A stretch of DNA of 45,905 nt from Lysobacteraceae bacterium (GTDB lineage Bacteria; Pseudomonadota; Gammaproteobacteria; Xanthomonadales; Ahniellaceae). Positions 1-45,905 of this stretch are shown here, piece after piece (position 1 is the first letter of the stretch; every line of letters starts with the position of its first letter). The stretch spans positions 1-45,905 of the forward strand of contig JAJTHZ010000117.1 of assembly GCA_021299185.1 (NCBI GenBank). Reading direction: 5' to 3'. A program made the position numbers and the translations under genes. Under the pieces are notes generated by a model, which ran no database searches, had not been told where the DNA came from, and worked only from the letters and a program-made list of their open reading frames with translations.

Positions 1-98
1 ACCCGATGGCCTACCTGACCGACGTGCTCCAGCGCCTGCCCGTGCAGCCGGTCGAGCGGCTCGGCGAGCTGCTGCCCCACCGCTGGAACCGCGCCTAG
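1..98 (+). CDS. IS66-family transposase (TnpC), C-terminal end only
   Basis: Codons from position 3 read PMAYLTDVLQRLPVQPVERL and end at a TAG at 96-98. The phrase DVLQRLP...LGELLPHRW is the characteristic C-terminus of IS66-type DDE transposases, which catalyse transposition of the element. Only the last 31 residues are in the window and the start lies upstream. The gene is followed about 40 bp later by what looks like the right terminal inverted repeat. Whether the full transposase is intact cannot be judged here. Confidence 0.8.
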   Translation, partial: PMAYLTDVLQRLPVQPVERLGELLPHRWNRA

Positions 99-141
99 CA
101 CATCCGATCAGGGAAACGGAGTGGGGTGGCTGGATGCTTAC
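1..141 (+). mobile_element. Right end of an IS66-family insertion sequence
   Basis: The transposase tail is followed by ...GGATGCTTAC ending at 141. Read from outside inwards this is GTAAGCATCC, matching the GTAAGC start typical of IS66-family terminal inverted repeats. IS66 elements make 8-bp target duplications, so bases 142-149 (CTCCCACC) should be one copy. The left end is outside the window, so the duplication and the full inverted repeat cannot be confirmed. Confidence 0.65.
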
Positions 142-196
142 CTCCCACCATGGGCAGCTCACGATCCACTGGACGGGCGAATCTCGCGGCGCGGGT

Positions 197-675
197 CGGT
201 GCCGACCAAGCATCGCGGGGCGGAGGGCGGCAGGAACCGCCGGGGCCGCGACATCTGCAGGAGCGCTTCGACGCGCGCTGCGCGCGCAGCGGGGTGGAGG
301 TTGGGGCTCCGGTTGCTGCGGTGGGGCTTCCGCGGAGCGGGTCTACGGACGGGCGCAGGTCTCCGCACCGATGGTGACTGGGGAAGAATCGCGGCGTGCT
401 GGGTGGTGGGGACTGCTGTTGGCGCGCGATTTGCGGAGGCGCTTCGATGCGCGCTGCGCGCGCAGCGGGGTGGAGGTTGGGGCTCCGGTTGCCGCGGCGG
501 TGAGCGGGCCGACGGACCGGTCGAGCATCCCGCACGAGCGGTGACTGGGGAGGAATCGCGGCGTGGTGGGCGGTGGATACCGCCGGCGCGGTGCGATGCG
601 CGGGGGCGCTTCGACGCGCGCTGCGCGCGCAGCGGGGTGGAGGTTGGGACTCCGGTTGCTGCGGCGGTGGACTGA
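197..675. repeat. Three-unit GC-rich repeat array, pitch 176 and 167 bp
   Basis: No gene is supported in 142-694. The region holds a block of about 65 bp three times, beginning with GCGCTTCG at 263, 439 and 606 and running through a GC palindromic core (GCGCGCTGCGCGCGC) to GGAGGTTGGG-CTCCGGTTGC. A second block starting GGTGACTGGGG occurs at 373 and 540, exactly 167 bp apart, so units 2 and 3 are near-identical in layout. Unit 1 keeps the core, but its upstream block is degenerate. Open frames through it in several phases are by-products of the GC content. It lies between the IS66 end and tRNA-Pro. Confidence 0.8.
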
Positions 676-694
676 TGTGTTTCTCTTCGCGAAT

Positions 695-771
695 TGGTCG
701 GGGCGGAGAGATTCGAACTCTCGACCCCTACAACCCCATTGTAGTGCGCTACCAGGCTGCGCTACGCCCCG
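695..771 (-). tRNA. tRNA-Pro(GGG)
   Basis: The minus strand folds as a 77-nt cloverleaf. The acceptor arms are CGGGGCG and CGCCCCG, the anticodon stem is CTACA/TGTAG with loop ATGGGGT (anticodon GGG), the T arm contains GTTCGAATC, and CCA is encoded. The tRNA reads proline CCC and CCU codons. It sits downstream of the merR-like gene, in the same orientation as the whole thrS-to-merR block. Confidence 0.95.
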
Positions 772-816
772 ACACCGCGAAGAGCGGGCATTGTACCGGA
801 AGTCGCCGCGGATGGT

Positions 817-1173
817 TCAGCGACGCAGGATGAGCAGGATTTCCTCGAGCTCCAGCCGCACCTGGCGCACGATCTGGCCGGAGATGCTGGCCTCCATGCG
901 ACCCTGCTCGCCTTCCAGTCGTTGGCGCGCGCCACCGATCGTGAAGCCCTGGTCGTAGAGCAGGCTGCGGATCTGGCGGATCATCAGCACGTCGTGGCGC
1001 TGGTAGTAGCGACGATTGCCGCGCCGCTTGACCGGCTTGAGGTTGGGGAATTCCTGCTCCCAGTAGCGCAGCACGTGCGGCTTGACCGCGCACAGCTCGC
1101 TGACCTCGCCGATCGTGAAATAGCGCTTGGCCGGGATGGCCGGCAGTTCGCTGTTGCCGCCTTGGTCGAGCAT
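817..1173 (-). CDS. MerR-family transcriptional regulator (ihfA-linked)
   Basis: This is a 118-residue protein with an N-terminal MerR winged helix-turn-helix. [22 protein letters not shown] at about residues 18-39 is the recognition region, followed by the wing ([14 protein letters not shown]). The C-terminal half is a helix ([20 protein letters not shown]) that probably dimerises. There is no cysteine-rich effector pocket, so this is not a mercury-type sensor. The ATG at 1173 has TAGGGG about 4 nt upstream. It follows ihfA by 50 bp. This short MerR-like gene accompanies ihfA in many gammaproteobacteria. Its regulon is not evident from the sequence. Confidence 0.9.
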
Positions 1174-1223
1174 GCGCCCCTACCGGTGCCCGAAGGTGGA
1201 TGACGTGGACGGACCTGGACCGC

Positions 1224-1541
1224 TCAGCCCTGCGCGGCCGCGCCGGCCTGCGGGCCGGCGAAGGCTTCGACGCGGACCTTGAGCTTCTGGCCGGGCCGGA
1301 AGGTCACCACGCGACGCGCGGAAATGGGGATCTCCTTGCCGGTCTTCGGGTTGCGCCCGGGGCGCTGGTTCTTCTGGCGCAGGTCGAAGTTGCCGAAGCC
1401 GGACAGTTTGACCTGCTCCCCGCGCTCCAGGGACTCGCGCACCACCTCGAAGAATGCGTCGACGAATTCCTTCGCCTCGCGCTTGTTCAGGCCGACGTTC
1501 TCGAACAGTCGTTCGGCCATTTCCGCCTTGGTGAGCGCCAT
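1224..1541 (-). CDS. ihfA: Integration host factor subunit alpha
   Basis: This is a 105-residue HU/IHF-fold DNA-bending protein. It pairs with IhfB and bends DNA at promoters, origins and recombination sites. The sequence starts [20 protein letters not shown]. It contains the family signature [21 protein letters not shown] with the intercalating proline region at about residues 55-75. The open frame extends upstream, but the ATG at 1541 matches the family N-terminus and has AGGGGA about 6 nt before it. It lies 55 bp after pheT in the usual order. The tail PQAGAAAQG is slightly longer than in enteric IhfA. Confidence 0.97.
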
Positions 1542-1596
1542 CGTGGTCCCCTGCTGCCGTTCCGCCCCCGCACCGCCCTGCGTCGATGGTCGCCGC

Positions 1597-3981
1597 TCAA
1601 CTGCGCAAAACGGCCGCGAAATCCCGGCCCAGCGCGGCGACCACCGCCCCCACCGCCGCATCAGCGTCGGCGTCCGTAAGGGTGCGGGAATCATCCTGCA
1701 AAATCAAGCCAATAGCGAGACTTCGTGTGTCGGGCTTGAGGCCTGTCCCGATGTATTCATCGAACAGATGGAGAGCGCGCAGGGCCGGACCGGCCGCCTG
1801 CCGCGCACAGGCCTCCACCGCGGCCCAGGCCACGCCCTGCGGCAGCACCATCGCGATGTCGCGTCGGACCGAAGGAAACCGAGAGAGATCGTTCGCGCGC
1901 GGCACGGAACGACGGCAGAGCGGATCGAGATCGAGCTCGAACACCAGCGGATCGTGTCCCAGGTCCAGCAGCGCCTGCAGGCGCGGATGCAGCACGCCGA
2001 CCCAGCCGACCGGGGAGCCCGACCGGAGAACGGTTGCGGAACGTCCGGGGTGCAACCAGGCCGGACCACCCGCGACGAACTGCACGTCATCGGCCGCCGC
2101 CAGCGCCAGCAGGGCCTCGACGTCGCCCTTCAGATCGAAGAAATCGGCCGCGCGCTTGCCGCTGTCCCAGTGCTCGGCCACCGCCCGCCCGAGCACCACG
2201 CCGGCCAGCCGGTCGCGCTCGATCGGGCCGGCGCCGGCCGTCGTCGCGGCGTGGAAGACGCGGCCGAACTCGAACAGCCGCAGGCGCGCCTGCTGGCGGG
2301 CGAGGTTGCGCCGCGCCGCCTCCACCAGCCCGGGCAGCAGGGCCGTGCGCATCACCGCGAGGTCGGCCGACAGCGGGTTGGCCAGCGCCACGGCGCCGTC
2401 GGCCAGACCCCAGTCGGCCAGCGTGCCGGCGGGCACGAAGGCGAAGTCGATGCACTCCGCGTAACCGCGCGCCACCAGCGCGCGCCGCAGGGCGGACGCC
2501 TCGACCCGCGTTTCGGTGACGGTTTCGACCTGCAGCAGGGCGGTCGGGATGCGGACCGGCACCTGCTCGTAGCCGTGCACCCGCACGACCTCCTCGATCA
2601 GGTCTTCTTCGATCGCGATGTCGAAGCGCGCGCTGGGCGGCTGCACGGTCCAGCCGTCGGCATCGGCCGTGACCCGCATGCCGAGGCCGGCCAGGATGGC
2701 GCCGACCCGCTCGCGCGGGACGTCCATGCCGAGCACGCGCGCAAGCCGGGCCGCGCGCAGGCGAATGGTCGGCGTCGGCGGCAGCGCCTCGGGGTGTTCG
2801 GCGGCCACCACCGGCCCCGCCTGGCCACCCACGATCGACAGCAGCAATTGCGTCAGGCGCTCGAGCGCGCGCCGCGGCAGGCCCGGATCGACGCCGCGCT
2901 CGAAGCGGTGCGAGGCATCGGTGTGCAGGCCGAGGCGGCGCGCGCGGCCGATGATCGCGGCCGGTGCGAAGTGGGCGGCCTCGAGGAACACGCTGCGGGT
3001 GGCGTCGGTGACCCGGGAATCCCAGCCGCCCATCACGCCGGCGACCGCGACCGGGCCGCCGTCGTCGGCGATCACGAGGAATCCGGGGTCCAGCGCGACC
3101 TCGCGCTCGTCGAGCAGCTTCGCCGACTCGCCGGGCGCCGCGCGGCGCACGACCACGCCGCCACGCAGGCGATCGTGGTCGAAGGCATGCATGGGCTGCC
3201 CGAGTTCGAGCATCACGTAGTTGGTGCAGTCGACCACCGCGCTGATCGGGCGCACGCCGGCGCGCCGCAGGCGCTCGGCCATCCAGACCGGCGTCGGCGC
3301 CGCCGGATCGATGCCTTCGACCACGCGGCCGAGGTAGCGCGGGCAGTCGGCCGGCGACGCGATCCGCACCGCACGCGCGGCCTGCGACGTTGTCGCAGCC
3401 GGCGCTTCGTCCCATGCCACGCGTGCGGCATCGAACAAGGTCGCGACCTCGGCCGCGAGGCCCGCCATGCCGAGGCAATCCGGCCGGTTCGGCGTCAGCT
3501 TGATCTCGATCGCGGCATCCGGCAGCCCCAGCCACTGCGAAAGCGGTGCGCCGACCGGTGCATCGGCGGGCAGTTCGAGCAGGCCAGCCGCGTCGCCGTC
3601 GAGCGCGAGTTCCTTCGCCGAACACAGCATGCCGTGCGATTCGACACCGCGCAGCGCGGCCTGCCGGATCGCCATCCCGTTGGGCAGCGTGGCGCCGATG
3701 GTCGCCAGCGGCGCCTTCAGGCCGACCCGCGCGTTCGGCGCGCCGCAGACGATCTGCAGCGGTTCGCCCTGCCCGGTCGACACCCGGCACACCTGCAGCT
3801 TGTCGGCGTGCGGGTGGCGCTCGGCCGACACGATCTCGCCGACCACCACGCCGCCGAGGCCCTCGCCCAGCACCTCGACGCCCTCGACCTCGAGGCCGGC
3901 CATCGTCAGCCGACGGCACAGCGTCGCACGATCGGCATCGATGCGGACCAGTGAACGCAACCAGTTATCGGAAAACTTCAT
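1597..3981 (-). CDS. pheT: Phenylalanine-tRNA ligase beta subunit
   Basis: This is a 794-residue beta chain, close to the usual ~795. With PheS it forms the alpha2beta2 enzyme that charges tRNA-Phe and edits mischarged Tyr-tRNA-Phe. Domains in order: an N-terminal segment ([12 protein letters not shown]), the tRNA-binding OB fold with [10 protein letters not shown] at about 55-65, the B3/B4 editing domain around 210-390, the B5 domain, the catalytic-like core, and a C-terminal FDX-ACB anticodon-binding domain with [11 protein letters not shown]. The ATG at 3981 matches the conserved start. The gap from pheS is 152 bp and contains repeats, whereas pheS and pheT usually nearly touch. Confidence 0.97.
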
Positions 3982-4023
3982 GGCAAGCCGCTCTTCATCC
4001 GGTAAGGCGCCAACCGCGCCGTC

Positions 4024-4110
4024 GCCGGGCCCATCGTGACTGGGCCCTGTACCCTGGGCCCTGGGCCCTTGTCCGACCGGTGCAATTCGCTGCGCTCATT
4101 GCACCCTACG
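4024..4110. repeat. REP-like palindromes between pheS and pheT
   Basis: The pheS-pheT spacer contains four GGGCCC motifs (4028-4068, including the run CTGGGCCCTGGGCCC). It is followed by an inverted repeat with 8-bp perfect arms, GGTGCAAT at 4079-4086 and ATTGCACC at 4098-4105, separated by 11 nt. The GGTGCAAT...ATTGCACC form resembles REP-type repeats dispersed in xanthomonad and pseudomonad genomes. The hairpin would form in the pheS-pheT transcript. Confidence 0.6.
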
Positions 4111-4133
4111 CCGAGACCGATGCCCCCAAAACC

Positions 4134-5210
<1,077 letters not shown>

Positions 5211-5570
5211 TTACGCAGCCAGGCTCGCCTTCGCCTTCTCGGCGACCTTGCCGAAGGCGGCCAGGTCGTGCACGGCGAGGTCGGCCAGCACCTTGCGGTC
5301 CATCGTGATCTCGGCCTTCTTCAGGCCGGCGATCAGGCGGCTGTACGACAGGCCGAACTGGCGGGCCGCCGCGTTGATGCGGACGATCCACAGCGCGCGG
5401 TACTGGCGCTTCTTCTGCTTGCGGCCGATGTACGCGTACTGGGCGGCCTTGGTGACGGCCTGCTTGGCGACGCGGAACACCTTGCGGCGGGCGTTGTAGT
5501 AGCCCTTGGCCTTGCTGATGATCTTCTTGTGCCGGCGACGGGCGACGACACCACGCTTGACTCGTGCCAT
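5211..5570 (-). CDS. rplT: Large ribosomal subunit protein bL20
   Basis: This is a 119-residue basic protein starting [21 protein letters not shown], the conserved bL20 N-terminal tail that threads into 23S r[24 protein letters not shown] follows in the middle, then the globular C-terminal domain ending [11 protein letters not shown]. It is needed early in 50S assembly. AGGAG precedes the ATG at 5570, 12 bp after the rpmI stop, so the two are translationally linked. In E. coli bL20 also represses its own operon at the RNA level. I cannot assess that pseudoknot here. Confidence 0.97.
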
Positions 5571-5582
5571 GGGTCGTTCTCC

Positions 5583-5780
5583 TTACGCGTAGGGCAGCAT
5601 GCGGGCGACGCGGCCGGCGTCCTCGGGGCGCACGTGGTTCGTGCCGCGCAGGTTGCGCTTCCGCTTCGTCGACTTCTTGGTGAGGATGTGGCTCTTGAAC
5701 GCGTGGCCGGCCTTGAACTTGCCGGACGCGGTCTTGCGGAACCGCTTGGCGGCGGCCCGGTTGGTCTTGATCTTGGGCAT
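5583..5780 (-). CDS. rpmI: Large ribosomal subunit protein bL35
   Basis: This is a 65-residue basic protein, the usual size. It begins [20 protein letters not shown] and contains [16 protein letters not shown], diagnostic of bL35. The open frame extends much further upstream, but the ATG at 5780 with GGAAG upstream matches all family members. It is normally cotranscribed from infC. Here 533 bp of repeat-rich DNA separates it from infC, so an extra promoter or processing site may exist. I could not identify one with confidence. Confidence 0.97.
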
Positions 5781-5816
5781 GTCGGATCTTCCGTTTCGGT
5801 TTTGGTGACTGGCGCG

Positions 5817-5938
5817 AGCGGCGGGACATCCCGCACTTTCCGATCCTGCTCGTTCCGGCTTGGTGGCGGGAAAGCTCCCGCGGGTTCCTTTGTCGCTGCC
5901 ACATCCTGTGCCCGCGGCGGGAAAATCCCGCGGGTTCC
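5817..5938. repeat. Related short inverted repeats of the form CGGGA-N-TCCCG
   Basis: Three short palindromes with GCGGGA/TCCCGC arms occur upstream of rpmI at about 5821-5834, 5866-5880 and 5917-5931. The last two share a 23-24 bp block ending CCCGCGGGTTCC (5865-5888 and 5916-5938) and differ at only one or two positions. They belong to the 533-bp gene-free stretch 5781-6313. A further palindrome, GCGGCA-TCC-TGCCGC, lies at about 6023-6037. Confidence 0.65.
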
Positions 5939-6090
5939 ATTGCACTACCGACGCATCTCGCGCCGCGTCGATCCGGGTACAGCAGGCTGCGCGAGCAGCC
6001 ATCCCTGGATCGCACACCCGCGGCGGCATCCTGCCGCGGCCCTCGCCGGGTCGTGCTGCCCCTTCAAGGCAGCCCGACAAACCCCGGCTC

Positions 6091-6313
6091 GGCCTCTCCC
6101 ACCAAGGGAGAGGGGATCACACCGCGTTCCGCGCTTTGCGCGGAACTGGAGCGGGGTTACCCCCTCTCCCTTGGCCCTCTCCCACCAGGGGAGAGGGGAT
6201 CACATCGTGTTCTGCGCTTCGCGCGGAACTGGAGCGGGGCTGCCCCCTCTCCCTTAGCCCTCTCCCACCAGGGGAGAGGGGATCACACCGTGTTCCGCGC
6301 TTTGCGCGGAACG
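6091..6313. repeat. Tandem 83-bp palindromic repeat array between infC and rpmI
   Basis: CTCTCCCACCA recurs at 6094, 6177 and 6260, an exact 83-bp period over two full units and one 54-bp partial unit. Each unit carries two palindromes. The first is a CCCTCTCC/GGAGAGGG type. The second is GTTCCGCGC with GCGCGGAAC around a 3-nt loop (third copy 6292-6312, perfect 9-bp arms). The last hairpin ends 2 bp from the infC stop codon. The CCCTCTCCC...GGGAGAGGG form is a common dispersed proteobacterial intergenic repeat. Remaining bases between 5939 and 6090 show no gene. Confidence 0.9.
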
Positions 6314-6835
6314 CTATTTCTTTTTCGGGGCGACCATCATGAACAGCTGACGCCCTTCCATGCGTGGCATCTGCTCGATCGTGACGTCTTCCTTGATGTC
6401 GGCCTCGATCCGCTGCGCCATCTGCAGGCCCAGTTCGGTGTGCGCCATCTCGCGCCCCTTGAACCGGATGGTGATCTTGACCTTGTCACCCTCGGCGATG
6501 AACCGCTTCAGGTTGCGCAGCTTGATCTGGTAGTCGCCATCGTCCGTCACCGGACGGAACTTCAATTCCTTGATTTCCTGCTGCTTGGTCTTCTTCTTCG
6601 CCGCGCTGGCCTTCTTCTGCAGCTCGAAGCGGTACTTGCCGAAGTCCATGATGCGGCACACCGGCGGGTCGGAGTTCGGCACGATCTCCACGAGATCGAG
6701 CTCGGACTCTTCGGCCATGCGCAACGCCTCGTCGCGGGTAAGCACGCCGACCTGCTGGCCGTCGGCTCCGATGACGCGGACTCGGGGTACCCGGATCTCC
6801 TGGTTCTTCCGGGTCAGCTTGTTGTCGGTGGCGAT
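6314..6835 (-). CDS. infC: Translation initiation factor IF-3
   Basis: This is a 173-residue factor that binds the 30S subunit, checks the start codon and prevents early 50S joining. The family N-terminal domain begins KLTRKNQEIRVPRVRVIGAD, then NSDPPVCRIMDFGKYRFE, the linker, and a C-terminal domain with IKLRNLKRFIAEGDKVKI. Reading back in frame, no ATG, GTG or TTG lies near the expected start. The codon at the right place is ATC (6833-6835), preceded by AGAGGA with 8 nt spacing. Use of a rare start codon is the known basis of IF-3 self-control in E. coli (AUU). A later GTG at about 6748 would delete the conserved N-terminus. It follows thrS by 45 bp. Confidence 0.95.
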   Translation of the reverse strand: MATDNKLTRKNQEIRVPRVRVIGADGQQVGVLTRDEALRMAEESELDLVEIVPNSDPPVCRIMDFGKYRFELQKKASAAKKKTKQQEIKELKFRPVTDDGDYQIKLRNLKRFIAEGDKVKITIRFKGREMAHTELGLQMAQRIEADIKEDVTIEQMPRMEGRQLFMMVAPKKK

Positions 6836-6880
6836 GTGTCGTGTCCTCTGATGGATTGACGCGAACCGACCGCGGGCATC

Positions 6881-8794
6881 TCAGCCCGCGGCCGCGTTGG
6901 AACTGGAACGCAGGCGCTCGATGAACCCGGCGAGCGCCATCGCCCCCAGATCCTCCCCCGCGCGCGTGCGCACGGCGATGGTGCCCTGCTCCCGCTCGCG
7001 GTCGCCCGCAACCAGCAGGAACGGCACCTTCTGCAACGTGTGCTCGCGGATCTTATAGCCGATCTTCTCGTTGCGCAAATCGGCCTCGACCCGGAGCCCT
7101 TGATTCGCAAGGTCTTTTGCCACCTGCGCCACGTAGTCGGCCTGGGCGTCGGTGATGTTCATGACCACCGCCTGCACCGGGGCCAGCCAGGCCGGCATGG
7201 CACCGGCATGGTGCTCGATCAGCATGCCGATGAAGCGCTCCAGCGAGCCGACGATGGCCCGATGCAGCATGACGGGGGTCCGGCGGCCCGAATCCTCGGT
7301 CACGTACTCGGCGCCCAGGCGGCCGGGCATGAAGAAATCGACCTGCATCGTGCCGACCTGCCAGGCGCGGCCGATCGAGTCGCGCAGGTGGTACTCGATC
7401 TTCGGCCCGTAGAAGGCGCCCTCGCCCTGCAGTTCCTCCCATTCGACCCTGCAGGCGCGCAGGGCCGATCTCAGGGCGTTCTCCGCCTGTTCCCACATGG
7501 CGTCGTCGCCGATCCGCTTGTCCGGGCGCAGGGCCAGTTTGACCGCGATGTCGGTGAAGCCGAAGTCCCGGTAGACGCCCATCGCCTGCGCGTGGAAGGC
7601 CACCACTTCGGACTCGATCTGGGCTTCGGTGCAGAAGATGTGGCCGTCGTCCTGGGTGAAGCCGCGCACGCGCAGCAGGCCGTGCAGGGCGCCGGAGGGC
7701 TCGTTGCGGTGGCAGGCGCCGAACTCGCCATAGCGGATCGGCAGGTCGCGGTAGCTGTGCAGGCCGTGGTTGTAGATCTGCACGTGGCCGGGGCAGTTCA
7801 TCGGCTTGATCGCGTAGTCGCGGCTTTCCGACGACGTGGTGAACATGTTGTCGCGGTAGTTCTCCCAGTGGCCGGTCTTCTCCCACAGCGACTTGTCGAG
7901 GATCTGCGGACAGCGCACCTCGCGGTAGCCGTTCTCGCGGTACACGCGGCGCATGTACTGCTCGACCACCTGCCAGATCGACCAGCCGCGCGGATGCCAG
8001 AACACCAGGCCGGGGCCCTCCTCCTGCATGTGGAAGAGGTCGAGTTGCTTGCCGAGCCGGCGATGGTCGCGCTTCTCGGCCTCCTCGAGCTGGGTCAGGT
8101 AGGCCTTGAGCTCCTTGTCGTTGCGCCAGGCCGTGCCATAGACGCGCTGCAACTGCTGGTTCTTCTGGTCACCGCGCCAGTAGGCGCCCGACACGCGCAT
8201 CAGCTTGAAGGCGCCGAGCTTGCTCGTGTTCGGCACGTGCGGGCCGCGGCAGAGGTCGACCCATTCGCCCTGGCCGTAGAGCGAGATCTCCTCGCCCGGC
8301 GGGATGATGTCGTCGATGATCTCGGCCTTGAAGTGCTCGCCCTTGGACTTGAAGAAGGCGATCGCCTCGTCCTTGCCCATCACCGAGCGCTGCACGGGCA
8401 GCGCCTCGCCGACGATCTTCGCCATCTCGGCCTCGATCTTGGCCAGGTCCTCGGTGCTGAACGGCGTGGCCCGCGCGAAGTCGTAGTAGAAGCCGTTGTC
8501 GATCACCGGCCCGATCGTGACCTGGGTGTCGGGGAACAGCCGCTGCGTGGCCTGTGCCAGCAGGTGCGCCGTGGAGTGGCGGATCACGTCGAGCGCATCG
8601 GCGTGCTTGTCGGTGACGATCTCGAGCGCGGCGTCGCGCTCGATGCGATACGAGAGGTCGACCAGGCGGCCGTCGACCTTGCCGGCCAGTGCGGCCTTGG
8701 CGAGACCCGGGCCGATCGAGGCGGCCACGCCGACGACGTCGATCGGGCCCGGGAATTCGCGGCGGCTGCCGTCGGGGAGCGTCACGTGGATCAT
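6881..8794 (-). CDS. thrS: Threonine-tRNA ligase
   Basis: This 637-residue class II synthetase charges tRNA-Thr and hydrolyses Ser-tRNA-Thr. Domains in order: an N-terminal TGS domain ([20 protein letters not shown]), the editing domain with [10 protein letters not shown] and CRGPHVPNT, the catalytic core with [34 protein letters not shown] and motif 3 [11 protein letters not shown], and a C-terminal anticodon-binding domain. The conserved zinc-ligand Cys lies in MNCPGH. The ATG at 8794 has GAAGGA 7 nt upstream. A longer frame to 8872 crosses a terminator-like hairpin and is not the gene start. Confidence 0.97.
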
Positions 8795-8810
8795 GGCTGG
8801 GTCCTTCGGG

Positions 8811-8840
8811 GCAAACAAAAAGGGCGTCGGGGCGCCCTTT
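8811..8840 (-). terminator. Intrinsic terminator or leader attenuator upstream of thrS
   Basis: Perfect 8-bp arms AAAGGGCG (8819-8826) and CGCCCTTT (8833-8840) flank a 6-nt loop. On the minus strand the stem is followed by TTGTTTG, giving CCCTTTTTGTTTG, a normal intrinsic terminator shape. It lies 24 bp before the thrS ATG and 210 bp after tRNA-Val. It could end the tRNA transcript or act as a thrS leader attenuator. In the second case the thrS promoter would lie between 8841 and 9049. Confidence 0.7.
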
Positions 8841-9049
8841 CGTTCACGCGATCGGAAGCGGCGGCGCGGCAAGTCAGCGGCTGGCGGTTCCGGTTCGCGT
8901 CATGGTGATCGTGTTCTTTCGAACTACGGCTCTCGGCGGGTGCCTGGGTGTTGCGGGACTCGGAACGACTGCGGCGGGCCTTGCTTCGATGGAGACCGGA
9001 GCCTGCCGCGACGCATTGGCCTTCGGGAACCTCGCCCTTCGAGGACGAG

Positions 9050-9124
9050 TGGTGGGCGCGACAGGGATCGAACCTGTGACCCCTACCATGTCAAGGTAGT
9101 GCTCTACCGCTGAGCTACGCGCCC
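9050..9124 (-). tRNA. tRNA-Val(GAC)
   Basis: A 75-nt cloverleaf is read on the minus strand. Acceptor arms are GGGCGCG and CGCGCCC, the D arm is GCTC...GAGC, and the anticodon stem is CTACC/GGTAG with loop TTGACAT (anticodon GAC). The T arm contains GTTCGATCC and CCA is encoded. It reads valine GUC and GUU codons. The thrS block begins about 255 bp downstream. Confidence 0.96.
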
Positions 9125-9133
9125 GAGCCGCAT

Positions 9134-9163
9134 AGGCTAACAGCGCCAGCCGCGCGGCTGCAA
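9134..9163 (-). promoter_or_regulatory. Possible promoter of tRNA-Val
   Basis: On the minus strand TTGCAG (9158-9163) is followed after 18 bp by TAGCCT (9134-9139), then a GC-rich discriminator before the tRNA 5' end at 9124. The -35 match is fair and the -10 weak. Position and discriminator suit a stringently controlled tRNA promoter. This rests on pattern alone. Confidence 0.3.
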
Positions 9164-9253
9164 GGGAACGGCGCCAACCGCCGGCATGAGCCGACCGGCA
9201 CGCGGCCGCCCCGGCTCGCCTATGATCGGCGCGGGGGACACCGGGGGAACGGC

Positions 9254-10966
9254 GTGGCGGGCGGATTCGGCAGCGACACCATCGCGGGCCTCGCGGGCCG
9301 GATCGCCGCCCTGGCACCGGTCGCGGTGCGCTTTGCCTGGGGCAGCGGGCGGCTCGAGGGCCGCGGCCACCTCGGGATCGACGGCGACACGCTGCGGCTC
9401 ACCGGCGAGCTGGCCGGCGTCGGCCGCGTCGACCTCGCCGCGCACCGCAGCCAGGTCACGGGCTGGCAGCGCAAGCGAGGCGACCAGATCGGACTCGCCG
9501 TGCGCGCGGCCTCCGGCAACGGCCAGGAGCCGCTGCGCGCGCTGGCATTCGAACGCGAGGCGGACGCCGAGCGACTGGTCGCCTGGCTGCCGCCGTCGGC
9601 GAGCCGCACCAGCCTCGTGCGACGCTGGTACGAAGAGCGCCTCGGCCCCTACCGTCGCGAGGCCTGGGCCACCTACGCGCTGCTCGGCGTGCTGGTCGCC
9701 TGCTACGCACTGCAGGTCGCGTCCTCCGGGCGCATCGCCTTCGACGCCGCGATGCTGCTCGGGCACGGCGCCAACCTGCCTGCGCGCACCCTCGATGGCG
9801 AACCTTGGCGGCTGCTCGCGGCCGTCTTCCTGCATGCCGACTTCGGGCACCTGTTCGGCAATGCGCTGACCTTCCTCGCCCTCGGCCCCTACGTCGAGCG
9901 GCTCTACGGCCGCGCCGCCCTGCCGGCGTTGTTCGTCGGGGCCGGCATCGCCGGCAGCGCCGTCGACCTGTTCACCAACTTCGGCATCGTCGCGGTCGGC
10001 GCCTCGGGGGCGGTGTTCGGCATCGTCGGCGCGCTGCTCGCCTATCCCCTGCGCCGCCCCGGCCACCTGCCGCTGGCCTCGATGCGCGTGATCCTCGCCT
10101 TCGGCGGCCTCTACACCGCCTGGTCGTTGAAGCAGGGCTTCGACAACGTCGGGGTCAACAACAGCGCGCACGTGACCGGGCTGCTCGCGGGCTTCGCGCT
10201 CGGCCTGCTGCTGGCGCCGCCGTTCGAGCGCGAGCGACGCCCGGCATGGCTGCCGCTGGCCGCGGTCGCGGCACTGTTCGCGGTGTTGCTCGCCAGCGCG
10301 CTGGCGCTCGGCGTGGCCCGGCGCGGCGATGACTTCCGCCTGTCCCAGGTGCTGCATGACCTCGCCGCGCGGGCCAAGGACCTCGACAGCGACTGCGAGG
10401 TCGCGGCCAGGCGCGCCCGCGACGACCCGGCGGCCGGCCGCGCGGCGTTCGAGGCCGCCTGCATCGCGACGCTGGACGAGATCGAGGCGCGCATCACCGC
10501 GTTGGCGCCGCGCGACGAAGGCCTGCGCCAGCGGGTCGCGGAACAGCTGGCCGTACTGTCCCTGCGCCGCACGGCGAACCGCGCCGCCGCCGCCCGTTTC
10601 ACCGACATCGCCGCGCTGGGCCCTGCGGACGCCGCGCGATCGGCGGCACTCGACGCCTGCAAGGCGGCCCTCGACGGCCTCGAATCGATCCCCGCGCGGC
10701 AGGTGGTGCGCGCGGTGCGCGCCGAGTGCGTCGCAGCGCTCGACGACGCGATCGCATTGCTGGATGCGGCGGCGACGCACAGCGCCGACGTGCTGCGCTA
10801 CCAGCACGCCTCGCGAACGCTGTGGCGCGCCGAGCGGTCCGCGTTCGAGCGCATCGCCGACGCGATCGAGCGCGCCGACGATGCGGCGATCGAACAGGCA
10901 GTCGCCGACCTCGAGGCGGCCCGCGCTGCGTTCTCGGCCGCCACCGGCGTGCTGGCCGGGGCCTGA
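9254..10966 (+). CDS. Rhomboid-family intramembrane serine protease with long N- and C-terminal extensions
   Basis: This is a 570-residue protein, about twice a minimal rhomboid. Residues 1-130 are soluble and of unrecognised fold. Membrane helices begin at about 138 (YALLGVLVACYALQV). The rhomboid core spans ~180-322 with HADFGHLFGN (His199 and Asn203, oxyanion region), GASGAVFG (nucleophile Ser251) and NNSAHVTGLLAGF (His306), so the Ser-His dyad is intact. Another helix follows at about 331-352, then a ~215-residue Ala-rich helical tail with scattered cysteines. The substrate is unknown. The start is GTG at 9254 with GGGGGAA upstream, and TATGAT at 9221-9226 may be the -10. It converges on uvrB with 2 bp between stops. 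Confidence 0.9.
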   Translation: MAGGFGSDTIAGLAGRIAALAPVAVRFAWGSGRLEGRGHLGIDGDTLRLTGELAGVGRVDLAAHRSQVTGWQRKRGDQIGLAVRAASGNGQEPLRALAFEREADAERLVAWLPPSASRTSLVRRWYEERLGPYRREAWATYALLGVLVACYALQVASSGRIAFDAAMLLGHGANLPARTLDGEPWRLLAAVFLHADFGHLFGNALTFLALGPYVERLYGRAALPALFVGAGIAGSAVDLFTNFGIVAVGASGAVFGIVGALLAYPLRRPGHLPLASMRVILAFGGLYTAWSLKQGFDNVGVNNSAHVTGLLAGFALGLLLAPPFERERRPAWLPLAAVAALFAVLLASALALGVARRGDDFRLSQVLHDLAARAKDLDSDCEVAARRARDDPAAGRAAFEAACIATLDEIEARITALAPRDEGLRQRVAEQLAVLSLRRTANRAAAARFTDIAALGPADAARSAALDACKAALDGLESIPARQVVRAVRAECVAALDDAIALLDAAATHSADVLRYQHASRTLWRAERSAFERIADAIERADDAAIEQAVADLEAARAAFSAATGVLAGA

Positions 10967-10968
10967 GG

Positions 10969-13020
<2,052 letters not shown>

Positions 13021-13136
13021 GTCGGCAATCTGGGGGCGGTGGGCGATTTTCCTACAAGCCGGCGCGGAATGTGCCCATCGCGGCACCGATCCGATGACGC
13101 CACGCTGTCAGCCACCACGATCAACAGGACGCCGAC

Positions 13137-13679
13137 ATGCAACGCCAAGGAAGGGCTTCGGGATTCAGCCTGCTCGAGTTGCTGGTCACGCTGGGGATCG
13201 CCGGGATCGTGATGGGATTTGCCGTGCCGTCGTTCGCCCGCCTGCTGGCTGACGCCGAGCTGCGCGCGGGCAGCTCCGCGCTCTCGGTGGCGCTCGCAGC
13301 GGCGCGCATGCGGGCCGTGGAGACCCGCCGACCGGTCAGCGTATGCCCACTCGACGACGCGGGGGCCTGCCGCCCCGGCAGCGACTGGTCGCGCGGTTGG
13401 ATGGTGTTCGACGACCCGCGCCAGCACGGCCGGCCGATCGGTCGGGAGGCCATCGTCGAGGTTTCGGCGCTCGACGGCCGCGGCATCGTGCGCAGTACGG
13501 GCGGCAGGCCCCTGCTGACCTTCCGCCCTGACGGCAGTTCGGCCGGCAGCAACGTCACCCTGAGCCTGTGCCATCCGGACCATCCCGGGCTGGGACGCCA
13601 GATCGTCCTCAACAATGCAGGCCGCGCGCGCAGCGGTCCACTGCCTCCCGGATGGGCCTGCACGCCCCGTCCTTCGTGA
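13137..13679 (+). CDS. FimT/GspH-type pseudopilin (stand-alone copy)
   Basis: This is a 180-residue prepilin-like protein. A class III signal (MQRQGRASG) precedes FSLLELLVTLGIAGIVMGF. Cleavage by the prepilin peptidase is expected between Gly9 and Phe10, and the +5 Glu needed for assembly is present. The C-terminal domain follows the GspH/FimT pattern (ARMRAVETRRPVSVC...GWMVF...LTFRPDG). AGGA lies 8 nt before the ATG. It is divergent from uvrB, 116 bp apart, and separated from the main pilin operon by tRNA-Asn and a terminator, so it has its own transcript. Confidence 0.88.
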   Translation: MQRQGRASGFSLLELLVTLGIAGIVMGFAVPSFARLLADAELRAGSSALSVALAAARMRAVETRRPVSVCPLDDAGACRPGSDWSRGWMVFDDPRQHGRPIGREAIVEVSALDGRGIVRSTGGRPLLTFRPDGSSAGSNVTLSLCHPDHPGLGRQIVLNNAGRARSGPLPPGWACTPRPS

Positions 13680-13813
13680 ACGCGCCCCCGGCCGGGCCGA
13701 CTTGACGCTGGCGGCGCACTGGGCGATCATTCGCGCCCTTCGCGCGCGGCTCGACCAGCCGCCGAATGGCGCTGCGCCTGGATCTCACCCAAGCATCGCG
13801 CCGATCCGACATT

Positions 13814-13889
13814 TCCCGAGTAGCTCAGTCGGTAGAGCAGGTGACTGTTAATCACCGGGTCGGCGGTTCGAGTCCGTCCTCGGGAGCCA
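13814..13889 (+). tRNA. tRNA-Asn(GTT)
   Basis: This is a 76-nt cloverleaf. Acceptor arms are TCCCGAG and CTCGGGA, the anticodon stem is GGTGA/TCACC with loop CTGTTAA (anticodon GTT), the T loop is GTTCGAGTC, and CCA is encoded. An intrinsic terminator starts about 10 nt after the 3' end. Confidence 0.97.
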
Positions 13890-13898
13890 CGTTGCAAG

Positions 13899-13928
13899 AA
13901 AAAGCCCGCCGATAGGCGGGCTTTTTTG
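13899..13928 (+). terminator. Rho-independent terminator of tRNA-Asn
   Basis: Arms AAGCCCGCC (13902-13910) and GGCGGGCTT (13915-13923) flank a 4-nt GATA loop, followed by TTTTGTTTTC. A-rich flanks also pair with the T run, so it may work in both directions and help end pilE transcription, whose stop codon is at 13952. Confidence 0.92.
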
Positions 13929-13951
13929 TTTTCTCGCCGGCGATCGATGAA

Positions 13952-14401
13952 TCACCAGCAGTTATCGGGCGCAGGCCCGAGGGCGCCCCGCACCCCATTG
14001 TTGGTGAGCGTCAGCACGCCGCAAGGATCGCTGCTCTGGAAATCGCCGGTGGGCGTTGCTCGAAGCGTGTAGCTGAGTCCATCCGCTGGCACCACCACGT
14101 CGATCTCGTACCAGGCCGTGTCGTCCGGTTCGGCCCCGACCGTGCTGTCGTCCATGTTCAAGCCGCTGTTCGCCGGATCGCCGGTCCGCGGCCCCGTAAT
14201 GTCGGCCGAGTAGCGATTGAAGGCGGTGAAGAATTTCTCCTGCTCGGCGGCGATCCGAAGCAGCAAGTTCTTGCCTTCGCTGCGGTTGGAGCGCTGGACG
14301 TACTGGGTGTAGGAAGGAACCGCGATCGCGATGATGATCGCCACGATCGCGAGCACGATCAGCAGTTCGATCAACGTGAAGCCCTTTTGTGCTTGGCGCA
14401 T
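13952..14401 (-). CDS. pilE: Type IV pilus minor pilin PilE
   Basis: This is a 149-residue pilin. The short leader MRQAQKG is followed by FTLIELLIVLAIVAIIIAIA, the canonical type IVa N-terminal helix with Glu at +5. TYxQYVQRSNRSEGKNLL is followed by the PilE-family feature of a lysine/arginine-rich turn and Tyr-rich strand. A C-terminal cysteine pair (DPCGVL...DNCW) should form the D-region disulfide. It is the last gene of the fimU-pilV-W-X-Y1-E order, 60 bp after pilY1. In Pseudomonas aeruginosa these minor pilins prime pilus assembly and join the tip complex. Confidence 0.92.
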   Translation of the reverse strand: MRQAQKGFTLIELLIVLAIVAIIIAIAVPSYTQYVQRSNRSEGKNLLLRIAAEQEKFFTAFNRYSADITGPRTGDPANSGLNMDDSTVGAEPDDTAWYEIDVVVPADGLSYTLRATPTGDFQSSDPCGVLTLTNNGVRGALGPAPDNCW

Positions 14402-14461
14402 GATTCGGTACCCTGCCTGTCCGCGGAAGCTGTCTGTCGTCGGTCACTTCAAAGATCATTC

Positions 14462-17400
14462 CTAGGGCGTCAACTCGCGCCAGGAACGGCGCCGCCACAC
14501 AGTGGTCGGGACTTCGATGCCCGGGAAATCAATCAAGGTGCCAATCCCACCGCCCACATTGATCAGCAGCGCCGGCGATCCCTCAGCCACGCTCGAGGAT
14601 ACTGATTCGCCGATTGCGCTCGAGCGATCATTGGCGTTCACCACGCCATCGCCGTTGAGGTCGATGTTCGGCGCGGCGCCGGTGGACGCGTTGAGTTCAT
14701 ACACGTTGCCGCGTAGGCCAGGCAGGCACGGATCGTCGCCGTTCGGAATGATCGTCGAGAAGATCGCAATGCCCTGCGAGAACAACGCACCCGCGGACGT
14801 GACGCCACGCTCGCCGAGGTCGACAAGGTTGATGTACCAGCCGCGTTGCGTGTCGGCGACGTCCGCGTCGGACACCGTGAAGCGGTCCGGGTCGGGTAGC
14901 GTGCCGGGGGTCTTGGTCAGGACCTGCTGCTGCAAGCTACCCTCGGTGACCGGGTAGTTCGGCGACGTGCGGCCATACTCGCGGATGCCGTACAGGCGCT
15001 GGGTCGGCACGCCGGTCACGGAGCGGTCGCCCGGCTCGAGATACTTGCCGGTGCTGACCACGGCGATGATGCCGGCGGTCTTGGCGTCCGGGAACAGGCG
15101 CGGCGCCGAGGTGATCGGGCGCACGAAGTCGGCGCTCGGATGGAACATGCGGACCACGCTCCAGTTCGACGGGCTGGGATCCGAAAGGTCGAACCGCCAC
15201 AGGTTGCCCTGCAGGTCGCCGGCCACCGCGAACTCGTCGATGAAGTCGGACTCGTAGTCGCCCATCGTCGGCGTCGTGAGCCCACGCGACACGTTCGGCG
15301 CGAACTCGAAGCGGCGGATCTCGGTGCCGGTTTCGGCGTCGAGGATGAACAGCGTGGAGCCGCCGCTCGCCGGGGCGGGGTCGGCCGGCGCCACCTGGGG
15401 CTCCGTGGTCGTCAACTGTTCGCTGTTGTATCCACCGGGCACGACCACGACCCAGCGCCCATTGGCAAGGCGGGCGATGTTGGGGCGACCGTAGGAGAAG
15501 CCCATGCGTTGAGCACCAGCGACATCGTCGGAAAACTCCCACAGCGCCACGTCGGCGGCGTTGGTCTCCGTGACGTTGGGATTGGTGATGTCGAGCGCGA
15601 ACACACCCTGCCCGCCGCGTCGCAGCGAACCCACCAGGATGGTGCGCCAGCGGCCGCCGAAGAACACGTCGCGCACCACCGGGCTGTTATCCACGTACGG
15701 CGTGAACTCAAAGGTCGGGTTGGTGAGGCGGCTCAGCGTCGGCGCGACTTCGCGCGGGACATAGGCCCAGAGTTCGCGGCCGGTGCCGAAGTCGAAGATC
15801 GGATTGCCGCTCACGTCAAAGCCCGTCGCGCCGCTGCCGGCATCGAAGGCGTGCAGCATGCCGTCGTTGGCGCCGACGTAGATGACGCGATCGCGGTTCC
15901 GATTCGCGGTGCGGAACGCCGAGTACTTGAGCGCGGGCGGGGCCTCGAACTCGGGCCCGCCCTGGAAATCTTCGTCGGTGAATGCCGCTGCCGGCGCCCC
16001 GACCACCACGGCGCCCGAGTTCACCACCGCGCCCAGCAGGCCGCCGCGGATGCGGAACGGGCCGCCGTTGTTGATCTCGTTGCTGGTATCGCCGCGGATG
16101 TACTCCAGCCGGAGCTCGCCGAGGTTGTCGTCGTCGATCACGCTGGTGACCGGATCATCGTCCAGCATGTTCCGGTAGTCGGACGGCAGCGAGCCCCAGC
16201 GGAACGGGATGCCACCACCGGTCGGGCTGGACGAGGTGATGATCACGCGGTCGGCCGAGGTGCGCGAGTTGAGGAGGGCGCCGGCTTCCCAAGCCTGCGT
16301 GCCGAGGCTGCCGTCGGGGTTGACCGACAACGCGAACACCTGGCCCGTCCAGTCGCCGGAATCGAAGCCGGTGCGGAAGACCAGGGTGCTGGCCTGGATG
16401 ATGCCCGACGTCACCGTGGCGGCCGAAACGGTGCCGCGCCGCGCGACCATGCTGGTGAGGGCGACGCTGAGCGAGTCAACGAGCTCCTGCGGGTTGGCCG
16501 CCGAGAAGAAGCCGCCGCGCGAGACCAGGCCGGCGTGCCAGAAGTCGTCGACGGTCTCCGGGAAACCCAAGCGGAACCCGGGCCAGGCGACGGTGCCTGC
16601 CCGCAGCGCGTCGTACTGCGTGGGCCAGATCCGCGCGCCGGATACGCCGAGCCCGACCGTGAAGTTGACCATGTGCTGCCAGGTCGCCGGGTCGTTGTCC
16701 GGGTTCCAGTAGATCTCCGGGTTGTCGGCCGGGTTGCCCAGCGGACCGACGATCGCGGGGCCGGTGACGCCGGTCGCGCGGTTGCCAAAGAAGGGCGGCA
16801 CGTTGTTCGCGAGGTCCGGCCGCAGGTCGTTCGCCCAGTAGCTGAAGGCGATCGTCGCCTTGCTGACCGTGCACGCGCTGTCGTTCCAGCAGCCGCCGGC
16901 ATTGGTCGGCGTCTGCACGTTGCCGATGATGCGGCTGACCGCTTCCGCCGGCACGTAGGTGCGGCCATCGGGCAGCGTGCGCCCCGCGTTCAGCGGCGCC
17001 CAGCCGAAGGGCGGCGTGGCCGTGGGGTTGGGGCCGTTGGAATAGCCGTCGGTCACGTGGACGTGGAAGTTCTGGCGGCAGGTCAGCTCGCGGTTGAGCG
17101 GCGGACCATCCCAGTAGGGATTGGTGTTGTTGGTCACCGCTGACGAGCCGTGCGCGAACAGCTGGCCGGCGCGCACCAGCGCGTTGCGGTTCGGCGTGCC
17201 GTAGAGCGTCGGCAGGCTGAAGATGTTCTGGAAGAACGCCGCGCGCGCCGCGCCCTGGAACTTGTCCAGGGTGGTGGTGCCCGGGTTGAACGGCCGCTCG
17301 GTCAGCTGCTGGTAGGCGACGCGCAGGCCCGAGTCCTGCACGCCGAAAGTGCGGGTCAAGGCGGTGCGCGCCAGCAGGTAGCGGTTGCTGTAGTACGAGA

Positions 17401-18253
17401 ACCAGTTGGCGAAGTTCTGCCGTTCGGCGGAGCTGCCGTTGGCGACGTTGACCGCCTGGTACAGGCGCGGGTTGTTGACCTGCGCCGCGACGGTCGGGTC
17501 GCCGGTGAAGCTGTAGTAGAACGCCGCCGAGGTGCCGCCCGTGGTGCCGCGGAACTGGGTGCCCGTGGTCTGGTTGTTGGCCGACGTGAACGGCAGCCAC
17601 GCATTGACGGTGGAGATGCCGACGCCGGTGCCGCCGGTCACCAGCGGGATCGGGACCGGCACCGAGGTGTTGGTCGGGTTGGTGCAGTTGTTGTACCAGA
17701 CGTCGGTGGTGCCGAGGTTCGTCACCGCGTTGAGGTTGGGGGCGAGCGGGCGCAGGCGCGGCTCATGGCCGATGAACTGCGCGGTGCTGCTGTTGGCCAT
17801 CTGAATCGCGCGCTTGGGAAAGTAGGCGGTCTCGAGGTTGATCGTCGGCGTCGGCACCTTGCCGGTCTTGGGCGAGCCCGGGCCCTCGTAGCCGTCGAGC
17901 CAGGCCGCGGTGAAGCTGGCGTTCGGGAACGGCGTGCCGTCGGCGCCCAGCGGCGGCGTGTAGAGCACGTTGGGGTTGTAATAGAGACGGTTAAAGCCAT
18001 GCCAGAAATGACGCGGATGGCGGAAGTTGCAGCCGCCCTCGATGCCGTCCGGCAGGTAGGGCACGCCCATCGAGCCGGAGTCGTCGAGGGTGACCGCGAC
18101 GTTCGGGTCCACCGAGGCGTTGAGGAACAGCGGCGCGCGCTGCAGGTTCATCGGCGTCGGGATGGTCGCCGACGCCGCGCCGGCGATGGTGGCGAGCGCC
18201 GCCGCGGCGACGAACAGGACCGGGGTGCGGACGCGGAAGGCGGAGGGCTTCAT
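14462..18253 (-). CDS. pilY1: Type IV pilus tip adhesin/assembly factor PilY1
   Basis: This is a 1263-residue secreted protein, in the usual size range. A signal peptide (residues ~10-30, ending ASA) is followed by a von Willebrand A-like region. DDSGSM at 57-62 is the MIDAS motif (Asp57, Ser59, Ser61). The C-terminal half is the PilC/PilY1 beta-propeller (VIYVGANDGMLHAFD, ELWAYVPREV). DLNGDGVVNANDR near residue 1205 looks like the calcium site that governs pilus extension and retraction. The ATG at 18253 has AAGGGG upstream and lies 3 bp after pilX. PilY1 sits at the pilus tip with PilX, PilW, PilV and FimU. Confidence 0.94.
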   Translation of the reverse strand: MKPSAFRVRTPVLFVAAAALATIAGAASATIPTPMNLQRAPLFLNASVDPNVAVTLDDSGSMGVPYLPDGIEGGCNFRHPRHFWHGFNRLYYNPNVLYTPPLGADGTPFPNASFTAAWLDGYEGPGSPKTGKVPTPTINLETAYFPKRAIQMANSSTAQFIGHEPRLRPLAPNLNAVTNLGTTDVWYNNCTNPTNTSVPVPIPLVTGGTGVGISTVNAWLPFTSANNQTTGTQFRGTTGGTSAAFYYSFTGDPTVAAQVNNPRLYQAVNVANGSSAERQNFANWFSYYSNRYLLARTALTRTFGVQDSGLRVAYQQLTERPFNPGTTTLDKFQGAARAAFFQNIFSLPTLYGTPNRNALVRAGQLFAHGSSAVTNNTNPYWDGPPLNRELTCRQNFHVHVTDGYSNGPNPTATPPFGWAPLNAGRTLPDGRTYVPAEAVSRIIGNVQTPTNAGGCWNDSACTVSKATIAFSYWANDLRPDLANNVPPFFGNRATGVTGPAIVGPLGNPADNPEIYWNPDNDPATWQHMVNFTVGLGVSGARIWPTQYDALRAGTVAWPGFRLGFPETVDDFWHAGLVSRGGFFSAANPQELVDSLSVALTSMVARRGTVSAATVTSGIIQASTLVFRTGFDSGDWTGQVFALSVNPDGSLGTQAWEAGALLNSRTSADRVIITSSSPTGGGIPFRWGSLPSDYRNMLDDDPVTSVIDDDNLGELRLEYIRGDTSNEINNGGPFRIRGGLLGAVVNSGAVVVGAPAAAFTDEDFQGGPEFEAPPALKYSAFRTANRNRDRVIYVGANDGMLHAFDAGSGATGFDVSGNPIFDFGTGRELWAYVPREVAPTLSRLTNPTFEFTPYVDNSPVVRDVFFGGRWRTILVGSLRRGGQGVFALDITNPNVTETNAADVALWEFSDDVAGAQRMGFSYGRPNIARLANGRWVVVVPGGYNSEQLTTTEPQVAPADPAPASGGSTLFILDAETGTEIRRFEFAPNVSRGLTTPTMGDYESDFIDEFAVAGDLQGNLWRFDLSDPSPSNWSVVRMFHPSADFVRPITSAPRLFPDAKTAGIIAVVSTGKYLEPGDRSVTGVPTQRLYGIREYGRTSPNYPVTEGSLQQQVLTKTPGTLPDPDRFTVSDADVADTQRGWYINLVDLGERGVTSAGALFSQGIAIFSTIIPNGDDPCLPGLRGNVYELNASTGAAPNIDLNGDGVVNANDRSSAIGESVSSSVAEGSPALLINVGGGIGTLIDFPGIEVPTTVWRRRSWRELTP

Positions 18254-18256
18254 AGC

Positions 18257-18904
18257 TTACCCCTTGGAGCGTGCGGTGTAGGTGGTCTCGACCGTGCGCA
18301 CGACGGTCTCGAGGCCGCCCGTTGCACGGGCGGTGATGCGATACATGCGCAGGTCGGAATTGCCGGCCGGCGAGCCGCCGCCGGTACCCTCGTAGTTCTC
18401 AGTGCCGGTTGCGCCGCCTTCCATCGCGGCACCCGCGCCTTGCGGGCGCACGCGCCCGAGGTCCTCGGTCAGGAACACCGGCTGTTCGGCAAGGCGCGCG
18501 GTGTATTGAGTGGTTGCGCCATAATCGACTTGGGAAGGCGACAGTGGCGTCGCGCCGGTAGTGAAGAAATCGGCGGGCGAGGCCTCGCGGAATGCGCGCG
18601 CCACGGCGGCGTCTTTGCGGAACACGCCATCGTTGCCCGCCAGGTTGCCGGCCAGGACGGTACCGTTGCTGACCAGGTACCAGTCATAAATGGTGCGCTC
18701 GCCGGCGCGATTGGCTGTTTCGGCCCCGCTGCGGGCGAGTGACTCGTTGCGAAGGCCGCCGGCCATGCGCTCCTGGGTCACGCTCTGGCGCATGCCGACG
18801 GTGGCGATCAGGCTCACCAGCACGAGGAAGATCAGGCCGATCACGAGGGCGACGCCACGCTGGCGGCGCGGCATGGTCATGCGGTTCATTGCGGATGCAC
18901 CCAT
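18257..18904 (-). CDS. pilX: Type IV pilus minor pilin PilX
   Basis: This is a 215-residue protein. A leader ending RRQRG precedes VALVIGLIFLVLVSLIATVG, a pilin helix without the +5 Glu, as expected for PilX/GspK-type tip subunits. MRQSVTQERMAGGLRNESLA after the helix is the family-conserved stretch. I chose the ATG at 18904 because it follows the pilW stop by one base. An ATG at 18889 is equally possible, and neither has a strong Shine-Dalgarno sequence. Translation is probably coupled to pilW. It works with PilY1, the next gene. Confidence 0.9.
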   Translation of the reverse strand: MGASAMNRMTMPRRQRGVALVIGLIFLVLVSLIATVGMRQSVTQERMAGGLRNESLARSGAETANRAGERTIYDWYLVSNGTVLAGNLAGNDGVFRKDAAVARAFREASPADFFTTGATPLSPSQVDYGATTQYTARLAEQPVFLTEDLGRVRPQGAGAAMEGGATGTENYEGTGGGSPAGNSDLRMYRITARATGGLETVVRTVETTYTARSKG

Positions 18905-18905
18905 G

Positions 18906-20294
18906 TCAGTAGTTGTAGCCACGCAGGTTGACCAGGGTCCGGAATTCGCGGCGCAGCATGCGGCCGGCCGGGAGCCCGTTGCGTGTCGCTCCGAGTGCCT
19001 GCGGGTTCTCGAACTGCGCCGCGTTGTTGGGGGTGCCGTCGTTGAGCCACGAATAGCGGAACTCGTCGTCGTTGGTCGACGAGATATCCTCCACCGTGTT
19101 GGCTAGCAGGTAGACCTCGATGCTCTTCACGGCACGCCAGCCGCAGCCGGGTTCGTTCTGGCTAAGCGCTGGCGCCGGCAGGATGTTCGCCGGGTTCGGC
19201 GGGCAATCCTGCGACAGCGCGCCGAGCGCATCGACCTGCGCAGCGGTCAGGTAACGGGTACGCCCTTGCGAGTCTTCCACCCCGTACAGCAGGTCGAAGC
19301 GTTCGATTCCCTCCACCAGGCCCTGCGCGACGTTGGCCCCTTCTTTGCGCATCAGCACGCTGATGAGACGCCCGGGCGTGCGGTTGTCGTTGGCGATCAG
19401 GAGATAGTACGACACGGTCCGCAGCGCGGTCGGCAGGTGATAGGCGCGCGCGTTGTTCACCACGTCGAGGCGTCGCATCCGGTCGCTGGTGAAATTCGCG
19501 GGCGTCATCTCGATTGAGACGACACCAGGAGCGGGCGCAGGTGGCGGCCCCACGATGGTTCCCAGGAACATTTCGCTGAGCCCACAGTCCGACACCCAGA
19601 TCGGGGAATTGGCCGTCATGCCGGCGAACCCCGCGCGCGCCAATTCCGCAGGGTCATTCACGACGTCGATTACAGGGCGCGCGCCACCCGCCTGCCATTC
19701 GCGCTGGTTGACGACCCGAACGCCCTCGCCGGTGAGGTAGCGGACGGTCAGCACATCGGCGCCTTGCGCGCGCTGCCCCACGGCTGACCCCATGTTCGGA
19801 ATCGCGGCCCCCAGCAGGTTGACGCCACGGTTGGCCGCGTTGAGCGCCGGTGTGCAGGCGCCGATAGCGCACTCGTGTCCCACCATCATGAAGCGTGGGC
19901 TGAGCAGGTACGGCGCCCCGAAGCCGGTCGGCCCGAGGCGGAGGCTGGGGTTGGTGGCCGCGTTGAAGTAACTGAACGCCGCGCGCGCGGTGTCAACGTA
20001 GATGTTGGGGAACGGGCCGATGACGCTGGATGCCGCGGAATCGAAGTTGGAGCAGTGCTGGGCGGACGCGGCGCGCAGGTCGGCGGCGATCCGCTGCATC
20101 GCGAAGCGGCCGTTCTCCTGCAGGCGCGCGAGGCCGTCCTGCGTGCGGTTGGCCACGCCGATCGCGTTGACCAGGGTGACGAGGCCGATGATCACGATCG
20201 ACGAGATCACCAGGGTGACCATCAGTTCGATCAGCGACAGGCCGGCCATGCGGCGCACGGCGGCCGGCGTGCGCGCGGCGATCGCGGTACTCAT
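18906..20294 (-). CDS. pilW: Type IV pilus minor pilin PilW
   Basis: This is a 462-residue protein, longer than many PilW. A 17-residue leader ends MAG before LSLIELMVTLVISSIVIIGL; +1 is Leu and +5 Glu is kept. RTQDGLARLQENGRFAMQRIAADLR is the typical PilW post-helix sequence. Paired cysteines (HCSNF, CAIGACTP, DCGLS, DCPP, GCGW) suggest disulfides in the exported domain. The start at 20294 overlaps the pilV stop by 4 bp, so translation is coupled. PilW joins PilV, PilX and FimU in the tip complex under PilY1. Confidence 0.92.
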   Translation of the reverse strand: MSTAIAARTPAAVRRMAGLSLIELMVTLVISSIVIIGLVTLVNAIGVANRTQDGLARLQENGRFAMQRIAADLRAASAQHCSNFDSAASSVIGPFPNIYVDTARAAFSYFNAATNPSLRLGPTGFGAPYLLSPRFMMVGHECAIGACTPALNAANRGVNLLGAAIPNMGSAVGQRAQGADVLTVRYLTGEGVRVVNQREWQAGGARPVIDVVNDPAELARAGFAGMTANSPIWVSDCGLSEMFLGTIVGPPPAPAPGVVSIEMTPANFTSDRMRRLDVVNNARAYHLPTALRTVSYYLLIANDNRTPGRLISVLMRKEGANVAQGLVEGIERFDLLYGVEDSQGRTRYLTAAQVDALGALSQDCPPNPANILPAPALSQNEPGCGWRAVKSIEVYLLANTVEDISSTNDDEFRYSWLNDGTPNNAAQFENPQALGATRNGLPAGRMLRREFRTLVNLRGYNY

Positions 20295-20824
20295 GGCGTC
20301 ACCACCCAGGTGAAGGTGCCTTGGACGGCGCCGACGTCGGTCTCGCCCTGCTCGGTCCAGGTCAACCTGATCTCGCATGCGCCGTTGTAGATCGGGACGG
20401 TCTGCAACTGCACCGGCGTGGGCAACGGACGCCCACCCTGCGGCGTGCAGACGATCTGCCCTGACCCTCCGGGCAACAACTGGCCGACCATCTGCCCCCA
20501 GGCCCAGACGTCGCGCGCAGCGACCTCCGCCGGCCCGCAGGGCGCGCCCGCCGTGCAGGGCACCGCCGGGGCCGGCACCGTCGAATCCCAGACCCCGTCG
20601 TACGCGTCCAGCCATACGCCGACGATGTTGGCGCGCATGCGGTCGGCGATCGACTCGGCGACGAACGTGGCCTGGCTGTGCAGGAAGCCCACATGGTTGG
20701 CGCGGATCGAAGCCGTGAGCAGCAGGCCCAGCCCGATCAGGCCGACGCTGAACACGACCACCGCGATCATGACTTCGAGGAGCGTGAACCCGCGCTGGCG
20801 CGGGAAGGCGGGACGGCGGGCCAT
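20291..20824 (-). CDS. pilV: Type IV pilus minor pilin PilV
   Basis: This is a 177-residue prepilin. The leader MARRPAFPRQRG precedes FTLLEVMIAVVVFSVGLIGL with Glu at +5. SIRANHVGFLHSQATFVAESIADRMRAN is the PilV/GspI-type continuation. Three cysteines lie in PCTAGAPC and IVCTPQ, and a fourth in GACEIRL. It starts 1 bp after the fimT/fimU stop and overlaps pilW, so the four genes read as one operon. Confidence 0.92.
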   Translation of the reverse strand: MARRPAFPRQRGFTLLEVMIAVVVFSVGLIGLGLLLTASIRANHVGFLHSQATFVAESIADRMRANIVGVWLDAYDGVWDSTVPAPAVPCTAGAPCGPAEVAARDVWAWGQMVGQLLPGGSGQIVCTPQGGRPLPTPVQLQTVPIYNGACEIRLTWTEQGETDVGAVQGTFTWVVTP

Positions 20825-20825
20825 G

Positions 20826-21374
20826 TCAGCAGTTCATCGCAGTGTTGGTGGCGGCCTTGCGCGACTCGGCGCGGCCGGAGCGCTCGAGCCGGATGCCGCG
20901 CGAGCGATCGGCGTCGTTGTCGGGGCGGCAGATCGCGAATTCGATGGGGTTGGTTCCGGCGGGGCCGATCACCGCTCCGGTGACGCCGAAGGCAATGGGG
21001 TTGGCGGGAATGCCACTGGTATCGCCCGCCTCTATGGTGAACTCCGGCTCGGCCTCGCCATGGCGCTTCACGACCTCGGACTCGTCGACACTGCCGTCGG
21101 CGTCGAGGTCGGTCCACACGATCCAGCCGTCAGTCCAGTCGCCGGTCTCCGCCCGCACCTCCGTGCGCCGCGCGTACTTTACCGCCTCGCTGCGCGCGAT
21201 CGCCAAGTCCGAGAGCAGGTCGTTGGTCTGCACCGAGGTGCGGTAATTGACGACGAACTCCTGGAACGAGGGCACCGCCATGCCGAGCATGATCGCCAGG
21301 ATGGCGACCACGGTCACCAGTTCGATGATCGAGTATCCGCGCACTCGCCGTGCCATCGCCGGGTTCGCTCGCAT
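20826..21374 (-). CDS. FimT/FimU-type minor pilin, first gene of the pilin operon
   Basis: This is a 182-residue prepilin from the ATG at 21374 (MRANPAMARRVRG), preceded by GGAGAG. A GTG at 21389 would add five residues. Mature start YSIIELVTVVAILAIMLGMA has Glu at +5. DLAIARSEAVKYARRTEV and DWTDGWIVWTDLDADGSVD match the GspH/FimU pattern. DLDADGSVDES resembles a Dx[DN]xDG calcium loop and may be one. It occupies the fimU place before pilV. The operon promoter should lie in the 203-bp gap towards ppnN; I see no clear boxes there. Confidence 0.88.
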   Translation of the reverse strand: MRANPAMARRVRGYSIIELVTVVAILAIMLGMAVPSFQEFVVNYRTSVQTNDLLSDLAIARSEAVKYARRTEVRAETGDWTDGWIVWTDLDADGSVDESEVVKRHGEAEPEFTIEAGDTSGIPANPIAFGVTGAVIGPAGTNPIEFAICRPDNDADRSRGIRLERSGRAESRKAATNTAMNC

Positions 21375-21577
21375 GCCGCTCTCCGCCACAGGTCAGGAGC
21401 GGAACCGTCCGCCCGATCAATAGTTTGCGCCAGCGCTACCGGCCGGGGCAGCACAGGCGGCAGCCTGCGGCAGCAATTGGCTGACGAGCGGGACGAGCGG
21501 ACGAACGGCGCATCGGCCGCCCAATGGCGGGCCGGCGCGACCGGTCGGAGCGCGCCGACGAGCGGTGCGGGAGCCGG

Positions 21578-22959
21578 TCAGCGGGTCACGACCCGGTAGC
21601 AGGGCTGGTAGGCGACGGCCCCCGGCAGCTTCATGCGGTTCTGCGCCACGAAGGCCGCCAGCAGGCGGTCGAGGGCGCGCATCACCTCCGGGTCGCCGTC
21701 GATCTCGAACGGGCCGTGGCGCTCGATGGCGCGGATGCCGTCCTCCTTGACGTTGCCGGCGACGATGCCGGAGAAGGCGCGGCGCAGGTCGGCGGCCAGT
21801 TCGTGCGGCGGCCGGTCGCGGCGCAGTTCGAGGCCGGCCATGTTGGCGTGGGTCGGTGCGAACGGCACCTGGTAGGGGTACTCGATGCGCAGGCCCCAGT
21901 TGAAGAAGAACGCGTCCTGCGATGCGATGCGCGCCTCGCGGACCTGCTGGATGCCGCGCGTGACCGCGCGCGCCGCGGCCTGCGGGGAATCGACGATGAT
22001 CTGGTAGCGGCGCGCCGCGGCATCGCCCAGCGCGAGGCGCAGGAAGGCGTCGATCTGCTCGAAGTAGGCCGCCGACTCGCGCGGGCCGGTGAGGATCATC
22101 GGGAACGGGATGTCGGCGTTCTCGGGGTGCATCAGGATGCCGAGCAGGTAGAGGATCTCCTCCGCCGTGCCGACGCCGCCGGGGAACACCACGATGGCGT
22201 GCGCGATGCGCACGAAGGCCTCGAGGCGCTTCTCGATGTCCGCATGATCACCAGGTGGTTCACCGCCGGGTTCGGCGACTCGGCGGCGATGATGCCGGGC
22301 TCGGTGATGCCGATGTAGCGGTTCTTGCTGCGCCGCTGCTTGGCGTGGCCGATGATCGCGCCCTTCATCGGGCCCTTCATCGCACCCGGGCCGCAGCCGG
22401 TGCAGATGTCCACCCCGCGCAGGCCGAGTTCGTAGCCCACCGACTTGGTGTAGTCGTACTCCACGCGGCCGATCGAATGGCCACCCCAGCACACGGCGAG
22501 GTTCGGCTCGGCGTGGGGCTTCAGGACGCGCGCGTTGCGCAGGATCTCGAACACCGCGTTGGTCAGGCCCTGCGACGCCGTGAGGTCGAACCGGCCCTCC
22601 TGGATCTGGGTCGACACGTAGACGATGTCGCGCACCACCGCGAACAGCTGCTCGTTGATGCCGCGGATGATGCGGCCGTCGACGAAGGCCTGGGCCGGCG
22701 CGTGGTGCAGTTCGAGCTTGATGCCGCGGTCCTGCTGTTGGACACGGATGTCGAAGTCCGGGTAGCGCTCCATCATGGCGCGCGGGTCGTCGTTGGTCAT
22801 GCCGCCGGTGAGCACCGCCAGCGCGCAACGGCGCAGCAGCTGGTGCAGGCCACCCTGGGTGGCGTCGCGCAGGCGGCCGACTTCCTGCCGGGACAGCACG
22901 TCCATGCCGCCCTGCGGGGCGATGCGGGCGTTGACGGTGAGGCTCTTGGTGTCGTTCAT
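21578..22959 (-). pseudogene. ppnN: Pyrimidine/purine nucleotide 5'-monophosphate nucleosidase (PpnN/YgdH), apparent one-base deletion
   Basis: PpnN cleaves nucleotide monophosphates to base and ribose phosphate and, in E. coli, is regulated by (p)ppGpp. Two frames together make a full ~460-residue protein. The first, from the ATG at 22959, runs through [18 protein letters not shown] and [16 protein letters not shown] to NHLVIM. The second continues [20 protein letters not shown], then [12 protein letters not shown] (catalytic motif), to VTR at 21578. At 22241-22243 one base is missing: ATG CGG ACA should read ATG CCG GAC. Both halves remain well conserved and codon use is normal, so a sequencing/assembly error or a very recent mutation is likely. 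Confidence 0.9.
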
Positions 22960-23022
22960 CGGATCGGGACCGAACCGCACGCGGGGGCGGCGGCCTTGCT
23001 GGGGTTGCGGGGTGTCGACGCG

Positions 23023-24045
23023 TCAGCCGCGCACGGGCAGCTCGTCGACCGGGATGCCGCCGGCGAGCAGGCGGGCATCGAGCCCACGCTCGCAGAGCAG
23101 CCAGGCGGCCGCCGCGCTGCGGCGACCGGTATCGCAGTAGACCACGTAGCAGGCCGCCGGGTCGAGTTGCGGCGCCTCGGCGCGCAGCCGGAGCAGCGGC
23201 AAGTTGAGTGCATCGGGCAGCCGGCCGCGGCGGTATTCCTCCGGCAGCCGCACGTCCACCAGCACCGCATCGGCCGGGATGTCGTCGACCGCGATCTCGC
23301 GCAACAGCGGCGCGCGCAGGAAGCGGTTGAAGTCCTCGACGTCGAGCCGCATCACCCGACCCGCTTCCAGCGCGCGCACGGTGGCGCCGCGCGGATTGCC
23401 CGACAGCAGGGCCTCCTCGCCGAAGCCCTGGCCGGGCCCCAGTTTGGCCAGTTCGGTGAGCTTGCCGGCGGAATCCTTCAACAGCACGTGGCAGCGTCCG
23501 GCAGTGATCACGAAGTACGCCTGCCCGGCATCGCCCTGGCGCACGAGCAGCTCGCCGGCCTTGAAGTCGACCGGCTTCATGGCCGCGAACAACTGCGCGA
23601 TGTTGGCCGGCGGGATGCGCTCGAAGGCCGGATTGCGCAGCATGGCGCCCATCCAGTCGTCGCCGGCATCGTCGGTGTCGCACTCCACCACTTCGACGCC
23701 GCCGGCCTGCGACCAGGTCAGCACCAGGTCGAGCCGGTCGCGATCGACGAACAGCACCTCGCAGGGGCCCAGCGCGGTGCCGGTGGTGCCGCGCCGCGCA
23801 CCCTGCGCCACCGGGTGCAGGGCCTCCGGCGTGCCGGACGCGATTTTGCGGGTCCCGGACTCGTCGACCAGTTCCAGGGTGCCGTCCAGCAGCCAGACCG
23901 TGGTCTTGGCCACCTCGCCGCGGTTGAACACCACCTGCCCGTTCTCGTAGCTGCCCACCCGCGCGCTGCGCGCCAGTTCGGCACGGTCGGTCGGGCTGAG
24001 GCTGGACAGCGGCGCGAGCGTGCGCAGGAGGCTCGGGTTGACCAT
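23023..24045 (-). CDS. Two cyclic-nucleotide-binding-like domains fused to rhodanese
   Basis: This is a 340-residue cytoplasmic protein with no signal or membrane helix. Residues ~15-120 form a degenerate cNMP-binding fold ([21 protein letters not shown]). Residues ~160-245 form a better one ([41 protein letters not shown], with the phosphate-cassette-like [14 protein letters not shown]). The C-terminal ~90 residues are rhodanese-like ([19 protein letters not shown], active loop CDTGRRS). Cys is present, so sulfur transfer or redox binding is possible. The ligand is unknown. The ATG at 24045 is chosen by fold; a start at 24108 would add 21 residues. It sits 63 bp upstream of ppnN in the same direction. 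Confidence 0.82.
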
Positions 24046-24130
24046 GGCGGGCGGTGGCCCGGTGGCGGGCTGGGCGACAGCATCGGGGAACGCGACACCG
24101 CGGGTCAAGGAAGGCCACGCCGTGGCCCCG

Positions 24131-24162
24131 GAAAAGCAAACGGCCGGCTTGCGCCGGCCGTT
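24131..24162 (-). terminator. Rho-independent terminator after the TonB receptor gene
   Basis: Perfect 10-bp arms lie at 24139-24148 and 24153-24162 with a 4-nt loop. On the minus strand the stem is followed by TGCTTTTCC. It begins 24 bp after the receptor stop codon and separates that gene from the cyclic-nucleotide-binding protein. Confidence 0.8.
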
Positions 24163-24185
24163 CGCCCATCCCGACGCGGGGTCGG

Positions 24186-27100
24186 TCAGAACTCGTAGCG
24201 GAAGCCGACCTGGATGGTCCAGCGCGACTCGCCGACCGTGTCGCGGCGGCCCGGGCGCGGGAAGGTTTCCGTGCCGTTGGCCTCGTTGACGTAGTTGGCC
24301 ACGTCGTACACCACCTGGCCCGCGGCATTGACGCCGGCGAAGCGCGCCACGTTCAGGTTGTACGGGAAGCCGACTTCGTCGATCTGGCCCCAGTCCTCGT
24401 TGATCAGGTTGCCGATGTTCTGGATGTCGAGGAACAACTGCGCACGGTTGTCGCCGAAGAAGCCCGGCAGGTCCTGCGTGATGCGCAGGTCGAACTGGTT
24501 CACGTTCGGCGAGTTCTCCGAATTGCGCTCGGCGACGCGACCCTGGTTGTCGGCCAGGCCCGGGACTTCGGCAAGGAAGCGCTCGAACGCCGCGCGGTCG
24601 GCCGCCGACGAGTTCGCCGAGTAGGCGATGTTGCCGAGGGTCGGGACCGTGAACAGGTCGTTGCCGTTGATGCCGTCGCCGTTGGCGTCACCGACGTAGG
24701 TGAACGAGAACGGGCGACCTTCGCGGCCGTCGTAGTACAGACCGACCGTGGTCGGGTAGTTCTCGATGAAGCGGAAGCGCTTGGTGAGCAGGCCCTGGAA
24801 GCGGTCGCGGGTCTCGTAGATCGAGGTGCCCTCTTCGGCCTCGTTGGGGTTGAACACGGCGCGGTTGGTGAAGTTCGAGAACGCCACCGAGGACGTGCCC
24901 GGGTTGACATCGGTCGAGCGGCCGTAGGTGTAGGCGACCTTCGCGCCCCAGTCGTCGGAGAACGGCTTCTCCAGCGCGAGGGTCAGGTTGGTCGCGGCGC
25001 CGGAACCGGTGTTCGACAGCAGCAGCACGTTGTCGAAACCGAGGTTGCGGCGGCTGCGCGCCTGGTTGGTGGTGCCGCCGACCGGGCCAGTGGCATTGAA
25101 GCCGGTGGTGGCGGTGGTCGTCCAGTAGACGAGGCGGCCATCCGGCAACGTGCCGGTCGGCGCGCCGAGGTTCAGGTTCTCGTAGCGGATGCCCTTCTCG
25201 ACCACGGTGCGCAGCAGCTCGGCGCTGGCCACGAGGCCGTACCACGGCAGTTCATGCTCGAACGCGAGGTTCATCTTCCACACGGTCGGCTGGCCGAAGT
25301 CCGGCGCCAGGATGTCGACCAGCGAGGCCGGCGGCGTGCCGGTCGGGCGCAGCGGATTGCTCGGATCGGCCGAAAAGCCCGTGCCGCTGGCGACCGGCAG
25401 CACGCGGGTCAGCACGCCCGGGTTCGAGTAGGTGTTTGACAGCCACACCAGCGGGCCCGAGCCCTGGAACAGGCCGACGCCACCGCGCAACTGGGTGGGA
25501 CGCTCGGTGTCGAAGGTGTAGTTGAAGCCGATGCGCGGCTGCACCGTGGTCTCGCCGTCGGCGGTGACCGTGTTGTCGAAGCCGAAGGTGGTGAGCGCAC
25601 CCTGGTTGAACGCCGGCTCGTCGTTGGCGATCAGCTCGTCGACGCGCAAGCCGTAGCTGAGGGTCAGGTTGGAGTTGACGGCCCAGGTGTCCTGCACGAA
25701 CAGGCCGAGCGTGGCGAGCTCGAACTGCGCCGCTGCGCTATTGACGTTGCCGTCGATCGGGAACTGCAGGCGGTAGCCGACGCCGCCGAACGTCGAGCCG
25801 GCGGCCGCGAAGTTGCGCGCCGCGAAGTTGTCGATGCTGGTGAAGTTGTACGCGCCGAACGTGTCCTGCAGGAACAGGTTGAACACGTCGTTGGCCTCGT
25901 AGTCGAAGCCGAAGCGCACCGTGTGGTCGCCGAGGAACAGGTCGCCTGCGAAATACGCGGTCAGCGTGTCGACGCCGAGGATGTTCGCGTGGCGCGAGCG
26001 CTCGGTGCCGAAGAACACGCCGGTGGTGTTGTTGTTCACGCCCACGCGCACGGCCGGGGCGCGGGTGTCGAACAGCGGCTGCGAGTCGTATTCGCTGTAG
26101 GAGACGTTGAACTCGGTCGAGAACACGTCGTTCCAGTTGCTGTACAGCGCGGCGACGTAGTTCTCGAACGCGATTTCCTGCGTGTACCAGTTGGAGCTGA
26201 ACGAATAGGCGTTCAGGCTCAGGTTGGGCAGGATCAGTTCCGACGCGTCCGTCTTGTTGTAGCGGAACATCGCACGATGCTGGTCGTTGATGTTCCAGTC
26301 GATCTTCGCGATGACCTTCTCGTCGCTGTTCTCGCGATCCGGCACGCCGCCGGCGACGCCCGGGTCGAGCCCGAAGCCGCGCGCGATGGTCGCGATGCGG
26401 TCGAGGTCGGCCTGGGTCAGGCCGCGCACGTCGGTGGCCGCGTTGCCGCTGGCGATGGTGACGTCCGGACCCGGCGAGGAGCGCTGGAACTCCTCGTAGC
26501 CGACGAAGAAGAACAGCTTGTCCTCGATGATCGGGCCGCTGACGTAGGCGCCGGCGGTCCACTCGTCGTCGAAGCCGAGGAACTCGGTCGGCTCGTCGCT
26601 GACCATGTCGTTGTTGCGGTAGGTGCCGTAGACGGCGCCCGAGAACTCGTTGCCGCCGGACTTGGTGACCGCGTTGATGTTGGCGCCGGTGGCGTCGGCC
26701 TGGGTGACCTCGAAGCTCGAGATGCCGACATTGAACTCCTCGATCCAGTCGATCGAGATCGGCTGGTTGAGCGAGGGCAGGCCGGACGCGTTGAGGCCGA
26801 ACTGGTCGTTGGTCGGAACGCCGTCGATCTTGATGTTGTTGAAGCGCTCGTTCTGGCCGGCGGCCGAGATGGAGCCGCGAGCCTTGTCGTTGACGACCAC
26901 GCGCGGGTCGAAGCGCACGTAGTCCTGGATCTGGCGGTTGATCGACGGGAACGACTCGATCTCCTCGCGCGTGATGTTGGTGCGCGCGCCCATGTTGTCC
27001 GGGCTGAAGGTCAGGGTCGCGGCGGACGCGACGACCTCCACGGCCTCCAGCACCTGCTCGCCGGCCAGCGCCAGCGTCAGCGAGTTGACCTCGTCGAGGT

Positions 27101-27395
27101 TCAGGAACACGTCGTTGCGCTGGGCGCTCTGGCGGCCAGCGGCGCTCGAGGACACGGTGTAGGGGCCGCCGACGCGCAGACCGCCGGCGTTGAAGCGGCC
27201 CTCGCTGTCGGTGGTCACGGTGCGGCGGCTGCCCGAGGGCACGTGCACGATCTCGACGGTGGCGCCGGCCAGTGGCGCGCCGGAGGGGTCGGTGATGCGG
27301 CCGGACAGAGCAGCGGAGGTGCTCTGGGCGAAAGCCGGGGCCCCGGCCGCCATCGCGGCCATCACGCCGAGCGCGAGTGCAGTTCGCTTGAACAT
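24186..27395 (-). CDS. TonB-dependent outer-membrane receptor, Oar-like, with N-terminal carboxypeptidase-regulatory-like domain
   Basis: This is a 1069-residue protein. The signal peptide [20 protein letters not shown] ends AFA. A CarboxypepD_reg-like beta domain follows ([20 protein letters not shown], residues ~30-110), then a plug with [25 protein letters not shown] and [21 protein letters not shown], and a large beta-barrel ending VGFRYEF with terminal Phe. Oar-like receptors import large or peptide substrates, or aid secretion. The ligand here is not predictable and no uptake partners are adjacent. AAGGT lies 8 nt before the ATG. The gene is monocistronic between a terminator and a 247-bp upstream region whose distal part (about 27566-27650) is AT-richer than its surroundings and probably holds the promoter. 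Confidence 0.92.
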
Positions 27396-27642
27396 GGGTT
27401 CTACCTTCTGGCTGGATTGCTGCGGAGACGACGCGCCCCTGTTCGGCGTGCCGCCGGGATTTGCGGGGTCCTGCCCGGCTCGACGCCGGTGGCGCCGGCC
27501 CTGGCGCGGGGAGGATCGTGGCCGGTCGGGCGTCCGTGACGCGGGCATCCCGCCGACTCAGCAACGGGAGTTTAACGCTAGCGCATGACAGTTTTGTAAC
27601 AGCCCTGCAAAACGCGATCCGGAACCCTTCAAAATCAGTGAC

Positions 27643-28245
27643 TTATGAACCGACCCCGGACGCCTTGAGGTAAGCCGCGACGCCGTCCAGCAGCATCTGC
27701 ACCGAAAGGGCCACCAGCAACATGCCCATCAGGCGCTCGAAGGCGGTGAGGGTGCGCATGCCCAGCCAGCGGTACAGGGTGGTCGAGGAGAACAGGATCG
27801 CGGCGGTGCCCGCCCACGCCACCAGCAGGGCGATCGACCAGTCGCCCAGCCGCCCGGGGTCCTGGCCACCCAGCAGCAGCAGCACCGCCATGGTCGACGG
27901 ACCGGCGATCAGCGGGATCGCCAGCGGGACGATGAAGGGTTCGCCGCCCGGCGCTTCGCCGAACAGCCCCTCGGGCGAGGGGAAGATCATCTTGATGCCG
28001 ATCAGGAACAGGATGATGCCGCCGGCGATGCTCACCGCCTCCTGCCGCAGTTGCAGCAGTTCGAGGATCCAGCGACCGCCGAACAGGAACACGAACAGCA
28101 CGCCGAGCGCGATCAGCAGTTCGCGCAGCAGCACCAGCCGGCGCCGCGCCGGCGGCAGGTCGCGCAGCAGGGACAGGAACAGCGGCACGTTCCCCAAAGG
28201 GTCCATGATGAGGAACAGCAGCAGTGCGGCCGACCACAGGTCCAT
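27643..28245 (-). CDS. MarC/YhgN-family integral membrane protein
   Basis: This is a 200-residue polytopic protein with about six predicted helices (LLLFLIMDPLGNVPLFL, LVLLRELLIALGVLFVFLFG, SIAGGIILFLIGIKMIF, IPLIAGPSTMAVLLLL and two C-terminal ones). MDPLGNVPLF and IPLIAGPS are signatures of the MarC family, inner-membrane proteins of unproven transport function. The early MarC link to multiple antibiotic resistance was not upheld. It lies 9 bp after the SDR gene, last in a grxD-SDR-marC operon. Confidence 0.9.
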   Translation of the reverse strand: MDLWSAALLLFLIMDPLGNVPLFLSLLRDLPPARRRLVLLRELLIALGVLFVFLFGGRWILELLQLRQEAVSIAGGIILFLIGIKMIFPSPEGLFGEAPGGEPFIVPLAIPLIAGPSTMAVLLLLGGQDPGRLGDWSIALLVAWAGTAAILFSSTTLYRWLGMRTLTAFERLMGMLLVALSVQMLLDGVAAYLKASGVGS

Positions 28246-28254
28246 GGCGCGTCC

Positions 28255-29019
28255 TCAGGCGGGCGTGCGGAGATCGGCGATGCGACCGCGGAACGGGGCG
28301 CCCTGCGCGCCCAGCAGGGCCACCGCGGCCGCCGCGGCGCGCGCCGGGTCCTCGGCGGCCGGATCGCGATCGGCGATCCATGCGCGGGCACGCAACGCGC
28401 TCTTGAGCGGCGGCGGCAACAGGCCGTGCACGCGCACGCTGCTGTTCTCGAGTTCGTCGGCGAGCACGCCCAGCAGGGCGGCGAGTCCCTGCTTGGCGAC
28501 CCCGTAGCCGCCCCAGTACGCGCGGTTGCAGGTGTCGGGATCGTCGAGCGCCGCCACGATCGCGGCGTCCGGGGCGCGCTTGAGCAGCGGCAGGCAGGCC
28601 GCGAGCAGCAAGCCCGGGGCGCCCAGGTTCACGTGCAGGGCCTTGAGCCACTCCGTGGGCGGCGTGAGCTCCAGCGGCGCCAGCGCCTGGAAGTGCGCGC
28701 TGGCGAGCAGCACGCCGTCGAGCCGCCCGCACTCGCGTTCGATCGATGCAACGAGTTCCGCATGGTCGTCGGGACTGGCGCCGCCGAGGTCGAGCGGGTA
28801 GATCGCCGGCTGCGGGGCGCCAGCGGCCTGCAGGCGGTCGTACAGCCGCTCCAGCGGCGGCACCTTGCGGCCGAGCAGGACCACGGTCGCACCGGCGGCA
28901 CCGGCGGCCAGCGCGGCACCCGACCCGAGCGCGCCGGCGGCACCGACCACCAGCACCACGCGCCCGGCCAGCGCGCCGGGCGCGGGCGCCAGCGCACTGG
29001 CGGGCATGCGCTGCATCAT
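28255..29019 (-). CDS. YciK-like short-chain dehydrogenase/reductase, divergent active site
   Basis: This is a 254-residue Rossmann-fold protein. The cofactor loop reads VVGAAGALGSG in place of TGxxxGIG, then ATVVLLGRK. The Tyr-Lys pair is kept in GGYGVAK. The usual catalytic Ser stretch before it (SSS in YciK) appears as LDD, and PGG after the active site is PPP. Activity is therefore doubtful; it may bind a nucleotide without classical catalysis. Two adjacent ATGs (29019, 29016) could start it, 7 bp after grxD. Confidence 0.82.
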   Translation of the reverse strand: MMQRMPASALAPAPGALAGRVVLVVGAAGALGSGAALAAGAAGATVVLLGRKVPPLERLYDRLQAAGAPQPAIYPLDLGGASPDDHAELVASIERECGRLDGVLLASAHFQALAPLELTPPTEWLKALHVNLGAPGLLLAACLPLLKRAPDAAIVAALDDPDTCNRAYWGGYGVAKQGLAALLGVLADELENSSVRVHGLLPPPLKSALRARAWIADRDPAAEDPARAAAAAVALLGAQGAPFRGRIADLRTPA

Positions 29020-29026
29020 CGCCGGC

Positions 29027-29344
29027 TCAGGCGCGCGCGGCCTCGGCGACCATGCGCGCGAGTTCGCCCTGCTGGTGCAGTTCCAGCGTGATGTCGCAGC
29101 CGCCGATCAGCTCACCGTTGATGAACAACTGCGGGAAGGTGGGCCAGTTGGCGAAGCGCGGCAGGTGCGCGCGGATCTCGGGATCCTCGAGCACGTTGAC
29201 CGGGTGGTAGCGCGCCCCGCAGGCGGCGAGCGCCTGCGCGGCACGGCTGGAGAAACCGCACATCGGGAACTGCGGCGTGCCTTTCATGAACAGCACGACC
29301 GGATGGGATTCGACGATCCCGCGGATGCGTTCCATGACGTCCAT
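29027..29344 (-). CDS. grxD: Monothiol glutaredoxin (Grx4-type)
   Basis: This is a 105-residue single-domain CGFS glutaredoxin, the usual bacterial length. The active motif is CGFS at residues 29-32 inside KGTPQFPMCGFSSRAAQAL. WPTFPQLFINGELIGGCDI is the glutathione-binding part. Such proteins carry and deliver [2Fe-2S] clusters, often with BolA. It is the first gene of a grxD-SDR-marC operon and divergent from sodB (136 bp), a pairing that makes sense under iron and oxidative stress. Confidence 0.96.
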   Translation of the reverse strand: MDVMERIRGIVESHPVVLFMKGTPQFPMCGFSSRAAQALAACGARYHPVNVLEDPEIRAHLPRFANWPTFPQLFINGELIGGCDITLELHQQGELARMVAEAARA

Positions 29345-29480
29345 CGTGGGCTCCGGCGCGATGCGCCAGCGGGTGAAGGACCCACGATTCTAGCCGAGCG
29401 GGGTGCCCGCCCGCGACGCCGGCTTCGCGATGCGCTGATAGACTCCGGGGTCCCGTCTACCCGCAACCGCGAGGACCGCC

Positions 29481-30059
29481 ATGGCCATCGAACTGCCTGC
29501 CCTGCCCTACGCCCGCGACGCGCTCGCGCCGCACATCTCGGCGGAGACCATCGACTTCCACTACGGCAAGCACCACCAGACCTACGTCACCAACCTCAAC
29601 AACCAGATCAAGGGCACCGAGTTCGAGAACGCCTCGCTGGAGGACATCATCCGCAAGTCCGCCGGCGGCATGTTCAACAACGCAGCCCAGGTCTGGAACC
29701 ACACGTTCTACTGGAACTGCCTCAAACCCGCCGGCGGCGGCGAACCGGGCGGCAAGCTCGGCGACGCGATCAAGGCCGCGTTCGGCTCGTTCGCCGCGTT
29801 CAAGGAGGAGTTCACCAAGGTTGCGCTGGGCACCTTCGGCTCCGGCTGGGCCTGGCTGGTGCAGCGCCCCGACGGCAGCCTCGCGCTGGTGAGCACCTCC
29901 AACGCCGCCACGCCGCTGACCACCACCGACCGCGCCCTGCTGACCTGCGACGTGTGGGAGCACGCCTACTACGTCGACTACCGCAACGCCCGCGCCAAGT
30001 ACGTCGAAGCGTTCTGGAACCTGGTCAACTGGGACTTCGTCGCCGCGCAGATGCGCTGA
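29481..30059 (+). CDS. sodB: Superoxide dismutase [Fe]
   Basis: This is a 192-residue cytoplasmic enzyme that converts superoxide to oxygen and hydrogen peroxide. Metal ligands are visible at His27 ([11 protein letters not shown]), His74 (VWNHTFYW), Asp157 and His161 ([11 protein letters not shown]). Gln70 in NNAAQVWNH is the outer-sphere Gln typical of iron rather than manganese enzymes. The ATG at 29481 follows CGAGGACC. TAGACT at 29439-29444 may be the -10 box, without an obvious -35. Confidence 0.97.
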
Positions 30060-30103
30060 GCGGGCCGCCGGCCGCGCCGCAACACCGGCGCGGCCACCGT
30101 CGC

Positions 30104-31156
30104 ATGCGCGCCGACGCCCCGCTGCTCGCCGTCGACTCGCTGGCCTGCCGGATCGGCGGCGCGCCGGTGGTCGATGGCGTCGACTTTGCCCTCGCGCGCG
30201 GCGAACTGGCCGCCCTGCTCGGCCCCAGCGGCTGCGGCAAGACCACCACGCTGCGCGCGATCGCCGGCTTCCACCGCCCGCAGTCCGGGCGCGTCGTCCT
30301 GCGCGGCGCGGTGGTCGCGGGCGACGGCATCGACCTCGCGCCCGAACGGCGCGCGATCGGCTTCGTGTTCCAGGACCTCGCCCTGTTCCCGCACCTGGAC
30401 GTGGCCGGCAACGTCGGTTTCGGCCTGCGCGCACTGCCGCGCGACGAGCGCGCCGCGCGGGTGGCGGACCTGCTCGCGCGACTGGAACTCGACGGCCTCG
30501 CCACGCGCCGTCCGCACGAATTGTCCGGCGGCCAGCAGCAGCGCGTGGCGGTGGCGCGCGCGCTCGCCCCGCGCCCCGACCTGCTGCTGCTCGACGAGCC
30601 CTTCTCCAGCCTCGATGCGCGCCTTCGCGTTCGCCTGCGCGAGGCGGTGCGCGACGTGCTGCGCGCGCTCGGCGTGGCCGCGCTGCTGGTGACCCACGAC
30701 CAGGACGAGGCGTTCGCCTTCGCCGACCGGGTCGGGGTGATGCACGCCGGACGCATCGCGCAGTGGGACACGCCGTACGCGATCTACCATCGGCCGGCGA
30801 CCCCGTTCGTCGCCGGCTTCGTCGGTGGCGGCCGCCTGCTGCCCGGAACCGTGCGTACCGACGGCGCGATCGACACCGTGCTCGGTCCGCTGCGGCCCAC
30901 CGGCGCGGCCCTGCCGCCGGGCGCCGCGGTGCGCGTGCTGCTGCGGCCCGACGACCTGCGGCCCGACGCGGCGGGCCCGCTGCGCGCGCGGGTGGTCGAT
31001 GCCGCCTTCCGCGGCGCGGAGACGCTGTACCGGCTGCGGCTCGCCGACGGCACCGAGGTGGAGGCGCTGTTCCCCAGCCACCACGCGCACGCCCCCGGCA
31101 CCGAAGTCGGCCTGCGCACCGACCTCGAGCACGTGGTCGCCTTCGCGGCCGAGTGA
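30104..31156 (+). CDS. ABC transporter ATP-binding protein, FbpC/PotA-like
   Basis: This is a 350-residue ATPase. Walker A is GPSGCGKTT (40-48), followed by a Q-loop in FVFQDLALFPHLDV, the signature LSGGQQQRVAVARAL, Walker B LLLLDEP, and the H-loop THDQDEA. A C-terminal TOBE-like domain (RVLLRPDDLRPDAAG) indicates the ferric-iron/sulfate/polyamine importer class. FVFQDLALFPHLDVAGNVGFGL is most like FbpC. No permease or binding protein lies nearby, so its partners are elsewhere. It is 44 bp after sodB and converges on purK, 4 bp between stops. Confidence 0.9.
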   Translation: MRADAPLLAVDSLACRIGGAPVVDGVDFALARGELAALLGPSGCGKTTTLRAIAGFHRPQSGRVVLRGAVVAGDGIDLAPERRAIGFVFQDLALFPHLDVAGNVGFGLRALPRDERAARVADLLARLELDGLATRRPHELSGGQQQRVAVARALAPRPDLLLLDEPFSSLDARLRVRLREAVRDVLRALGVAALLVTHDQDEAFAFADRVGVMHAGRIAQWDTPYAIYHRPATPFVAGFVGGGRLLPGTVRTDGAIDTVLGPLRPTGAALPPGAAVRVLLRPDDLRPDAAGPLRARVVDAAFRGAETLYRLRLADGTEVEALFPSHHAHAPGTEVGLRTDLEHVVAFAAE

Positions 31157-31160
31157 ATCC

Positions 31161-32291
31161 TCAGCCGAGCGCGGCGATCACCGGCGCGACCTGCTCGACG
31201 CGGCCGAGCGCGGCACCGGCGCGCTGCAGGGCCTCGCGCAACCCGGCCGGGTCCGCGGCGGCGAAGGTCGCATGCCCGACCTTGCGGCCGGCGCGCGGCG
31301 ACTTGCCGTAGTCGTGCCAGTGGCCGACCGGGTCGGCCAGCACGGGCTCGCGCGACGGCAACTCGCCGATCCAGTTCAGCATCGCCGCGGGTCCGCGCGA
31401 GGCCGTGCTGCCCAGCGGCAGGCCGAGCACCGCGCGCAGGTGGTTCTCGAACTGGCTGACCTGCGCGCCCTCGATGGTCCAGTGCCCGGAGTTGTGCACG
31501 CGCGGCGCCATCTCGTTGGCCAGCAGGCGGCCGCCGTGGACGAACAGTTCGAGCGCGAACACGCCGACATAGTCGAGCGCCTCGCCGAGCGCGCGCGCAT
31601 GCGCGAACGCCGCGTCCGCCAGCCGCGCATCGCCCGGCGCCGGCGCGAGGCTGGCGGCGAGGATGCCGTCGGCGTGCCAGTTGCGGGTCAGCGGCCAGGT
31701 GCGGAAGTCGCCGTCGCGACCGCGCACCGCGACCACCGAGCATTCGAAATCGAACGGCACGAACTGCTCGAGGATCAGCGGCACACCGCCGAGCGCGGCC
31801 CACGCCGGATCGGCGTCGGCAGTCGAACGCAGCCGGTATTGCCCCTTGCCGTCGTAGCCGAGCCGGCGCGTCTTGAGCACCGCCGGCGCGCCGATCCGCG
31901 CCAGCGCGGAGTCGAGGTCGGCGCGCGAGTCGACCGCCGCGAACGCCGGCGTGCCCATGCCCAACTGCTCGAACAGCCGCTTCTCGGCCAGCCGGTCCTG
32001 CGCCACCGCCAGCGCGCGCGGCGACGGGAACACGGGCACCCGTTCGGCCAGCCAGTGCGCGGTCTGCGCCGGCACGTTCTCGAAGTCGAAGGTCGCGACG
32101 TCGATCCCGTCGGCGAAGGCGCGCAGTGCGTCGAAGTCGTTCCAGTCGGCCTGCACCAGCGGCGCGACCTGGCCGGCGCAGGCATCCCCGCTGGTGTCGA
32201 GCACGCGGAAGCGCAGGCCGAGCGGCGCGCCGGCCAGGGCCATCATGCGCGCCAATTGCCCGCCGCCGAGGATGCCGATCGTGGTCGCCAT
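31161..32291 (-). CDS. purK: 5-(carboxyamino)imidazole ribonucleotide synthase
   Basis: This is a 376-residue ATP-grasp enzyme that makes N5-CAIR from AIR, bicarbonate and ATP in purine synthesis. The N-terminus is MATTIGILGGGQLARMMALA, the PurK signature. DVATFDFENVP, VLKTRRLGYDGKGQY (ATP-binding lysine) and LFVHGGRLLANEMAPRVHNSGHWT follow in the usual order. The start is 4 bp after the purE stop, giving the classic purEK operon. Confidence 0.96.
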   Translation of the reverse strand: MATTIGILGGGQLARMMALAGAPLGLRFRVLDTSGDACAGQVAPLVQADWNDFDALRAFADGIDVATFDFENVPAQTAHWLAERVPVFPSPRALAVAQDRLAEKRLFEQLGMGTPAFAAVDSRADLDSALARIGAPAVLKTRRLGYDGKGQYRLRSTADADPAWAALGGVPLILEQFVPFDFECSVVAVRGRDGDFRTWPLTRNWHADGILAASLAPAPGDARLADAAFAHARALGEALDYVGVFALELFVHGGRLLANEMAPRVHNSGHWTIEGAQVSQFENHLRAVLGLPLGSTASRGPAAMLNWIGELPSREPVLADPVGHWHDYGKSPRAGRKVGHATFAAADPAGLREALQRAGAALGRVEQVAPVIAALG

Positions 32292-32295
32292 CGGC

Positions 32296-32802
32296 TCAGT
32301 CCCGCGGGTCGGGCTTGGCCAGCACCTGCTCGGTCTGCGAGCGGCGGAAGTCGGCCAGCGCCTGCGCCACGCCCGGATCGTGCAGGGCGAGGATCGCCGC
32401 GGCGGTCAGCGCGGCGTTGATCGCACCGGACGGGCCGATGGCGAAGGTCGACACCGGCACGCCGGCCGGCATCTGCACGATCGAGAGCAGCGAATCGAGC
32501 CCCGACAGCGCCTTCGACTGCACCGGCACGCCGAGCACCGGCAGCACCGTCTTCGCGGCCAGCATGCCGGGCAGGTGCGCCGCGCCGCCGGCGCCGGCGA
32601 TGATCGCGTGCAGGCCGCGCGCCGCGGCCTGCTCGGCATAGGCGAACAGCAGGTCGGGCGTGCGATGGGCCGAGACCACGCGCACCTCGTGCGCGATGCC
32701 GAGCCGTTCCAGCGTGTCGCTGGCGGGCTTCATCGTTTCCCAGTCGGAGCGCGAGCCCATCACCACCCCCACGCGCACCGCCGCCGCTGAAGTTCCGCTC
32801 AT
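32296..32802 (-). CDS. purE: N5-carboxyaminoimidazole ribonucleotide mutase
   Basis: This is a 168-residue class I PurE that isomerises N5-CAIR to [21 protein letters not shown] is the substrate loop, [15 protein letters not shown] holds the catalytic His, and [17 protein letters not shown] and [20 protein letters not shown] complete the active site. The normal octameric family length is matched. It is first in purEK and divergent from the Trm112-like gene with a 62-bp shared promoter region. Confidence 0.96.
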
Positions 32803-32864
32803 GGCCGGGACCCGTCGAAAACGCTATCTTAGCGCCGTCCCCGCCGGAGCACGCACGCCACGCC

Positions 32865-33137
32865 ATGGGCATCGACCAGCGCCTGATCGACCTCCTCTGC
32901 TGCCCGGTGAGCAAGGTCCCGGTGGCCGCGCTCGCGACGCGCCAACTGGAGTACATCAACCGCGAGATCGCGGGCGGCGGCGTGCGCACGGTGGCCGGCG
33001 CGGCGGTGGCCGGCGCGCTCAGCGCGGGGCTCGTCACCACCGACGGCAAGGTCGTCTACCGGGTGGACGACGGCATCCCGGTGATGCTGCCCGAAGAAGG
33101 CATCGGCACCACCCAGTTCGCCGATTTCCCGCGCTGA
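32865..33137 (+). CDS. Trm112-like / UPF0434-family small protein
   Basis: This is a 90-residue protein. MGIDQRLIDLLCCPVSKVPV and a C-terminal VVYRVDDGIPVMLPEEGI match the Trm112/YcaR family. It has a ~30-residue Gly/Ala-rich insertion (INREIAGGGVRTVAGAAVAG region) between the two. Only one cysteine pair, CC at residues 12-13, is present, so a complete zinc knuckle is absent. The family often scaffolds methyltransferases, but no partner lies here. It precedes nadC by 6 bp and is probably cotranscribed. Confidence 0.85.
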   Translation: MGIDQRLIDLLCCPVSKVPVAALATRQLEYINREIAGGGVRTVAGAAVAGALSAGLVTTDGKVVYRVDDGIPVMLPEEGIGTTQFADFPR

Positions 33138-33143
33138 CGCCCG

Positions 33144-33992
33144 ATGCCGGCGCTGCTGCCGCCGCGGGCGGTGATCGACGACGACGTGGCGCGCGCGCTG
33201 GCCGAGGACATCGGCACCGGTGATGCCACCGCCGCGCTGGTGCCGGCCTCGCGCAGCGCCACGGCGCGGATCGTGGCCAAGGAAGCCGGCGTGCTGGCCG
33301 GTCGCGCCTGGGCGCAGGCCTGCTTCGAACGGCTGGCGCCGGACGTGCGCCTGCACTGGGCGCGCGACGACGGCGAGCGCTTCGCCGACGGCGATCTGCT
33401 GTGCCGGCTCGAAGGCCCGGCGCGCGCCCTGCTCGCGGCGGAGCGCAGCGCGCTGAACTTCCTGCAGACCCTCAGCGCCACCGCGACGGTCGCAGCCGCC
33501 TTCGTGCACGCGGTGGCCGGCACCGGGGCGACCATCCTCGACACCCGCAAGACCCTGCCCGGCCTGCGGCTCGCGCAGAAATACGCGGTGCGCGCCGGCG
33601 GCGCCAGCAACCATCGCATCGGCCTGTTCGACGCGATGCTGATCAAGGAGAACCACGTCGCCTGCGCCGGCGGCGTGGCGGCTGCGATCGGCGCGGCGCG
33701 CGCGGCCTCGCCGGGACTGCTGCTGGAGGTCGAGGTCGAGACCCTGGCCGAACTGGACGAGGCGCTCGCCTGCGCGCCGGACCGCATCATGCTCGACGAC
33801 TTCGCGCTCGACGACCTGCGCGAGGCCGTGCGCCGCACCGCGAGGCGCGTGCCGCTGGAGTCCTCGGGCAGCGTCTCGCTGGCGACGGTGCGCGCGGTGG
33901 CCGAGACCGGCGTGGACTACATCTCGGTCGGCGCGCTGACCAAGCACGTGCGCGCGGTCGACCTCTCGATGCGGATCGACCTCGCGCGCTGA
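33144..33992 (+). CDS. nadC: Nicotinate-nucleotide pyrophosphorylase (carboxylating)
   Basis: This is a 282-residue quinolinate phosphoribosyltransferase making nicotinate mononucleotide from quinolinate and PRPP for NAD synthesis. Residue landmarks are EDIGTGDATAALV, ERSALNFLQTLSATAT, DTRKTLPGLRLAQKYAVRAGGASNHR, LIKENHV, IMLDDF, LESSGSVSLATVR and YISVGALTKHV, all conserved in the family. It ends 16 bp from the convergent FHA gene. Confidence 0.97.
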   Translation: MPALLPPRAVIDDDVARALAEDIGTGDATAALVPASRSATARIVAKEAGVLAGRAWAQACFERLAPDVRLHWARDDGERFADGDLLCRLEGPARALLAAERSALNFLQTLSATATVAAAFVHAVAGTGATILDTRKTLPGLRLAQKYAVRAGGASNHRIGLFDAMLIKENHVACAGGVAAAIGAARAASPGLLLEVEVETLAELDEALACAPDRIMLDDFALDDLREAVRRTARRVPLESSGSVSLATVRAVAETGVDYISVGALTKHVRAVDLSMRIDLAR

Positions 33993-34008
33993 TCGCGCGG
34001 ACCCGGCT

Positions 34009-34818
34009 TCAGCCCAGCAGGCCGAAGTACCAGGCCGCCGCGCCGACTGCCGCGACCGCGAGCACGGCGAGCACCACCCAGCCGATGCCGCCGCCGCCCT
34101 TCTCGGCCGGCGGCGCGGCCGCGGGTGCCGGCGCCGTGGCCGGCTTGGCGGCCTGCTGCACCTCCATGCCGGGGGCCACCAGCAGGAAGCGCACGGTGTC
34201 GAGGCGCAGTTCCTCGCCGGGCTTGAGCAGGCCCTGGTGCACGCGCTTGCCGGCGATGAAGGTGCCGTTGGCGGAGCCGAGGTCCTCGACCGCGATGCCG
34301 TCCGGCATAACCGACAGCTTGGCGTGGTGGCGCGAGATCTCCTCGCCCGGAACGCTGATGTCGCATTCGCTGTGGCGCCCCACGGTCACGGTGCCGAACA
34401 GCGGGTAGGTCTTGCCGAAGGTGGTGCCGCTGACGCCGCGCAGGACGAACTTCGGCAGCGCCATGCGCACGCGCGTGCGGCCGTCGTCCTCGGCGTCCTG
34501 CTTCTTCGGCGGCGCGACGGGCGCCGCGGCCGGGCGGTCGAGCGCGACCACGCGCGCGCCGACCTTCGCGAACAGCACCAGGTCGCCGGGCTTGATCGGT
34601 GTGTCCGCCGTCGCCTGGCGCCCGTTGACGACCACCACGCTGCCGTCGCCGACCGGCCGCACGCTACCGGATTCGCCGCGGCAGGTGATCTCGCAATGCT
34701 GGTGGGCGATGCCGGGCGCGACGATCGTGATGTCGCTGCCGGCGCCGCTGCCGACCCGCGTCACGCCATCCTTGAGTTCATGCGGCGCATGCTCGCCGTT
34801 GGGGAACAGCAGCTTCAT
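34009..34818 (-). CDS. Membrane-anchored protein with two FHA domains
   Basis: This is a 269-residue protein. FHA-1 (residues ~15-75) contains VGSGAGSDITIVAPGIAHQH, where the Arg and Ser that bind phosphothreonine in canonical FHA are replaced. FHA-2 (~135-205) is canonical: VGRHSECDISVPGEEISRHH and DLGSANGTFIAGKRVHQG. A Pro/Ala linker is followed by a C-terminal membrane helix (GWVVLAVLAVAAVGAAAWYF). AGGACC lies before the ATG at 34818. It starts 34 bp after the kinase stop in the same direction, so it probably reads phosphothreonine made by that kinase. Confidence 0.9.
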   Translation of the reverse strand: MKLLFPNGEHAPHELKDGVTRVGSGAGSDITIVAPGIAHQHCEITCRGESGSVRPVGDGSVVVVNGRQATADTPIKPGDLVLFAKVGARVVALDRPAAAPVAPPKKQDAEDDGRTRVRMALPKFVLRGVSGTTFGKTYPLFGTVTVGRHSECDISVPGEEISRHHAKLSVMPDGIAVEDLGSANGTFIAGKRVHQGLLKPGEELRLDTVRFLLVAPGMEVQQAAKPATAPAPAAAPPAEKGGGGIGWVVLAVLAVAAVGAAAWYFGLLG

Positions 34819-34852
34819 CTTCGGTCCTGCCCATCGACGGGGGAGCGCCCCG

Positions 34853-37255
34853 TCAGTCGATCTCCCGCACCACGCGGAAGCCCACGGTGTTCGCCGACAC
34901 GTCGGCGCCGAACGCCTCGCGCTGGCGCGGATCGGCGGCGTCCGCCGTGCTGTGCCAGGCGCTGCCCATCGCGGTCCGCTCGCGGCAGCCGGGTGCGCAA
35001 TCCGCGACCCATTCGCGGACGTTGCCGGCGATATCGTACACAGCGCCCGCCGAGGCATCAAAACGACGTGAGGGCGACGTCGCGGCGAAGCCATCGTCGC
35101 AGGCCAGTGCGTCGTTGTCGCGGTACTTGGCGCGGAACGCCGCGTCGGCGAGGTTCGCCTTGCAATCCGCGGGCGCGGGCGCGCCTGCGGCCAGCGCCAG
35201 CCACTCGGCCGCGGTCGGCAGCCGGTAACGCTTGCCGGTGCGCCGGGTCAGCCATTCGGCGTATGCCTCGGCATCGCCAGCGGTGATGCACACCACGGGG
35301 TGGTCGCCGCCCTGCTCCACGTCGGGCTTCTCGAACGAGCGCGAGCGCGAGGAGCGGAAGAACGACTCGCGGTCGCGGCACGCGGGGCGATCGCGGCGCG
35401 CGGTCGATCCGCCGTCGGCCCAGAAGGCCCGGAACTCGGCCAGCGTGGTCTCGCCACGCGCCACCGCGAGTCGAGCGCCCGCGACCACCACCATCTCCGG
35501 ACCCCGCGCCTTGTCGCCGGCACGGTCGCGGAACACGAACCCGGGCTTGCCGATGCCGGCAGCCGCGCGCAGGCCGCGCTGCGCGTCCTGCGAGCCGGGG
35601 TCGAACAGCAGGGCGCGCTCGAAGCCGGCCTTGGCGGCGGCCCCGTCCCAGGCTTCGACCGCGCGGCGCGCGCCCGCCAGCGCCTCGTCGCGCAGTGCGG
35701 CCATGCGCGCGGCCAGCCGCGCGCCGAGTTCGGCGCCCTCCGGCACCTCGCCGGCGATCTCGCGTGCGCGGCCGATGAAGTCCACGAACGCGCGCGTGTC
35801 GCCCTCGGCCAGGGACTTTTCGGCCAACTCGGCATACGCCGCCGCGGTGGCGACCAGTCCCTCGCGGGCCCGCGTCGCATCGGCCGCGGCGCGGAAGCGC
35901 TCGGCCAGGCGCAGCGCCAGGCGATAGCGCTCGAGCGCATTGCGGCCGGGCGGGTTGCCGAGCCGCTGCGCGGCGACATCGGCACGTGCGATCGCGAGCA
36001 GGCTGGCGATCGGATCCTGCACGCCGGTGTCGATCGCGCGCTGCAAGGCTTGCGGATCGTCGGGCGGTGCGTCCGGCGGCACCGTGGCGTCGATCGGCGC
36101 ACCCACCGCCGGCGCGGGCTCCATCGCGGCGTCGCTCGCCGCGGCGGGCGACGCCTCGCCCACTGCCGACGGGGCGACGGGCGGCGGCGCCACCGCGACC
36201 GCGGGCGCCGGCGCGGGATCGGCGCCGCGCTGGCCCATGAAGGCCGCCAGGCCCAGCCCGCCGAGGCCCAGCACGATCGCGGCGACCGCAGGCCACAGCA
36301 GGCGCGACCCGGGCGCAGCCGCGTCGGGCGTCGGCAGGCGAGCCGGCGCCGGCGTCGCCACCGTGGGGGCCGCCGCGGCAGCCGGCGGATCGAGCCGCGG
36401 CAGGGCCTCGTGCACGCCGGTGGTGCGCACGCTGGGCAGTCCGATGCTGAAGCCGGCGCTGGCGCCGACCGCCTCCAGCGCGGCGACGAAGGCCTCGCTG
36501 TCGGGGAAACGATCCGCCGGGTCCTTGGCCAGCGCGCGATCCACCAGCGGCTGCCATGCCGCGAGCCGCTGCGGCAGGCGCGGCACCGGCTCGAACACGT
36601 GCGCATAGGCGATCGCGAAACCGTCCTCGCCGTCGAACGGCGGCTGTCCGGTCAGCGCCTCGTAGGCCACCGCGCCCAGCGAGTACAGGTCGGAGCGCGC
36701 GTCGACGTTGCCGCCGCGCGCCTGTTCGGGACTCATGTAATGGCTGGTGCCGACGCTGGCGCCGGCGTTGGTCAGGCGCGAGGTGCGGGTCACCGCGCGG
36801 GCGATGCCGAAGTCGGTCAGCACCGGGTTGTCGCTGGCGTCGAACAGGATGTTGGCCGGCGAGACGTCGCGGTGCACGAAGCCGCGCAGGTGGGCGAAGC
36901 CCAGCGCGCGCGCGACGCCGGCCAGCACGAGCGCCACCTCCGACGCGTCCGGCGGACCGGCTTTGATGCGCTGGGCGAAGTCGCCGCCCGGCAGGTGCTG
37001 CATCGAGAAGTAGTGCAGCTGCTGCTCGGTCACGCCGACGTCGTAGACGGCGACGATGTTGGGGTGCGACAGCGACGCGAGCGTGCGCGCCTCCATCAGG
37101 AAGCGACGCGAGAAGTTCGGATCGGCGACCAGCGCAGGCGTCATGACCTTGAGCGCGACTTCGCGCTCGAGCGAGGTCTGCACGGCCAGGTACACCGTGG
37201 CCATGCCGCCGACGCCGATCTCCTGCTTGATCGTGTATCCCGCTACCTGGATCAC
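34853..37255 (-). CDS. Membrane Ser/Thr protein kinase with C-terminal FGE-sulfatase-like domain
   Basis: This is an 800-residue protein from a GTG at 37255; the frame opens further upstream without family similarity. The Hanks-type kinase spans ~5-265: glycine loop GVGGMATVYLA, Lys36, Glu56, HRDVSPAN (128-135), DFG (148-150), and GTSHYMSPEQA. The usual catalytic-loop Lys is Ser, as in the HRDVSPxN group, so activity is still likely. A Pro/Ala juxtamembrane segment leads to a helix at ~319-340, a helical periplasmic region, and a formylglycine-generating-enzyme-like domain (~600-800: VVCITAGDAEAYAEWLTRRT, LPTAAEWLALA, DIAGNVREWVADC). The catalytic cysteines of true FGE are not evident, so it is probably a ligand-binding fold. 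Confidence 0.9.
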   Translation of the reverse strand: MIQVAGYTIKQEIGVGGMATVYLAVQTSLEREVALKVMTPALVADPNFSRRFLMEARTLASLSHPNIVAVYDVGVTEQQLHYFSMQHLPGGDFAQRIKAGPPDASEVALVLAGVARALGFAHLRGFVHRDVSPANILFDASDNPVLTDFGIARAVTRTSRLTNAGASVGTSHYMSPEQARGGNVDARSDLYSLGAVAYEALTGQPPFDGEDGFAIAYAHVFEPVPRLPQRLAAWQPLVDRALAKDPADRFPDSEAFVAALEAVGASAGFSIGLPSVRTTGVHEALPRLDPPAAAAAPTVATPAPARLPTPDAAAPGSRLLWPAVAAIVLGLGGLGLAAFMGQRGADPAPAPAVAVAPPPVAPSAVGEASPAAASDAAMEPAPAVGAPIDATVPPDAPPDDPQALQRAIDTGVQDPIASLLAIARADVAAQRLGNPPGRNALERYRLALRLAERFRAAADATRAREGLVATAAAYAELAEKSLAEGDTRAFVDFIGRAREIAGEVPEGAELGARLAARMAALRDEALAGARRAVEAWDGAAAKAGFERALLFDPGSQDAQRGLRAAAGIGKPGFVFRDRAGDKARGPEMVVVAGARLAVARGETTLAEFRAFWADGGSTARRDRPACRDRESFFRSSRSRSFEKPDVEQGGDHPVVCITAGDAEAYAEWLTRRTGKRYRLPTAAEWLALAAGAPAPADCKANLADAAFRAKYRDNDALACDDGFAATSPSRRFDASAGAVYDIAGNVREWVADCAPGCRERTAMGSAWHSTADAADPRQREAFGADVSANTVGFRVVREID

Positions 37256-37420
37256 GCCGACCCGGCCCGTGGATTCCCCTGTGGCCGACGATTGTAGTGC
37301 CGCCGGCGTCCGCGCTGCGGAACCGGTTGGCAATCCGGGCCCGCGCGGGGTCGGCCCGGGGGTGGACTTGCCGCCCGTGTCACCACACGTCACGCTTTGG
37401 GTTTTCCCGCAGGTCCTTCC

Positions 37421-37744
37421 ATGGCTTTCAGCATCGCGGTGTTCGTGCTGGCTTCGGCCGGCGTGGTCTGGTGGTTTTCCGCCACCGAGGCCCGTGAGCG
37501 CGCCCGTGCGCACGCTCAGGCGGCCTGCGCCCGGGCGGGCGTGCAACTGCTGGATGCGACCGTGATGCTGCGCCGCCTGCGGGTCAGGCGCGCCGCGGAG
37601 GGGCTGGTGCTGGAGCGGCGCTACGCGTTCGAGTTCAGCCCCGACGGCGTGCACCGCGTGCAGGGCCACATCGACCTGCGGGGGCGGGAACTGGTGTCGG
37701 CGACGGTGCCGTTTTCGGCGCCGCCGGGCCCCGGACCTACTTGA
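37421..37744 (+). CDS. DUF3301-family membrane-anchored protein
   Basis: This is a 107-residue protein. An N-terminal helix (MAFSIAVFVLASAGVVWWFS) is followed by EARERARAHAQAACARAGVQ LLDATVMLRR, then a strand-rich tail (LERRYAFEFSPDGVHRVQGHI), which is the DUF3301 pattern of unknown function. CAGGT lies 5 nt before the ATG. The last 8 bp overlap the convergent sspB. It is divergent from the kinase gene across 165 bp. Confidence 0.85.
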   Translation: MAFSIAVFVLASAGVVWWFSATEARERARAHAQAACARAGVQLLDATVMLRRLRVRRAAEGLVLERRYAFEFSPDGVHRVQGHIDLRGRELVSATVPFSAPPGPGPT

Positions 37745-38138
37745 CCACGCGCAGGCGCGGGCCGCCGCGCACCGGCTCCGGCGGATCGGCCGGCGGCGGC
37801 GTGGGCGCCACCGGCTCGGCCGGAAACATCATGCCCTGCCCGTTTTCCTGCGCGTAGATCGCCAGCACCGCGCCGAGCGGCACCACCACGTGGTGGCTGA
37901 CGCCGCCGAAGCGCGCCATGAAGGAAATGCGCTCGTTGCCGAGGTCGAGGTCGGACACCGCGCGCATGGCGATGTTGAGCACGATCTGGCCGTCCTTCAC
38001 CGAGGCGGACGGTACCTGCACGCCGGGCAGGCGCGCGTCCACCAGCAGGTAGGGCGTGAGCGCGTTGTCGCTCACCCACTGGTACATGGCCCGCACCAGG
38101 TAGGGGCGGTTGCTGGTCATCGGAGGCGCGCTGGCCAT
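37737..38138 (-). CDS. sspB: ClpXP protease specificity-enhancing factor
   Basis: This is a 133-residue adaptor that delivers ssrA-tagged proteins to ClpXP. The ordered domain carries RPYLVRAMYQWVSDNALTPY, VLNIAMRAVSDLDLGNERISFMARFGG and VPLGAVLAIYAQENGQGMMF. A Pro-rich linker ends in RGGPRLRVVK, the short C-terminal ClpX-binding motif, which is intact. It lies 7 bp after sspA. The 3' end overlaps the DUF3301 gene. Confidence 0.95.
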   Translation of the reverse strand: MASAPPMTSNRPYLVRAMYQWVSDNALTPYLLVDARLPGVQVPSASVKDGQIVLNIAMRAVSDLDLGNERISFMARFGGVSHHVVVPLGAVLAIYAQENGQGMMFPAEPVAPTPPPADPPEPVRGGPRLRVVK

Positions 38139-38145
38139 GGTCGGA

Positions 38146-38811
38146 TCAGCCGGGCCGCAGGGCTTTTTCGTCGTCGGTCATGCTGCGCAGGAAGCCCGGG
38201 TTGCGGAAGATGCGCTCGCCGTAGTCGGTGATCGGCTGCGCTTCCTTGGGCAACACCACGCCCAGCGACGGCAGGCGCCAGACCAGCGGCGCCAGCGCGC
38301 AATCGGCGAGGCTCATCTCGGTGTTGAGGAAGAACTTCGCCGCCTTGAACACCGGGACGCTGCCCATCAGCGCCTCGCGCAAGCGCTTGCGTGCGGTCTC
38401 GGCGGTGCTCTTGGTGCCGGTCTGGATGGTGTCGACGAAGGGAAACCAGTCCTGCTGCAGGCGCACCACGCCGAGCCGCACGCGGGCACGCGACAGCGGA
38501 TCGACCGGCATCAGCGGCGGATGCGGATAGCGCTCGTCGAGGTACTCGGCGATCACGTTGACGTCGTAGAGCACGAGGTCGCGGTCGACCAGGGTCGGCA
38601 GCGTCTGGCTGGGGTTGAGGTCGGCGAGGTCCTCGGGCGGGTCGTTCGGGTCGACCACCACCAGGTCGTAGGACACGCCCTTGGCCGCCAGCACCAGCCG
38701 CGCGCAATGGCTGGCCAGGTCGTTGCGGCCCGAAAACAGGGTCAACACGGTCCGCACGCGCGAAGTCGCGGCGGGCTTGCGTTTGCCCCAGGTAGCCAAC
38801 GTCGTGCTCAA
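38146..38811 (-). CDS. sspA: Stringent starvation protein A (GST-fold RNA polymerase-associated regulator)
   Basis: This is a 221-residue glutathione-transferase-fold protein. The thioredoxin-like N-terminal half has VLTLFSGRNDLASHCARLVL, NPSQTLPTLVDRDLVLYDVN and EYLDERYPHPPLMPVDP. The helical C-terminal half has MSLADCALAPLVWRLPSLGV. SspA binds RNA polymerase rather than acting as a transferase, and PHP in the surface pocket is kept. It follows petC by 118 bp, a linkage (petABC-sspA-sspB) common in beta- and gammaproteobacteria. Confidence 0.95.
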   Translation of the reverse strand: MSTTLATWGKRKPAATSRVRTVLTLFSGRNDLASHCARLVLAAKGVSYDLVVVDPNDPPEDLADLNPSQTLPTLVDRDLVLYDVNVIAEYLDERYPHPPLMPVDPLSRARVRLGVVRLQQDWFPFVDTIQTGTKSTAETARKRLREALMGSVPVFKAAKFFLNTEMSLADCALAPLVWRLPSLGVVLPKEAQPITDYGERIFRNPGFLRSMTDDEKALRPG

Positions 38812-38894
38812 GGCATCCTCTCCCCGGTGTCCCGGCCCTGCTACGCCCCCGACGGAGCGTCACAAAGCCTACACCTGGCAAACACGAGCGTGAA

Positions 38895-38922
38895 GCCGGC
38901 CGGAGGTCCCGCCCCCGGCCGG
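38895..38922 (-). terminator. GC-rich hairpin between petC and sspA
   Basis: Arms CCGGCCGG at 38896-38903 and 38915-38922 flank an 11-nt loop, 8 bp after the petC stop codon. There is no U-run, so it may be a processing or stabilising hairpin rather than a strong terminator. It would lower but not stop readthrough into sspA. Confidence 0.45.
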
Positions 38923-38929
38923 TCCCCGC

Positions 38930-39706
38930 TCAGTGCAGGTCCCGCCAGTACTCGCGCTTGAGCAGCCAGGCGAGGAAGGTGAAGAAGGCCAGGAACAGGA
39001 TCACCCAGGGCCCGTAGGCCTCGCGCTTCAGGGCGGCCGGCTCGGCCATGTAGACCATGAAGTTGGTGATGTCGCGAATGGCGAGGTCGTACTCGGCCTC
39101 GTCCATCAGCCCCGGCTGGACCAGTTCGAAACGGACCAGGCAAGCGCCCTTGACCTCGCCCTTCGGGCACGGCTGCGGGTTGCCCGCCGCGTCGTTGGTC
39201 TTGGGCTCGGTGATCGCGCGCTGCACGCCCTGCAGTTCCCACAGCACGTGCGGCATGCTGGCGTTGGCCAGCACCGGGTTGTTCCAGCCGATCGGGCGCG
39301 ACTCGTCGATGTAGAACGACTTCAGATAGGTGTAGATCCAGTCCGCGCCGCCGTGCTTGGCGCGCGCGGTCAGCGACAGGTCGGGCGGCGCGGCGCCGAA
39401 CCACTGGGTGGCGTCCGCCGGATCCATCGCCACCTTCACCCCGTCGCCGAACTTGGCGCCGGTGAAGTTGAGGTTCTGCATCACCTGCTCCTCGGTCAGC
39501 CCGAGGTCCTCGGCGATCCGCGAGTAGCGGTTCAACTGCGCCGAATGGCAGGACGCGCAGTAGTTCATGAACAGCCGCGCGCCCCGCTGCAGGGACGCGC
39601 GATCACTGACGTTGGTGTTCGCCGCTTCGAGCGGGATCGCGGGACCCGCCGCATGGGCGAGCCCGGCGGCCGCGACCGCGACCAGGGCGAGCAGGAACTT
39701 ACGCAT
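38930..39706 (-). CDS. petC: Ubiquinol-cytochrome c reductase cytochrome c1
   Basis: This is a 258-residue haem-bearing subunit of the cytochrome bc1 complex. A signal peptide (MRKFLLALVAVAAAGLAHAA) is followed by the haem motif CASCH at 50-54. MDPADATQWFGAAPPDLSLT and RDITNFMVYMAEPA are family regions. A C-terminal anchor (GPWVILFLAFFTFLAWLLK) holds it in the inner membrane, and it passes electrons to soluble cytochrome c in the periplasm. The start overlaps the petB stop by 8 bp. Confidence 0.97.
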   Translation of the reverse strand: MRKFLLALVAVAAAGLAHAAGPAIPLEAANTNVSDRASLQRGARLFMNYCASCHSAQLNRYSRIAEDLGLTEEQVMQNLNFTGAKFGDGVKVAMDPADATQWFGAAPPDLSLTARAKHGGADWIYTYLKSFYIDESRPIGWNNPVLANASMPHVLWELQGVQRAITEPKTNDAAGNPQPCPKGEVKGACLVRFELVQPGLMDEAEYDLAIRDITNFMVYMAEPAALKREAYGPWVILFLAFFTFLAWLLKREYWRDLH

Positions 39707-40982
39707 GGGAAGGCACCCGGTCCGGCACCGGCTTGACGCTGTCGATCCGCGTCCACCAGGGCATGGTGATGAAGTAGAGGAAGTAGTACGCGGTGGCGAT
39801 CTGCGCCAGCAGGGTCAGCATGGCGCTCGGCGGCTGGTAGCCGACGTAGCCGAGGAACACGAACGCGACCACGAACAGCGCCAGCAGGGCCTTGGACAGC
39901 GCGCCGCGGTACTTGAACGAACGCACCGGACTGCGATCCAGCCACGGGATCACGAACAGGATCATCACCGCCGCGCCCATCACGACCACGCCGGCGAGCT
40001 TGTCCGGGATCGCGCGCAACATGGCGTAGAACGGGGTGAAGTACCACACCGGCTTGATCAGTTCCGGCGTCACCAGCGGGTTGGCTGGGATGAAGTTGTC
40101 GTACTCGAGGAACAACCCGCCGAACAGCGGCGCGAAGAAGATCACGAACGCGAACAGGAGCAGGAAGAAGCCGGCGCCGAAGATGTCCTTGACCGTGTAG
40201 TACGGGTGGAAGGCGATGCCGTCCAGCGGCTTGCCGTTGGCGTCCTTGAACTTCTTGATGTCGACGCCCTCGGGGTTGTTGGAGCCGACCTCGTGCAGCG
40301 CGGCGAGGTGCAGCGCGACGAGCAGCAGCAGCACCAGCGGCAACGCCACCACGTGCAGGGCGAAGAAGCGGTTCAGCGTCGCGTCCGAGATCAGGTAGTC
40401 GCCGCGGATCAGCTCCACCAGCGCCTCGCCCACGTAGGGCACCGCGCCGAACAGCGACGTGATCACCTGCGCGCCCCAGTACGACATCTGGCCGTACGGC
40501 AGCACGTAGCCGAGGAAGGCCTCGGCCATCAGCACGAGGTAGATCATCATGCCCAGCACCCAGACCAGTTCGCGCGGCTTCTGGTACGACCCGTACAGCA
40601 GGGCACGGAACATGTGCAGGTACACCACCACGAAGAACGCCGAAGCGCCGGTGGAGTGCATGTAGCGGATCAGCCAGCCCCACTCCACGTCGCGCATGAT
40701 GTACTCGACGGACGCGAAGGCCTCGGCGGCGCTCGGCTTGTAGTTCATCGTCAGCCAGATGCCGGTGACGATCTGGTTGACCAGCACCAGGATGGCCAGC
40801 GAGCCGAAGAAGTAGAAGGTGTTGAAGTTCTTCGGCGCCCAGTACTCGGACAGGTGCTTGCGCCAGGCGGTGTCCATGCTCGGCGCGCGGTCGAACACCC
40901 ACGCGGCGACGCCGTTGAACACGCCGGCCACGCCGTCGCGCGGCGCGTTGGCGAAGGGATTCACGGGCTTGGTGTCGGCCAT
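39699..40982 (-). CDS. petB: Ubiquinol-cytochrome c reductase cytochrome b
   Basis: This is a 427-residue polytopic subunit carrying both b haems and the quinone sites. It is full length with both N- and C-terminal parts fused. GSLAILVLVNQIVTGIWLTM, MHSTGASAFFVVVYLHMFRA and LVWVLGMMIYLVLMAEAFLG show the His-bearing helices. PYYTVKDIFGAGFFLLLFAF and the Qo-site motif near PEW (here PVWYFTPFYAMLRAIP) follow. The ATG at 40982 is one base after petA. A longer frame to 41036 is not conserved. Confidence 0.97.
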   Translation of the reverse strand: MADTKPVNPFANAPRDGVAGVFNGVAAWVFDRAPSMDTAWRKHLSEYWAPKNFNTFYFFGSLAILVLVNQIVTGIWLTMNYKPSAAEAFASVEYIMRDVEWGWLIRYMHSTGASAFFVVVYLHMFRALLYGSYQKPRELVWVLGMMIYLVLMAEAFLGYVLPYGQMSYWGAQVITSLFGAVPYVGEALVELIRGDYLISDATLNRFFALHVVALPLVLLLLVALHLAALHEVGSNNPEGVDIKKFKDANGKPLDGIAFHPYYTVKDIFGAGFFLLLFAFVIFFAPLFGGLFLEYDNFIPANPLVTPELIKPVWYFTPFYAMLRAIPDKLAGVVVMGAAVMILFVIPWLDRSPVRSFKYRGALSKALLALFVVAFVFLGYVGYQPPSAMLTLLAQIATAYYFLYFITMPWWTRIDSVKPVPDRVPSHA

Positions 40983-40983
40983 G

Positions 40984-41607
40984 TCAGGCGGCTCCCTCGA
41001 CGGGGTTGAGGCCGACCGTGACGTGCTTGTCGTCATCGAAGCGGTACGGCGGCACCTTCAGGTTGGTCGGCGCCGGCACGCCGGCGTAGACGCGACCCGA
41101 AAGATCGAACTTCGAGCCGTGGCAGGGGCAGAAGAAGCCGCCACGCCACTCGGGATCGAAGGACTGCGGCTTGACCTCGGGCTCGAACAGCGGCGAGCAG
41201 CCGAGGTGGGTGCAGATGCCGACCAGCACGAGCACGTCCTGGCGGATCGAGCGACCTTCGTTCTTGGCGTACTCGGGCTGCTGGTCGACGACCTCGGAGT
41301 CGGGGTCGCGCAGCCGCTCGCGGTGCTCGGCGCTGCCCAGTTCGGTGACCATCTCCGGCGATCGCTTGACGATCCAGATCGGTTGGCCGCGCCATTGCGG
41401 CACGTCGCTGCCGATCTTCAGCAATTGGCCTTCCTGCAGCTTGCTGATGTCGATGGTCACCGGCGCGCCCGCCGACTGCGCGCGCGCGCTCGGCTTGAAG
41501 GACGCGACGAAGGGCACGGCCGCGTAAATCGCCCCTACCCCGCCGACGACCGCCGTGGTCGCGGTGAGGAAGCGGCGCCGACCGTCGTTGACGCCTTGCT
41601 CGGCCAT
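40984..41607 (-). CDS. petA: Ubiquinol-cytochrome c reductase Rieske iron-sulfur subunit
   Basis: This is a 207-residue Rieske protein. An N-terminal Tat-like segment (NDGRRRFLTATTAVVGGVGA) serves as membrane anchor. The [2Fe-2S] ligands are in CTHLGCSPLF and CPCHGSKFDLSGRVYAG (two Cys, two His plus the disulfide pair). It moves electrons from ubiquinol to cytochrome c1. It is first in petABC, with a good sigma-70-like promoter at 41671-41699 and GGAGAG before the ATG. Confidence 0.97.
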   Translation of the reverse strand: MAEQGVNDGRRRFLTATTAVVGGVGAIYAAVPFVASFKPSARAQSAGAPVTIDISKLQEGQLLKIGSDVPQWRGQPIWIVKRSPEMVTELGSAEHRERLRDPDSEVVDQQPEYAKNEGRSIRQDVLVLVGICTHLGCSPLFEPEVKPQSFDPEWRGGFFCPCHGSKFDLSGRVYAGVPAPTNLKVPPYRFDDDKHVTVGLNPVEGAA

Positions 41608-41670
41608 TCGGCTCTCCAGATCGATGATGCGGATGCGGGATGGGCGCGCCGTACGCGCCAGAATCGTCCA

Positions 41671-41699
41671 ATTCTAGCCTTCGGCACCGGGGGAGACAA
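41671..41699 (-). promoter_or_regulatory. Sigma-70-type promoter for petABC
   Basis: On the minus strand TTGTCT (41694-41699) is followed after exactly 17 bp by TAGAAT (41671-41676), matching TTGACA/TATAAT at 4 and 5 of 6 positions. It lies about 64 bp upstream of the petA ATG and is the clearest promoter I see in the window. The divergent protease promoter must share this 141-bp gap. Confidence 0.55.
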
Positions 41700-41748
41700 C
41701 GTGAACGCCGGCCGGCACAATGCGCGGCCCGCCCCACCCGGACCCGCC

Positions 41749-42861
41749 ATGGGCCGCTTCGTCCGCGCGCTCGCCTTCGTGCTGCAGTTCGCCACCCTCG
41801 GGCTCGCGCTGGCGTTCGTCGTCACGCGGCTGTTCCCGGAGCGGTTCGGCGCGCCGGCGGCGGCGATCGCGCCGGGGCCGCCCAGCTACGCGCCGGCGGT
41901 CCGCCAGGCGGCGCCCTCGGTGGTCAACATCTACGCCAACCGCCTGGTCACCGACCTCGGCATCCGCCTGCTCGGCGACCCGCTGGCGCAGCGCCCGCCG
42001 GTGGCTTTCGCCACGCCGATCAGCCGCTTCGAGCGCAGCGACGGCTCGGGCGTGATCGTCGGCGGCGACGGCCTGGTGCTGACCAACGACCACGTGGTGC
42101 GCGATGCGCAGCGGATCTGGGTCGGGCTGGCCGACGGGCGCGTCACCGAGGCCACCATCGCCGGCCGCGACCCCGCGTCCGACCTGGCCCTGCTGCGCAT
42201 CGAGGGCAGCAACTTCCCGGTCATTGCCTTCGCCGACCAGCGCCCGCCGGAAGTCGGCGACGTGGTGCTGGCGATCGGCAACCCCGAGGGCATCGGCCAG
42301 ACCGTCACGGTCGGCATCATCAGCGCCACCGGCCGCGACCAGCCCACCCTCAGCCGCTACGAGGACCTGGTGCAGACCGACGCCGCGATCAACCTCGGCA
42401 ACTCGGGCGGCGCGCTGGTCGACGCCGAGGGCCGGCTGGTCGGCATCATCACCGGCGTGCTGGGCCGCGAGCGCGGCGTGCAGGGCGTGGGCTTCGCCAT
42501 CCCGGCGGCCTCCGCGCGACGGATCATGGACTCGCTCGCCGCCCGCGGCTACGTGGTGCGCGGCACGATCGGCGCCGAATACGCCGAGGCGCCGCTGTCG
42601 GCCGCCCCGACCCGCGATGCCCAGCCGCGCGGCGTGCAACTGGTCGCGGTGGCCCCGGGCGGCCCCGCCGAGCAGGCAGGGCTGCGGGTCGGCGACCGGC
42701 TCCTGCGCTTCGACGGCACGGCCGCGCGCAGCGAGAGCGAGCTGCGCGCCCGCGAGGCGGCCACCGCCCCCGGCAGCGTGGTGCGGATCGAAGCCGAACG
42801 CGCCGGCGTGCCGCTGGCCACCGAGGTCACGCTGGCGGAGCGGCCGCGGCCACGCCTGTAG
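41749..42861 (+). CDS. degS: Periplasmic serine protease of the DegS/AlgW (HtrA) type
   Basis: This is a 370-residue protease with a single N-terminal membrane helix (residues ~7-27), a trypsin-like domain and one PDZ domain (~270-360). The catalytic triad is His115 (LTNDHVV), Asp145 (DLALLRI) and Ser219 (NLGNSGGALV). One PDZ domain and a membrane anchor favour DegS/AlgW over DegP/DegQ. DegS-type proteases cut the anti-sigma factor RseA/MucA on envelope stress. The ATG at 41749 is chosen for its match to the family start; a GTG at 41701 would add 16 residues. It is divergent from petA. Confidence 0.9.
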   Translation: MGRFVRALAFVLQFATLGLALAFVVTRLFPERFGAPAAAIAPGPPSYAPAVRQAAPSVVNIYANRLVTDLGIRLLGDPLAQRPPVAFATPISRFERSDGSGVIVGGDGLVLTNDHVVRDAQRIWVGLADGRVTEATIAGRDPASDLALLRIEGSNFPVIAFADQRPPEVGDVVLAIGNPEGIGQTVTVGIISATGRDQPTLSRYEDLVQTDAAINLGNSGGALVDAEGRLVGIITGVLGRERGVQGVGFAIPAASARRIMDSLAARGYVVRGTIGAEYAEAPLSAAPTRDAQPRGVQLVAVAPGGPAEQAGLRVGDRLLRFDGTAARSESELRAREAATAPGSVVRIEAERAGVPLATEVTLAERPRPRL

Positions 42862-42892
42862 GCCACCGGGCCGCGACGTCGTCGCGCCGGCC

Positions 42893-43642
42893 TCAGGAGC
42901 CGGCCTGGTAGCGCCGGTGCAGCACGCCCACGCGCTGCACGTAGACCTGGGTTTCCTCGTAGGGCGGGATGCCGCCCCAGCGCTTCACCGCGCCCTCGCC
43001 CGCGTTGTAGGCCGCGGTGGCGAGCTTGACGTCGCCGTTGTAGCGCTCGAGCAGGCCCGCGAGGTGCTGCACGCCGGCGTCGATGTTCTGCGCGGCGTCG
43101 AACGGATCGGACACGCCGTACATGTCGGCCGTGCCCGGCATCAGCTGCATCAGGCCCTGCGCGCCCTTGCGCGAGAGCGCGTCGGGGCGAAACGCCGACT
43201 CGGCGTGGATGACCGCCCGCACCAGGGCCGGATCGACCTGCCAGCGCTCGGCCGCGGCCGCGATCTCCTTGTCGTAGGCGGTAGGGTTGAGCCGGGTGCG
43301 GTCCCAGTTCACCGGCGAGCGCGGGTCGCAGGCCGGGCAGTACACGTTGATGACCGTGTAGCGGCGATTGAGCGGCCGGCGGTCGGTGTAGTGGGTCACG
43401 CCGTGGGCATCGCGGAACTTGAACACCGAGGCCCGGCTGCCGCCGGTGGGCGCCGACGGCGCGGTCGCCACCGGCGTGGCGCTGGCGCGCACGCGGTCCG
43501 AGGGCACGTTCGAGTAGTGGGTCACCCCGTTGGCGTCCACCCACTTCACGATGCCCCCGGCGCTGGCCGTGGCCCACGGCAGCGCGCACCCCGCGAGCAG
43601 GGCGAGAACCGGCAGGAAGCGCAGGGAGGGTCTGCGAAGCAT
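42893..43642 (-). CDS. Lytic transglycosylase (SLT domain) with DUF4124 repeats
   Basis: This is a 249-residue exported protein. The signal sequence has a possible lipobox, LLAGC, at about residue 19. Two short DUF4124-like repeats follow, each with a KWVDANGVTHYS or KFRDAHGVTHYT core (residues ~30-45 and ~78-95). The SLT domain spans ~140-245: VIHAESAFRPDALSRKGAQG (catalytic Glu in HAESAF), LMQLMPGTADMYGV, and AAYNAGEGAVKRWGGIPPYEE. It would cut peptidoglycan to 1,6-anhydromuropeptides. The start at 43642 (MLRRPSL) is chosen over a GTG at 43660. Confidence 0.9.
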   Translation of the reverse strand: MLRRPSLRFLPVLALLAGCALPWATASAGGIVKWVDANGVTHYSNVPSDRVRASATPVATAPSAPTGGSRASVFKFRDAHGVTHYTDRRPLNRRYTVINVYCPACDPRSPVNWDRTRLNPTAYDKEIAAAAERWQVDPALVRAVIHAESAFRPDALSRKGAQGLMQLMPGTADMYGVSDPFDAAQNIDAGVQHLAGLLERYNGDVKLATAAYNAGEGAVKRWGGIPPYEETQVYVQRVGVLHRRYQAGS

Positions 43643-43757
43643 GGGGCAAGTTTCGGCCACTACAGGGAAAAATCAAGACCACGGGGCCCGCTTCCGGGTT
43701 CCCGGAGCGACCGCCCGTCGGTAGACTGCCCGCCCCCGGCGACCTGCGATCCCGCCC

Positions 43758-45101
43758 ATGTCCGGCAAGCTCTTCATCAAGACCCACGGCTGCCAGATGA
43801 ACGAGTACGACTCGGCCAAGATGGCCGAAGTGCTGGCGGCCTCGCACGGCCTGGAACTGACCCAGGTCGAGGCCGAGGCCGACGTCATCCTGGTCAACAC
43901 CTGCTCGATCCGCGAAAAGGCGCAGGAAAAAGTCTTCTCGCAACTGGGCCAGTGGAAGCAGTTGAAGAAGGACAAGCCGGGCCTGGTGATCGGGGTCGGC
44001 GGCTGCGTGGCCAGCCAGGAGGGCGAGGCGATCATCCGCCGCGCGCCGCACGTGGACCTGGTGTTCGGCCCGCAGACCCTGCACCGCCTGCCGCAGATGA
44101 TCGAGGCGCGCCGCGCCACCGCGCGCCCGCAGGTGGACATCTCGTTCCCGGAGGTCGAGAAGTTCGACCGCCTGCCCGAGCCGCGCGCCGAGGGCCCGTC
44201 GGCCTTCGTGTCGGTGATGGAGGGCTGCAGCAAGTACTGCTCGTTCTGCGTGGTGCCCTACACCCGCGGCGAGGAAGTCAGCCGCCCCTTCGACGACGTG
44301 GTGGCCGAGGTCGCCAAGCTCGCCGCGCAAGGCGTGCGCGAGGTGACCCTGCTGGGCCAGAACGTCAACGCCTACCGCGGCCCGATGCACGACGGCGAGA
44401 TCGCCGACCTCGCGCTGCTGATCGAGACCATCGCCCACATCCCGGCGATCGGCCGCATCCGCTTCACCACCTCGCACCCGGTCGAGTTCACCGACCGGCT
44501 GGTCGAGGCCTACCGCAACGTGCCCAAGCTCGCCGCCTACCTGCACCTGCCGGTGCAGGCCGGCTCCGACCGCGTACTGGCGGCGATGAAGCGCGGCCAC
44601 ACCACGCTCGAGTACAAGGCCAAGATCCGCCGCCTGCGCGAGGCGCGGCCGGGCATCAGCATCGCCTCCGACTTCATCGTCGGCTTCCCCGGCGAGACCG
44701 ACGCCGACTTCGAGGCCACGATGCGCCTGATCGAGGACGTCGGCTTCGACCAGAGCTACTCCTTCGTCTATTCGCGCCGCCCGGGCACGCCGGCCGCGAA
44801 CCTGCCGGACGACACGCCCGAGGCGGTCAAGTCGGCGCGCCTGCAGCGCCTGCAGGCACGCATCAACGCCAACGCGATGGCGATCAGCCGCGCCATGGTC
44901 GGCACCGTGCAGTCGGTGCTGGTCGAAGGCCCGAGCCGCCGCGACCCCGCGCAGCTGTGCGGCAAGACGGAAAACAACCGCACGGTGAACTTCGACGGCC
45001 ACCCGCGGCTGGTCGGCCAGTTCGTCGACGTCGAGATCACCGAGGCGCTGCCGAACTCGCTGCGCGGCCGCGTCGTGCTGCACGACGACGCGGCGGCCTG
45101 A
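43758..45101 (+). CDS. miaB: tRNA-2-methylthio-N6-dimethylallyladenosine synthase
   Basis: This is a 447-residue radical-SAM methylthiotransferase that modifies A37 of tRNAs reading UNN codons. The UPF0004 domain cluster Cys are Cys12, Cys49 and Cys83. The radical-SAM cluster is CSKYCSFC (157-164). [42 protein letters not shown] and [15 protein letters not shown] are family motifs, and a TRAM domain closes the protein. It is full length. TAGACT at 43722-43727 may be the -10 box. Confidence 0.97.
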
Positions 45102-45110
45102 GCCGACCGC

Positions 45111-45905
45111 TCACCGGCAGCGCGCGAGGGCGCGCTGCTCCACCCGCCACGCACCCTGCGTCGGGTCGACCTCGGCCCAGGCGCGCCGGGCCGCTTCGCA
45201 GACCTGCGGCGTCGGTGCGCGACTGGCCAGCACGCGCAGCCAGCGCGCGTGCGTGACGCCGCCCGCGCCGGATGCCGCGAGTCCGGCCGTGAACGCGGCA
45301 TCCGTGTCGTCCGCGGCGGCGCCTTCGATCCCGCCGATCTGCCGTCGCAGGGCTTCCATCCGCACGCGTTTGCCGGCATCCATCGCATCCAGCGCGCCGG
45401 CGGCGTCCAGCTCGCGCCGCGCGCGCGCCACGTCGCCGAGGTCGGCGGCCGTCTCGGCGACCAGCAGGCGCGTGACCCAGGTGAAGCCGCGGTGGCTGCC
45501 GGCGTGGTAGCGCGCGGCCGCCGCCGACAGCGCCTCCAGCGCCGCCGGAGTGCGCTGCTGCATCGCGAGCGCCGCGGCGCGGTTGATCGCGCACCACTGC
45601 CCCTCGGCGCTGTCCTCGCCTTCGACCTGCAGGAACATCGCGGCGGCGCGAGCGAGCACGGCCGCGGCCTGCGCATGGTCGCCCACCAGGCGCAGGTTGA
45701 GGCCCAGGGTCTTCAACGCATAGGCGAGGTACACCGAGTCGGGCAGGGTCGCCTCGTAGAGCGCGACCACGCGCGCGGCGCTCTCCGCCGCGGCGCGGTG
45801 CCGGCCCTGCCCACGCCGGACCTGCTCCAGGGTGCTGTACAGCGCCGCCAGCCGGTTGCCGCGTCCGCCGTGCAGGCGCTCGGCGAGCGGCAGCAGCGCG
45901 GCCAG
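45111..45905 (-). CDS. TPR-repeat protein, N-terminal part beyond the window
   Basis: The frame is open from the right edge (45905) to a stop at 45111, 264 residues. It is rich in Ala and Leu with helical pairs of tetratricopeptide type (LYSTLEQVRRGQGRHRAAAE, VYLAYALKTLGLNLRLVGDH, FTWVTRLLVAETAADLGDVA). The ending EQRALARCR is typical of nothing known. Long Lysobacterales Ser/Thr kinases often end in such TPRs, but no kinase part is visible, so I do not assign one. It converges on miaB, 9 bp between stops. Confidence 0.75.
   Translation of the reverse strand: MAALLPLAERLHGGRGNRLAALYSTLEQVRRGQGRHRAAAESAARVVALYEATLPDSVYLAYALKTLGLNLRLVGDHAQAAAVLARAAAMFLQVEGEDSAEGQWCAINRAAALAMQQRTPAALEALSAAAARYHAGSHRGFTWVTRLLVAETAADLGDVARARRELDAAGALDAMDAGKRVRMEALRRQIGGIEGAAADDTDAAFTAGLAASGAGGVTHARWLRVLASRAPTPQVCEAARRAWAEVDPTQGAWRVEQRALARCR

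Follow-up and report, generated by a model that had tools for sequence, protein, structure and literature searches.

The window analysed here is a stretch of 45,905 nucleotides (contig C134, from a genome of 4.84 Mb). Its reverse strand carries two neighbouring genes separated by a spacer of 34 bp, the upstream one encoding a receptor kinase and the downstream one a membrane protein that carries two FHA domains. The features of the two genes are as follows.

34853..37255, minus strand: receptor kinase gene, 800 aa, GTG start, encoding a kinase domain, a transmembrane (TM) segment, a helical stalk and an FGE-like domain
36506..37237, minus strand: kinase domain, residues 7-250, with VALK, E, HRD, DFG and SPE motifs (Pfam, 1e-42; own-genome search; alignment)
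36860..36862, minus strand: codon of Ser132, at the position expected for the catalytic-loop Lys (HRDxK; ortholog alignment)
36233..36289, minus strand: TM segment, residues 323-341, the best 19-residue hydrophobic window (hydrophobicity)
35555..36055, minus strand: stalk of helices, possibly TPR-like, spanning roughly residues 401-567 (helical in the AlphaFold model, for the most part with high pLDDT)
34865..35503, minus strand: FGE-sulfatase domain, residues 585-797, without the FGE Cys pair; PvdO is its closest solved relative (Pfam, profile alignment)
34009..34818, minus strand: gene of the tail-anchored dual-FHA protein, 269 aa, ATG start (reading frame, Pfam, alignment, model)
34546..34818, minus strand: FHA1, about residues 1-91, phosphothreonine-binding Arg and Ser replaced (alignment, model)
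34474..34476, minus strand: codon of the invariant linker Thr115 (70/70), following a low-confidence linker at residues 96-114
34177..34449, minus strand: FHA2, about residues 124-214, canonical phosphothreonine pocket (alignment, Foldseek)
34027..34086, minus strand: C-terminal TM helix, residues 245-264, five residues from the protein end (model)

On the 5' side of the kinase gene lie sspB, a gene for a GST-fold protein (sspA) and genes that we name petCBA on the basis of sequence. Between these and the pair stands a divergent DUF3301 gene, and a convergent nadC follows downstream. Of the named organisms, those whose FHA proteins are closest belong mostly to Lysobacterales (Dokdonella, Pseudomarimonas, Arenimonas, Marinicella and MAGs), and the genome itself appears to be of this order. 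A preliminary description of this DNA had placed both genes at the correct coordinates; the Ser in place of the catalytic-loop Lys, the helical stalk and the invariant linker Thr had escaped it.

The match of the window kinase to PF00069 (Pkinase) scored 146.8 bits against a cut-off of 31.7, and PF03781 (FGE-sulfatase) matched at 1.1e-25 (91.2 bits, cut-off 23.3). Together with the hydrophobic window, these matches support the domains and topology proposed earlier, namely those of a membrane Ser/Thr kinase with an extracytoplasmic FGE-like domain. The top Foldseek matches of the stalk were TPR proteins, none of them at E <= 0.001. As AlphaFold modelled much of the FGE part of the ectodomain unreliably, no claim about fold was drawn from this model. 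Fusions of a kinase with DUF323 (FGE) from Chlamydia and cyanobacteria have been in print since 2005 (PMC1262709, PMC2176072) and share with the window protein a Hanks kinase with a C-terminal FGE-type domain; however, the cited parts of these papers do not report a pairing with a dual-FHA protein.

Among solved structures, PvdO is the nearest relative of the FGE-like domain (E 1.7e-39), followed by SUMF2 (8e-21) and the FGEs (about 5e-19). All six Cys residues of the kinase-FGE protein (626, 656, 698, 719, 753 and 757) fall within the FGE part. Cys 656 and 719 occur in 21/21 aligned rows, 626 in 20 of them with one gap, and 753 and 757 likewise in 20 with one gap, while 698 is variable; the conserved ones probably form structural disulfides. 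When the family profile was aligned with the FGE chains 6muj and 2q17, no Cys of the family was found opposite the two close Cys of FGE, which we take to be its catalytic pair. The domain thus lacks the catalytic pair, as the preliminary description had suspected, and an identity as a true formylglycine-generating enzyme was rejected. It might instead be an active periplasmic enzyme of the PvdO type and not a sensor, a reading suggested by its nearest solved relative and by the need for PvdO in the final oxidation of dihydropyoverdine (PMC6206403). However, the cited part of that study describes purified PvdO as inactive, with no detectable cofactor, and as a periplasmic protein that stands alone and takes part in pyoverdine synthesis. 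The window domain, moreover, scored 73.8 on the PvdO equivalog model, far below the cut-off of 500, and its fusion to a kinase suggests sensing. We consider an enzymatic role very improbable.

The window kinase has the VAIK Lys, the HRD Asp and the DFG Asp, which some orthologs have lost. The catalytic-loop Lys (HRDxKPxN) is found in 0/31 readable orthologous kinases, being replaced by Thr in 14, Ala in 13 and Ser in 4, and in 27/27 other kinases aligned from the same genome. That genome has 38 kinase matches; 30 of the 38 sequences were examined, 29 of them with the motif (28 with the Lys, plus the window kinase). The count of 31 omits G009, G049, G055 and G383, whose kinase domain lies outside the contig, G236, which has no motifs left, and G032, where the kinase-FGE relative is located elsewhere and carries the Lys (HRDVKPAN). 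In the cited part of a survey of cyanobacterial kinases, the Lys occurs in 86.7% (PMC2176072). The replacement is not unique among bacterial kinases, but marks a clade here. Among basic residues considered as possible substitutes for the Lys, three arginines differ between the orthologs and the other kinases of the genome, namely R160 (28/31 against 3/27), R96 and R180.

Retention of the remaining motifs is high, with the VALK Lys and DFG in 31/31 orthologs, the HRD Asp in 29/31, the activation-loop T162 in 28/31, and the activation-segment GT and SPE largely preserved. The HRD Asp is gone in G037 and in Dokdonella (L120), the kinase of G013 has kept HRD and DFG with an altered activation segment, and in G236 we found neither a kinase motif nor a Pfam kinase match, while the stalk, the FGE-like domain and the FHA partner are still there. 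The receptor may already be pseudokinase-like and act on the FHA protein by binding, with another kinase of the cell phosphorylating T115. This would fit the Lys missing from every readable ortholog, the HRD Asp lost in two, the state of G236 and the 38 kinase matches of the genome. The motifs that nearly all orthologs keep argue against it, as do the occurrence of kinases lacking this Lys elsewhere (the same survey, in its cited part) and the presence of the Lys in the related kinases of Simiduia and Microbulbifer. We regard this alternative as unlikely. It is possible, as a tentative proposal, that the receptor-kinase family is on its way to pseudokinase receptors, with the Lys gone from every readable ortholog, catalysis then degraded in separate lineages and the gene missing from others, while the FHA partner and its invariant Thr persist as a switch open to other kinases.

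The dual-FHA protein is predicted to consist of FHA1, a disordered linker, FHA2, a second linker and a C-terminal helix, and it matches the Pfam FHA family in two stretches (1e-26). Across 70 dual-FHA proteins, the phosphothreonine-binding Arg of FHA1 is present in 3/70 and the Ser in 2/70; with these residues nearly always replaced, FHA1 was rejected as a phospho-reader. In FHA2, by comparison, R148, S162, R163, H165 and N184 are kept in 70/70, so that the Arg, Ser and Asn of a phosphothreonine pocket are found in every protein of the set. A hydrophobic C-terminal segment occurs in 69/70. The earlier view of a tail-anchored protein with one canonical FHA domain and one lacking the phosphothreonine-binding Arg and Ser is therefore upheld, FHA2 being canonical and FHA1 degenerate.

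The linker between the two domains is variable in sequence ahead of T115 and predicted to be disordered (pLDDT < 50), and T115, R118 and P122 are kept in 70/70 proteins. At paralogous dual-FHA loci, the Thr motif stands at the same place in the linker in 9/10 and is absent from L078; it was not found in the distant homologs L138, L143, L145 and L147. The Foldseek neighbours of the protein, through FHA2, include OdhI, GarA, CT664 and DgcB. Because the fold of FHA2 lies near FHA proteins that bind themselves (GarA, OdhI and DgcB) and the Thr is invariant, we infer that T115 serves as a switch. In crystals, DgcB binds its own phospho-Thr tail, which its authors liken to GarA and OdhI (PMC6733907, cited part). 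The window protein shares with these switches the FHA2 fold and, as far as the cited part goes, a conserved Thr that lies in a flexible stretch preceding the FHA domain. It differs in having two FHA domains, a membrane anchor, a Thr that lies between the FHA domains, and Arg at +3 of the T115 motif. The +3 Arg was weighed against the switch reading, the cited part of the DgcB paper stressing hydrophobic +2 and +3 residues (PMC6733907). The OdhI model scored 43.9 bits on the window protein against a cut-off of 200.

Two secretion systems also offer comparisons. Chlamydia PknD and CdsD similarly combine a membrane-associated kinase with a two-FHA membrane protein, and PknD phosphorylates both FHA domains of CdsD (PMC2765968, cited part). 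The FHA fold of CdsD (CT664) ranks third among the Foldseek matches of the window protein. However, CdsD is a component of a type III secretion system (T3SS), and the cited part of that report mentions no FGE domain for PknD. Over the FHA region, the score for the YscD cytoplasmic domain family (PF16697) was 83.9 bits, with a cut-off of 33.2. An identity as T3SS SctD was rejected, with 26.4 on the SctD equivalog against a cut-off of 86, though PF16697 passes, and so was an identity as TagH/Fha of the type VI secretion system (T6SS), with 36.4 bits on the TagH equivalog against 120.25. In T6SS, the kinase PpkA, the PP2C phosphatase PppA and an Fha protein work together. This arrangement differs from the one in Simiduia described below, where the four genes that follow the dual-FHA gene do not belong to T6SS families. 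The role of Fha and phosphothreonine in T6SS regulation is treated in PMC3953482 (cited part).

Conservation of the pair was assessed by order-wide profile searches of 398 genomes, in which at least 184 were matched by the FHA profile at E 1e-25 and at least 387 by the FGE profile at E 1e-20, the latter figure including paralogs and stand-alone FGE proteins. Among the 36 best listed FGE matches, taken down to the last with an FHA partner (G236, E 4.7e-66), an FHA ortholog lies just downstream in 34, one per genome and in six families. In these 34 pairs, both are on the same strand and the FHA ortholog follows the FGE match by 23-436 bp (median 52); the remaining two matches are in genomes that also carry the pair. 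The petABC-sspAB and nadC flanks are equally conserved beside it, and adjacency alone is for that reason weak evidence. Part, even much, of the adjacency of kinase and FHA genes is inherited synteny.

Stronger evidence for the pairing than adjacency alone comes from G002, where the kinase and FHA genes stand together and the usual flanks were not found within 16 kb. Stronger again, yet distant support is suggested by Simiduia (L136) and Microbulbifer (L148), in which a kinase-FGE gene and a PP2C gene are divergent to a dual-FHA gene whose product, in this group, has 26-31% identity to the window protein in the best segment. The PP2C gene lies between the other two in L136, L148 and L139 (the kinase of L139 is cut by the contig end), and the Simiduia and Microbulbifer phosphatases have a hydrophobic C-terminal end. 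At two Gilvimarinus and two Cellvibrio loci of the same group, no such kinase was found within 6 kb. In class-wide searches of 369 genomes with profiles of the Simiduia/Microbulbifer type, the FHA profile (E 1e-30) matched 3/369, one of them outside the order, and the kinase-FGE profile (E 1e-150) matched 0/369.

It could be argued that the genes are adjacent solely by inherited gene order and that the FHA protein serves other partners. The equal conservation of the neighbours is consistent with this, as are Lysobacter arvi, Arenimonas daejeonensis and others, where the FHA gene lies between sspB/DUF3301 and nadC with no kinase. However, G002 and the different arrangement in Simiduia and Microbulbifer speak against it, as does contig C33 of the window's own genome, which has a paralogous dual-FHA gene one gene after a dCache-HAMP kinase whose HRDIKPEN motif is normal. 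We hold this explanation to be improbable; the pairing of FHA protein and kinase is more than chance. The C33 locus also agrees with the idea that FHA readers form a family whose receptors can be exchanged. Of the sensor-kinase/phospho-reader module claimed in the preliminary description, which had called for a co-occurrence check, the conserved pair stands, with 34 of the 36 best listed matches and the related cluster behind it. A self-contained two-gene module is not supported, since 34/70 FHA loci have no adjacent kinase ortholog and the kinase site is altered in all 31 readable orthologs or degraded.

These 34 loci were counted on a tree of 70 FHA proteins, which omits the duplicates L116, L117 and L118 and the Marinicella-type rows L066, L068, L123, L126 and L144, and in which L057, L058, L059 and L201 are labelled intact by presumption, the kinase domain being absent from their contigs. 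The absent state of the kinase requires at least five changes on the tree, three of them forced by starred branches; as changes are not polarised, absence may be loss or lack of gain. The impaired state requires three changes, corresponding to three lineages on the best tree, with two forced by starred branches. T115 is equally kept in the 34 loci that have no adjacent kinase ortholog, and so need not be the site of the FGE kinase. With the kinase missing at 34/70 loci and altered or degraded elsewhere, and T115 and the FHA2 pocket present in 70/70, the dual-FHA protein seems to be the core that is conserved, with the FGE kinase as one replaceable input. The genome of the window also has one PP2C_2 match, outside the window.

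Based on these observations of architecture, adjacency, residue conservation and the distribution of the kinase, we propose that the dual-FHA protein acts as a phosphothreonine switch bound to the membrane. Once phosphorylated, T115 would be bound by FHA2, either within one molecule or between neighbours, in the manner of GarA, OdhI and DgcB, and this binding would alter the partners held by the cytoplasmic face of the protein. FHA1 would act as a scaffold with no part in reading phosphate. In genomes that have it, the kinase-FGE receptor would be a dedicated input, its periplasmic FGE/PvdO-like head, carried on the helical stalk, binding a ligand and controlling the cytoplasmic kinase, on which FHA2 may dock through the activation-loop T162. 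Other kinases would supply the input where the receptor is degraded or missing. Counting against this reading are the Lys missing from all 31 readable orthologs, the retention of T115 at loci that have no adjacent kinase ortholog, the synteny shared with the flanking genes, the dual-FHA proteins that lack the Thr motif and the +3 Arg. For the reading as a whole, a T115/FHA2 phospho-switch with the FGE kinase as a replaceable input, we see about an even chance.

If it is true, the kinase-FGE receptor gains a concrete target in T115, with FHA2 as its reader and, in Simiduia and Microbulbifer, a phosphatase. The natural series from full-motif kinases through degraded ones to none would then show whether an FHA protein can switch its kinase input, and also what capabilities are left to a kinase lacking the catalytic-loop Lys. 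The parts are of known kinds, and the combination of kinase-FGE receptor and dual-FHA protein is new: a search of the open-access literature, which took in few subscription papers, returned no report of the combination, the clade-wide change of the Lys or the invariant linker Thr. Elsewhere, FGE domains are targets of diversity-generating retroelements (DGRs), according to the cited part of PMC10907252.

Within the genome that carries the window, we observed a second system combining a kinase with a dual-FHA protein, which is paralogous to the focal one:

2965-7796, contig C33 (locus L079): dCache-HAMP kinase, 365-aa protein and paralogous dual-FHA protein

The 365-aa protein gave no Pfam match. 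The same genome also encodes a second kinase-FGE fusion, of 732 aa (contig C228, locus L114, 6372-8570, minus strand); its catalytic loop reads HRDVKPAN, and an FHA match was absent across the 11 kb examined around it. The sole PP2C_2 match of this genome adjoins another kinase on contig C49, at about 12903-15027.

In the Simiduia and Microbulbifer loci, a PP2C gene was found between the kinase and the dual-FHA gene:

4924-5775, locus L136 (Simiduia): PP2C gene
4705-5814, locus L148 (Microbulbifer): PP2C gene
1073-2026, locus L139 (kinase runs off the contig): PP2C gene

In Simiduia, as in Gilvimarinus, the dual-FHA gene is followed by a DUF5610 gene. A Pseudomonadaceae MAG (locus L159, 3693-6597) encodes a 754-aa kinase followed on the same strand by a dual-FHA gene, and this kinase gave no match to the FGE profile.

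The ortholog of the focal kinase in G236, whose locus keeps the FHA partner, lies in a frame of 907 codons that has retained the stalk and FGE and has lost the recognisable motifs of its kinase part:

3930-4583, locus L209: FGE match within the 907-codon ORF

Elsewhere in the window, a run of genes at 13952-21344, one of which encodes a 1263-aa protein, has predicted N-termini resembling those of type IV pilin and minor pilin precursors.
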